NCBI GenBank assembly: GCA_948144175.1
Contig: CANXME010002126.1
Span: 372,001-436,000, forward strand
Origin: Closterium sp. NIES-65
Lineage: Eukaryota > Streptophyta > Zygnematophyceae > Desmidiales > Closteriaceae
DNA length: 64,000 nucleotides
Direction: 5' to 3'
Of the stretch, positions 1-64,000 are shown piece by piece; the stretch's first letter is position 1; every line of letters begins with the position of its first letter. The translations under genes were made by a program, and so were the position numbers. Under the pieces are notes generated by a model. It was not told the origin of the DNA. It ran no database searches and worked only from the letters and a program-made list of their open reading frames with translations.

Positions 1-612
1 ATCAGAAAGGGCCCCAGAGTAGCAGTAAGGGCGTGGAAAAACGCCGCACCTAAAAATCCGGCCACTAGCCAAATGGCCGACTTTGCGAAAGTAACCCGTT
101 TGAGAAAATCGAAGACGCTCGCGACCGTCTTTGTTTTCTCCAATAAAAAACGAAATTGATGGCCATTTTGAAAGTCGACTCATATCCGACACCATGTCGA
201 CTCGTATCCGACACCATGTCGACTCCAATTCGGCCAAGTAGTCGACGCCGTGAGCGACTGTCACGTATGACGTCGCACAGTCTCGCAGAGCAATTAAAAT
301 TTTTATCCTGTCCAATCAGAGTTTTCGCCGTCAAATGTATGACCCCGTCGCACATACGTTCCTACTGAAGCAACTGCAAATTTTATAACTTTTTGAAACT
401 GGCCTGATATTCGGCCCTCAAACCTGTAAAGTTTGCAAATCTGAAAATAGTGGCTGTAAATGTGACGACACGAAGTCGACCAATCCGTCGACTCTCGCGA
501 AAGAAATGTCAACCAGATGGTCGACGCAAAACCGGCCAAAAGCAGGTTTTGCAAATTTGTGGGGACTTTACACGCCCTAAAGTCGCAAACTTGGAGCCTT
601 GTGAGTCGCGCC
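1..612. other. Left flank of the first Crypton-like unit, no gene recognised
   Basis: This stretch has no reading frame that I can tie to a protein family. It is more AT-rich than the unit to its right and contains several GTCGAC hexamers and one short tandem repeat (174-225). The sequence up to about 612 has no counterpart before the second unit, so the homology shared by the two units begins just after it. Confidence 0.5.
174..225. repeat. 22-bp direct repeat, two full units and a partial third
   Basis: Two nearly identical 22-bp units (174-195 and 196-217) start with GTCGACTC and end with CCGACACCAT. A third partial unit starts at 218. Each unit contains the GTCGAC palindrome that is enriched across the first 22 kb. 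Confidence 0.85.
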
Positions 613-911
613 CCCGAACACCCCAGCCGAACTCGGTCGACGGAGCCGATTTGCCAGTGTCGTCGAGGGGGGTCGCCGGAGCCGAGAATGACGAGGCGGG
701 CGACTGACGCGCGTGCGGGCCTGCCAGCCTGGCCCAGGGCTGGGCCGACCGCACGACCGCCGCCCCGTAGCCCCGCTCCGAAAGTGAACAGTGGCCCACG
801 TTACCTGGTGGGGTCGGCGAACTTGCGACACCTCGCGCTTGGGAAAGTTACCCTCGCGCGAAGGCAGCCCACACGCGCCATCTGCCCGCGAAGTCCTAGT
901 AACCCATCGCG

Positions 912-931
912 GCCTGCCCGGACGGGCAGGC
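912..931. repeat. 20-bp palindrome conserved in both Crypton-like units (copy A)
   Basis: Arms GCCTGCCCG (912-920) and CGGGCAGGC (923-931) flank a 2-bp centre. The same sequence occurs at 11829-11848 in unit B inside a well conserved stretch about 530 bp upstream of the plus-strand gene. It could be a recombinase or regulatory protein site, or a hairpin in a leader. That role is inferred only. Confidence 0.6.
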
Positions 932-1055
932 GAGGGCCGGGCGAAAATTCGGGGCCCCCTCGAGACGCTCGACAATTTCGCGACCCGTTGCGGCGACGCC
1001 ACGTGTTCGTTCGTGGTTTCGCATCGGGCGCATGCGATATTTGTCGTTGCGAGCG

Positions 1056-1081
1056 AAAAAAAAAAAAAAAAAAAAAAAAAA
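1056..1081. repeat. Poly(A) tract, 26 A
   Basis: An uninterrupted A run sits inside GC-rich leader sequence of unit A. Unit B has no such run at the matching place. No retrocopy body lies upstream of it, so it is read as a homopolymer expansion and not as a retrotransposition tail. Confidence 0.9.
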
Positions 1082-1456
1082 GGCCGCGTCGCGGACAACG
1101 AGGTTCGTTACCCGCTACGAAGTCGACACGTGTTGTGCGAATGCACGCTCCTCGCGCTCGCGAAATTGCGTCCGCTCGCCGACCTGGGACAATGGACGCG
1201 AGGTCGACGCCCTGCCGAAGCGGAGTCGGACCACCTGTTCCACTTGCGCATGCGCCCTCAGAGCCCTGCCGAGCCAGGCCCCACACCCTTGGGCGACGCT
1301 GAACGGGGATGCGGTGGGCCACCGTCTCCTTTTATTTGAGGATGGTGGCATCGCTCCCCATTTTCCGCATCTCGTTTCGCTCCTCCTTTTTTCCTTCTTT
1401 TCCCATCCTAACGTGGCTCTCTGCGGCTATCATGAAATCGCTTCCCCTTAGTCAAT

Positions 1457-4400
1457 ATGGACCCTAGCCCCGACCCCGATAACTCGGCGCCGACTTCGGC
1501 TGACTTTCCTCTTCGTCACCCAATGGGTCGTGGTCTCAGCTTCACTTTAGAGTGGGAAGACTTCTTAGTTCTTCGCAACCACAAGATAGAGTTCAACGAC
1601 GGATGTTTGGATTTCGGCATCAGGTACGACTCGAGTAGTCGGCGCCGACTAAACTGGGTTGGGTGTCGACGCAGTGGCCTTCTGATTTACGTCGACGTGC
1701 GCGGTATTAGGCATAGACCCCCTCCAGGAACGTCGGCCACCTTAGGAATCGCCGACCACACGCAGTCGCCCCGTGTACTTTTCAACGTTTGCTCAACTAC
1801 GCTTGTATGAACCTCCTTGCCCAATCGTGCCGTCAGGTTTGCGTGGTCCCGACTTGGGATCGAGACCCAGCGTTTGTGGGTTATCGGCGTCGGCACGCTT
1901 CGATCGGCCATGCGGGTGGCCGACCATTCATGCTTTGCTGCGGTTTTCGACGCCGACATCGCCGCTATCCCGTTAAGAACGGTGTGAGCTGATTCACCGT
2001 TGATCAGTTGTCGTTTTTTAGTGTTGCGACATCGCGTGGTGTTGTGATCGACGTCGTCGTGAATTGCATGTGCAGCCTCGGTGCGCTTCCAGGAACGCAC
2101 TGCAGCGTCATTGCCATCCTATACCCTGGAGATCTGTTGAAGGCTGAGGGACAGGTGTGCAGGACCTCAATCCGGCACATCGACCCGCAGACCGGTAAAG
2201 GGTATCACCGCGACGAGGCCGCCCGCGTGCTAAAGTAAGTGCTGAATTGTCGTCGATGACCCGCTTGTTAGTCGGCGACACAGGGTATCACACGCTGACC
2301 GCCTCCCCCCACCGCGGTGCTTCAGGTTCTTCCACACGGCTGTCCTGGCCGAGCTGGGGCGTCCCGGTAGGATGTGGGACTGGGCGCCGCCATCACAAGC
2401 AGTGGTGGAGGTCAGGCTGGCCGACTGCGACCACCCTATCCGCGATGTGAGTTGCACGTTCAAGTCGCAAGGGGGGGTGCCCGTTTCTGAACGCTCCGCT
2501 CATCATGTTCCGTGCTTGTATGCAGAAAGTGCCGGGCACAGTGTCGGACGGGCATGTCGGTGCCGGCGTGCTTTCCGCGACGTCGTTCGGGTGGGTAGCG
2601 AAACAGATCGACCATCTGACAGGCGAGAAGGGTCGTCGTGGGGTGAGAATCGAGAGCGTCGGGATGAAGGGGATGAAGGCTTTGCGCGACAGCATGGTTG
2701 AGTACGTCGGCAAGGTCATTGCCGTAAAACGCACCGCGACGCCGACTTCTCAAGCCGCCGGACCCGCCGACAGTGCCATAGATGACGACGGCGCGGAAGG
2801 ACAGAAGGCGCCCCAAGGTGCAGTGGCCGCCCAGCATCAGGGGAACGCGAGGGTGCATGGGGAAGGTGGAAACGGTGGAGGAGGCGACGCAGAGGCAGGT
2901 GCAGGAAGGTTGGAAATGGAGAAGTCGTCGTCGTCGTCGGAGTCGGAGTCGGAGGAGGAAGACGAGGCGGTGAAGCGTAAGGACGAGGAGGAGTATGAGG
3001 AGTATGAGGAGGAGGAGGAGGAGAATAAGGACGAGAATGGTGAGAAGTGGGAGGGAGGGAAGGATGAGGAGGGGGGGGATGAAGAGGTGGAGTTCGTGGT
3101 GGAGTATGTAGAGGGTACGGTTGAGGCGGGAGAGGCGGAAGAGGCGGTGGGGCCGGCAGATCAGGGGAATGAGGAAGAGAAGGATGACGACGCGGGAAAT
3201 GCTACGAGGTCGGCAGATGTGGGGAAGGAGAAGGGCGAGGTCGGCGTGGAGGCAACGACAGGAAATGGCCAGGATGAGGCGGCCTGCGAGGGAGGTGGGA
3301 AGGTGTCGGTCGACGCCGGCGAAGGGGCGAACAACACGGGCGAGCAGGAGGCCGGGGAAGCACCTTGTCGGCAGGGCCCAGAACTAGACGACGTCGAGGT
3401 GCTGCGAGGGGAGAACTAGTTGTTGCGGGCGGAGAACGCTCGGCTGGCGTCGTTGCTCGATGCGGAGCGATCCCGGCTGGACAATTTTTTTGTTGGGGTT
3501 AGTAGACTCGTCGACCACGTTAAAGGGTTGGCCGAGCAGGTCGACGACACCGACAAGTATGCCGCGGAACAGCTGCGAAACGCGACGGAGGCCATGTCGA
3601 AGACCATCACGGGCAACATCACCAGCAGCTTTGACGAAGCGTGGAAGTCGATGAAGACATTCGCGGAACATGCGACGGAGTGGTTGGAGGACTTCGACAA
3701 TCCGGAGGGTCGTGTCGCGTATGCACGAGCGTTAGCGGTCTCCTCCTTGGCCGAACACGTGGATTCGGTGGTGGGCGATGCGAAGAAGGGGTTGGAAGAG
3801 TACATCTCGAACCACCTTGCCTCCGCGCAGGTCAACATCGCCACCGCTTTGACCGCCAGGCTCGCCGTGCCGCCGCCGCCACCGCCTCATCCCACGCCGC
3901 CCGCCATCCCAGAAGAGCTTTTGAAGTCGTTCAAGGCCGACATCCTGAAGGCGGTGACGGAGGCCACCCAGCAGTCTTTTGTTGCTTCCGGGATGAAGAT
4001 CATGACAGAGATGATCGGCACTGTGGCGCTTGGTCGACGTGGGTCGTCGCCTTCGGCCAATGACGCCGATAACGCGCAAAGAAAAACGGCCGAGAAGCAG
4101 GGCCATAAGAGGACGGGCGACGGAGACGACAAGGGGAGCTCGAAGCGGAGCAAGGGAGCGGGCGGTAGTTTCGGGTCGAAGCCTGCGCAAAAAAGCGACC
4201 AGCTGAAGACGAAGGCGGGGTGGAAGGTGGTAAGGACGTCGCACAGCAAGGGAGGCGGAAGCGGGGGAGCAGAGGGTGGCCCTGCCGACGGGGTTGCCGC
4301 TAACCTAGCTGCTCCGACTGGCCCGCCTTTGGTCGCCGAGCAGACCCATCCTCAGGCGAGCGGTGGGAAAGGCGTTACCGACAAGGAGGTGCCAACTGCT

Positions 4401-6574
4401 CAGGCGGCGAATGATGGTGACTCCGGAACCGCCAAGGGACCGTCCGTCGCGGCGGCGGCCAAGCCTGCTTCTGCTACGGTTGCCGGCACCACCAAGTCGA
4501 GTCCCCGTAACCCCCTTGCGGCTACCAGCGCACCTGCCGGCCAGTCAGGTGCGAACAAAGATGGGGAGGCTGCTCCAGCTCCAGCAACCCCGACTGCCGC
4601 CAAGGTTGTCGCGAAGGTTGCTTCGGCTAAGGGTGATGCCATGGCATCAGCTAAGGCCCCCCCCGGTGGTACCGCGCTCAGAGAGATGCTCCGCCGCATG
4701 GAGGCACATAGCAGGGACGTGCAGCAGCATCCCGCGGTCGACGCCGGCCTTCCTGGAACAGCACGCCGCTCCGTCACTACGCAGGTTGCCGGCAAGTCGT
4801 CCGGTGCCCCACCTGCCGCGCCTCCGGTGGCCGCCCCACCGCCTGCGGACCCCAAGTCCGATTTTCTTCGCGCCCATTTAGGCGCACGCAAAGCGGCTGC
4901 TCCGTCAGTGACCCTGCCGAAACTCGGCAAAAGCGCGACGCCGACGTCGGTAAACGCGACCACACCCACACCAAGTGCATCTGTGGTCGATGTGGCGGCG
5001 GAGAAGGGAGTGAGTGCAGCGCTCGCCACCGGCGGCCGCGCAGACAAGCATGCCAACCTCGCTGTCGTCATGGCCCATTTTGAGGCAGCAAAGCGCCCCG
5101 AGCACGCCCCTGTTATGGCCATCATGGACACGGCGCATGTGGTGCCGTCGGCGACCCACGGAGGGGGTTCGACGGAGCAGACGGCCGCAACAGCTGCTGT
5201 CGCCGAGATAAATGCTGGACGGAAGGAAAAGGACGACAACGGGAAAGGGAAGGCGGTCTCTCAGAGGAGCACGCGGGCGATGACTGCGGGGAAGTTGACG
5301 TCGGAAGAGAAAGGAAAGAAGGCGGAAGGGGAGAAGGACAAGACGGGCGGCAAGGGTAAGCCGGCGAAGAAGAAGGAGAAGGCGGAGGAGGAGGACGAGG
5401 AGGGCGGCGAGGGAGATAAAGAGCATGGACGCAGGGGTCATGGCATCCGCCGAGACAAGGCTGGCGACGGGCAAGGGTGGGTGGGCGAGATTAAGGTACA
5501 CGGACAGAATCGGTACATCGGCAAGTCGAGGGAGAAGATGGAGCTGGCCTACGAGCACGCGATTGCGTTCGTCGTCTACGACGGCTACGTGAGCAAGGTG
5601 CTCATGAAGGAGCTCACCGTCTTGAACCCGGGGGAGTTGGATAAATGGAAGGAGGTGTGGGCGGAGGTGAAGTTCTTGCCCACTGGGATGTGGACAGTGA
5701 TGTGGGCCAGAGGCTTGTGCCATCCGAGAGCAAGGTAAGACGGATACTGACGTGCCGAGTTCTGTCGACCAAGTTGGTGTCAAAACGCTGAAGATCTGTC
5801 GTTTTAATGTGTTTGCGCGGCAGGTTCGACGATATACTCGACAGGTACCGTGGGTACGCGAGTTCGGGTGTTGCGCTTCATGACGTGCTCTGGCCGGCGA
5901 TCTGGTTCCCCATCATCGAGGACACGGAGGAAGGCAAGGAAGAGACGAACGCTCTCATGTCGGCGATGGTAAATCGCGTGTCGATGTGCGCGGCGTATGG
6001 GAAGGTCGCGGCGAGCGCGGCGTTTGGGAAGGTCGATGCGAGCGTGGAGGGGAAGGCGGACGAGAAGATGGAGATGGGGGCCCAGGCGTTAGCGGCATCG
6101 GCATGCGCCATCTGGTGCTTCTTGGAGACGGGGGCGTCGGTGCTCGGTGCTGTGGGCGAAGGGAAGGCGGCGGCGATGGTGGCAGGTGCGGGGGAGGCGA
6201 GGGCCAAGGACTTCAAGGAGGTGATGCACGCGGTGATCGACATAGCACGCAGCAGGCAGGCTCCCGCTGGGGAGGTTGCACATAACGTCGCGCCATCGCT
6301 GCAGAGCCAGGCAGTTGCCAGGGCCTTCGCGAAGGGAGTTGAGGAAGTCGAGGCCGACATGATCGCAAGAGCGACGGTCGAGACCTTGGCGTTCTGGGGA
6401 ATGTGCCTCGTCGCCGGGCCCAAGCTCAAAGCGCAGGGCATCGATGTGCCGTGTGACGCGAGGATGGAGTACGATATGGATCACAGGGGGAGGAAGGGGG
6501 AGAAGGTCAAGCAGAGCAAGGGCAGCAGCAAGAGGAAGAAGAGCAAGCAGGGCATGGGCAGTACGGATGCGTAG
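1457..6574 (+). pseudogene. Plus-strand gene of unit A: acidic coiled-coil protein with AP2/ERF-like stretch
   Basis: I do not recognise the family. Five exons with GT-AG introns and closed frame: 1457-1623, 2076-2234, 2326-2446, 2526-5734, 5824-6574, about 1468 codons. The start is the first ATG of exon 1. The N-terminal exons contain a compact region conserved in unit B (LYPGDLL, ADCD motifs). Exon 4 holds an acidic Glu-rich segment (about 2900-3200), a coiled coil (about 3420-3800), Ala/Pro/Lys-rich low complexity, and a segment at about 5430-5590 with HGIRRD, GWVGEIK, NRYIG and LAYEHAI, the order seen in AP2/ERF domains. Exon 5 ends in a Lys-rich tail like a nuclear signal. One in-frame TAG at 3417-3419 interrupts exon 4, and the frame then continues unchanged for 772 codons. 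Its 3' end faces the recombinase gene about 560 bp away. It is probably a DNA-binding accessory protein of the element. Confidence 0.65.
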
Positions 6575-7023
6575 TTGGCGGGCTGTGGTGTGCAAGGCAC
6601 TATTGTATGGTTGGCGCCGATGGCGTAGTAATTCTAATGACTTTTGTATCAAAGGGCACGAATCTTTTTCCGTTTTATAGTAAATCACTGTCCACATTGA
6701 AACTTGCTAGCCAACTTTGAACGATGCGCCTTGTCGCCGCATATGTCGACATCAAAAGGAACATCCTACTCGGCGAGCAGCGATGATAGACGGGGTAGAC
6801 ACATGCTATTCCGCGACGAGTTATGTCGGCGAATATGTCGACGCCCTATCGACATGCAATCCTGCGAGACGTCGACATCGAGCTGTGCTTAGATGTGAGC
6901 AAGGATACTATTTTTGTTTCTTACTGAGCGACCGACTACATTTAACACAGCGGGACCCAGTAGGTTCGCAAGGGCGTTGCAGTGGGTTGTTACAAACTAC
7001 CAGAACAGCATTTGGAAAAACAA

Positions 7024-7071
7024 GGGAAGGGGGGGTGGGGGGGGGGTGGAGGGGGGGCTTGGGGGGGGGGT
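7024..7071 (+). repeat. G-run tract between the convergent genes, possible G-quadruplex
   Basis: Six runs of six or more G, separated by one to a few bases, lie between the 3' ends of the two convergent genes of unit A. Unit B has no counterpart in its matching gap. The tract meets the usual four-run quadruplex pattern many times over. Confidence 0.8.
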
Positions 7072-7131
7072 GTACAAATCTGCCACTGTTAACAGCATCG
7101 AACTACGCACACGCATATCCTACAGGCGCGA

Positions 7132-10100
7132 TCATGTCGACTTCTTGCGCTTGGTCGGAGGACGGTGCACCGGAGCGGTCGGCTTGGCCGGTGCTGTCGA
7201 CTTGGCCGGGGCCGTCGGCTTGGCCAAGTCGGCCTTGGTCTTCGGCATCTGGTCCTCCCACGTGTCTGGAAACAGGGTTTCGACCCAATCACTCTGCTTC
7301 AAGTTGAGCGCCACAAGCGCACAGGCGAGGCGTAGCTTCGAGACCACCTTGGGGCCCAGCCCCTTGACTCCCAAACCAGGCTCTTTGGACAACATCGGTG
7401 CCGTTCCCGGTTTGAGCACCGTGAGGGCATCGGCGAAGGTCCCGATGCCCGATGCCGCGATCCTGTGCAGTGTGTCGACCACGGCCTCGGTGTTGGCGTC
7501 GCCGTCGCTCGCGCGTAGCTGGCGCACCGCATCCATGACCTTCAGCATGCGGCGCACCCTCTTGTTGAGTGCACTCTGCGTCGCGTCGGCGAGGAGGGTG
7601 TGGCGGTCGATGAACCCCGGCCCGGCCATCCTGTCGCAAAGCCGACGGGTGTCATTAGCGGTGGCGGAGTTCCAGAGGCGCCAGGCGTCCCTCACGGTCT
7701 TGGCCTCCCGCCACGGTTGTACCACGTTGAGCTCGTAACTAGCCTCCTCGTCCGTCTGTGGGGGTGGCGGGGGTTTGTCGTCCCCTCCGTCGGCGTCGGC
7801 TCCCATGTTGGCCGAATCCGCCGAGCCACCCTCGCTGGGAGCATGCGCGGTAGCACACGGCGGGGCCTCCGGCACTCTCCGTGCTTCTGACACACGGAGT
7901 GCCTCGGTGAGACGGGTTATCTCGGCGGTGAGAGACGCGATGGTGTCATCGCGCTTCTCGAGCTCCTCCAGGAAGTCAATCTTCTCGTTTGCGGCACGCT
8001 CCATCTCCTTCGCCAGCTTCACCTTGAGAGACATGTTGTAGTATTCGGTGTCCATGCGGACAGAGATTTCCTGCACCGGTAAGAAAAAGACGTTAGCCGC
8101 GAGGTGGTTTGGAATGCCCTACAGCCAGCTCGTCGTCGACTTACCTCTTCCTGAATTTGGGTCGGGTCCCGACGCTTGTTGATCGTCTCGGTGTCGACCC
8201 TTTTGACCCGTTTCGCCCAGTGCTGGAAGAGGGGGATCCGCCAGAGCAAGGAGCCTTGGACGTACGGGTGCCATGGTGTGCGGACCAGCTTCACCGCTAG
8301 GTCCTCGGCGACGATGCGGCGCAACATCTGGAGTGTGCGCCAGAAGTGCACCGCGGCTTTGTCGGCGTCGGACCCCTCGACAGCCTTCCCTTCCGCCTGC
8401 AATTTGTCACGTGTATTAGGAGTTCAGACACTATTGGCCACACGACTCGGAAACCAAGAATACGAGGGCTTCGACCAACATACCGTCTTCAGCATGTCGT
8501 CGACGCCGGGGAAGATGTGCTCGGCGAGGAGCTTCAAGAGCTTATCGGAGGGCTCTACCCTGCTCCGGCCCAAGAAGTAGTCCTGCTTGTAACTTGAGTA
8601 ACCGGCCTTCTTCATCACCACCCCCACCGGAATGGCGGTGATGTACGCTCGCGTCATCTTGTCGAGCGCCCAGTGACCCAGCTCCGCGATCTCGGCGCGC
8701 GGTGTGCCGTCGATGGCCAGCTCCTGGGCCCCTCCGGCTCGAGCGGCGTGCACGTTCCTCTTGCAGAAGACCCCGTTTTTGTCCCACAATTGCCGCGTCC
8801 AGCGTTGGTGGGTTGCCGCAGAGAGCTCCCCTTGGTCGGTGTCGTTTCTTGCGAAGAAGAGGTGCTTCTTGTACCAGCTCGCGCGTGTGCTGGTGTCCAC
8901 CGGCAGAATGAGGCGGACGCCGTGAAACTGGCCGATCTGGTCGAGGATGAAGTGCAACCACAGGCCCGTCTCGCCGACGGCGCACAATTCCGCTTCGAGG
9001 TGCCGCGCAGCGTAGCTTTGCTGCAAACGCGCATCCTTGGACGTCTTGGAGTTCCGCGCAGCGATGACCATGACGACCGGCTGGTTCTCCGGGTTCACCG
9101 ACGAGGTGCTCGCCAGTCGGTACAAGAATATGTCGGGGAGCGTGATCTCGCGGATGCTTGCACCGCGCAGAAGAGAGTGGTGGGAGAGTAGCGTGAGCAC
9201 CTTCAACAGCAGAAACCGCCATAGCGTCTGCGACGGGCCCGTACCCCGCGGGTTCCACGCCTTGGCCGCCCACGTCGGCAGCACCCTGAACATGATCTGG
9301 CAGAATTGCTCGGCAGTGTAGGTATCGCCGATTGTTCCGCGACGCCGATCGGTGCAGTTCCTGCCGACAATGCCGAGGGTGGGGGGCAATTAGGGCGGCG
9401 TCGACTCAGTACAAGACAACAAGAGAAACAAAAACTCACTTGATGTCCCGCTCGTTCTTGGTGCGGATCATGAACCGCACCTCCGACCTGACTACCGATA
9501 TCTCACGCATGATGCTCAGCTCCGTCTCCCGGTATATCGTCGCCTCCACTCGCGCCGCCATCTGGCATGCCTTTATGCGCCCAAGGAGCGTGTGCACCGT
9601 TGTAGATTTCATAGGCTGTGTTCCTATGGTGTTGTCGCCCTTCTTGGTTGACTCGGCATCGAGATTCAACTCCCGAACCATGTACTTCACGTATGCGCGA
9701 AGCCGGGACTGGGTGACCCTAGGGCCGTGCAGCCACACGTACGACCGGGGGACATCGGCCTCTTGGTCCCAGTTTTTCTTCTTGTTGTCCCGGATGTAGT
9801 GCCCTATCTCGTCGACGTGCTTAAGCCTGTACTCATGCGGAAGCTTGTTGCGAATTTGCCTCAACATGTTCGCCGCCCACCTCTTGTAGTGATAGATCCA
9901 CGAGGTGTACTGCCTCAGCGTGCTGTTCCTCGCCACGGTTTGCGGGTGGCGTAGTGCGTCCAAGACGAGCACGTCAATGGTCTTGTACACCATGTCTTCC
10001 GCGACGAAGTCTGCCGCCCTCCACTGTTCGCGCGGCACTGACAAATTCTCCTGGTCTGTATCCTCGTCCTGTTCGAGCAGATCATCTATGTATTCAAGTT

Positions 10101-10458
10101 CCCACCTGAGCCGTTCTTCCAAGGTGCGCTGACTAGTGCTACGCGGCGGACGCTCGTCGTTTTCGTCATAGCTTTCCTCCTCCTCCTCCCCCCCATCCTC
10201 CTCCTCATCGACATCAACCTGGTTTCCAGGGCCGGCCGGTGCCGACGAAGTTCCAGGCCGTCAAGTTTGCGTCGGATTCTGTTTTTTGTTCTTCTTAAAC
10301 TCCCCGACCGGCGGTGGGGGAATGTCCTTGGTGAACTCCCCTTCTGGAATCTGCGTCAGCCTGTCAAGATCGTAGAGTAAGGGGAGCGTCTCTTCCTCGG
10401 TAGATGTCGGACTGTGGTCGGCGGATGGTCTAGCGTCAGTCATGTCGACGTCGGCCAT
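7132..10458 (-). pseudogene. Crypton/Ndc10-like tyrosine recombinase, unit A
   Basis: Four exons, read on the minus strand: 10458-9440, 9360-8484, 8396-8145, 8070-7132, about 1028 codons. Frame and phase match unit B. Exon 2 carries the tyrosine-recombinase core: Arg about 405 (LLRGAS), Lys about 445 (NSKT), HAAR at about 544-547, GHW ending at Trp 570, and Tyr 579. Arg to Trp is 23 residues and Trp to Tyr is 9, the same as R292, W315 and Y324 of Cre. The following LGRSRVEP and IFPGVD resemble the Ndc10/Crypton domain. Exon 1 is acidic and then helical, as expected of a core-binding domain. Exon 4 has a coiled coil and ends in a Lys/Arg-rich tail. One in-frame TGA lies at 10261-10263. It would cut and join DNA in the nucleus if active. 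Here it is probably dead. Confidence 0.8.
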
Positions 10459-10478
10459 GTGGCAGCACGTATGTTGCT

Positions 10479-10730
10479 CTATCGTCGTCCGTGTGCGATG
10501 CGGAGGGCGGTAAACCGGAGAGGGAACTGATTCGCGCGGCGGTCCTCTTGGAATTCTCGTTCAAGTAACCCTAACTCGGCTTCGACCTCGAGCCGTTCCA
10601 GCTCCGCTTTGATGTCGGCGTCTACAGAGTCGGCGGGGGGTGGAATGGGTTGCGGCTGTCGGGCTCTAGGCCGACCTCTGGCCATGCGTCGCCGACTTGC
10701 TACGTCGGCGGGGACGTTAGGAGCATGCAC
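10479..10730 (-). CDS. Small reading frame upstream of the unit A recombinase, hypothetical
   Basis: 83 codons, Arg/Pro-rich at the start (GRPRARQPQPIPPP) and then an acidic helical stretch rich in Leu and Glu (about residues 35-65). It lies just upstream of the recombinase start on the same strand. It could be a separate small protein or part of a 5' exon. I see no clear counterpart in unit B, which argues against an essential role. Confidence 0.25.
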   Translation of the reverse strand: MHAPNVPADVASRRRMARGRPRARQPQPIPPPADSVDADIKAELERLEVEAELGLLEREFQEDRRANQFPLRFTALRIAHGRR

Positions 10731-11166
10731 CGATGTTTAGCTAAATCAGCAGACGTCGACGTCGATGACTACTGACCAAGTCGGCAACCGAGTAGCCTTC
10801 AGGCGCGATGACAGACTGGCAGCTGAAAATTCGAAGTGCAAGAGAGAGCAGGAAGAAACGCAGGAACGGACGTGGGAATGAGCAGGCCCGCAAGGTCACG
10901 GACGGGTATGGTCCTGAGCGACTCCGATGCTGCCGCGCTTCACGCACACCCCTATGCTGCTGCCGCCATGCATGTGATCTCGTAAAGGCGGCGCACTGGC
11001 CGACGTGCCACGTGCCAAGCATGGCTAATGTGACGCAGCGCTGCAACGAAGGGGCGTAGGCCTGGGTCTTTCCACGGTGGAATGGGCGTGTGTTACAGTG
11101 TTGAGATTGTGCCGCGTGCCTTGGTTGTGGCCCTTTGGATGAAATTGTCGACACCGACATTGCTTG

Positions 11167-11529
11167 CCTTGACTTGCGATGCCACAGAACATTTACACCC
11201 TGGACGGTCCGATTTGCGCCGCGTGGCAGCCTAGTACACGGTGGGGACGATCTGGCTCTTCCTTATTGGTCCGCGTGGCGACCCTCGCGTCTCGACGTGG
11301 CGAGCTTTCCTGTTTTGTCCGCTGAGATTTACTTCTCAGGAATATCCCAAGGCAAACCTATGTCGTCGGATTGTCGACAATCCCGAGGGGTTCAGGGCCC
11401 CGGAGGACTGCCAGGTCACCCCAGTTTGCCACTCGGAGGTCGTCAGGAGCTCGTCAATCCCGAGGGGGTTCGTTGTCCTATCGCAACGGCGAAATTGGGC
11501 GGCTGTTTTCATCGGCTGAGGTATATCAT
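11167..11529. other. Spacer between the two Crypton-like units, no gene
   Basis: About 360 bp separate the end of unit A homology from the start of unit B homology. No family-level reading frame is visible. There is no copy of this spacer after unit B, so a simple one-step tandem duplication is not obvious. Confidence 0.5.
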
Positions 11530-11828
11530 CCCGAACACCCCACCCGAACTCGGTCGACGGAGCCGATTTGCCAGTGTCGTCGAGGGGGGTCGTCAAAGCC
11601 TGGGCTGACGCGGCGGAGCACTGACGCGCGTGCGGGCCTGCCAGCCTGGCCCAGGGCTGGGCCGAGCGCACGATCGCTGCCCCGCAGCCCCGCTCCGAAT
11701 GTGAACAGCGGCCCACGTTGCCGGGTGGGGTCAGCGAACTGGCGACAGCTCGCGCGTGGGAAAATTACCCTCGCGCGAAGGCAGCCCACACGTGCCACCT
11801 TCCTGTGAGGTCCTAGTAACCCATCGCG

Positions 11829-11848
11829 GCCTGCCCGGACGGGCAGGC
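11829..11848. repeat. 20-bp palindrome (copy B)
   Basis: Same arms and centre as 912-931 of unit A, with conserved sequence on both sides. Its survival in two units that differ at many other noncoding positions suggests selection before the units decayed, or recent exchange. Confidence 0.6.
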
Positions 11849-13925
11849 GAGAGCCAGGCGAAAAGTCGGGGCCCCCTCGGGACACTCGACAACTTCGCGA
11901 CCCGTTGCGGTGACGCCACGTGTTCGCCCGCCTACTTCGCTTCGGGCAACATGCAGAATTTGGTACATTGTGAATTCAATTCGGGACATTGCGAATTCGA
12001 TTTCGATCGATTCGCGGCGCACATTTTTCGCTTTGGGACGTGATATCGACTTGCTGGCTCGGCGGCGAATGAGAACTTGTGCCACTTGTGCACGACCCCG
12101 CCAAACCCCGCCGAGGCAGGCACCACGAGGGCCGGGCGATGCCTTGACCGTTCCTGTGGGGCACCGACCCCCTTTTCTTGGTGGAAGGGGGCACCGCTCC
12201 TCATTTTCGGCATCTCGTTTCCCTTTCCACCTTTTCCCCAGCTCTATGCCTTCTCCCACATTCACGTCCCTTAGCTTGTAGCCGCTTCCCTTCCCCGCCA
12301 CGTTAGCCGCCCCGAAACTCGGCGAAGTGACGCCGACTTCGCAGGACTTCCCTCTGTATCTCGACCTGGGTAGTGGACTCACTGCCAAGCTCGACGAACA
12401 CGACTACGCCATCCTCGTAGACCATAGGCTAGAGTTCAACGCCCGTTTCTTGGGATTCGGCCTCAAGTGAGTGTCCGTATTGGGATATCGACGTCGACCG
12501 CTGGATACCTTGCAGGTCGTTGTTGTTAGGGTTGTCCCACGTTTTGGTCGGCGCTACTAGTTTAGGGTTTAGATCACTACTCGGTGACGCACACAGCCGT
12601 AGGTCGGCACCGGACTCCGATCACTACAGTAGGTCGGTGCCCGCATCGGTAGGCGCCATTGATTACAACGTAGCGACGGTGGTGCACCGTTCTACTATCG
12701 CCATCCCCGTCAGTTGTCGGTTCCAGAACCCACGTGTCCATCCGTCGTGCCGTGCACGTCCTCAAACACATCTACTACCCATGCATGCGTGCAGGTACGC
12801 ATGAATTCGCGCGGCGCCGGCCAACATGCGATTGTGGTCGATAGGACTCGGCCGGCTTCGGGCGGCGATGGGCAAGGAAGACCACTCATGCTTTGCTACG
12901 GTGTTCGACGCCGACGTAGCTGTTATCCCTCTGCATTCGAGGTGAGCCTAAGTCATGATGGTGTACCATGATGCCTATGTCGCTGCTCCGTTCTGATCGA
13001 CGTCGTGGTGCCTAGCCTGTGCAGCATCGCACCGCTTCCAAAGGCACATTGCAGCGTCGTGGTCATCCTGTACCCCGGCGACTTGTTGCGGGCCGGGGGG
13101 GAGACGATCAGGACCTTTGTCTGGCAATTTGACCCGCAAACTGTGAAACAGTGGCACCGCGACGAGGCGATCCGCGTGCTGAAGTGAGCTCGATAGTGTA
13201 GTCGACGACGCATGCAATTTCGCCGCTAGGCGTTAAGCAAGTCTACTGACGATATGTGCCATGTTGCTTCAGGTTTTTCCGGGCGGCGGTGCTGGCCGAG
13301 CTCGGCCGCGATGGTCGGCAGTGGGAGTGGCCGAAGCCTTCTGCTGAAGAGGTGGCGGACAGGCTCGCCGACTGCGATGAACCCGTTCGAGATGTGAGTA
13401 CCGATCGTTTTACCGTCCTAGAGCGATGCAATTGCCGCCGCCGGTGCTCATCCTTGCTCTCTGCTCTGTTGTTTGCAGAAAATGCGCAGCACCGTCCGGG
13501 ACAGCGACGCAGGCTCTGGCCTCCTATCAATGAGCGCGCTGTGCTGGGTGGTGAACAGGATGGATCGCCTGACCGGCGACGACCGTCGCAGTGCGACCAG
13601 CATGGACAAGGTCCTCGTTTCAGGGTTGAAGGAGCTGCGGATTCGGATGATCACATACATCAAGGAACACGTCGCACGCAAACGGTCAGGCCATGTCGGA
13701 GTTGCTGCCGATGCCTGTGACGACGACGCCGCGGAGTCCCCTTCGGCATCCCAAACAGTCGGTGTCGCCGACACCAGCGGAGAGGCCGGAGACGGCGTCG
13801 ACAAGGCAGATGAAGAGGCAGAAAGGGCTGTGGCGAGGACCGCAAATCAGGAAGAGGAGGAGGATGACACCGACGATCAGGATGATAACGAGGAGGATCG
13901 TGAGGAGCGTGAGCAGGGGCATGGG

Positions 13926-14043
13926 CAGGAGGAGGAGGAGGAGGAGGAGGAGGAGGAGGAGGAGGAGGAGGAGGAGGAGGAGGAGGAGGAGGAGGAGGAG
14001 GAAGAGGAGGAGGATGAGGAGGAGGAGGACAAGGAGGCGGCGG
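13926..14043 (+). repeat. GAG/GAA triplet expansion encoding poly-Glu
   Basis: A purine-only coding-strand tract of about 110 bases encodes more than 30 consecutive acidic residues within exon 4 of the unit B plus-strand gene. Unit A has a shorter, mixed acidic stretch at the matching place, so the expansion arose in B. Confidence 0.9.
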
Positions 14044-16374
14044 CGGCGGAGGCCGTGGAGCAGGGTTTCGGGTCGGTGGAGCAGGTGGCGGAGGGGGAGA
14101 AGCAGCAAGAGGGGGAGGAGGAGGTAGAGTTCCCCTGGGTCGAATTCGAGATGGAGGATGTTGAGGGAGCGGCTGCGGTGGCCGTGGAGGGAGCGGCGGC
14201 AGCCGTGGAGGGAACGGGTGGGATGTCGGCGGATGTTGTGTACGTGCGAGGGGAGGGTGCCGATGTGGAGAATGTCGGCGTGGAGGAGGCGCACGTGGTC
14301 GGCAATGTGGTTGGCGATGCAAAGGAGGAGGATAACGCCGCCGCCCTGACGCCGACAGGCGTGGAGACCACCACAGGGAACGCAGGGGTGGAACGCCGGG
14401 GTGGAGCGGTAGAGGCGGGCCGTCAACCGGGATCCTCAGCAGCTGGTCGGCAGGCAACACCGACCGTCGTCGCGCAGCTGCGACAGGAGAACATGTGGTT
14501 GAGGGCTGAAAATGCTCGTCTCGAGATGGCGCTAAGAGTGGAGAGGGGTCGGGAGGACAGGTTTGCGATGGGGATTGGCCGCCTCGTGGACAAGCTCAGG
14601 TCGTTGGCCGACCAGGTCGCTGCCTCCGACCAGGACGCGTCGAGTCGGCTGATGGACGCGTCCTTGACCATGGCGATGACCGTGACGGAGAACATCACCG
14701 CCAACATGGGTGAAACATGGGATGCGATGAAGGCGTACGCCGAGAGGGCGGAGAGCTGGTTGGACGATCTAGAGAATCCGGAGGGGTTTATGGCGGTGCA
14801 ACGTGCGAACGCGGTCGTCGCCATGGGCAACCACGTGGACGAAGCGAGGAACGGATTGGAGGAATACATATCGAAGCACCTAGTCGCCGCGCAAACCAAC
14901 ATCGCCGCCGCGGTAACTCAACGCGTCGCCGTCCCGCCGCCCACGCCGCCCGCCCCACCGCCAGCCTTCCCGGACGAGCTGATGAAGTCTTTCAAGGCAG
15001 ACGTGTTGAAGGCGGTGACTGAGGCCACCCAGCAGTCGTTTGTTGCGTCCGGGTTAAACCTCATGACCCAGGTGATCGGCCATCTGGCGCCTGGTCGGCA
15101 TGGGTCGTCACCGTTGGACAACGAGGCCGACACGAAGGGTGCGAAAAGGGCGGGCGGCGGAGATGATGCATTGAGCTCGAAGCGGAGCAAGGGAGCTGAT
15201 GGGAGCCGCGGCGTCGACCAGGTGGGTCCAGGCGGCTCGCGGAGCAAGGGAGCCGATGGGAGCGGAGGTACGAGCATGGTCGACCAGCTCAAGAAGAACG
15301 GGGCCAAGGTGATAAGGATGCACAGCAAGGGCGATGGAATCAGGAGTGCAGAGGGGGGCCCTGCCGACCAGGTTGTCGCTCAAGAGGCTGGACCAACAGC
15401 CCCGCCATTGGTCGCCGAGAAGACGGCTAGTCTAGTGACCGCGCCAACGGCGATAGATGGCGGCGCCAAAACCGTCAAGGGACCGTTCGGCGGAGTGGCG
15501 GGGACCACGTCGATCCCCAGCAAACCCCCTGCGGCTAGCAGCGCGCCGGTCGCCCCGTCAGCCGCCAACAACGATGGGCCGTCCCTTGCGGCTACTCCTG
15601 CACCAGCAGGCACGTCTGCCGCCAAGGTTGACGCGGTGAATGCTGCGGCTAACCGCGCTGGTCCGTCCGCCCCAAAGGCGAACGCGCTCAGGGAGATGCT
15701 CAGCCGCATGGAGACCCATCGACAGGACGTGCAGCAGCCTCCCGTGGTCGGTACCGCGCCGGCCACAACAGCACGTCGCTCCGTCACTCCCCAGGTCGCC
15801 GCCACAACGTCCAGTGCCCCACCTACCGCGCCTATCATCGCCGCCCGTCCTCCTGTGGACCCAAAGTCCGCGTTGCTTCGCGCCCGGTTAGGCGCACGTA
15901 CTGCGGCAGCGCCAGCACGGGCTCAGCCGGTATCCAGCTCATGCGCGACGCCGACGTCGGTGACCGTAGCTGCACACACACTTGGTGCGGCTACTGTCGA
16001 AGCGGTGGCGGAGAAGGGCGTGAGTGCAGCGCTAGCCACGGGCGGCGGATCAGTTGACCCTGCACAGGCGGCGAAGGACCACAACGACGTCGATATCGCT
16101 GCCATCCAGGACCTGTTGGAAGCGGTAAACCGCCCCAAGCAGCCCCCTGTGCTGGCCATCTTGGACTCGGCGAGTCCCACCGGTTGTACAGCGGAGCCTT
16201 TGACGACCACTGCTGCGGTCAGCGCGGGAAAGTCGAAACGGAAGGGGACAGTCGACGCAGGGAAAGCGAGGCCAAGCTCGAAGAAGAAAACATGGGTGAC
16301 GTCGGCGATGGTGAAGTCGGTGGAGAAAGGACAGGGGATGGCGACGGCGATGGTGAAGGAGAAGGCAGCGGAGA

Positions 16375-16626
16375 CAGTGAAGGAGAAGGAGGAGGAGATG
16401 GAGGAGAAGGAGAAGGAGAAGGAGGAGAAGGAGAAGGAGAAGGAGAAGGAGGAGGAGAAGGAGGAGGAGGAGAAGGAGAAGGAGGAGAAGGAGAAGGAGA
16501 AGGAGAAGGAGAAGGAGGAGGAGAAGGAGGAGAAGAAGGAGGAGGAGGAGGAGGAGGAGAAGGAGGAGAAGGAGAAGGAGGAGGAGAAGGTGGAAGAGGC
16601 GGAGGTGGAGGAGGAGGAGGCGGCGA
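16375..16626 (+). repeat. GGAGAA/GGAG purine repeat encoding Glu/Lys runs
   Basis: About 250 bases of almost pure purine sequence encode alternating Glu and Lys just before the AP2-like remnant. Unit A has only a short Lys/Glu patch here (about 5310-5410). Long polypurine tracts can form triplex DNA. Confidence 0.85.
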
Positions 16627-17968
16627 GGGAGGAGGAGAATGTGAAGATGAAAGAACGGAAGGGTCATGGCATCCGCCACGACACCACGGGCGACAAGCAA
16701 GGGTGGGTGGGCGAGATTAAGGCACGGGGCGCGTTCCTCCCAAAGACACGGTAAGTCGGATAAACGTCGGCCAAGCGATGATGTCGACGTCGGCGTTCCT
16801 AACGGCCGGTTTCGTGTGATTGCGTGACAGGTTCGATGATATCCTCGGGAAGTATCGAGCGTACAAGACATCAGGCGATGCGCACCATGACGCGCTTTTG
16901 CCCGCGATCTGGTTCCCCGTCGATGCCGACACGAAGGAAGGGAAGTAGAAGTCGGATGCAATGATGTCAGCCATAATTGACCGCGTGTCCTTGTGCGCGG
17001 TGTATGGGAAGGTCGCTGCATCCGCGGTGAGAATGGAGGGCGACACGGATCAGACGACGGCGAAGGTCGCACAGGCGCTGTCGGCCTCCGCTTGCGCCCT
17101 TTGGTGCTTAGTCGAGGGCGACGGCACCCAGGTGGCTGATGCCGTGCGCGAAGGGAAGGCGGCGGCGATGTTGGTCGGCGCGAGCGAGACTACTGCCGCC
17201 GAGTTCAAGAAGGTCATGACGGCGGTGCTGGAGGCCGCGATCAGTAGGCAGCAACCCCTCGGGGAGGTTGCGCACAACGTCGCACCGGCGCTGGAGTCCA
17301 CCGCTCTGGCCAAAGCCTATCCGGGGTTGGATGTTGATGCCGAGGCCAAACTAATCGCACGCGCGACGGTGGAAACCCTCGCGTTCTGGGGAATGTGCCC
17401 CGTGGATGGTCCGAAACTCAGGAAGATCGGCATCGTGGTGCCGCTTGACGCGCAGATGGAGTACGATATCGAACACAGGGGGAGGAAGAGGCAGAGGGGC
17501 AAGCAGGGCAAGGACAGCTCGGGGAAGAAGGGGAGGAAGGGCAGAGCGGGCAAGGACAGCACGGCGGCGTAGTCGGCATAACAATCTGCCATGGGCGGCA
17601 GGAGGGAGCGCAAGTAGGTCTTCTTGCTAGGATGGCCTGGTATTGGCGGCGTCGATTGTGTAGTTTTTGTTCGGATTTTTTTTCGTTTGATTGTATATTT
17701 TTCGTTGGGATTTCTTTTCGGTTGTGGTTGCGTATTTCTTTTGTTGGCTGTAACTTTTTGGTAGTGCATGTTACTAGAACACTCCTCGGCAAGGTCGACC
17801 TGATCTCTACCATGTTACTCAAATGCGGGCCCGGTTCGAGCCACCCCGTCGGCGTATAACAACTCGGCGTCGTACGGTGTCGACAAAGTGCGTCTGGCTG
17901 TATGTATGTATATTCTCGGCGATGAGCCTCATCAGCTAGACCGAGATGGTCTATGGTCGGCGCTTTGG

Positions 17969-18070
17969 TGAATGTGCCGCGCCGCCCATGTGGCTGAAAC
18001 TCTAGGAGGTCGGCATCGATGTGCCGTTTGACGCGCATATCGAGCGGGCATGGACAGCACTGATGCGTAG
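17969..18070 (+). pseudogene. Relic of the last exon of the plus-strand gene
   Basis: This stretch repeats the end of exon 5: the GAATGTGCC, ATCGATGTGCCG and GACGCG blocks and the closing GATGCGTAG are all present in order, with an internal deletion. Its ending is closer to unit A (6400-6574) than to the neighbouring unit B exon. It points to an earlier third copy or to patchy exchange between units. Confidence 0.65.
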
Positions 18071-18330
18071 TCAGCGCGCGGTGGGAGCGCTAGGTGGTAT
18101 GATTGCTCGGTTATAGCGTGATCGACGCCGTTTGCGCCGTTTGCATGCAGTCAGCGATGTCGACATGAAAAAGGCACAATGAATTTCACACAAATGCTGG
18201 CGACTATGTCGGAGTCCGACATATCTGGTTCGGATGTATGTGTTGGATCATGTATGTTCGTGTTGCATCACCGTCAAGAAGTACGATGGGATCACAACGG
18301 TTTGCTAAATTAGGGCATCATCAACCTACG

Positions 18331-21300
18331 CTAACACATATGCACCGAGGATGTTAATGCCGACTTCTTGCGCTTTGACCGAGGACGCTGCGCAGGTGCG
18401 GTCTGCTTGGCCAAGTCGGCCACGGTCTTCGGCATCTGCTCCTCCCAGGTGTCTGGAAACAGGCGGTCGACCCACGTCGTCGGCTTCAGCTCGAGCGCCA
18501 CCAACGCACAGGCGAGGCGTAGCTTCGAGACCACCTTGGGGGCAAGCCCCTTGACGCCCATGCCAGGCTCCTTGGACATCGTCGATGCCGTCTCCGGGTT
18601 GAGCACCGTGAGGGCATCGTAGAAGGTCCCAATGCCCAGTGCCGCGATCGTGTTCAGTGCATCGACCACGGCTTCGGTGTCGGCATCGCCGTCGCTCGCG
18701 CGTAGCTGGCGCACCGCATCCATGGCCTTCAGCATGCGGCGCACCCTCATGTTGAGTGCACCCTGGGTCGCGCCTTTGAGGAGGGTGTGGCGGTCGATGA
18801 ACCCCGGCTCGGCGACCCTGTCGCATAGACGACGGGTGTCATTGGCAATGGCGGAGTTCCAGAGGCGCCAAGCGTCCCGCACGGTCTTTGAATCTCGCCA
18901 AGGTTGCACCACGTTGAGCTCGTAACTGGCCTCCTCTGCCGTCTGGGGGGGTGGCGGGGGTTTCCCATCATCTCTCTTAGCTCCGGTCCCCGTGTTGGCC
19001 GAATCCGCGGAGCCACCCTCGCCCGGAGTTTGATCGGTCGCCAACGGCGGCGCCGCCGGCATCCTCCGGGCTTCTAACACACGGAGTGCCTCGGTGACTC
19101 GAGCAAGCTCGGCGGTGAGCGACGCGATGGTGTCGTTTTGCATCTCGATCGTCTCCTGTAGGCCTAGCTTCTTGAGCGCCGAGCGCTCGACCTCCTTCTT
19201 CAGCACCTCCTTGAGGGACATGTTGTGATACTGGGTGTCCATGCGGACGGATATTTCCTGCAATGTTGAGTGTGCGGAAAGGCGACAAGAGGTTAGAATT
19301 CACCGGCTAAAATTCAACGACGCCGACATGGTCGGCGACTCACCTCCGGCTGAATCTGAGTCGGGTCCCGGCGCTTTTTGATCGTATCGGTGTCGACCGA
19401 CTCGACCCTTTTCGCCCAGTGCTGGAAGAGGGCAATCCTGCAGATCTCGGAACCTTGGACGTACGGGTGCCACGGTGTGCGGACGAGCTTCACCGCGAGG
19501 TCCTCGGCGACGATGCGTCGGAACATCACGAGGGTGCGCAAGAAGTGCACTGCGGCTGCATCGGCGTCGCTCCCGTTAACGGCACGCGTCTCCGCCTGCA
19601 AGTCGGAAAGTGGCGTGGGTTAGTAGGGAGTTGGGCAGCCAACTAGGCCACGACGACTGAAAAACATTGTCGGCGTCGCGTGACATACATCGCGCAGCAT
19701 AGCATCCACTCCGGGGAAGATGTGCGCGGCGAGCAGGTCCAGGAGTTTGTCGGAGGGCTCGACCCTGCTGCGCCCCAAGAAGTAGTCTTGCTTGAGTCCC
19801 GAGTAGCCGGCCTTCCACATCACCACCCCAGCGGGAATGGCCGTGATGTATGCACGCGTCATCTTGTCGAGAGCCCAGTGTCCCAGCTCCGCGATCTCCG
19901 CGCGCGGAGTTCCTCCGATGGCTAGCTCCTGCGCACCTCCGGCGCGGGCGACGTGCACATTCCTTTTGCAGAACACCTTGTTGGTCGTCCACATCTGCCG
20001 AGTCCAACGTTGGTGGGTGGCGGCGGGGAGCTCCTCCTGCTCCTTGTCGTTTCTGGCGAAGAAGAGATGCTTCTTGTACCAGCGTTCGCGTTCTGTGGTG
20101 TCAAGCGGCGGAAGGAAGTCGGTGCCGGAGAACTGACCGATCTGGTCGAGGATGAAGTGCAGCCACAGGCCGGTCTCGCCGACGGCGCACAGCTCCGCTT
20201 CCAGGTGTCGCGCCGCGTAGCTCTGCTGAAGACGGGCATCCTTGGATGTCTTCGAGTTACGCGCGGCGATCACCATGACGACCGGCTGGCTATCCGGGTT
20301 CACCTCCGAGGTGCTCGCCAGGTGGTACAAGAAGACGTCGGGGAGCGTGATCTCGCGGATGCTGGCGCCGCGCAAGAGAGAGTGGTGGGAGAGTAGCGTG
20401 GGCACCTTGACGAGCAGGAATCGCCACAGCGTTTGCGACGGAGTGGTTGCCCGCGGGTTCCACGCCGCCGCCGCCCATGTCGGCAGCACCCTCATCATGA
20501 TCTGGCGGAACTGCTCGACGGTGTAGGTATCGCCGATGGTGCCGCGTCGACGGTCGGCGCAGTTCCTGAACGCAAATCGGCGGGGAAAATCAGTTAGACT
20601 GCATCGACTTCACAGTGCACAGTGATATAGAATAAGGTTGTCGACCAACTTACTTGATGTCCCTCTCGTTCTTGTGGCGGACGTTGAACCGCACCTCCGA
20701 TCTGACCACCGAGATCTCCCTCATGATGCCTAGCTCCTTCTCTCGGTACAGCGTTGCCTCCACCCTCGCCGCCATCTGGCATGCCTTTATGCGGCCGAGG
20801 ATCGTGTGCACAGTTGTCGACCTCACAGGCCCCGTTCGCGTGGCATTGTTCTCCTCCCCGGGCTGGTCAACAATGAGGTTACACTCACGGCTCATTTGCT
20901 TCACGTAGGCGCGCAGCCGGGTTTCGGTGACCCTAGGGCCTTGCAGCCAGATGTACTGTCGGCGGACCACTTTCTCGTTGCACCAATTCTTTTTCTTGTT
21001 GTCGCGGATGTAGTGGCCGATCTCGTCGACGTGCCTAAGTCATTGCTCATGGGGTAGCTTGTCGCGTATCTGCTTCAGCATCTTCGCCGCCCACTTCTTG
21101 TAGTGGTAGATGAACGCGGTGTACAGCCTGAGCGTGCTATCCTTCTCCAAGCATTGTAGGTGTCGTAGGGCGTCCATTATGAGCACGTCGGTGCTGGAGT
21201 ACACCATGTCGTCTACTACAAAGTCCGTCGCCTTCCACCCTTCGCGCGGCACCGGCATGTGCTCATTGTCCTCCTTCTCGTCCTGTTCGAGCATGTCATG

Positions 21301-21651
21301 TATGTATTCAAATTCCCGCCTAAGGCGTTCTTCCAAGGTGCGCGGATTCGTGCTACGCGGAGGACGGTCGTCGACTTCGTCGTCGCTCTCTTCCTCGTCC
21401 TTGTCGTCGTCATCACCTTGGTTTTTCGAGCCGGCCAGCACCGACGAAGGTCCTGGCTGCCCATCTGACGTCGGTGTCGACTTCTTCGTAAACTCCCCCA
21501 TTGGCGGATTCGGTATGTCCTTGGTGTACTCCCCTTCGGGAATCTGAGTCAGTTTGTCAAGATCGTAAAGCAACTTCAGCGTCTCTACGGGGGCAGAGGA
21601 CGGACTGTGGTCGGTTGGGGTACCAACGTCGGGCATGTCGATGTCGTCCAT
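18331..21651 (-). pseudogene. Crypton/Ndc10-like tyrosine recombinase, unit B
   Basis: Four exons on the minus strand: 21651-20654, 20565-19689, 19595-19344, 19257-18331, about 1018 codons. Exons 2 and 3 are exactly as long as in unit A (877 and 252 bases). The catalytic set is again complete: LLRGAS, NSKT, HVAR, GHW and the Tyr nine residues after Trp. The LGRSRVEP and IFPGVD tail is also kept. One in-frame TGA at 21040-21042 interrupts exon 1. Conservation of the catalytic core against a background of many substitutions suggests that both copies were under selection until recently, or that exon 1 stops are late damage. Confidence 0.8.
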
Positions 21652-22297
21652 GTCCGCTCGTATGCTCTACCGCCGGCCGTGGAAGAGGGAAAGATTGGTA
21701 AACCAGAGACGGAAGTGATTCACGTCGACGCCTTAGTGCCGACGTAAGTCTATTCCAGGTCGACGCCTGAGTGCCGCAGCTGGATCGACTCGGCCGTCGA
21801 GTAACCTAGACCCGCAGAGATAGCGAGGGTCCTGTAAAGAAAACGAAATGCCAGATGGCGCACAGGAGCATGAGAGAAACACGAAGTTGAACAGGCAGAA
21901 TGAGAGCGTTGTGCGTGGTCAAAGAGGGGTATGGTTGCGGGCCATTTTGCACCTGCCGCGCTCCACGCAGCCCTCTTTGCAAGCGCCGCAGTGCACGTGC
22001 ATGACGTGTCACGATCGATGCATGTCTACTGTCACGCCGCTCTGCGCTCAACGGCACTCCAGCCGGTGCTTGCCACGGTGGAATTTATGTGCGCCACGTG
22101 CAATAGGCCAATCACCTAGTTCCACTCCCCCGAAATGCCGTAGCGTCCTGCTCTCCCGCGCAAACCTCATCGACCTGCGAGTAGGCGCGTGGCCAGAGGG
22201 TTGGTTGACGCCGACATTCCCTGAGTCTGGGGATCTCTTCGCCTATGCATTGTTTGGTCCGCATAGAACCATCCTGTCAGAGTATTATAGCTGATGC

Positions 22298-25200
22298 ATG
22301 TATGTAGGCTATAGTGGGGTAGCACATATGGGGTACACCTTTCTAGGGTTGTATTTGTACCCAACTCTGACTTAGTCATTTCATTCCTGTTCACTTGTTT
22401 CACATGGTATAGAGCGGGTCCTTCCTTAGGACCGTTTTTTTTTGGGCCCACCGAAGCGCGCCCCGAGGCGCGCCTTTTTTTAGCGACCCCTCGGGTCGCC
22501 ATTTCCCTCGCGGCCCCGCTGTCCCTCAGACGCGGCCCCGCCACCCCTCCTGGTCGCGGCCCCGCCGCCTGCTTGACGCGGCCCCGCCGCCTCCACTGAC
22601 GCGGCCCCGCCGCCGGCTCTGACGCGACCCTGCCGCCCGCTTCATCGCGGCCCCGCCGCCTGCTTGACGCGGCCCCGCCGCCTCCACTGACGCGGCCCCG
22701 CCGCAGGCTCTGACGCGGCCCTGCCGGCCCGCCGCTGCACCCTACGGCCCGCCGCTGCACCCTACGGCCCGCCGCCTCACCTGACGGCCCCGCCGCTGCA
22801 CCTGCCGGCCCGCCGCTGCACCTTCCGGCCCGCCGCTGCACCCAGCGGCCCGCCGCTTCACCTGACGGCCCCGCCGCTGCACCTGTCGGCCCGCCGCTGC
22901 ACCCTACGGCCCGCCGCCTCACCTGGTCGGCCCGCCGCTGCACCCTACGGCCCCGCCGCTGCACCTGCCGGCCCGCCGCTGCACCGGTCGACCCGCCGCT
23001 GCACCTGACGGCCCCGCCCCTGCATCTCCCGGGAGCCGAGCCGCCCAACGCCGAGCCGCCCGGGACCCGAGCCGCCCTGCCGCCGAGCCGCCCGGGAGCC
23101 GAGCCGCCCTGCACCCGAGCCGCCCTGCCGCCGAGCCGCCCGGGAGCCGAGCCGCCCTGCGCCCGAGCCGCCCAGCCGCCGAGCCGCCCAGCCGCCGAGC
23201 CGCCCAGGAGCCGAGCCGCTGTGCACCCGAGCCGCCCGGTCGCTGAGCCGCCTTTCTGCAGAGCTGCACGACCTGCCCTGCCTGGTGAGCACAGTCCCAC
23301 TGACACTGCGAGCTCTTTCCCTACTGCTTGCACTGCGTCGCTGTCGTCGCCATGGCTACCCCTAGTGTCCTAGCTTTTGACGCTGAGGGTCGCGCCATTG
23401 ATTTTGAGGTCTGGTTAGACGACCTGCAGCTGTTCTTACAGTGCGACAGGGCTGACGACCTTTCTCTCTTTGACCTCACCTCTGGCGCCTCTCCTCCTCC
23501 TGCTGCTGATGCTGATCCCACTGTCCGCTCTCAGTGGGCCACCCGCGATGCTGCTGCACGTCTTGCTGTGCGTCGCCACCTCCCTACCTCTGAGCGTGCG
23601 CACTTTAGTCAGTACAAGAGTGCTCAGACCTTGTACGACGCTGTAGTTGCGCGCTACTCCTCCCCTGCCACTGCTGCACTGAGCCGTCTCATGCTTCCCT
23701 ACCTCTTTCCTGACCTCTCTGCCTTTCCCACTGTTGCTGACCTCATTACGCACCTCCGCACTAGTGACACTCGCTACCGCGCCGCCCTTCCTGCTGAGTT
23801 CTGCGCTAAGAACCCACCCCCCATGTACATCGCTCTCTACTACGTAGTCGCGCGCCTCCCTGACTCCCTTCGCGTCGTCAGGGACCACTTTCTCGCAGTC
23901 TGTCCCACCACCCTCACCGTCGACCTCCTCGAGAAGGCCCTCCTCGCAGCGGAGAAGAGCATAGTCGCTGTAGGTGCTTCTCGTGGTGACCCTCGCACCC
24001 CCATCTTTGAGGGGTGCTCTCCTTCCCCCTTGCTGCCCTCTGTTGCCTCTGCTGCTACTGCCGACCTGCTTGGTCTTGAGTCGGTCGGCGCGGCGTCTGC
24101 CCCTAGTGGGAGACGTCGCTCCAGCAAGGGCAAGGGGGGCAAGGGCGCGGGTGGAGCTGGAGGGGGCGGTGGCGGTGGCGGCGGTGGCGGCGGAGGGAGT
24201 GGGGGTGGCGGCGGGACTAGTGGCGGGGGTGGTGGTGGTGGTGGCAGCAGCGGCGGAGACGGTGGTGGTGGTGCCAGCGGTGGTGGTGGAGGCAGCGGCG
24301 GAGGTGGAGGCGGCGGAGGTGGAGGCGGTGGAGGCGGCAGCGGAGGAGGCGGTGGTGGTGGAGGAGGTGGAGCTGGTCGGGGTGGTACCCAGCAGCGTAG
24401 CGGCGGTGGTGGTGGCCAGCGCTCGCAGCGGCAGCAGCAGCAGCGCTCGCGGGACATCCCTCCGCCTCAGCAGCTTCGTGAGTGGTACGCTGGGCGTCAG
24501 AGGGGTGGGGGTACTGGTCCCTGCACCTACGTTCTTCGTTCCGGCGACCGCGCGGGTGAGCAGTGTGGGGGTGCCCACGCCACCCAGCGCTGCTTTGGCC
24601 GCCTGACGGACGCTTGGCGTCAGCAGTTCCCTGGGGCTAGTGAGATCCCTCACTGGGATGAGCTTCTCAGGGCTGGTGTAGCGATCTTTGATCTTGATTT
24701 TGATGCTATCCTTGCTGCTATGTATGCTGTGGATTATAGTGAGGAGAATGAGGGTTACCGTTGTTTCCAGCCCGACCCGGGCATTGGTACTGCTGCGCTA
24801 GGTGCTTGTGAGGCTGCTGCTCTAGGTGCCAGTGCGTCTGTGCTCTCAGGTACTGGTGAGACTGCGCTCTCAGGTACTGCGTCGTCCTCGTCCTCCCTCA
24901 CTTTCACACTTGACTCAGGGGCTTCTCGCTCCTTCTTTCGAGACCGCACTACCCTTACGCCGCTCGGCCGGCTGGTTGCGGTCTCCCTTGCTGACCCCTC
25001 TGGGGGTCCTGTCCTGTCTCACTTCTCCACTGTCCTCCCGTGTCTGGCTGCCCCTTCGGGCACCCTGTCTGGTCTGTACCTTCCCTCGTTCTCTACGAAC
25101 TTGGTGAGTGGAGCGGACCTGCAGGATGTGGGGGTTCACCAGTTCACTCCTGCGAGTCAGCGGGTGACCCACTGCACGGAGGCACGCACAGGCCGACACC

Positions 25201-28200
25201 TGGCCACGTTCTCGCGTCGGCCGGGGTCGAGTCTCTACACCCTGACCGTTGAGTCTCCTCCTGTCCCTGCGTTTGGTCAGGTGGCTGCGTCGGGTCAGGT
25301 GCTTGCTGCTGCGTCCCGGTCAGGTCCTGAGTCTGCCCCCTGTTCTTGTCGCCTCCTGTCTCACGAGACTCTCCTGTGGCACCACCGTCTTGGCCACCCC
25401 TCCTTGCCCCGTCTTCGGAGCATGGCTTCCCGTGTCCTTGTCTCTGGTCTTCCCCAGTCTCTCCCTCCTCTCCCCTCCGGGCCAGGACCTTCCTGTGTCC
25501 CCTGTGTCGAGGGTCGCCTCCGGGCTACTCCTCACTCCTCCCACTTCCCCCCGACAGAGGCTCCCCTGCAGACGCTTCACATGGATGTGTGGGGCCCAGC
25601 CCCCGTCCGTGGGCAGGGTCACGAGCGCTACTTCCTGTTGGTGGTTGACGACTACTCGCGTTACACCACAGTCCTCCCCTTGCGCAGCAAGGGTGCGGTC
25701 ACTGAGGTGCTGATCGACTGGATCCGCGAGGCTCGTCTCCAGCTCAGGAAGAGCTTCGGCTCGGACTTTCCTGTTCTGCGTCTGCACTCGGACAGAGGCG
25801 GAGAGTTCTCTTCTCGCCTTCTGCGGGACTACTGTCGTGCACGGGGGATTCGCCAGACCTTCACACTTCCGAACTCACCACAGCAAAATGGGATTGCTGA
25901 GCGCCGCATTGGCATGGTCATGGATGTCGCTCGTACGTCCATGATGCATGCGGCTGCCCCCCATTTTCTGTGGCCGTTTGCGGTGAGGTACGCGGCGCAT
26001 CAGCTCAACCTTCACCCCCGGGTCTCTCGGCCTGCGATATCCCCAGCCTTGCTGTGGACGGGGAAGGTTGGCGATGCGTCTGTGTTCCGTGTCAGGGGAT
26101 CTCGGGCGTTTGTCCGCGACTTGTCTGCGGACAAGCTGTCCCCTCGTGCTGCTCCCTGTGTCTTCCTTGGCTTCCCCACTGACGCCCCAGGGTGGCAGTT
26201 TTACCACCCCTCCTCTCGTCGTATTCTGTCCTCCCAGGACGTCACATTCGACGAGTCAGTCCCCTTCTACCGTCTCTTCCCCTACCGCACTCCTTCCCTC
26301 CCCCCTCCCCCGGACTTCCTTGTGCCGGTTCCCCCCCCGGTAGACCCCCTCCCCCCTCAGGTTCCTGCCCCCTCAGGTGTGTCCCAGGTAGACGCCGTTG
26401 ACCCGGTCGAGGTTACTGGTGACTCTGGTGCTGCTGCGGGTGCTGAGCCTGGGGGTGCTGACTCTGGGGGTGCTGTGCGCGGGGGTGCTGAGCCTGGGGG
26501 TGCTACTGCTGGGGGTGTTGGGCCTGGGGGTGCTACTGCGGAGGGTGCGGAGCCTGGGGGTGCTGAGTCGGGGGGTACTGTGCCTGGAGGTGCTGGGTCT
26601 GGGGGTGCTGGGTCGGGAGCTGCTGAGCCTGGGGGTGCTGAGCTGGGAGCTGCTGAGCCTGGGGGTACTGCGTCTGGAGCTGCTCAGCCTGGGGTTTCTC
26701 CTGCTGCTGCGTCTCGCCGGGAGCCCCTCTCTCCATAGGAGCTGCGTGAGTGGTTCGCTCGCCGCTGGAGGCGTGCTGCTGAGTCAGGAGGTGCTGCTGG
26801 AGCTGGAGCTGGAGCTTCTTCGACCGTCGAGGGTGCGGGTGCTGCCGGTCCCGGAGCTGCTGGACCTGCGGGTCCTCCTGAAGCTGGAGCTGCTGAGGGC
26901 GTTGGTGCTGAGCCTACTGCTGTTGGTCCTGCCGCTGGAGGTGTGGGTGGCGCTGGTGCTGTCGCTGAGGGTGCTGGTGCTGTCCCTGCTGAGTCTGGAG
27001 CTGCCGCGCGGCCTCGGCCGTACTTCGTTCCGCTCCTGCAGCAGGTTCTTGGTCTTTCTCCTCCAGTAGAGGGTCCACCGCCTGTCCAGTCGCAGTCCCT
27101 GCTGGAGCCTTCCTCTCCACTGCCTGCTCTCTCTCCTTACACTGGTCCTACTGGAGGTCTTGCTGAGCGTCGTGAGCCTGCGTCTCGTCCCGCGTCGCCT
27201 GTTCGTGCTGCTCGCGCTAGTGGTCGCAGTTCGCGTCAGCGTCCTCCTCCTGTCCCTGGCACGCACCGGATGTCTTTGCGTCCGTCCACTGCTCCTCTGC
27301 GCGCCCCTTTGCCTTCTCCTCCTGAGTCCTCTCTTCCTGCACTTGCCGACCCTGAGTCGGACTCTCTTCGTGCTGCCAGTCCTACTGTCACGCGTCTGCT
27401 TGCTACTGTCGTCACTGACCCCTCTTTTGAGTCCACTGCTGCGTCTGCTCTAGTCGCTGAGCTCGTCGACTTCGCTGCTCGCTATCGTCTCGACTACGCT
27501 GCTCGTCTTGTTGCTGAGTCTGCGTCTGTCTGTCCTCCGTCCGTCGGGGGTGAGTGTGCTCTTGGCACGGACGTCCTAGAGGACAGGCAGGAGGAGTTCC
27601 AGTGTCTAGTGGCTGCTTCACCTCATCTCGCGTCTGTACAACTTGCCCCTGAGGGAGACCCGGATGCACTAGACATCCCGACTCCGCGTTCTTACGCGGA
27701 GGCCGTAGAGGGTCCCTACTCCTCTCAGTGGCAGGCAGCTATGGATGCAGAGATGGCTTCCTGGAAGTCCACAGGCACCTACGTTGACGCGGTTCCCCCT
27801 CCTGGGGCGAACATCGTCAGTGGCATGTGGATCTTCAGGGTGAAGCGGCCGCCGGGCTCTCCACCTGTCTTCAAGGCACGGTACGTTGCTCGTGGCTTCA
27901 GTCAGCGGCAGGGAGTTGACTACTTTCAGACCTTCTCTCCCACCCCGAAGATGACTACTCTTCGGGTGCTGCTGCACATAGCCGCTCAGGGCGACTACGA
28001 GCTTCACTCTCTCGACTTCAGCACTTCGTTCTTGCAGGGTAGCCTGCACGAGGAGATCTGGCTTCGCCGTCCACCTGGCTTCACTGGGAATTTCCCTCCT
28101 GGCACCCAGTGGAGCCTCCGACGGCCAGTCTACGGTCTCCGCCAGGCACCGCGTGAGTGGCACGACACACTGAGGACTACGCTTGCGGCTCTTGGGTTTG

Positions 28201-29460
28201 CTCCTTCTTCTGCTGACCCGTCGCTGTTTCTTCGCACCGACACTTCCCTGCCGCCGTTCTATATCCTCGTGTACGTCGACGACTTGGTCTTTGCCACAGC
28301 GGACACTGCTGGACTCGCCTACGTGAAGTCCGAGCTGCAGAAGAGACACACGTGCACAGACCTGGGTGAACTGCGCAGCTACCTTGGCTTGCAGATCACT
28401 CGGGACAGAGCACGCCGCACCATTACCTTGACTCAGTCACACATGGTGCAGCAGGTCCTTCAGCGCTTCGGCTTCACGTACTCCTCGCCTCAGGCCACTC
28501 CTCTGCCTACTCGCCACTCACTCTCAGCTCTGCCTTCGGATGAGTCCGTAGAGTCGAGTGGTCCGTATGCAGAGCTTGTTGGCTGCCTCATGTACCTGAT
28601 GACCTGCACACGACCTGACCTTGCATACCCTCTGAGCATTCTTGCACGCTATGTTGCTCCTGGGAGACACAGACCGGAGCACATGGCTACAGCGAAGAGG
28701 GTATTGCGCTACCTGTGCAGTACGTCGGGCATGGGGCTAGTGCTTGGAGGGCGGAGTCCAGTGGTCCTTACCGGCCACGCGGACGCTTCTTGGGCTGACG
28801 ACCAGGCTACGCAGCGGTCGTCACAGGGTTACACCTTCAGCCTTGGTTCCGGCTCTGTCTCGTGGCGGTCTACTCGCTCGTCCTCGGTTCTCGGCTCCAG
28901 TTGTGAGGCTGAGATCTACGCCGGGGCCATGGCTGCACAGGAGCTTCGCTGGCTCACCTACCTGCTGACTGACCTTGGAGAGCCGCCTCGTTCTCCTCCA
29001 GTGCTGTACGTAGACAACAAGGCCATGCTGGCCTTGTGTCGAGAGCAGCGCTTGGAGCACAGAACGAAGCACATTGCTCTCCGCTACTTCCTTGCTCGTG
29101 AGCTGCAGCAGCGTGGTCAGTTGCGACTTGCGTACGTGGCCTCTGAGGCCAACACTGCTGATGTGTTCACCAAGGCACTCGCGCCTTGTGACCATCAGCG
29201 CTTTTGCACCCAGCTGGGTCTTGTACCTGTCTTGCCTCACTTGCTCTCCTCTTGACTTCACTTGTACTGTGACATATATATATACCTGCTCTTGCTTGTC
29301 TAGTTTTATATATATGTCTGTACTCCTGCATGTGAACTGGCCTCTGGCCCTGCTCTTGTGCTCGGACTGTGTGGTGACTTTGTGATCCACCCTGAGCTTG
29401 CTTTGCTTGACTGGTCTTGTGACCCCTTGTTCTCCCCCACTTAGCCAACTTTTCTAGAGC
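22298..29460 (+). mobile_element. Copia-type LTR retrotransposon 1
   Basis: Parts in order: a possible short 5' LTR ending near 22405, a primer-binding-like TGGTAT at about 22408, a repetitive leader, gag from about 23352 with a UBN2-like region and a very Gly-rich segment (24150-24400), aspartic protease near 24905 (LDSGAS), pre-integrase HRLGHP near 25380, integrase about 25570-26280, a Gly/Ala/Pro repeat hinge, reverse transcriptase about 27730-28500 (YVDD) and RNase H about 28740-29250. The domain order is that of Copia. The body looks mostly whole with about one break. I could not find a matching 3' LTR, so the right end is approximate and age cannot be read from LTRs. Confidence 0.85.
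22500..23265 (+). repeat. Three blocks of GC-rich minisatellite in the Copia 1 leader
   Basis: Between the primer site and gag lie three different repeat blocks. One uses GACGCGGCCCCGCCGCC units (about 22500-22740), one uses GGCCCGCCGCTGCACC units (about 22735-23000), and one uses GAGCCGCCCGGGAGCC units (about 23035-23265). Together they fill nearly the whole leader with over 75% GC. Confidence 0.85.
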
Positions 29461-29685
29461 TCTGGGGCCCCACTATGATCATTTCCCTATAACACTGGAT
29501 CAGTAACTTGTGAGATAAACCCAATGAGAAGTAATTGTAATGTGTCAATTCTTACAGAGCCAATATTGTGTACAAACAAAGAGAACGTTGTGTACAGCCA
29601 AACCTACCGTTCATTGATAGCAGAAATTCATAGCAGGTGAGCTTTGACAAAGGAATACGGACTACTCAAACAAAGCAGCCATATT

Positions 29686-30905
29686 CTAGTCGTCTACTTT
29701 GTTGACAAATATATTGTCAGCCATAGCAACAAGGCCCATAATCAGAGCCCTGTCTACATTGGGCTTGATATGCACCACGTATGTCTGAGCCGCCAAGAAA
29801 GCACCTGCAGCATCAAACTTACGGTCCACCTTTGCCAAAATACGGCCGCTGGAGGTGGTAATCTGCATGCGGAGGTAAGGAAAGTGAGAAAAAAATGAAA
29901 AATTATCGCAAATGTGGTTCATGTCAAGCCCAATGGTGTTTTTTTTTTGCAGAAGGCCAACTTTTTGAAGTGGTTTTACTCCCAAATGCTGGTAAACAGA
30001 GCACGGACGAACATTCTTGCAAGTCAGTGATGCAGGTGAGGATGCAAGGACACATGTCAAGAACTCAGCTCAGAAATCTAGACAGACAAACACAGTGTTT
30101 TCAGGTGATACGGAATAATTGAGAAGATAGACAATGGAAGGACATACGTTGAAGTCGTACTGAACAAAATCGCCCTTGAGAATGATGTCAGGATTATCAG
30201 TTGACGTGTTCCCTTTCAGGAAAACCTGAGCATAAGTCAGCAGTCACAATTGCATGGAATAGGAAGGAAAACAAAACAATTCTGAGGATACAATGTACCT
30301 AGTTGCAATGTAGGTCGTGTTTACAAAAATGAACTCTCACTTCAGGCCAGGGTACAATGTACCTAGTTGCAACAACCCCCCAATCACCTTCCATGCTGAT
30401 CACTTACATGTTACTAGCTATGAAACAAATGTGTTAGAAACTCACATTGAGAATGGGAGACCAGGTGAGGATGACTTTCTTGGCGGTGAGTAGCGCGTGG
30501 TCGGGATCCGGGTCGGCGCCAGCGCAGAGGTATGTGGTGTCGCTGATAGAGAACAACTTGCTGACCATAGAGCAAACAGGCTCATCCTGGGCGTTGTAAA
30601 TGGTTTTGCGCTCCTTGATGTCCCATGCCCTGCCACAAGTTGGTGAAAAGGAGTGGAAACGCAGTGAGGATCAGTGGGAGGAGACTTGGAACGTAGTAGG
30701 TAGTAGATAAATCAATCTCACTGGGAGGAGACTTGGAACGTGGCACGTACTTATCCTCAGTTTTGAACACCAGTTGTTCCTGACCGTCGCGGATCTCGGC
30801 CTTCTCACGCAGCGACCACATCTTCTCCTTCAGTTTAAGCACCGTCTCTTCCGGCACGCAGTACTGGCTTCCCACCACCACGTACGGCTCATTTGAGTCA
30901 GCCAT
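29686..30905 (-). CDS. LURP-one-related (LOR/DUF567, tubby-like fold) protein
   Basis: Four exons on the minus strand: 30905-30751, 30629-30446, 30225-30148, 29862-29686, giving 197 residues, the usual size for LURP-one-related proteins. Start is the ATG of MADSNEPYVVVGSQYC. Recognisable family features are YVVVGSQYC near the N-terminus, KEKMWSLREKAEIRD, NAQDEPVCS and a late VHIKPNVDRAL. Members of the family adopt a tubby-like beta-barrel around a central helix. The Arabidopsis LURP1 and LOR1 are linked to defence against oomycetes, but the molecular function is not settled. Intron positions and phases are identical to those of the gene at 59970-61204, and the proteins differ at only about 5 of the first 51 residues, so the two are recent duplicates. 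The gene has no visible damage. Confidence 0.85.
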
Positions 30906-31185
30906 GGCTGGAGATGCTCGCGACGATTAGGGTGGCACTTTGACGAAAGCTCGGCTGGATCGCGATTCAGAAATGTTAGCTTGGAATCGGATGGAACGGG
31001 TGCGCGAGTAATGATGCACATTTAAAATCCTCTGAGTTGACTAGAACTATATAGACTGCGCTTATCAAGGCCTGGCTGGAAGGTGCCATGAAGCTGAGCT
31101 ATCGAACTTACGTGCACTCAATTCACTCAAGCGTTCGCGAAGTCGCCACAGGTCGCACATGGAATGTTGCACTGCGCATTGATCA

Positions 31186-31870
31186 TGCCGACAGGCGAGA
31201 GAATTGCTTCCAACCCTTGTTTGGAGATTCAGCGTTGCCCACGTGGCTACCATTTGCTCGCGTGGTTCTCAAATTCAGTGATAATTGCTCGAGTGGCCTT
31301 GCCAGTGGATTCCCACTGGCTTTTTTTAACCCGTCACATTACCCTACACGGGTTTCTATCCCTGAAACTTCTGTACTGGTTACTGCGCGATCTTCAGTAC
31401 CCAAAATCTATGTTCGTGACCCTATATGACCGCGCCTGATTGGACGCGCAATTCGAAAAAAGGCACCGTGCATATAATTGACCAATCATGCGCGGTCATT
31501 AAGGGCATTGCAGTTTATAACTGCGGAAATATATGATCGGGCATTAAAATATGATGCGCGCGACCATTAATGGCCGCGCAGGATTGGTCGATTATATGAG
31601 CGTCCAATCAGGCGCGGTCATATAGGGTCATGAACATAAATTTCGGATATAAAAGATCGCGCAATAACCGATACAGATGTTTTGAGGATAGATACCCCTG
31701 AAGAGTAATGTTCATTCTTAAAAAAAGACGTTGAGAATACCCTGGCGAGGCCACTCGAGCAATTCTCACTGAATTTGAGAACCACTCGAGCAAATGGTAG
31801 CCACGTGTGCAACAACGAATCCCCAAACAAGGGTTTGGAGCAAATCTCTCCCGACAGGCGCTTGTGACGG
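31186..31870. repeat. Fold-back (inverted repeat) element, MITE-like
   Basis: Two imperfect arms of about 330 bp (about 31186-31520 and 31530-31870) are inverted copies of each other, meeting near 31525. Shared blocks include CACGTGGCTACCATTTGCTCG, GACCCTATATGACCGCGCC and TGATTGGACGC. Flanking reading frames on opposite strands give similar peptides only because of this symmetry. No transposase is inside. It is most likely a non-autonomous DNA element or other fold-back repeat. Confidence 0.8.
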
Positions 31871-32607
31871 AAACGAGGCCACGTCATTTACGGGAATCCT
31901 AAAGCCGCGAATCGGGACGTGGTGCATTGCCGGGGAGTTATGAAAGCTGGAGACAGTGGAGCAGGATGATGAAATATGAGTGTGGTGAAAGTGTTGGTTG
32001 GCATCGCCTGGTGTTTTTACGAACGCGCTGCAGCGCTTATTCTTTGTTTTCCATTCGCCTATCAGCAACAAATAGCTGCCACAGTTCATTCAGTGCTCGC
32101 TCTCCACTGTCCTTTGTCGTTCACCGTTCTGAAACTTTCACTAATCCATTTCTTCAATACTTCACCAAGCTGCACCAGAGCACACCTGGGATCTCACCAG
32201 CGCAGCTGTTGGGACACTGCTGGAAGAGTATCTCATGGCGCGAGGTGAAGTGAGGAGGGGGAAAATGAACGGACGTACGCAGGTGTGCCAACTGGAACAT
32301 CGAACGGTGGTGATGGATGGGTGCACAAAATCTTCGAACAGCTGGTTTCGATTTTGAAGAGCCCGAAAAGACACTCGCTACGGTACAGTTCATATCAGAC
32401 AACAAAATCTACAAAAACCTCGAAACAGCAAATCTACAACACATCCTCATTCAGGTATGCTAAAAGGTTACATTTGTCTGAGAAGTTTATTCCCATTCAT
32501 TGACAAATTTGCAGCCATCGCAGGCTACACGCAGCCGTGGAACTGACTTTCTAAAACTATGGTTTGTTTTGCCAAGGTCATTGCCAGCCATTCCATTTAG
32601 TTTCTTG
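31871..32607. other. No gene recognised between fold-back element and Copia 2
   Basis: Host-like, moderately AT-rich sequence. Short reading frames exist on both strands but none shows a family motif. The last five bases (TCTTG) are the target duplication of Copia 2. Confidence 0.4.
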
Positions 32608-33036
32608 TGTTGGGAACAAATAGTATTAAGCGCCTCTGTCGTGTCGAAACTCAAGACACAAGCGAAGCAGCTCAAATCAAAGCACCGCGAGTCAACCCTC
32701 GGAGGTTAACGTAACCGCTGGAGGTTACGAGAAAGTCAAAGGTCAGCGACCTTTGACCTGACGCAGCGCGACAGCAAGGACACACAACTGACTCGACATT
32801 GAGCAGTTGCCCGAGTCGCACTGTATCGAACCGCAACAGTAAAACAGTTACAATTATGTCTCTTCATATTCTCTGTACTCATATATATATTCCTGTATAT
32901 CTTTGCTTTAATTAACTTACTTTGCCCTCACATACTAGCGCAAGGTGGTTCAAGGACTTAATTCAAACGCTTCCGCTACTACATCATTTACTCAGACTTT
33001 AACTCTACTAAAGATCCTAGGGCGTTCAGCCCAACA
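32608..33036 (+). repeat. 5' LTR of Copia 2
   Basis: 429 bp, TG...CA ends with short inverted termini TGTTGGG/CCCAACA, followed directly by the primer-binding TGGTAT. Confidence 0.95.
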
Positions 33037-36000
33037 TGGTATGAGAGCTGGTTAGAGTTAAAAAATTCTCTTCAACACTTAATACATCAAGAAGACATGT
33101 CTGCTAGAAAGGAGAGGAGCTCCTCCAACGGCTCTCCCGGTACTACCCCTACTCCACCTCCTGCCTCTGGCCTACTGACAGAGGAAGGGACAACAACTAG
33201 ACCAGCAGCTGGGTCTACGGAAACACCCGCAAACCAAGGCGCGGGCTTCGATCCAAGTATGATGGAGAAATTCTTCTCCTTCATGTCCTTCTACGAGCAG
33301 CATCAGCAAGGAGTACCTGCGCAATCAAACAACAGCAACAACAACAACAACGTGACGCCCATGAGTCTCGATGGCTCATCCTACGCACGCGGGAATCAAC
33401 ATCAACAACCTACCTTCGCTCCGTACGAGCCCCAGCGCGGCTCCGTCAGCTTCATGCCGCAACCACAACCTGCACCGGGACAAGAAAGAGCACTGGACGC
33501 ACCTCGAGTTCAGTCGCAATTCGCGCATGTTCTGAAACTACAAACGACAAAACCTTTCGACGGGAAGGATTTCTTTACCTGGTCGTTCGAATTCGAGCTG
33601 ATGATGGAAGGAGCGCAGATCCTTGGCTTCTTCGACGGGTCCCTGCCATATCCAACAAACGGCACGCAGTATGAGAAGTAGCAGTACACCTATCAATCGA
33701 TGATGGCGTACACAATACTACTGAGGAACATCACCCCGACTCAACAGCAGAACATAAGGACTTACCGAGGTTACGGTAACTCCTGTCGGAGAAACAGCTC
33801 TGCTCGTCATCTGCCTGCATTCAGATTCTCTTCTTCTTCTCTGTTCCTTCTTCTGCGGCTGGCATCATGTAGCGCAGGTAGCGCGCTCTCACCTCTGACT
33901 GGGCTACCCAGTTCTTGATCGTGCCCGCTGTCACTGTGTCTGTCAGTACCCGTGGTGCCCCCACTGGCAGAATGGGCTCTCGTCCAAAGAGCAGGCTATA
34001 CGGGGAATGATCCTTCAGCGCTGCCTGCTTCCCAAACCTGTACCCCGCTGCGATCCAGTCCAACTCATCATCCCAATCCCTCTTCCTCTGCTCCCCGTAG
34101 GCCCGCAGTCCTCGCTTGAAGGTCTGCACTGCTCGCTCGGTCAGCCCGTCACTCTGCGGGTGGTAGCGGGAGGTCTTTCGTTGCGTGATGCCAGACTCCT
34201 CCAGCAGCTTCTTGAACTCCCCTTGGAACTCCGTTCCCTGGTCTGTGAGCACCTCACTGCATGCTCCAAACCGACACACTACCTGTGCCTTGAAGGCTAC
34301 TGCAATATGCCTCGTGCTCTTGCTAGGGATGGCTCTCACCTCCAGCCACTTGCTCACATGTTCCACCATGAACACTATGTACTGATTCCCGCTCCTGCTC
34401 AGCGGCAGCTCTCCTGCAAGGTCTAGGGACCATCGGAACCCCAGCCCGCAGATTGGTAGTGAGTGCAGCTCTGCTTTGGCCTGTGTCAAGTTTGCTTTGC
34501 TCCTCTGACATGCCTCGCACCCCTCCACCCACTCCTTCACCTGCCTGCGCATCCCTTCCCACCACCAGCCCGTCTTCAGCAGCTGCACGGTCCTCTCGTG
34601 CCCGAAGTGTCCCAGCTTAGTGTGCACTTCCTTGATCACTGCTTCACGGTCCTTAGGCGCTGGCACCAGCTTCCAGCCATCCTCCGTCTTGACCTGCAGC
34701 TCCTGCTGATACCACCTGTAGTGGTGCCCTCGTGCCCTCACCCTCTCTGATATCGTCTCGTCTTCTTCGGTTTCTCCCTTCACCCATTCCATTGCCTTTG
34801 CATCCTGCCAGATGTCAGCTGGCCCCAGATTCCCTTTTGCACCGACCTGCTCCACCTCTCGTGCCAGCAAGATCAAGGTTTGCGCTGGCTCCGGCTCTGT
34901 CTCCTTCGTCCCCGGTATTATCTGTCCCGTTTCCAGCGGCGGTGGGTTGCGAGAGAGACCATCGACGTGCTGCAGCGTCTTCCCCGGCCTGTGCCTAATC
35001 TTAAAATCATATTCCTGCAACTTCACTGCCCACCTCGCGTTCCTCCCTGTCAGCCCTGGTGTGGTCATCAGCCATGTGAGGGGCTGATGATCAGTGACTA
35101 GGGTGAATTCTCGGCCCTGCAGGTATACCGGAAATGCCCGACCGCCCACACTGCCGCCAGCCCCTCCCCGATGTATGAGCTGTACTGGGCTTCCGCTGGG
35201 TTGCAGCTCCTGCTGGCATAGGCCACCACCTTCTCCACTCCCTCCACCTCCTGGCACAGTATTGCCCCCATCCCTTGGCTGCTCCAGTCGGTGTACAAGA
35301 TGAAGGGCTGGTCTGCTGCTGGCAGCCGCAGTACTGTCGCTGTCTTTACGGCTGTCATGAGGTCTTGCAGCGCTTCTCTCTGCTTCTCTCCCCACTCCCA
35401 TGCCTTGTCTTCGCGCAGCATCCCATTCAGCACCGTCGCTCGCTTACTGAAGTTCGGCACGAAGCGCCTGTAGTAGCTGAGGAAGCCCAAGACCGCACGC
35501 AGTCCTGATTTGTCTCGTGGTTCCCTTAGCCTGTCCAGCACTTGCACCTTTGCTTGCTGGATCCCAATCTGCCCCCCTGTGACCTCGTACCCCAGGTACT
35601 GCATTGTCCGCTCCCCCCACTTGCATTTGTTCGGATGGCAAGTGAGCCCTGCCCCTTCTATGGCCGTTAGTGTCTTCTCCACATCCTCCAGGTGCTGGTG
35701 CTCGGTCAAGCTGAAGATCACGACATCATCGATATAGCACGCCGCGTGTTCTATTCCCCGCAGCACCGCGTCCATAACTCTCTGGAACACTGCCGAGGCG
35801 TTCCTCAGACCGAAGGGCATATACAGCCACTCGTACAGCCCATCCGGCCCGTGGAAGGCCGTTTTCTTCACGTCCTCCTCTCTGATCTTGATTTGATTGA
35901 ACCTCTGTCGCAGGTCCAGCGTTGTGAAGAACACCCCGTCAGCCAACTTGTCAAAGAGCTCTTCTGCCATCGGCATGGGGTATCTATCTGGCACTGTGAT

Positions 36001-36539
36001 TTTGTTAAGATCCCTGTAATCCCCGCACATCCTTCTGCTCAGCACCTCGCCTGTCAAGTCCTTTCGGGCTGCCACCACGGTCGGGGTGGCGTACTCGGAC
36101 TCCGACCTCCTAATCAGTCCGGCTTCCAGCAACTCCTTTATCTTTTCCCTGCAGATCGCCTCATCTCCTGGTGGCATCTTCCTCCTGCGGTGGTACACCG
36201 GCTCGTCACTATTCAGCTTCAACGCCATCTCCTTGATCTTGCACTTCCCCAACTCCCGCAGGGTGAAGGCAAAGCCCTTCCTGTGCTTGGCCAGTAGTGC
36301 CCGCATTGCTGCCCTCCCTTCTTCGCTCATGCTCTCACCTATCATCCACTCTGGCTCCTGTTTCTGCTGGCAGGTCCACGCCCCTTGCCTAACTGTCGGC
36401 ACTGTGTTTTCTCCCTCTTTCAGTCCCCAGTGCAGCACTGTCTCTCTCCACATCCGCTGCACCAACCACCTCAGCATGTACCCATCCATTGCATTCCCCA
36501 TTGCCCGCCTCCATTCCTGTTCACTCACGCCAGGTGCTG

Positions 36540-37415
36540 CGGTCGCGTTCTCCTTGTACCCCATGGCCAGCTCCCTCTCAAAGGCCGTGGGCTCCTCCCA
36601 CCGTCCCTTCCTGTGGTCGAGCACCAATCCTGGGCCTGGCTGCTTCCCGTCCATCCGATATCCTGCTGCCCCCTCATAAGACACCAGCGTAGGTAGTGCT
36701 TGCCTCTCCTGCCCCACCTGGTTGCATGGATAGTGTCTACTGTAGCTCCTCTTACTCAGTGGTGCTGGTGTTCTTCCTGGCTCCAGTATGTCGCTCAACT
36801 TCCGCCCCCCTGCTCTCTGCACCCCTTCTATCTCCTTCTGCAGTTCTTCCACTGGTACTACATTCTGCCAGTACATCCTGAGCCGGTGCGCGTATGCTCC
36901 CATCCGCGCCGCGTCACTGCTCACCCCCTTACCCACCTGCTTGGTTACTCTCTCCCTGACCAGTCTCACTGGTTCTCTTACATCCCCTTCCAGGTCCAAG
37001 TGCTCTAGCAGGTAAGCCAGTTTGCCCTGCCTTGCCTGCACCCATTCCATGATTCTGAACAGATCCTCCATCAGTTGGGTCCTTGGGTCTTGTTCACCCT
37101 TGCCCTTCCCTGCCCATGATACCCCTTGGCATTCCCACCCGGCCACCAACAGGTCCACGTGCCCCCAGCTTGCCACCTCAGCTTCCGTAATGGCCCTTAC
37201 GTCATGCACTCCTCTGCCTATTGCTGCCTTGATCACCTCTCCCTTCAACATTTCCGGGAACTCCTTGTGCAACTCCCACGCATGCCGCTCCGCCATTTTT
37301 CTCACTTCTGCTGCCTTCTCCACGTAAATCCACTCCTTCACTGCAATCCCATTCCGCACCACTGTTGCCAGTCCCGCCCCTATTCCTCCGAACAGTTCCA
37401 CTAGCCGGATGGGTT
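36540..37415 (-). other. DNA (cytosine-5) methyltransferase-like domain within the Gypsy element
   Basis: About 290 residues between the protease and reverse transcriptase regions match the order of conserved C5-methyltransferase motifs: RLVELFGGIGAGL (motif I, SAM binding), a CQGVSWAGKG block (motif IV), a LEHLD block (motif VI), an AHRLRMYWQN block (motif VIII) and ELAMGYKENA (motif X). The domain is continuous with the flanking pol sequence in frame. Known Gypsy pol proteins normally have nothing here. Whether it is or was catalytic cannot be judged from the sequence. Confidence 0.75.
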
Positions 37416-39689
37416 GCTGCCAATCGGTCTGTTGGCTAGGCTCGTCCATGAAGCGCATCCTGGGCTCTCTACCCTGTTCCTTGCCTGTCGTGCTCTCCTG
37501 TGCCCCTTGTTTCGCTGTCACCTCCTTCAGATCTGCCCTGTAAGCCCTTTTTGGCTCCGTCCTGACAAACTGCACAGGCAGCTGACCTAGTGGCTCACCC
37601 TTCCTCCACCACCTGGTCCTGAACTCCACTGTCTCCTTCCAAAAGCAGATGGTCATGCCCAATGCAAAAATCATTTCTGTGCCCACCAGGACGTCAAAAT
37701 CTTCAGATTCTAAGATCCCGCACCTGATCCTAACCGGCGTTTCATGTTTCTCCCCCTTTAGCACCGTCAGTTCTATTGGAGTCCTTGTACATGGCATCCA
37801 CTTTGATTCTCCTCCCTCTGCCGTCATCACCAGCATCCCCTTCACCACATGCCTGTCCGGTGCCCACAGTCCCAGCTTCTCGGCCATCCCCTTCCCTAGT
37901 ATCACGCTCTGCGCGCCAGTATCTATAATAGCCGTCTTGGCCTTCTCTCCTTCTACAGACAACGCGCCACCTTGGATCAACAGCACGGGAGTCTGGCAAG
38001 CCAACCTCTCCTGGGGGTGCCGTGCTGCTGTACATCTCTCTTCCTTCTCTTCCGGTTTCTGTCCCCTCTCCCTTTCCTTTCTCACCTGCTCCTTCCGTGC
38101 ATCCTTTCCTCCACTGCGCAGCCCCATCTCCTCCCTTCCTCTCCATGCCATATAGGCTGGCTGCTCCTCGTGTTCCATCTCGTCCTCTGCTCTTCCTGCC
38201 CAACTCATGAACGCGGCTTCCTCATCCTGCTCTACATCTTCTTCTTTTTCTTCCTTCGCGTACATCCCCGCTTCTGCTTCGCGTCGTGGTCCCATTGCTT
38301 GCAACTGGGCTTGTAACCTGCTAATTTGCCTTTCCAGGTCTTCTGGCGTCTTTTTCACTGCTCCCTCTCGTTGGTAACATTCTTTCGCTGCATGCCCTCC
38401 CTTCCCACAGATTTCACACTTTGGCGCTGTTGGGCACTCCCGTCGCCGATGCCCTGGTTTGCCACAGGAGTCACAGTTCTTGCAGTCTCTGCGTAAGTGT
38501 CCCGGCTGCCCGCACCTATGGCACGTCTGAGTGTCAGGCCTGGTCTCCCCTCTTCCTGCAGCCCTGTCCCTCTCTTCCGGTATCATGGCTGCCGCCCACG
38601 TAGGCCCCCTGCCTCGTTCTGCTGCTCGAGGCCTCATACTTCCTCTGTGCCAGTTCCATCTTCTCTGCCATTTCAAACACCTCCTCTAGTGTGGCGTCAG
38701 CCCCCATCTCGTACACTTTCATCCGCAGCCTGCTCCCTAAAGTGCCCTCCAGCCCGTCCAGGAACTTGCTCACGAGCAGGCCCATGTCTGCGCAACTCAC
38801 ATCCTCCGCCAGGTTGACCAGCCGGTTGTAGTAGGTGAGTAGTGACTCGCCCCGCCCCTTCCTGAAATCTTGGAACTCCCTAATCTTCTCTGCTGTATGG
38901 CCTGGGAACTGCCGCTTCAGCCGCCTCAGGAATTCTTCCGTTGGGTCCTCCCCATACCTACCTGCCCTCTCCAGTAGCTCATCCATCTTCATCCTATACA
39001 GTGTCTCTGCCTCCCCTTCGAGCGTGTTTGGCAGACTCAGAAAGAAGTCTACTGCGTCCATGCCGCTCCTCTCGCATCTGTACCGCACATTGCCCACTTG
39101 CATCAGATAATTCTTCAGTGTGGGCCCCAGACGCTGGTCCCCTGAGAAGCATGCTGGCACTTCCACTCTCGTGACCATCACCGTGTTTCCCCTTCCTTCT
39201 CCCCAGGCCTCACTCGGCCCGCCTGCTGATCTGCCAGATGCTCCCCTCTCTCTCGCCCGCAGTATCCCCTCCCTTGCCTCTCTGGCTCGCTCCAGGCTGT
39301 GCATCAGCCTGCTGCCTCCCACTCTGCTGCCGCGTTGATCCTGTCCTCCTTCACCGGCACGTCTTTCGTCACGCTGCCGATACCGCCCAGGCGAGCGAGA
39401 CCCAGCGCCCTGCCTTCCATCCCTGCTCCGCTGCCGCGACGGCGAGCGGTATCTGCCTCCCTGGCTTTCCTCGTGTCGTTGACGCCAATCTGGCAAGCGC
39501 GCCTCACCTCCCCACCTCCCTCCATGGTACCGTCGCGTGTCAGGCGAGCGATAACCACCTTCGCGTCTCCCATCACGATGGTGATGCGGATCTGGTGAGC
39601 GCGAGCCCCCCTTGCTCCTCCCGCCGGATCTGGCAAGTGCGCACTGCCTCCGCGTTCTCCGTCACGGCGCTGTCGCGGATCTGGCGAGC

Positions 39690-39860
39690 GGTAACTGCTT
39701 CCGCGCCTCTCCTCATGCAGCGGCCGCGGATCAGGCGAGCGGTAGCCGCCTTCGCGCCTCTCGTCACGCAGCGGCCGCGGATCTGGCGAGCGGTAGCCGC
39801 CTTCGCGCCTCTCGTCACGCTGCGGCCGCGAATCTGGCGAGCACGCGCCGCCAGCGTGCC
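39690..39860 (-). repeat. About 54-bp tandem repeat in the Gypsy gag N-terminus
   Basis: Three close repeats and further degenerate copies encode YRSPDPRPLRDERREGG-type units on the minus strand. The encoded Arg/Asp/Ser pattern resembles the RS-like tails of RNA-binding proteins. Confidence 0.8.
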
Positions 39861-40673
39861 CCCCATCGCGATGCTGTCGCTGGCCTGATGCGAGCGCGCC
39901 GTCGCCGCGCCCCACGTCACGGTGCTGCCGCAGATCGGACACGCGCCCCTCGCCTCCGCGTTTCTCGTCACGATGCTGACGCGGATTCGGTGAGCGCGGG
40001 CCACTGCTACGCCTCCCGCCGTCGTTCTTCTCTTCGCCACGCGGCTGGTTCCGCGCACCATTCGTCCCGTCCGCTTTCGCCGCGCTTGGCTCCGCCGCCG
40101 CGCCCGCCTACGTCGAATCGGCCTCCTTGACTCCAGCGGGCATTTCGCGCTGCTCGCCTGCGCCTTCTTCCTGGGCTTCGTCATCGCCCTTCGCCTCGCC
40201 TTCGCGATTCGTTTCCTGCGCCTTATTCGCCGTGTCGGCCTCGTCCTCTCCGTCAACATCGAGGTCTCCCTGCCGACCAGAGAAAAATTCCTCCAGGCCA
40301 CGCCCGCGACTCCGATCTTCGTGACGACGGTAACCCTCTTCCGGCGAGCGATACGCTCCCGTGTCCTGGCGATGCCCATGATCGCCACCAGCTCCGTGTC
40401 GTGCATCCGTCCGCCACGGGTCACTTCCCATCCTGACGGACTCGAATCCGCCTCTTCCTTCTCGCTCTGCACCTTCTCCTCAGCGATCTGGCGCGAGAGG
40501 GACCAGATCTGCGCGAAAGGCCGGCCTCCGCGGCGAGCGCTCAGGCCTCCGCGGTGACCTCTCCAACGACCGCCCGCGCTCACGTGAGCGTTCGCGCCGT
40601 GAGCGATCATCCTTACGGCGACCATAGTTCCTGCCATAACGCAGTTCGTACACATCCATGCTTGCACACGCAC

Positions 40674-40796
40674 CTTTCCGGTTGCTATAAAAGTTATGTA
40701 ACTCTCACCTCAAGGGTCCTCCCTGAGTGGTGTGCCACCTGTCTGCACAGCTGAGGCAACAATAGTCCACTATACAAAAGGATAGCAACCGGAAAG
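40674..40796. repeat. 123-bp segment with perfect 15-bp terminal inverted repeats
   Basis: CTTTCCGGTTGCTAT at 40674-40688 and its exact reverse complement at 40782-40796 enclose 93 bp. It could be a very small MITE inserted in the leader of the Gypsy element, or a stem in its leader RNA. No clear target duplication is visible. Confidence 0.6.
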
Positions 40797-40833
40797 CATC
40801 AGGGCTGTGTGAGCGAGTGACTTTACCTGGCCT

Positions 40834-40873
40834 AGGCTCGAACCGTGCATTTCTCAATGTGCGGCTCGAGCCT
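40834..40873. repeat. Strong hairpin, 18-bp stem with 4-base loop
   Basis: The arm AGGCTCGAACCGTGCATT pairs with AATGTGCGGCTCGAGCCT, with two mismatches (wobble pairs are possible on one strand). It lies in the noncoding leader side of the Gypsy element. It is not a tRNA: no other cloverleaf arms are present. Confidence 0.7.
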
Positions 40874-43800
40874 GGGTTGGTTCAATCACATTGGTCGCGT
40901 GGATCTCACCCTTGGTGCTCTCCTACCAACCTCGCGTCAACTTCTCTGGTTCCCCAACTACCTACCTTCGAATATTCATACACATCATTACTACACCCGA
41001 ACCACACTAGAACTACACCTCAATCTAACTGGCACCTTATATGCACAACCGTGCATATTCGGTGACACTCCGCGGAGCTCACGTACAACCACTTGAAGAA
41101 CCAGTATCAAGCAACAGACAGCGTAAACCAAAGCCGGTTAATGGCGCAGCTGACAACAATCGAAATGAAACCAGGCGAGAAGGGCATGGCATATATCAGT
41201 CGCTGCCGCGAACTGCGCGACAAGCTTCTTCGATGTGGAGGATCGATTTCAGAAGACGCCTTTGTCACGGTTGTCATCGGTGGTCTTGGCCCTCACTGGC
41301 GCTCCACTCGCGCCATATTACGGGCATACGGGAGAATCTCCGAAGCAGCACTCTGCGCCGAAATCCATGCTGAACAGCAGGACATGGACCTGCAAGAAGA
41401 ACGACATAAGAAGAAAACGTCAGTACCAGAGTTCGCGTTTCACACCCAGCGACGCTACAACAACAACAATCGACAGCAACAACAATTGAAGCCAGTACCT
41501 CAGTTTTGCCATATTTGCAAGACTTCAGGGCATCCTCGTACGCACTGCCCGTATCGCCAGCAATCGACAACACCACAGCGACAACTTCGGCCTTCAAGCT
41601 CCCAAGTCACTTCAACGCAAGCAACTCCCACGACAAAGATTCAAACCTCAACGACTCCAACAGGACAACCTGCACAAGGAGCAAGAAACATCGTCAACTG
41701 CATGGCAAAGACAACAGATTCCTGCATCACCGAATCACCGCCGCACTACTCACCAGAAGAACGACTTGACGAAACCACACCTCGCCGCGAGTCACTTCAG
41801 CCGAACCCGACATACGCCGCCATCGCTCAAAGCGAGCCATCCGGAAGAGACACTTGGTTCTTGGACAGTTGCTGCGGACAACACATGTGCTCCTCAGGAC
41901 GTTTCGTTCAACGCGAGCACCGACTTCAACGAGAAGTCGTCATCACCGTCGCTAATAATCAGAACCTGCGAACAAGACGACAAGGCATAGTACAGCTTCA
42001 GTCACGGGAGACGAACGTCGTACTACAAATGTCGGAAGTCCTAATAGCAGAGGGACTCGGCTACAACTTACTGAGCGTCAGTCAGCTGATGGCGAAAGGC
42101 ATACACCTGGAAGCCGACAGCACCACCCAGGAGTTCAAACTGTACCACGGGAAGGGCGGCCTCTACATCGGAAAGGCGGTTCTGAAAAATAACGTCTTTG
42201 TCCTTGACTTCGTCCCAGACCTGGGCACCGCAGACAGCGACGCCATCGTGAACTTCGCCGACTGGACGCACCCTCCAGATCTTGATCCATACTTCAGCCC
42301 GGAAGGCTTCTGGTACTCGCATACCATCCCTGAAGCAGAACGAACACGCGCGTTAGCAACAATTCAACATCCGGCAGCAGCAGAGACAACATCGGCAGCA
42401 GCAGAAGCAGCAGAGACAACATCGGCAGCAGCAGAAACATCATCGGCAGTAGCAGAACCATCGTCAGCGACACCAGTTCTCGTTGACAAAGCACCACCAA
42501 CACTCGCATAGCAGCTGAACCCAACTCAACGAGAAGTCCACAGAAGCACAAACTTCGTCGCCAGCTTCTACTCCAGCTCCGATGCGTATCGACGCTCACC
42601 CGGACACCGCGCCTCCGTAGACATCTGGCACGCACGCATGGGACATCCAAGCAACACCGTGTTAAATAATACAATAAGAGCAGGAGTCCTAGACAAGGAT
42701 TCATTACTACTACCCGACGGCAGAGAACTTCAACGGGCACGAGGAACTTGCCTCACCTGCCCCGAAGCCGACTTACCACATCGACCGTTTACTCCTCACC
42801 ACAACCCGAGCGCACCCGCGTACGCACCACTCGAGAAGGTGTACAGCGATATTCTCTTCAATCGAGAACCAGGACAAGTTACTTACAACTACACGATAAC
42901 CTTCATCGACGCCGCCACTCGATATGTCTGGCACCTAAACCTACCCAGCCGCGACATGGCACTCGCAGCGTTCGCCGCCTGGCTACCAGTAGCAGAGAGA
43001 GAGTTGGGAGCACAGCTGAAAAGCTTCCAGTCAGACGGAGGAGGAGAATACACCTCTCAGCGCTTCAAGTAGTACCTGGCGGAAAGAGGAATCAAGCAGC
43101 TCCTCTCCCTTCCCTACGCCCATCAGCAGCAAGGTGTCGCAGAAAGAATGAACAGGACTCTGCAGAACAGCATGCGCAAACTGCTACGTGGCATGCGGCT
43201 ACCCAACCACCAGTGGCCTGCAGCAATGGACCACGCTGTCATGCTGCACAACTTGATGTCGTCGTCCTCACTTCCGAACAACGCATCACCGCATTTGCTG
43301 TGGACAGGGAAACAGGGCAGCACAAAAATGTTACGAGTTTTCGGGTGCATGGTACAGTACCGACCCCCAGAAGCACGAGCGGGAAGATTTTCACAACGCG
43401 CACAGTGGGGACTACACCTCGGCATCGAAAAGAATTACAACGCGTGGAAAATCTTCGACGTCCACTCCAAGGAAACAGTAGCAGCACGTGACGTGATCTT
43501 CTACGAACGACTCACGCTTCAGACGTACCTCGCCAACTTGCACGAAAATAAGGACCCCACAGGTGGCTTTCGTGGTGACCGAGCCTTCGCCTCAGCAGCG
43601 GACGAAGCAGACTGGGACGAGCAGAACGCCGACAACGCATCAGAAGAAGCCGGACCTCTACCGTTCTGCTCCGTCAACGTCCCCATGGACGAAGAAAATC
43701 CTCGCGAAAGTGCCAACGCCAAAGTCTTCTACCACTTCGCCGACAACGGTTACGTAACACCTGCGACAGTCAACACCAACGAAGCAGAACGGATAGGGCC

Positions 43801-45513
43801 GAATTTCATACCCGACCCATAAGCGGGAGATGAAGCAGCTTATCCCGAGGACACAACTCTCCCCCGCTACTCACAGACTGGACTGCAGATTCTTGGCCTC
43901 GTCACCGCAGTCCACGGCAATGCTCTTCCTAAAGAGCTTGCGACAGTTCAGCATGCTCTAGGGGGGGAACACAGGGATAAATGGCGTGAAGCCATGGACA
44001 GAGAGTTAAAGGCGCTGGAGGAACGCAACACCTGGAAAGTCGTTCCCGTAAGCGTGGCAAGGAACAAGACCATCCTCACCGGGAAATGGGTCTTCCGCAT
44101 TAAAACAAAGGCAGACGGTACAATCGAGAAATTCAAAGCACGCTGGGTCGTGCGTGGATTCGACCAGGAGCATGGACGGGACTTCACCGAGACATTCGCC
44201 CCGGTCAGCCGACATACCTCACTCCGAATTCTTCTCGCGATCGCCGCTATGAAGAAGAAGAAACTGCGACAAATCGATGTCGCCAACGCGTTCCTCTACG
44301 CACCCGTCCACGCCGAAATCTTCGTCGAGCTCCCACACGGTACCCACGGGGAACCTAACCAAGTTTGCCAGCTACTGAAATCGCTCTACGGTATCAAACA
44401 AGCCCCGCGGCTGTGGCAACAGCACCTACACACTCGCCTCACTCGCATCGGATTCCGCCAACTACCTCACGACCAAGGAATGTATCGACTCACCAAAAAC
44501 GCCGACTATATCCTGCTGATCGTCTACGTCGACGACCTACTCTACATTGGCTCCACCGACGACGTCACCACCTGGTTCGAAGGGGAGCTGCAGAGGGATC
44601 TTACACTCACGGTCTCCTCTACCGTCACTCAGTACCTCGGACTCAACATCCGCGAAGAAGAGAACGCGATCTATCTCTGCGCCGAAAAGTATGCCGACAC
44701 TATCGCCAAACGCTTCTCGCTCACACCTACCACTATCTCCACGCCATACGGCTACACGGCAGGGAACGACAAAGGAGGTCCCGCTCTACTCAAAACCGCC
44801 GGAATACGCGACTACCAGAGGAAGCTGGGCTGCCTTCTCTTCGCAGCCGTCACCTGCCGCCCAGATCTGTCCTACTCCACAAGTCAACTTGCTACCTATC
44901 TCAAAAGGCCCGAAACAGAACACCTGGCGGAACTCGACCGCGCTCTCCACTACTTCGTGAGCACCTCGACGATCGGCCTGACATACAACAAGAGTAAAAC
45001 TACACCGACGAAACTAATCGGCTACGTCGATGCCGATCACGCCGGCGATTCAGACAACAGACGCTCCCGCACTGGCTACATCTACCGCCTCGAACCTATC
45101 GGACCTATCTCCTGGCAATCGAGCAAGTAGGAACTAATCGCTCTCTCCTCAGCTGAAGCAGAATATATCGCACTCTGCTCAGCCACCAAGGAAGGACTCT
45201 ATCTTCGCGAGCTGCTGGAAGAAGCGAAGTTAGCCGAGTTACCCAACTTCACTCTGTTCTGCGACAACCAATCTGCGATTCGCATCGCCAACAAGAGCGG
45301 ATTCGCGAACCGAACGAAGCATATCGCCCTGCGATATTTCTTCGTGAAAGACGAGATCGAGAAAGGGAAACTCAAACTATCCTACTGTCCCACGTCTGAG
45401 ATGGCAGCTGACTACTTGACCAAGAAGCTCGGAAAACAGAAGTTCGAGTACTGCATGCTGCTGACTGGACAAATCCACGTCACCATCAACGACACTCCAG
45501 AAGCGAAGGGGAG

Positions 45514-45942
45514 TGTTGGGAACAAATAGTCTTAAGCGCCTCTGTCGTGTCGAAACTCAAGACACAAGCGAAGCAGCTCAAATCGAAGCAACGCGAGTCA
45601 ACCCTCGGAGGTTAACGTAACCGCTGGAGGTTACGAGAAAGTCAAAGGTCAGCGACCTTTGACCTGACGCAGCGCGACAGCAAGGACACACAACTGACTC
45701 GACATTGAGCAGTTGCCCGAGTCGCACTGTATCGAACCGCAACAGTAAAACAGTTACAATTATGTCTCTTCATATTCTCTGAACTCATATATATATTCCT
45801 GTATCTCTTTGCTTTAATTAACTTACTTTGCCCTCACATACTAGCGCAAGGTGGTTCAAGGACTTTATTCAAACGCTTCCGCTACTACATCATTTACTCA
45901 GACTTTAACTCTACTAAAGATCCTAGGGCGTTCAGCCCAACA
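45514..45942 (+). repeat. 3' LTR of Copia 2
   Basis: 429 bp, about 98.6% identical to the 5' LTR, preceded by the purine tract GAAGCGAAGGGGAG and followed by the target duplication TCTTG. Confidence 0.95.
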
Positions 45943-46083
45943 TCTTGGAGCGAACACAGCCATGACTTCACGAAACAGCCAGTCAGGTGTGATCAATTTG
46001 GCATAAGGCAAGGCTGATCACAGAGCTGATCCTCTGCAATGCATCACAATCTCAAAATCTTGTCCACTACAGAAGATCAGGCC

Positions 46084-47922
46084 TCAGGCTCCCATGCTGT
46101 TACCATTGCACATTCTAAACCACACCATGTTGGATCGCTGCAGTAGACGCAGAGCCGTGTCACACCTCTCCTCCCACCGCCCAGCATTCACCCCCCGATC
46201 ACACTGATCAGCCTTTTCATCCCCATGAGCCTCAAGGGCTTCTCTAAGCTCTAAATAAGCCTGCACCACGAAAGCCATGCCACCAGCACACGGACCTTCC
46301 TCACCCCCAGCCATCCCTCCTCCACCTGCCCCTCCTCCCCCTGCCTTGTCAGCGCACACCCGAGCCTCTGCAAGATCGCCCTTCGTCGCATGGAGAGCAG
46401 CCAGGTTCACATACACGCTCTCCCTCCACTCCATCCATTTCGCCCCCCTGCCTGCTGCTGCTGCTCCTGCTGCTGCTGCACCCGCTGCTCCTCCTCCTCC
46501 CGCCCCTATGGCAGCTGCGGGAGGGGAAGCTTCCAGGAACTCGACAAGGCACTCGGATAGAAGACTCAGGGCATCACCAGGGCGGCCCAGAAGACAAAGA
46601 GCCTCTGCTGTGTACATGCGGAGGGCGCTGCGTTGCCACGGGTCTGAGCTCCTGTCAGGGCTGAGAGGTTTCTGTGAGGCAAGCTGTGAGGTAAGCTGTG
46701 AGGTAAGCTGTGTGCGTGGGTCGTTTGCGGCGTGAGGGGGAGGGTTGTTGCGGGTGTTGAGCAGGGAGAGGGCGTGTTGGGCGGTGGCAAGGCAAGCGAG
46801 GTGGTTGAGGAGGGAGAGCTCGACCCAGGCCAGCTGGCACAGGGCTGAGAGGAGAAGGCGGCGGTGGGCGGAGGGTAGGAGAGGTGGGGGAGTGAACGGC
46901 TTCTGGCTGCTGCCACCGCCGCTGATGGCGCCACTGCTGCTGATGGTGCTGGTGCGGGTGCTGGTGCTACTGATGGTGCTGGCGGTGCTGACGGTGCTGG
47001 CGGTGCTGGTATGAGGGGGGTGCGAGAGCAGCAGGTGGATGGCGTTCTTGAGGCACATGCGTGCCAGGGGGAGGGGATCCAGCCCCAGAGAGGACGACAG
47101 AGAGAGCGAAAACGGCAGTGGCTGCTTAGAATGGCCGAACCCCGCTCTGTCTGTACTGACCGTTGCGTCACTGGTGGTACCACCGCTGCTGCTGCTGCTG
47201 CTACCGGCAGCAGTGCCACCATGGTGCCTAGGAGGAATGGCTGATGCTGCTTCTTGCTTCCCTGAATTGCCGTGAGTGACGCTCGCTCCTGCGTCCCCGC
47301 GGACTCGCCTCGCCATGAGATCAGCAAGCTCACTGAGAGCCGTCGATTCACCTGCACCAGCACCGCCCAGAGCCGTCAATTTGACTGCAGGGATTCCACC
47401 GCTGGTACTTTCAGCGAGGACCCCTGATTCGATCTTGTGTTGGGATCCATCGTCGCGTGTGCCAGCTGGCAGCAGGACATACTGCCACGTGTCGTCAGTC
47501 CTTCCGCCGCTCATCAGAGTCACCGCCATTCTGCTGGGTCCGAGAAAGTCTTGCTGCTTCTGATTATCGCTCCGATGCTGCTGCTTTTGATGATCATCCT
47601 GCTTCTGTTTCTGCTTCTGACGGTGCTTCTCCTGCTCCTGCTGCTCTTGATATTCATTCTGCCCCTCCTGCTGTTGCTGGTGGGTGAGAATGCAGCACTC
47701 TGACAGTCGAAGCCACAGCAGCGGCCAGTCGCAGAAGACGCGCGAAACCTCCTGGAAGCATCGTGCGGCCTTGACGGGATCGCCGCTGAGCAGCATCTGC
47801 AGGCCGAGCTGGTACACCAGCCGCGCCGCGTCGCCGTTGTTCTGTGCAAGCTGTGCTGACGTGTCGCGGCTGCGGATCATTGCGTCCACACCAGCTCCCT
47901 TTCTGAGACTGTCGCTATCCAT
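46084..47922 (-). CDS. CNOT10: CCR4-NOT complex subunit 10-like TPR protein, apparently N-terminally short
   Basis: One uninterrupted frame of 612 residues. Residues about 33-80 (YQLGLQMLLSGDPVKAARCF, then PLLWLRLSECCI) match the central TPR block of plant CNOT10. A later ALCQLAWVELSLLNH and a C-terminal VYVNLAALHATKGDLAEA also fit TPR helices of that protein. CNOT10 scaffolds a module of the CCR4-NOT deadenylase in the cytoplasm. Between these blocks lie long Gln/Lys, Ser/Thr and Ala/Gly runs. Plant CNOT10 is usually over 800 residues. The first TPRs are missing here and I found no upstream exon. Unlike its neighbours it has no intron. It may be a partial gene, a retrocopy, or have unseen 5' exons. 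Confidence 0.6.
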   Translation of the reverse strand: MDSDSLRKGAGVDAMIRSRDTSAQLAQNNGDAARLVYQLGLQMLLSGDPVKAARCFQEVSRVFCDWPLLWLRLSECCILTHQQQQEGQNEYQEQQEQEKHRQKQKQKQDDHQKQQHRSDNQKQQDFLGPSRMAVTLMSGGRTDDTWQYVLLPAGTRDDGSQHKIESGVLAESTSGGIPAVKLTALGGAGAGESTALSELADLMARRVRGDAGASVTHGNSGKQEAASAIPPRHHGGTAAGSSSSSSGGTTSDATVSTDRAGFGHSKQPLPFSLSLSSSLGLDPLPLARMCLKNAIHLLLSHPPHTSTASTVSTASTISSTSTRTSTISSSGAISGGGSSQKPFTPPPLLPSAHRRLLLSALCQLAWVELSLLNHLACLATAQHALSLLNTRNNPPPHAANDPRTQLTSQLTSQLASQKPLSPDRSSDPWQRSALRMYTAEALCLLGRPGDALSLLSECLVEFLEASPPAAAIGAGGGGAAGAAAAGAAAAGRGAKWMEWRESVYVNLAALHATKGDLAEARVCADKAGGGGAGGGGMAGGEEGPCAGGMAFVVQAYLELREALEAHGDEKADQCDRGVNAGRWEERCDTALRLLQRSNMVWFRMCNGNSMGA

Positions 47923-48989
47923 TTCAAGTTGAGCCCGTTATCTTCGTGCGCTAAACCTACAAAACGCGGCTAAGAGCAGTTCAAATTGCAAGTCCAAAGT
48001 GGTCGACAGACCAAAGCGCTGATGCACTAGTCCGTGCCGGTTGTTGACTAAGTCCCACGCCTCGTGGAAGGGCTTTTGGCACGCAACCAGCGTTGGGTCT
48101 AGAACCGCTTTAGTATTCTCAGCTGCGACAACAGGCGTCTGGGCCCAAACCGGACCAAACCGGACTCTCTTGCCAATGAACTCAGGAGAATCCCGAAACC
48201 GCAACTATTTACTAGTTAGTCGACTTTCTTTGGCCCAGACTGCACTCCCTAGGACTCTGCTTCTAGAATCTAAGCGCGATGCAATGCGATTCCTCCCTAC
48301 GTGCTTGTATAGGCCCCGTTCTAGAACCTAACACAGGTTCATTCGGATTGAAGTTATTTGCTGGCGTGATGTGGATTTGGCTGCTGGAAAGTTGCATACA
48401 CTTCGCTAAAAATTTCGAGGAACTTTTAGCGCACAGCTGATGGTGCTTTAAGCGAGGATTTCCAGAATTAGCCTGAAATTTTGAGAATGCTTTGTCCCCT
48501 ACAAATATCGATATTTGTACCATTCCACTTTTATGATCAGTGTTTGCACTGCAAACTGTAGAGCTACGCAGGTCTTCCTATTCCTGATTCGTTATAGCGT
48601 AGCCTCCGCTGCAAAGCTGATGGGTGCTGCTATCCCTGCGGTGCGCTGACTTGGCGCCGTTAGTTGTGTGTGGCGGCGGCGTAATTAGGCGAGTAAAGCT
48701 CCCAGCCCAGGAACCTACTAGGGGGCTCTTCCTCCTCCTTTACCTCGACTCCTAGCCTAGCCTAGACCCCACCCCACGCCAACAGAACCTCGAAACCGAA
48801 CCGAACCACATTCAACGCCAGGCGAGCAACCTGATCTGAACCATTCCACTTTTGTGTCCGATTCGAACCACTTCCGTGTCTGATCCGTACCGTATCGTAG
48901 TTCTCCCGAAACACCACGGCGTAGTAGAGCAGTAGTTAATCGGCCAGGACAGCTCAGCAGCCAATAGAAGCTCCGCAGGGTTAGCTCTC
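47923..48989. other. Divergent promoter region between CNOT10-like and O-methyltransferase genes
   Basis: The two genes point away from each other across about 1.07 kb, so this stretch should hold both promoters. I see no protein-family reading frame. The phrase ACCATTCCACTTTT occurs twice (about 48519 and 48840), and a related CGAACCACTTCCGTGTCTGATC follows the second copy. Confidence 0.5.
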
Positions 48990-51900
48990 ATGACGCTCGT
49001 CGCGCTATGCCGCCGCGCTACGACCAGCATCTGCTGTAACACCGGAACAGTCCCACCCCTACGTGGCTACAATAACGGGGCGTATAATAACGGAGCGGTG
49101 TTTTCGCGGATGACTCTTGTCTGTTCCTATAGCAGCGGACTTTCTTCCCTCGCTCGAGGCCGAGCCGCGATCGGCTCTAAGCTCCATCATAGTAGCCATA
49201 GCCACGTGGCGACTCAATGCCACGTGGCTCGATTATCCATCACTGCCAGCTCCTCTGCCAGCTCAGCAGCGACCGTGTCCACGTCTGCCACGTCAGCAGC
49301 CCCCGTGGCGCTAGACCCGTCGTACGGGAGTAAGGAGGTGATTAAAGTCGACACGCGCGTATACCAATACATCCTGGAGCACACCCGAGAACCCGAGGTG
49401 ACTATAAGCGGCGTGACTTGGTGGTGTGACTAAAAGAGGTGTGGATATAAGAGGTGATTATGGGTTTGGGATGTGTGGGGTGTGTCACAGGCTTCCAGCA
49501 ACGCTTTTGGAAGAATAGCTTTCCGTTCTTGCCCCATTCACCCTCTGCTGCACTCTCACTCTCCTATTCTCTCCCTCTGTCCCGTCCTCTCGTTACTCTA
49601 CCCATGCCCAGTAACCGTGCCCACTATCCTCCTGGCCCCCCGCATGCCCCCTCCCTGCCCATATCCCCCTCTTCTTCCCATCTCCTCTTCCCGTGTCTGG
49701 CAATTCCTGTCAATTTTATCATGTCTTCTTCCCATCTCTTCTTCCCTCGTCCCCCTGCCTTTCTTTTCTCGTGCAGATTCTTGCCGAGCTGAGGAGGGAA
49801 ACTGCAACCATGATAGGCAAGGAGATGCAGGTGAGGGGTAAGGTCATGACTTATACCCGCTATAAGCAGGGGATGCTCGTCTATTCGTCATAAGCAGGTG
49901 CAGAATGCAGATTCTAGCCGAGCTGAGGAGGGAACCTGCTACCATGATAGGCAAAGAGATGCACGTGAGTTGAGGAACTAGGTTATAATGCATACCTGAT
50001 ATAAACAAGGGGTGGTCGTACCCGTTATAAGAGGGTGCAGAGTGTAGTAGAGTTGAGGAGATAGACGGCTGTTGTCATATGCGACGAGGTGCAGGTGAAG
50101 ACATGCCTTATACCCGCTTTTATATGCACGTTATAAGCAGATTCAGAACAGGGGTTGTCTCGTTTATGCTTATTGCGGTTAACTGGGCAGGGCATGCATT
50201 TTAGAGGAGAACTTGGGGGGAGTGAGGTGAGGGGGGTTGCGGGTGAGAAGGGTGACCTTTCCTCACAACATGGGTGCGATGCGAATTCATGGGAGCAAGG
50301 CAGTACTGTCATGCTCCCGTTCACCCATGACCAACCTCACTTTCCCCCTTATCCCGGCCTATCCCGTCCTATCATGCGCTGTCCCATCCCACCCCATCCC
50401 ATCCCACCGCATCCCATCCCACCGCATCCCATCCCATCCCATCCCATCCCATCCCATCCCATCCCATCCCATCCCATCCCATCCCATCCCACCCCATCCC
50501 ACCCCTTCCCATCCCATCCCATCCCATCCCATCCCATCCCACCCCATCCCACCCCTTCCCATCCCATCCCATCCCATCCCATCCCATCCCATCCCATCCC
50601 ATCCCATCCCATCCCATCCCATCCCATCCCATCCCATCCTATCCCATCCCATCCCATCCCATCCCATCCCATCCCATCCCATCCCATCCCATCCCATCCC
50701 ACCCCATCCCATCCCATCCCATCCCACCCCATCCCATCCCATCCCATCCCATCCCATCCTATCCCATCCCATCCCATCCCATCCCATCCCATCCCATCCC
50801 ATCCCATCCCATCCCATCCCATCCCATCCCATCCTATCCCATCCCATCCCATCCCATCCCATCCCATCCCATCCCATCCCATCCCATCCCATCCCATCCC
50901 ATCCCATCCCACCCCATCCCATCCCATCCCATCCCACCCCATCCCACCCCATCCCATCCCATCCCATCCCATCCCACCTGTTCTACCACACCACCACCCC
51001 TTCTGCAGGTGTCTCCAGAGCAGGGAGCGTTCTTGGCCATGCTGGTGCGGCTTATGGAAGCAAGGGGCGGGTAGTGTGGCTGTGCGCACACATACGCTGC
51101 TTTTGAGTCGACTCAAAGGTAGTGTGGCTGTGCGCACACATACGCTCATGCTCTTGTCTCTCTGCCTGCCTGCCTGCCTGCCACCATCCCTGCAGGTGTC
51201 CCCGGAGCAGAGAGCATTCCTGGCAATGCTGGTGCGGCTCACGGGAGCCAGGCGCTGCATTCACCATTCACACACCCTTACTTGCTTGCCTGCCATGCCA
51301 TGCCACCACTCCACTCCCCTGCAGGTGTCCCCAGAGCAGGGAGCATTCCTGGCCATGCTGGTGCGGCTCATGGGGGCCAGGCGCTGCATTCACCATTCAC
51401 ACACCCTTACTTGCTTGCCTGCCATGCCATGCCACCACTCCACTCCCCTGCAGGTGTCCCCAGAGCAGGGAGCATTCCTGGCCATGCTGGTGCGGCTCAT
51501 GGGGGCCAGGCGCTGCATTCACCATTCACACACCCTTACTTGCTTGCCTGCCATGCCATGCCACCACTCCACTCCCCTGCAGGTGTCCCCAGAGCAGGGA
51601 GCATTCCTGGCCATGCTGGTGCGGCTCATGGGGGCCAGGCGCTGCATTCACCATTCACACACCCTTACTTGCTTGCCTGCCATGCCATGCCACCACTCCA
51701 CTCCCCTGCAGGTGTCCCCAGAGCAGGGAGCATTCTTGGCCATGCTGGTGCGGCTCATGGGGGCCAGGCGCTGCATTGAGCTGGGCGTGTACACGGTGAG
51801 CCTTGCGGCTGTGCGGTGTGCTGCGGTGTGCTGTGGGCGGCGGGCTGGGTATTTTATGCATTGAGTTGGGCGTGTACACGACACGGTGAGGCTTGGGACC

Positions 51901-54900
51901 ACGGCTGCTGTGGTGAGGCTTGGGACCACGGCTGCTGCGGTGAGGCCTGGGACCACGGCTGCTGTGCGCATTGTTGCAGTGTGTTGCTTCCCCCTTCCGC
52001 CTCCCCCCTCATCCTTCCGCCTCCCCCCTCATCCTTCCGCCTCCCCCCTCATCCTTCCGCCTTTCCCCACTCCTCCCCTCCCTCTCTCCCTCCCCCTCCC
52101 CTTCTCCCTCCTCCATATCGCTCCCCCCTCCTCCCTCTCTCCCTCCCCCATCCCCTTGCCCCGCTCCCTCCCCTCTACCCTTCCCCGCTGCTCCGTGGCT
52201 GTCTCTTGCTTATGTCACACTTTGCTTATGTCACACTTTGCTTATGTCTCACTTTGCTTATGTCTCACTGTGGTGGTGCTGTGCGCTGTAACAACTTGAC
52301 CAGTCCAGCCCTTCTTGCGCCACACCTGTTTGCCCATCGTCCTCCCAACCCAAGGGCCACTCTCCTCCCTCTCGGTGACTTGGACACTTTCTCCTCACGG
52401 TCTGCTGGTGGCGTGTGAGCGGGTGCCTCACACGTTTGTCTCATTCCCTCTGTGCCGCACACGCTCGCCCAGACCTCTTGTGTCTCTCGCCCATCCCCCT
52501 TGTGTCGCTCGCCCATCCCCCTTCTGTCGCTCGCCCATCCCCCTTGTGTCTCGTCGCTCGCCCATCCCCCTTGTGTCGCTCGCCCATCCCCCTTGTGTCG
52601 CTCGCCCATCCCCCTTGTGTCGCTCGCCCATCCCCCTGGTGTGGCACGCCCATCCCCCTTGTGTCGCTCGCCCATCCCCCTGGTGTCGCTCGCCCATCCC
52701 CCTTGTGTCTCGTCGCTCGCCCATCCCCCTTGTGTCTCGTCGCTCGCCCATCCCCCTTGTGTCTCGTCGCTCGCCCATCCCCCTGGTGTCTCTTGCCCAT
52801 CCCCCTGGTGTGGCACGCCAGGGCTACTCGTCCCTCTCGGTCGCGCTGGCATTACCTTCCGACGGCCTGCTGGTGGCGTGTGAGCGGGTGCCTCACACGT
52901 TTGCAGTGGCGCAGCGATTCTACGAGAAGGCTGGTGTCAAACACAAGGTGTGACTCTAGCGAGGGCTGCTGTAGTGAGTGAGTGAGTGAGTGGAGCACAG
53001 GTGTGCGTTTGTGACTCTAACAAAGGCTGATTCATGATTGATTGTAACAAGACAGGGTGTGACTTGCACAGACTGTGACAATCTAGCAAGACCCTCTTCT
53101 TCACCATTCCCCCACTCACTCACGCATTCTGCTCTGTCTACCCCACTCACGCATTCTGCTCCGTCTACCCCACTCACGCATTCTGCTCTGTCTACCCCAC
53201 TCACGCATTCTGCTCCGTCTACCCCACTCACGCATTCTGCTCTGCAGTACTAAACCCTCTGTTTCGGCCCCCTCCAACCCCCTCTTACTGCTTCAACGCC
53301 ACGTCTTCCTCTACCACCTCTCAACGCCGCCTGCCCTCGCGTACTCTTCAACCCCCCCTGGCCGTGCTGCAGGACACGTGCTGCAGGACACGTGCTGCAG
53401 GACACATGCTGCAGGACACGTGCTGCAGGACACGTGCTGCAGGACACGTGCTGCAGGACACGTGCAGAAGCTGCACCTTCTCCCTTCGCTCCAACACGTG
53501 TTGTGTTTGCTTCCCTGCCCCACACGCATCACCCCACATCACCAGGTAGCCCCCCGGCTTTGCCTGGCACAGGAGGACACGCCGCAGCAGCTGCAGCGCC
53601 ATCTCCCTCTCTTTTCCCTCCTCCTGCTTCTGCATGCCCCTTGCCATTTCGCCTCCCACACCCACGCCACCAGGTAGACGCACGGCTGGGCCTGGCGCAG
53701 GACACGCTGCAGCAGCTGCTGGAGGAAGGGCAGGCAGGCAGGTGAGAGCAGAGCCACAGTGGCTTGCGCGTGACCTGTTCACACGCCACAGTGGCTTGCG
53801 CATGACCTGCTCACACGCCACAGTGGCTTGCGCGTGACCTGCTCACACGCCACAGTGGGTTGCGCGTGACCTGCTCACACGCCACAGTGGCTTGCGCGTG
53901 ACCTGCTCACACGCCACAGTGGCTTGCGCGTGACCTGCTCACACGCCACAGCATCCCATCTATCCTCCACGCCCCACCGGGTGGACACGTGGTTAGGCCC
54001 GGCACAGGACACGCGGTTAGGCCCGGCACAGGACACGCGGTTAGGCCCGGCACGCGGTTAGGCCCGGCACAGGACACGCTGCAGCAGCTTGAGGAAGGGC
54101 AGGGGGGCAGGTGAGACTACAACCACAAGGGAGGTGAGACTGCACCAGTGTGCAGCAGCTGGTGGAACCACAAGGGCGCAAGTTATGGTGTCATGTCAGC
54201 ATCATAGATCCACCAAGCAACTTCATGCGTTCTTTCATTTCATCAAGTTGTGGAGGTGTTGTGTTGCCAGCAGATCATGTGCCGCCACCTTGTGTCGTCT
54301 CCCACCACCTTGTGTCGTCTCCCACCACCTTGTGTCGTCTCCCACCCATGCCCTTTAAGCCGACTCAAACGACACCGTCTCACTCACTTCTCTTCTCCAT
54401 TCCCTCTTTCCCCGGGTTATCCCAGCTTTGACGTTGTGTTTCTAGATGCGGTAAGCGGATGTACCAAGCAACAAGCGGGTATACTGAGAATACTAAATAT
54501 TTCTGCTCACCTTTTCACCCACTCCTCCGTTACTAGTCTCCTAGTGTTTCTCCTCCGCACCCATCATTCACGCCCACTCCTCCCTTCCCTCTCTCCTCGG
54601 CTCATTGCAGCTTTGACTTTGCGTTCCTGGACGCGGACAAGCGCATGTACCGAGACTACTACGAGCTGCTTCTCACCCTTGTGAGTCGAAGTCTGTTAAT
54701 AAATTCCATACCTCGCTGTAACGATTGTTAGTTAACTAGAGCCTCAACGCAGTTACTTCAGATGCACGTTCATTCGTTTCTCAAGTGATGGGATCTGTAG
54801 CATTCGGTGACTGACACCCATCCGCTCCTTGAACACGCTCTAATGAATGACCATGTAGACACTGGAACATCTTTCCATGCGTGCCTCTATGGGATGTTGA

Positions 54901-55645
54901 CGTGAAAAGTACACTCATTTCACGTGGCTATCTTTCCATGCATGCCTCTATGGGATGTTGCCATGCTGCTATTGACGTCGTTGTCCTGGCTAAGTATTTC
55001 GGTGATGCAAACAATCCAATTCACACTGGAGCTGGATAGGCCTCCATGCATGCATGCAAGCCTCTATGAGATCCATGCTGCCATGCTGCTATTGATGTCG
55101 TTGACCTGGTTCTGAGGCGCCTCAGAAGTTGTCCCGTCCCGCAAACACCCCAATTCACCATGGAGCTTGATGAATGTGTCTCCATGCATCCATGCATCCA
55201 TGCATCCATGCATCCATGCATCCATGCATCCATGCATCCATGCATCCATGCATCCATGCATGCCTCTATGGGATCCATGCTGCCATGCTGCTAATGACTG
55301 TGTTGAGGTGTCTCTGGATTTTGGTGTTGTTTCAGCCCTCACATGCTGAATGATGCCGATAATCCAAAAATACCACACGGCTTGCTGCGTTTCGAATCCA
55401 TCATTACTCCGCAAGAGGCTACTATTCCTCACCACAACCCTGCCATCCTCCCCCACACATGCCCGTCCTGCTGCCAGCTGAGGCCAGGGGGTCTCCTGGT
55501 GGTTGACAACGTGCTGTGGCATGGTCAGCTGGCTGATCCTCAGGTGAGTTTCCAGGTGATTTCATCAATTCATCTGCTGTGTGAAAGTTCTCTAACTCTG
55601 GTGATATCAGGTGAAAAGCCGCCAACATGTCAACGGCACTTGAGC

Positions 55646-55703
<58 letters not shown>

Positions 55704-56314
55704 CACATGCCCATGCCCATGCCCACATCCATGGTCAATGGCACTTGAGCCATGCCCATGCCCATGGTCAATGTCACTCTTGCTCCTTCTGCCACCTGGC
55801 CTCTTGGGGCATGCCCATTGCTCTCTGCTGCTCCCCTCCTTGCTGTTTGGTGCTCCTGGCATTTAAATGGCATGTCAAGAAAAAGACTGCATATAACGTG
55901 GCTCACAGTTGCAGATCTACATGAGGGGTGCATGATGCTTTTTTCCTTTGTGCTGGTGCATTGGTGGAAGTATTCGTTTACCGTGCATCAAACTTGCCCT
56001 CTATTGTTTTGCAACTACATTTAATTCTCAGGTTACTGACCGCAAGACGGAATACCTCAGGGCATTCAACAAATTCATTCGTGATGATCCTCGGATCCAT
56101 CATAGCATTGTAAGTGAAATGGAGTGGAAATTTCGTAGCATTTCCTCTGCTTGCTTGTACCACTTTCTTGTACCATTCTGCATGGTGATTGTCTGTACTT
56201 TGTCATATGCCTGATCGACTGCCTTGGTGTTTTAAGTATAATTCCACTCATCTCGCTTCTTGCAACGTGCAGGTGCCTGTTGGAGACGGAGTGGCATTAT
56301 GCCAAAAATCATAA
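48990..56314 (+). CDS. SAM-dependent O-methyltransferase, CCoAOMT superfamily, plastid-type (At3g62000-like)
   Basis: Nine exons close into one frame of 331 residues: 48990-49397, 49777-49830, 51712-51795, 52822-52947, 53674-53741, 54611-54680, 55478-55543, 56032-56109, 56273-56314. The first about 100 residues are Ser/Ala/Thr-rich, fitting a plastid transit peptide. Then come YQYILEHTREPEV, a VSPEQ lid, IELGVYTGYSS (SAM-binding glycine loop, split by an intron), DFAFLDADKRMY (metal-binding Asp), VVDNVLWHG and VGDGVALC. The class methylates catechol-type hydroxyls with a divalent metal; the substrate here is unknown. It resembles the At3g62000 class more than lignin CCoAOMT. Its introns carry relic copies of exons 2 to 6 and large satellites. 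An alternative start lies further in (Met near 49113). Confidence 0.85.
49911..49964 (+). pseudogene. Second copy of O-methyltransferase exon 2
   Basis: 54 bp, same length and phase as exon 2 (49777-49830), with both an AG acceptor and a GTGAGT donor. It encodes ILAELRREPATMIGKEMH. It could still be spliced in, in place of or after exon 2, without breaking the frame. Confidence 0.8.
50041..50094 (+). pseudogene. Third, decayed copy of O-methyltransferase exon 2
   Basis: Also 54 bp between a GCAG acceptor and a GTGAAG donor, about 130 bp after the second copy. It has accumulated stop codons, so it can no longer code. Confidence 0.75.
50374..50976. repeat. (ATCCC)n pentanucleotide satellite in an O-methyltransferase intron
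   Basis: About 600 bp of ATCCC repeats with scattered ACCCC, ATCCT and TTCCC variants, between the exon 2 copies and the exon 3 copies. It produces long meaningless frames on both strands. On the minus strand it reads GGGAT, with closely spaced GGG runs. Confidence 0.95.
51009..51711 (+). repeat. Five upstream partial copies of O-methyltransferase exon 3
   Basis: Copies start at 51009, 51196, 51325, 51454 and 51583. The real exon starts at 51712. From 51196 onward the spacing is exactly 129 bp. Each has a good acceptor (polypyrimidine, CTGCAG) and encodes VSPEQ...FLAMLVRL. All stop before the IELGVYT end and the donor of the real exon, so they keep acceptors but lack donors. The 129-bp units are nearly identical, which points to recent expansion or homogenisation. 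Confidence 0.9.
51880..52270. repeat. Cluster of short tandem repeats in intron 3 of the O-methyltransferase gene
   Basis: Three blocks follow each other: GTGAGGCTTGGGACCACGGCTGCT-type units (three copies, about 51888-51965), CCGCCTCCCCCCTCATCCTT units (four copies, about 51995-52070), and CTTATGTCACACTTTG units (four copies, about 52208-52268). Confidence 0.8.
52362..52440 (+). pseudogene. Decayed upstream copy of O-methyltransferase exon 4
   Basis: The order CTCCCTCTCGGTGACTTGG, then CTGCTGGTGGCGTGTGAGCG and GTGCCTCACACGTTTG copies the exon at 52822-52947. Its second half and donor are missing and its first half is shuffled by small changes. Confidence 0.75.
52470..52815. repeat. Minisatellite of about 21-26 bp between the two exon 4 copies
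   Basis: About fifteen units of the form TCGCTCGCCCATCCCCCTTGTG, some with an extra TCTCG, fill the intron up to the acceptor of the functional exon 4. Confidence 0.9.
53114..53246. repeat. About 26-bp minisatellite, five units
   Basis: Units of CACTCACGCATTCTGCTCTG then TCTACCC, alternating CTCTG and CTCCG, lie in the intron after exon 4. Confidence 0.85.
53367..53464. repeat. 14-bp minisatellite, seven exact-length units
   Basis: CTGCAGGACACGTG is repeated seven times in 98 bp with one base variant. The unit closely matches the CAGGACACGCTGCAG of the neighbouring exon 5, so the array looks derived from exon sequence. Each unit holds a CACGTG palindrome and a CTGCAG that resembles a 3' splice site. 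Confidence 0.9.
53547..53600 (+). pseudogene. Decayed upstream copy of O-methyltransferase exon 5
   Basis: After a CACCAG acceptor the sequence GTAGCCCCCCGGCTTTGCCT, then GGCACAGGAGGACACGCCGC and AGCAGCTGCAG, copies the exon at 53674-53741 but has an altered frame and no donor. Confidence 0.75.
53750..53953. repeat. About 32-bp minisatellite, six units
   Basis: Units of CCACAGTGGCTTGCGCGTGA then CCTGCTCACACG follow exon 5 directly in its downstream intron. Confidence 0.9.
53982..54111 (+). pseudogene. Downstream decayed copy of exon 5 with internal repeat expansion
   Basis: It begins like exon 5 (GTGGACACGTGG), then repeats GGTTAGGCCCGGCACAGGAC several times, and ends with CTGCAGCAGCTTGAGGAAGG and a GGCAG/GTGAG donor. 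Unlike the upstream copies it retains a donor. Confidence 0.75.
54426..54480 (+). pseudogene. Decayed upstream copy of O-methyltransferase exon 6
   Basis: CTTTGACGTTGTGTTTCTAG, then ATGCG and a GGATGTACC echo match the exon at 54611-54680 (SFDFAFLDADKRMY). A cryptic GTAAGC donor follows the ATGCG. The rest of the exon is lost. Confidence 0.75.
54870..55300. repeat. Dispersed intron repeats with a TGCATCCA octamer array
   Basis: A block reading CATGCATGCCTCTATGGGAT followed by CATGCTGCTATTGACG occurs at about 54935, 55050 and 55260, with a shorter copy near 54875. Between the last two lies an array of about ten TGCATCCA octamers (about 55180-55260). Confidence 0.8.
55646..55730. repeat. (CCCATG)n hexamer array in intron 7
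   Basis: About fourteen CCCATG units with one ACATG variant, followed by a second short patch at about 55753-55768. Confidence 0.9.
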
Positions 56315-56695
56315 CTCCATTGTGTACACTTTTTTTTTACAAGCTTTAAAAGTGCATTGCACAACTTATCCCGCTAAACCACGAGACATTGTGTACTCGA
56401 CATAATCCCGTAAACCTCGCCATCCTACCACCCGCCTCATAATATTTTACAACAATTCACGCTTGCATCGTCACCGTTTTTTCCGCCGCCATCCGCGCTG
56501 CGCGACACGTCTTGGACGCAGTAGCGGTAAGCTTCTCTCGCCGCAAGTCCCTGAACGTTACTGCTGGGGTCGGCAGCGTGTTTTCTCGCATAGGCCACGC
56601 GTAAGGAGGGAGTGGATTGGAAGCCCAGGTAGTGCTTTCCCGTGCTATGCCGGGAGTGTAACCATTTCAGCAGTAACCGCACTCCTGTTTTCGCC

Positions 56696-58621
56696 ATGGG
56701 AATCGCCGCGGTGGGGTCGATTGCCGCTACAAGACCGTCCCTTGTCCTGCGATGCCGCAATGCGAGTAGTATACCCGTTAAAAGGCCGTCGCAATCTCTT
56801 CTCATTCAACTGCCCACGTGGCGATCATTAGCCTCTCCGCGACCCGAGACATTCGATCCGCCCAACGGACCGCGCAGCCTCTCAGCCAGCCGCGCCCGCC
56901 ACGAGTTTCGCGACTCACGATTAAGGCTCTTCAAGTTATCACTTACTCCCAACTTACCTCTCTCCCGATTGTCCAATCCAATGCTAAGTAGACTGGTTGC
57001 TTCGTCAGGGGTTATGAGTCTCGCGGCGACTGTGCCGTCCACGCAAGAGGCAGAGGTGAGAGCGGAGGCGGTAACCTGTGGAGAAAAAGAGGGAGCTACC
57101 GCGGGCGGCGCTGACGGGGAAGACGGAAGTTTCGCGGCGAGGAGAGAAAGGAGTGAGAAAGAGGAGATTGAGGAGAGGGGAAGTGTGGAAGGGACAGTGA
57201 CAATGGCGGCGTATGATGGACGGGAAGGAGGGGAAGTTAGAGAGGACGCCGAGGGAACAAATGGGGTAGGAGAGGCTGAGGACGGCGATCTGAGGGCCAG
57301 GCGCAGGAGCAGACGCGCAGAGAGAAAGGCAAGAAAAGCCCAGTCAACCGAGTCAACGGAGTCAACTCCAAGGGGCATGTCCGAGTGGCGCACGCGCCCG
57401 CTCGTCCCGCACGGCGCGTCCCAGTGGCCGCAGATCCAATCCCTGGCCGCCACGTCAGCAGGCGCCAGCCTGTCAATCGACGCGATTTTTGCCGCCCTAG
57501 GCCTCCCGCCACTCGCGGACGGCCATCCGCAGCTGCCGGTGCGCGTTCGGCAGCACGTGAACCCCTTAAAGACGTCTCTAATGGCGCCGCCGCCGCCCGT
57601 GGACTGGGCGGCAGTGTATGAGGACCCGTCGCTGCCGCTGGTGGTGGACATTGGGTCGGCGAGTGGGCGGCTGGTTTTGGCGCTTGCTGTGAGGGACTGG
57701 AGATGGCGCGCGCAGCAACAAGGAAACGAGGGCGAGCAAGGAGAGGAGGGGCAGGAAAAGGAGGAAAGGGAGGAGGGGGGCGGGTCAGATGCTAAGGCGG
57801 CATCACCACCATCATCACCGGTACTTTCGTCATCACCAGCCACACTACCATTAGCATCAGCAACTTCGCCACTGCTACTGTCGCCGTCGTTCCTTCCCGC
57901 CCCGCCGCTCAACTTCCTTGGGTTCGAAATCCGCGACAAGCTCGTGCAGCGCGCCGACACGTGGCGCCGCCAGCTGGCGCTGCGCAACGCGCACTTTGTC
58001 GTCGCCAATGCCACGTCAGCGCTCGAATCCGTGCTGGCGACTTATCCGGGACCACTAGTAGCTGTTTCCATCCTCTGCCCCGACCCGCATTTTAAGAATA
58101 AGCACCGGAAGCGGCGGGTGGTGCAGCGGGGTTTGGTGGAGGCGATTGGCCGGGTTTTAGTGCCAGGTGGACATGTTTTTGTGGAGTCTGACGTGGAAGA
58201 GGTGGCTGCTGACATGTACCGGCAGTTTGCGGGGCATGGGAGGGGAGGAGGGGAGGGGTATGCTGGGGATGAGAGGGGGAGAGGGAAGAGCGAGGGTGGG
58301 GGAGGGGAGAGTGAGAGCGAGGGAGAGGAGAGCTCCACATATATCAAAGGTGTGGCAACGGTGAGATTTGTTCCGAGCGACCTTGTTGCAGCAGGAGGAA
58401 CGGGTGTGGGGGCGGAAGGAGAGGAAAGTGTGTGGCAGGAGCGGGCAGGTGGGGGGAGCGCAGGGGAGGGGAGCGCAGGGGAGGGGAGCGCAGGGGAAGG
58501 GAGCGCAGGAGAGGCAATAAGGTGGCTGGATCACAACCCCTTGGGAATGCCGAGTGAGAGGGAGGTGGTGGTGCTGCTGCAGGGCTCACCCATGTACCGC
58601 GCTCTCTTTGTTAAGCAATGA
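56696..58621 (+). CDS. tRNA (guanine-N7-)-methyltransferase, TrmB family, probably plastid-targeted
   Basis: The protein methylates N7 of guanosine (position 46 in TrmB substrates) using SAM. A single exon encodes about 641 residues from Met at 56696; an in-frame Met at 56642 is 18 codons further up. The N-terminus is Ser/Arg/Ala-rich like a plastid transit peptide. Core motifs: VRQHVNPL, VVDIGSASGRL (SAM loop), NFLGFEIRDKLVQRA, NAHFVVANA, CPDPHFKNKHRKRRV (family signature), PGGHVFVESDV and WLDHNPLGMPSEREV. The set matches Arabidopsis At5g17660, which is much shorter. Here long acidic, Glu/Gly and Ser/Pro insertions separate the motifs (about 57720-57900 and 58230-58510). It follows the O-methyltransferase gene by about 380 bp on the same strand. 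Confidence 0.85.
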   Translation: MGIAAVGSIAATRPSLVLRCRNASSIPVKRPSQSLLIQLPTWRSLASPRPETFDPPNGPRSLSASRARHEFRDSRLRLFKLSLTPNLPLSRLSNPMLSRLVASSGVMSLAATVPSTQEAEVRAEAVTCGEKEGATAGGADGEDGSFAARRERSEKEEIEERGSVEGTVTMAAYDGREGGEVREDAEGTNGVGEAEDGDLRARRRSRRAERKARKAQSTESTESTPRGMSEWRTRPLVPHGASQWPQIQSLAATSAGASLSIDAIFAALGLPPLADGHPQLPVRVRQHVNPLKTSLMAPPPPVDWAAVYEDPSLPLVVDIGSASGRLVLALAVRDWRWRAQQQGNEGEQGEEGQEKEEREEGGGSDAKAASPPSSPVLSSSPATLPLASATSPLLLSPSFLPAPPLNFLGFEIRDKLVQRADTWRRQLALRNAHFVVANATSALESVLATYPGPLVAVSILCPDPHFKNKHRKRRVVQRGLVEAIGRVLVPGGHVFVESDVEEVAADMYRQFAGHGRGGGEGYAGDERGRGKSEGGGGESESEGEESSTYIKGVATVRFVPSDLVAAGGTGVGAEGEESVWQERAGGGSAGEGSAGEGSAGEGSAGEAIRWLDHNPLGMPSEREVVVLLQGSPMYRALFVKQ

Positions 58622-58667
58622 GCTTGCTTTGAGTCGAATGAACAAGGCTTATGAGTCAACTTATTAC

Positions 58668-58837
58668 GGTAGTCATCTTGCTGCTGCAGGGCTCTCCCAT
58701 GTACCGTGCTCTCTTTGTTAAGCAATGAGCTTGCTTTGAGGCGACTTGACTGAAACTGGCTTCTGTTCTGTCGACTCAACAGTCATCTTGCTGCTGCAGG
58801 GCTCACCCATGTACCATGCTCTCTTTGTCAAGCAGTA
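58668..58837 (+). pseudogene. Two extra copies of the 3' end of the TrmB-type gene
   Basis: The last coding block (CTGCTGCAGGGCTCACCCAT to the stop in LFVKQ) recurs at about 58676-58727 and 58786-58837. The copies include the stop codon and, for the first, the following GAGCTTGCTTTGAG. Each is preceded by TCATCTTGCTGCTGCAG, which looks like a usable 3' splice site. Confidence 0.85.
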
Positions 58838-59969
58838 GGCAGCTAGGCTCCTAGCAGCAGGAAGGAATGCATTGTTTCATTTAGTATTTGCTAATCTCTT
58901 TATTAAACATCTACCGCACCCAGGGCTCACGATTTTAATAGAAAGCCAACATTTCGTCCTTTATGCGATGTTAAGATGGATGGGCGGTAAGGAATGCCGA
59001 AAACTCCTTACACATCCCATCTTTTGCGAGGATATGTGCATGACTTACGGTTAATTTAGAATTAAACTTTCTTGAAGTGTACCCTGAAGGAAACACAACT
59101 TATCAGCACGATTGAGATTGTGATTTCCAGTGCTGAGGGGGTTCGGAATCTTCGGAATGAAAATCGCTGTCAGAAGATTTGCCCGTACACCCACCACCAC
59201 TCGCTGTTCCAAGTTGTCACACCTCTCGCTCAGAACCCCGCGTCCATTCATTCCCCTCGCATCCCCCTCGTCGAATCATCTCGCAACGCGTCGCGCATCC
59301 CTCCCCCAGTAGTGCGCGATCAGTCTCCGCGGGTGAGTGAGATCCCAGGTGCAGCTCAATGAATCACTCGAAGAACGGCGTGTTGAGAGATTCAAAGCGG
59401 TGAATACAGAGGACTCTACAGTTGGGGGGTTCCTGATTCCTCCTGAGTGAACCAACACAATTCGTGCTTGATGGGTGGTGGAAAACAATGAAGCTGGCCA
59501 TTGCGCAAGATACAACGAGGTGCTGCCGCCCTCTTATCCGTCCGATGATTTTCCATCACCAGCTCTCATGCCGCCCGCCGGGCGGGTTTGAGAGACAGCG
59601 TGCGACGAACTGCACCGCGGCAAACGCACCAAGTCCCGATTTGTTTCACGGGTTCCACGGATGACGTGGCGTCGTTTCCGTCACAAGCACTTACGGGCAT
59701 AGTCCTAGTGCACCATTCCATCCATGTTCACGGCGAGTCGGTTGAGTGCACGTAAAGTTTGATAGGTCAGTTTCAATGCACCTTCCAAAAGGCCTTCACG
59801 AGCTACCTACTGTATTCCTTGCCTGAGTCAATTCGAAATGTCAGAGCAACATTTGTCGACGTGTGATCAGTTTCCTCCGACGCCACGCTACTAGCATCTT
59901 CAAACTGAGATCCAGCTCAGTCCTTCGACAGTCGCAGTCTACCCGAGTTTTCCCCGAGCAGCTCTGGCC
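58838..59969. other. Intergenic, no gene recognised
   Basis: About 1.1 kb with several short frames, none with a family motif. The last few hundred bases should contain the promoter of the LURP-one-related gene at 59970. Confidence 0.5.
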
Positions 59970-61204
59970 ATGGCTGACTCAAACGAGCCGTACGTGGTGG
60001 TGGGAAGCCAGTACTGCCTGCCGGAAGAGTCGGTTCTTATACTGAAGGAAAAGATGTGGTCGCTGCGTGAGAAGGCCGAGATCCGCGACGGTCAGGAACA
60101 ACTGGTGTTCAGGACCGAGGAAAAGTACGTAAATTGCGACTACATAGCGACGTTCCAATTTCGCCTACTCAAGGTCCAAAGTTCGCATAATAAAACACGG
60201 AGAAAAATCCGTGACCACCCTAATGAGTGGCTCCGCATCCTCGCCGCGTTTCCCAATGCTTATCACCAATGTGGCAGGGCATGGGATATCAAGGAGCGCA
60301 AGACCATTTTCAACGCGCAGGATGAGCCCGTTTGCTCCATGATTAGCAAGGTGTTCTCCCTCAGCCACACCACGTACCTCTGCGCTGGCGCCGACGCGGA
60401 ACCCGACAACGCGTTGCTCACCGCCAAGAGCGTCGTGCTGACCTGGTCACCAATTCTCAATGTGAGTGTCACTGAGTTGTTTCTTCATAGCTTGTGAAAA
60501 TTAAAAGAGGCAATTGGAGCCGTTCTTTCAAGTAGATTGTAGGGCCAACCTTGATGCAAACGTTCGCATGGCACACCATCAATGCTATATCTTGATGCTG
60601 CTTACACTGAGCGTATGTACAGTGAGTTAACGTTTCTTTCTCTTATGTATTCAAGCTTAGGGTGGTGTAACTTTCTCCTTATCCCATCCGTTTTTGTTTG
60701 ATTCTTGTTCAGGTTTTTCTGAAAGGGAACACGTCAGATGATGCACCTGACATCATTCTCAAGGGAAATTTCATTCAATACGACTTTACTGTACGTCCTT
60801 GCAATGGCTGTCAGCTTGTAGGCCAGCGCGGTCTGTCTTGTTTTCTTAACTGTGTCTGTTACCTGTTTTATTACGTCCACCTACTGCATCACTGCATTGA
60901 GAAATCAGATGCCTGTGTTCTCGTTTTCCAGAATGCTCCGAAAGCTGGGGTTTAAGAGAATATGTAGCGTGCTTTGCATATGTTAGTATGACGGGTTTCT
61001 CTTCTCCCTTCCCTACACTTGCAGATTACCACTTCTAGCGGTCGTCTCTTGGCAACGGTGGACCGTAAGTTACAGGCCAAGGATATTTTCTTGGCGACTC
61101 AAACATACGCGGTGCACATCAAGCCCAATGTGGACAGGGCTCTTATTCTGGGCCTTGTTTCCATTGCTGACAACATCTTCGTCAACAGAGAAGATGACAA
61201 GTAG
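59970..61204 (+). CDS. LURP-one-related protein, paralogue of 29686-30905
   Basis: Four exons: 59970-60124, 60278-60461, 60713-60790, 61025-61204, giving 198 residues. Exons 1 to 3 have exactly the same lengths (155, 184 and 78 bases) as in the minus-strand paralogue, with equal intron phases. Motifs YVVVGSQYC, KEKMWSLREKAEIRD, NAQDEPVCS and VHIKPNVDRAL are intact. The close protein identity with different intron sequences suggests duplication followed by selection on the coding part. Function within the LOR/DUF567 family is not settled. Confidence 0.88.
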
Positions 61205-62240
61205 GTCTGCTCCTTTACAGCTGTTGTAGTCCATAATTGATTTGTGGTAACTGCTGATAAAGGTACTGTTACCGTACCATACCGCAATTGCCTGGATACC
61301 GTAGTTGATGAAGACTGATCTAAAATCATTTATTGGTAGCTTATCCTTGTAACAGAGAAATTTTAAATGGGAACCTCCTAATACTGTTTTTAGGGGCTTG
61401 GCCTGGTTTGATTATTGTAGAAGAATTCAGTGCTTACCTTTGTTGTGAGATTCTGTTTTCTGTAAAACGTTTTGTTTCTTTAGCTGATTATCGCTGTATT
61501 GCCTTGGGAGTGACGGCACGTGGCTATTCTATTGGTCGTCCGATTTTCATCAATCACCGATTTCCCCTCACCGAGTTCTGTTCATTTACCTCCGGACCGC
61601 ATCGCACTCACTGATCAGGAAAAACACTGCCACCTCCGAATTGTTTCCGCACAGTACAGAGGCTGTGCCTCCGATGTTGCCTAGGATCCAGTCCACATTC
61701 AGATAAGCGTTTTTAGCACACTAGCATATAAGCGCCAATCCCGCGCCAATGACTGGCCGTTCACGGCATCGCGTGTACCGTACATGCCCGCGCGTTGTCT
61801 GCTTTGCTTCCCGCCGCCTGCCTTCCTGGCACTTTCTCCTTTGTCACGAGACACACGCAGCTCACTCGTCTGTTTCGTCAGTGATGTCCGATCATACTCT
61901 CGCGCGTGAAACCAGCAAGCCTTTCATTCATAACTCTCGAAAGCTTCCGCGTCGCGAGTAGTTAGGCTGCACATTATGATGTCTACGTGGAGTTCCTGAT
62001 CTCAGTACAATAGCTTCCTGGCAGTTCTTTTCACTATTCGCTGATATCGGTTGTTTTGTCTGTACTTTGTCTGATTCTTATATCCGAGCCCCCGTAAGAA
62101 CGTCGTCACAGCGATTATTATCCGGAACTGGTGTAATGTTATATCCGAGCCTCAGCCTTTCCTGTAATCTACTTCTTCCGCGCCTCGACCGAGCCTTAGC
62201 CGAGGTTACCGACAGGCCGCGTTCTTATATCAGCGGCAAC
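61205..62240. other. Intergenic, no gene recognised
   Basis: About 1 kb between two LURP-one-related genes. Short frames on the plus strand show no family motif. Confidence 0.5.
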
Positions 62241-63294
62241 ATGTCCGCATCGATTCCCCCCAATTACGTCGCCACGCCCCTCGCCAGTACCACGCCGGTC
62301 GTCGCCACTGGCGCGCCTGTCGCTACGGTCGCAACTGGCACGCCTGTCGCCAATCCTGTCGCCAATCCCGTCGCCAATGTCCCCATCCCGTCGCCCACGC
62401 CAACCGTCGGGCCGACGGAGCCGTACGTGGTGGTGGGGCTTCAGTACTGCCTCCCGTACGAGACGGTGCTTATATTGAAGGAGAAAATGTGGTCGCTACA
62501 CGACAAAGCGGACGTATATGACACGCAAGGCCAGCTCTTTTTCAAGACCAAGGACAAGTAACTCTCTTGAGTCGACTCAGAAGTCAACCACTCTAAAGTT
62601 CGTTGTTGTTTTCATTTCTTGGTGGAGGGTGAGGGTAAGGAGGAGGGGAAATGGAAGGAGGGGGTGGGAAGGGGAAAAGGAGGGGGGGGAGGAAAGGGGA
62701 GGACGGTGTGAGAAAGAAAGAGTTTTTTCACGTGCAATTTTGTGGTCAAAGCTGGGCAGTTGCTGGTAACCTCAATCACCGTTGAGCATTCTCAACAGCA
62801 TCTGTGACCGAGGTTGACTCACAGAGAAGAAACCTTCCAAAAACAGTCACGTCACACGGGATGTAACAGCCCTCCCTTTTTCTCTGTGTGTGTGCGTTCG
62901 CGTGTGTGTTCTCTTTCTCTGTTTTCCACTCTCTATGCCTTTTCTTCTTTTGTTTCTTTTCTCGCACCGCCTTCACGCAAGGCGTTCTACTGCCTGCCGG
63001 CCTTCTCGCCTGCCGGTGGCGGGACGGCCCAGGGCGAGGCGGTCTACTCACAGACGAGCAAGGCCTTCTCCCTGCTTTCCCCCCTCCTCTCCCCCCCCAC
63101 ATTCGCGCAGGGCGTTCTCGTGGCGCAACCGCAAGACAATCTTCAACGCCCAGGACGAGCCGGTGTGCTCGCTGACCAGCAAGGCCTTGTCGCTGCACGA
63201 CGAGACCTACCTGTGCCCGGGCGCCAGCGTGGATAAACGTGACGCCCTGCTCACTGCCCGAAGCAAGTTCTTCTCCTGGACTCCCATCCTCAAT
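62241..63294 (+). CDS. Third LURP-one-related gene, exons 1 and 2 only; the rest lies beyond the window
   Basis: Exon 1 is 62241-62557 and exon 2 is 63111-63294. Exon 2 has the same 184-base length and phase as in the two paralogues. The chosen start (MSASIPPNYV) gives an extra N-terminal region of about 55 residues rich in Ala, Thr, Pro and Val with short VANP-type repeats, absent in the other two; an in-frame Met at 62067 would lengthen it further. Family motifs are YVVVGLQYCLP, KEKMWSLHDKADVYD, NAQDEPVCSLTSKA and LTARSKFFSWTPILN. Exons 3 and 4 are expected downstream of the window. The intron and downstream region carry relic copies of exon 2. Confidence 0.8.
62966..63080 (+). pseudogene. 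Relic of LURP-one exon 2 upstream of the functional copy
   Basis: An AAGGCGTTCTACTG start and a GCCCAGGGCGAGGCGGTCTA then CTCACAGACGAGCAAGGCCT block align with the exon at 63111-63294. The copy is scrambled and has no donor. Confidence 0.7.
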
Positions 63295-63387
63295 GTGAGT
63301 GCGTGAGCGAATGGGTGAGTGAGGGAGGAAAGGAGGCAGTGAGGGAGTGAGGGAGTGAATGAGTGAGTGAGGGAGAGTGAGCGAGCG

Positions 63388-63840
63388 CAAGGCCATCTTT
63401 CAAGCTCCAGGACGAGGTGGGACGCTCTCCTCACTGCCCGGAGCAAGTTCTTGTCCTGGAAACCCGTCCTCAATGTGAGTGCGGGAGTGAGCATCGAGCA
63501 TCAGTCCATGAGAGGATCTTGAGGCGCTTAACACACGCTGCTCAGTTTCCAACCATGAGCAAGTTTTTAACCTGAACACCCATTCCTATTGCGAGTGCAT
63601 GAGGGAGGGAGAGAGTGACTGGGTGAGGAATGAAGGAGCAGCGAGCGAGCCAGGACAAAATCCCTTTACTGCACTCCTCTTTAATGTGAGTGAAGGGGGG
63701 AAGGAGGGACAGAGAGAGTGTGGAGTGAGAGTGAGCTGTGTGGTGGGGTAGGGAGTGAGCATTGAGCAGGGTTTTCAAAGCGCTGCTCACTTCCAGGAGC
63801 AAGCTCTTTTCCTGGTTCTTCATTCTTTATGTGATTGCGC
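63388..63840 (+). pseudogene. Four serial 3' fragments of LURP-one exon 2
   Basis: Fragments at about 63388-63478, 63543-63590, 63640-63692 and 63775-63830 repeat parts of the exon ending (GGAGCAAGTTCTTGTCCTGG, CCGTCCTCAATGTGAGTG and decayed forms). The first keeps a clear donor. They are separated by GAGTGAGGGA-type repeats. Decay increases with distance from the functional exon. Confidence 0.75.
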
Positions 63841-64000
63841 GAGTGAGTGAGAGAGCGACGGAGCGAGGGAGTGAGTTAATTTGTGAGTGAGTGAGTGCGC
63901 GAGGAGTGAGCTATCACTGAGAGAGAGAGAGAGTGAGTGAGGGAGTGAGCAGGGTGTCAGTCCGTGAAAGGTGATTTGAGGCATCTCAAAAGAGCTGGTG

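Follow-up and report, generated by a model that had tools for sequence, protein, structure and literature searches.

Two neighbouring pairs of convergent genes in Closterium sp. NIES-65, a streptophyte green alga and hence a green-lineage host as the original prediction had it, raise the question of whether they are host genes or the contents of a mobile element. The window, the whole stretch of 64,000 nucleotides that we analysed, is C1828:372001-436000 of the alga's own 874 Mb assembly. We found that the two pairs belong to a mobile two-gene Crypton-like family and are not host gene pairs. The locus is very probably an exact tandem of two decayed members, one A-type and one B-type, of a multicopy Closterium DNA transposon family moved by a Crypton-type tyrosine recombinase.

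Layout of the tandem locus

Two elements lie head to tail and exactly joined at window positions 613-22274, and each carries the same convergent pair of recombinase and partner genes that had been predicted (Table 1). The left edge of unit 1 is the start of its homology to unit 2 and agrees with the mapped left ends. Its right edge lies at 11529 and unit 2 starts directly at 11530, so the element measures 10.9 kb, not the roughly 10.6 kb first estimated. Homology of unit 2 to three sister B-type copies ends at 22243, 22248 and 22274, and compared with these copies the last 0.4-0.5 kb of its right end is absent. The junction between the units has the same anatomy as the array junctions L010, L011 and L036 described below. 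Near-identical versions of the window locus are present on contigs C83 and C2261, and look like segmental duplications. Inverted 13-bp arms flank the core of the A-type joint, agreeing at 11 of 13 positions in the C83 and C2261 version, a palindromy that was reached in 6 of 3000 shuffles; the window's own joint has one extra mismatch (10/13, manual count).

Outside the left terminal block, at 90% identity, the stretches that match between the units have an identity of 67-78%. At the protein level the units differ by 15% in recombinase exon 2, by 24% over the whole recombinase and by 50% at the partner end, and in-frame stops break the recombinase and partner genes of both. Since units so diverged in protein nevertheless abut exactly, a recent tandem duplication does not fit.

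Table 1. Features of the tandem locus, in window coordinates
Feature	Position	Strand	Remarks
Unit 1, A-type element	613-11529	+	core CCC 613-615
Unit 1 body	GAACACCCC at 616 to TATATCAT at 11529	+	
Left terminal block, 397 bp	613-1009	+	90% identical to 11530-11926
Unit 1 partner	1457-1623, 1837-1983, 2022-2234, 2326-2446, 2526-5734, 5824-6574	+	in-frame stop 3417-3419
Unit 1 tyrosine recombinase	9440-10458, 8484-9360, 8145-8396, 7132-8070	-	in-frame stop 10261-10263
Recombinase exon 2, catalytic part (putative)	8484-9359	-	NDC10_II, E 3e-13
Tandem junction	11497-11545	+	unit 1 right end, 3-bp core CCC, unit 2 left end
Unit 2, B-type element	11530-22274	+	core CCC 11530-11532; without right end
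Unit 2 partner, degraded	12320-17572 (beginning approximate)	+	stops 12802-12804, 16946-16948
Unit 2 tyrosine recombinase	20654-21651, 19689-20565, 19344-19595, 18331-19257	-	in-frame stop 21040-21042

The recombinase gene and its convergent partner

The minus-strand gene was modelled with four exons in each unit, the number predicted, and its six predicted introns all have GT-AG borders, with phases 2,0,0 in each unit. The two proteins are 76% identical over 1009 residues. The profile search proposed for this gene confirmed a Crypton-like tyrosine recombinase: Pfam NDC10_II matched in unit 1 (E 3e-13) and unit 2 (E 1.3e-13) and was found in 33/33 aligned relatives, and GCR1_C had no match in the 33 members (E up to 1) or in the window exons (E up to 10). 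DUF3435, the domain of Starship captains, was likewise not reported across the 33 members (Pfam, E up to 1). Phage_integrase gave a weak match to the unit 1 recombinase (E 0.036). The exon 2 motifs LLRGASIRE, NVHAARAGGA, LGHW and RAYI are conserved in the alignment, and by eye we assigned them to R, HxxR, H/W and Y. The AlphaFold model of the recombinase was poor (pTM 0.26). As judged from substitution rates, the recombinase is under purifying selection (exon 2, dN 0.10 versus dS 0.60).

The plus-strand partner had been predicted with five exons, but our unit 1 model has six predicted exons, with phases 2,2,2,0,2. In unit 2, about 210 bp (some 70 codons) are absent near 16740, before intron 5, and neither an acceptor AG for intron 2 nor a start codon was found. 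The predicted identity of intron phases between the units therefore stands for the recombinase but not for the whole partner. This large gene has no Pfam match in either unit, and C48 peptidase had none in the window exons or in 22 partner proteins. A likeness to an AP2 domain, seen by eye near 5440-5600, was rejected, as Pfam AP2 matches were absent from the scanned window exons and from the 22 partner proteins. One partner model among the scanned proteins is a fusion to an ion channel.

That the partner came along as a passenger, or as a host gene that was captured, and is dispensable for movement is in our view less likely than not. It is convergent and where expected in 15 of 20 further copies (absent from that spot in 5) and lies beside the recombinase in 3/3 others, so that this second gene accompanies most of the checked A-, B- and C-type copies; it is also present in the single copy of the divergent D type that was looked into. 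A dispensable partner would fit its faster evolution relative to the recombinase (last two exons: dN 0.41, dS 0.67; 50% identity between the units over 1229 aligned residues), as well as the pairing in C180 and C1668 of a recombinase that is B-type by identity with an A-type partner. It would also fit strain Yama58-4, where the partner is abundant (26/68 matches) and no recombinase occurs among the matches listed (208 distinct), a result that counts against our main reading too. The prediction that the partner belongs to the element is thus supported by the 15/20 and 3/3 copies, whereas constant co-travel is not established for Yama58-4. We favour the partner as an element-encoded accessory protein, which may act in DNA binding, assembly or regulation.

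Copies, ends and empty sites

A search for other copies and their edges, suggested at the outset, returned at least 135 genome-wide matches to recombinase exon 2, in at least 134 places (two matches are halves of one copy); the count is a lower bound, as 134 of 623 first-look candidates were scored. The ends could be mapped base by base. The element's right end, TCGGCTGAG-TATAT-AT, is followed by a 3-bp core and then by the left end, GAA-A-CCCAGC, and the termini are TATATTAT-GCT and TATATCAT-CCC. The right-end motif had 92 exact matches, versus 0 for the reversed control.

The right junction mostly retains the element's core, and the left often has a different core with a middle C, as if it had been taken from the target. 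At unrelated flanks, C-type copies had right core GCT in 19/20 and left middle base C in 22/22, and B-type copies had right core CCC in 6/7 and left middle base C in 5/6. The C-type set was reduced from 29 copies to 24 by dropping C532 (array-internal, right end not found) and four copies with shared flanks: C2144 (left flank, as C30), C2100a and C1873 (as C268) and C2234 (as C2399). Right ends were not recognised in four of the 24 (C687, C30, C43 and C1103), leaving 20 right junctions; the left end was not recognised in C233 and lay outside the fetched DNA in C2176, leaving 22. For the B type, 10 copies minus the irregular C985 and C1878 gave 8, with 6 left and 7 right junctions used. A-type copies were excluded from these counts; all six of their recognised right ends have core CCC.

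Several observations count against such regular ends. In addition to the four C-type copies without a recognisable right end and the one without a left end, the stretches fetched for A-type copies had a recognisable left end in 2/10 (in another of the ten, the contig ends there) and a right end in 6/10. Three copies have irregular junctions: the right core of C1977 is CCT and a longer repeat, CCTTTAGCGCT, lies to either side; in C1006 it is the right core, not the left, that looks target-like; and the left core of C2293 is CTC.

Sequence beyond the right junction resembles the C-type left end, with 114 matches where shuffles averaged 77.5 and 0/2000 of them reached the observed value. This test used 25 of 27 flanks, with C1977 and C1006 omitted for their irregular core, and the likeness held at 0/5000 shuffles when the doubtful B-type flanks C2261 and C180 were left out too. 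Both empty-site searches (C1649 and C1780) recovered a site without the insertion that was 100% identical. The joined flanks of C1649 equal C2165 over 300/300 bases, and those of C1780, joined with core GCA, equal both C1976 and C874 over 300/300 bases, which identifies the left core of C1780 as the target's own. Beyond the 3-bp core, no target duplication was seen in the two empty sites. Single-copy orthologues without empty sites, the outcome that was to speak against mobility, are not what these searches returned. Finally, array junctions L010, L011 and L036 are identical letter for letter as printed and match the expected circle joint; the arrays have a spacing of 10829 in C1780, and of 10851 and 10850 in C2133.

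Proposed mechanism and relation to known elements

We propose that the element leaves its site as a circle cut out by the recombinase, and that the joint of this circle (right end, core, left end; TATATTATGCTGAAGATC) would be the recombination site. The circle would enter a degenerate target that consists of NCN and then of sequence weakly resembling the left end. Strand exchange, in the order we propose, would span the 3-bp core, and would thereby leave one junction with the donor core and the other with the target's. Tandems could form in two ways: a circle enters the end of an element already in place, or the incoming circle is itself a dimer.

It is improbable that another mechanism moves the element and that the recombinase merely resolves intermediates, as PMC3212892 supposes for the ciliate Tec1 and Tec2 elements. 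Copy number is high for a Crypton, and the activity of the recombinase is read from sequence, but Pfam matches to a DDE transposase, to Rep or to a reverse transcriptase were found neither in eight window exons or parts (E up to 10) nor, at E up to 1, in 22 partner proteins and 33 recombinases. The two empty sites without target duplication, and a 3-bp core with target- and donor-derived sides, fit strand exchange. Tandem-duplicated host gene pairs, from a family that merely resembles a transposon recombinase, are a very remote prospect: purifying selection on the recombinase, the introns and the apparent segmental duplications on C83 and C2261 would suit them, but the same edges recur at many unrelated flanks, there are at least 135 genome matches, and the two empty sites refute this explanation. 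Least probable is that a larger element, viral or polinton-like, includes this one. An 11 kb Crypton would be large, but the mapped ends contain the two genes only and the scanned proteins showed no capsid, polymerase or packaging domain beyond chance-level matches.

A family probably moved by its own Crypton-type recombinase can be set beside described Cryptons, to which its NDC10_II profile matches link it; enzymes of this kind are known chiefly from fungi, oomycetes and animals. Its core of 3 bp at both ends is shorter than the 4-6 bp described. CryptonF of fungi and oomycetes (PMC3212892) shares with it a tyrosine recombinase of the kind related to yeast Ndc10, a short direct repeat at each terminus without long repeats, and a proposed circular intermediate. 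CryptonF carries the DNA-binding domain GCR1_C, which was not found in the Closterium element, and differs from its roughly 10.9 kb, its two long intron-rich genes and its streptophyte host. CryptonS of oomycetes and a diatom is alike in being without GCR1_C and in having, in some, a second gene; the majority have TATGG termini and some a C48 peptidase, features that are common but not universal (PMC3212892), and the Closterium element has neither. A Crypton with a second gene is no novelty by itself, as C48 is the second gene of certain CryptonS elements and of certain CryptonF elements in oomycetes, and in most hosts described Cryptons stay at a very low copy number (PMC3212892), against at least 135 matches in one genome here. 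Host, size, copy number, partner gene and the lack of GCR1_C set the Closterium element apart from described Cryptons.

Starship elements of Pezizomycotina are also eukaryotic DNA elements with a tyrosine recombinase, but they are fungal and far larger, and the Closterium element has no DUF3435 match. Tn916-like elements, which are bacterial and conjugative, leave donor core bases at one junction and the target's at the other and use a degenerate target; their coupling sequence is longer, and the resemblance is of mechanism only. A tyrosine recombinase also integrates DIRS and Ngaro retrotransposons, but reverse transcriptase is absent from the scanned Closterium proteins (window exons and relatives). 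DIRS elements are covered in PMC3537659. Whether the Closterium family makes up a fifth, green-lineage Crypton group, with two obligate genes, an NCN core (donor bases right, target left), self-end arrays and recent amplification in Closterium genomes, is in our judgement an even question.

In our literature search, which excluded most subscription journals and Repbase Reports, none of the listed papers was seen to report Cryptons from Closterium or from any other streptophyte alga, and a plant transposon review names Cryptons as a general class (PMC11630846). The family widens the Crypton range to an algal lineage close to land plants. Understanding of Cryptons is limited: in PMC3212892 they have few copies in each host, their boundaries are difficult to define, and their mechanism was proposed by analogy. 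One Closterium genome holds many copies with base-mapped ends, arrays showing the joint and empty sites showing the target, and together these make the proposed circle-and-insert mechanism directly testable.

The recombinase, its partner and the known Cryptons

In units 1 and 2 the recombinase has four exons on the minus strand, joined across GT-AG introns in phases 2, 0 and 0. The original prediction of a four-exon recombinase with equal intron phases in both units thus held; its five-exon partner did not for unit 1, where the predicted model of the partner, a plus-strand gene present in both units, has six exons. Recombinase exon 2 matched Pfam NDC10_II with E values of 3e-13 (unit 1) and 1.3e-13 (unit 2); exon 2 of unit 1 also gave a weak Phage_integrase match (E 0.036), spanning HxxR to Tyr. 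The profile comparison that had been proposed supports the assignment, as NDC10_II was matched by all 33 aligned relatives; the Pfam scan reported no GCR1_C among these 33. The Pfam scan gave no family for the partner itself. The model of its C-terminal domain has a confidence mostly of 70–90, and a structure search with this model matched no solved fold. In-frame stops interrupt all four window genes, both recombinases and both partners; P0122, a near-identical partner from the same strain, has tryptophan at the stop position of the unit 1 partner.

Kojima and Jurka (PMC3212892) describe Cryptons as DNA transposons that encode a tyrosine recombinase and end in short direct repeats (4 to 6 bp), found at very low copy number in most of their hosts (fungi, animals, oomycetes and a diatom) and in some cases encoding a C48 peptidase. 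As far as this is testable from sequence, the Closterium family appears to work likewise and to fall within the general definition of a Crypton. However, compared with the descriptions in the same paper, it fits neither CryptonF nor CryptonS. A non-exhaustive literature search found no Cryptons of Closterium, charophytes or plants, and PMC7385966 notes that no Crypton is described for Arabidopsis. Being Crypton-like, yet outside CryptonF and CryptonS and with no plant or charophyte report found, the Closterium family would be a new form within Cryptons.

Element ends, cores and insertion sites

Contig C2133 has an array of three copies (spaced 10851 and 10850) whose joint reads TATATTAT-GCT-GAAGATCCC, and the edges of other copies, which the original prediction had proposed to locate, became clear on alignment to it, with identical ends at unrelated flanks. 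The right-end pattern had 92 exact genome matches, versus 0 for a reversed control. Among C-type elements, 19 of 20 distinct right junctions have the core GCT. On the left, 11 of 22 cores are GCT and the others ACT, TCT, TCC, CCT, GCA, GCG or CCG, with C as the middle base in all 22. The B-type right core was CCC in 6/7, and of six left cores one was CCC and five had C in the middle. The C1006 copy has the opposite of the usual pattern (right core CCT, left core CCC); in the C1977 copy the right core is CCT, and both sides bear a longer repeat. The fourth, divergent D-type has the terminus ATCAT then GC. D-type matches L132–L137 (C2155, C2122, C1887) carry the right-end motif inverted at both sides, 9–14 kb apart, and conserved sequence past this motif on one side.

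Two empty-site searches were answered, and both found the site. Joining the flanks of the copy in C1649 gives a sequence found at C2165:553660-553959 (300/300 bases), and joining those of the C1780 array with left core GCA gives one found in C1976 and C874 (300/300 bases), within a dispersed repeat with 39 matches in total. Since the C1780 flanks with GCA match uninserted sites, we infer that the left core comes from the target and the right core GCT from the element. Target bases right of the core resemble the element left end at 114/300 positions (mean over shuffles 77.5), a likeness reached by 0/2000 shuffles (25 of 27 right flanks) and by 0/5000 after two more doubtful flanks were dropped. 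The A-type joint, in its C83/C2261 version, has 13-bp inverted arms around the core, 10 bp apart and 11/13 complementary, which 6/3000 shuffles reached. The C-type joint arms are 9/13 complementary (a count only, without shuffles) and the window's own 10/13 (manual count).

The tandem in the window

The window lies at C1828:372001-436000 of the Closterium sp. NIES-65 assembly, which has 874,075,685 bases in 2400 contigs. Its joint, GGTATATCAT-CCC-GAACACCCC, has the same anatomy as that of the C2133 array, so units 1 and 2 form an exact tandem. With recombinase proteins that are 24% divergent and last partner exons that are 50% divergent, the units most likely became a tandem when one element inserted at the end of another, and not by recent duplication. 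The same tandem is present in C83 and C2261, the latter 99.7% identical to the window locus over 1501 bases, and both contigs seem to carry copies of it. The right end that unit 2 lacks did not turn up in the rest of the window.

The left terminal 397 bp of the units are 90% identical, and their other matching stretches 67–78%; either strong cis constraint or gene conversion could lie behind the 90% identity. GTCGAC and GTCGGC hexamers are several-fold denser in both units than in 22300-64000, as is GTCGAC in flank 1-612.

Coordinates of features in the window
Feature	Position	Remark
Left terminus, unit 1	613-1009	397 bp
Joint of units 1 and 2	11529/11530	core CCC
Left terminus, unit 2	11530-11926	397 bp
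Long terminal repeat	starts near 22275	by eye
Copia-type reading frame	23304-26738	just past end of unit 2 match to sister copies
(TCCCA)n array	50382-50976	119 copies
129-bp tandem repeat	51188-51777	4.6 copies

Copy number and pairing of the two genes

Searching the genome with recombinase exon 2 gave at least 135 matches, two of which are the halves of a single copy; there were 623 candidates, 134 of which were scored. In the first 25 rows (A-like, 91–100% identity) 8/25 had no stop in exon 2, and in the next 37 (86–89%, nearly all C-type) 36/37 had none. In this second group, the stop-free exons and the equal bit scores of many rows point to a recent burst of C-type elements.

The two genes travel together in most of the copies checked. 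The partner's last exon, sought in 20 copies across types (7 A, 7 C, 6 B), was at the expected spot in 15, convergent with the recombinase every time; it was not at that spot in five, at least three of which have copia-like sequence there (by eye). Three further copies have the partner, and the one D-type copy examined has both genes, convergent. Relatives listed in protein searches were all Closterium, both for the recombinase (120 listed of 170; 89/89 in a second search) and for the partner (68/68). Closterium sp. Yama58-4 accounts for 26/68 partner matches (among P0123–P0184), and no recombinase of this strain is among the 208 distinct matches listed (120 of 170 plus 89, one common), at odds with constant pairing. 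Gene-model masking may explain this, or the partner may persist there without the recombinase. Two matches, L127 (C180) and L129 (C1668), pair a recombinase that is B-type by identity and open-frame length with a partner exon 96–97% identical to the A-type, and modules may have been swapped between subfamilies.
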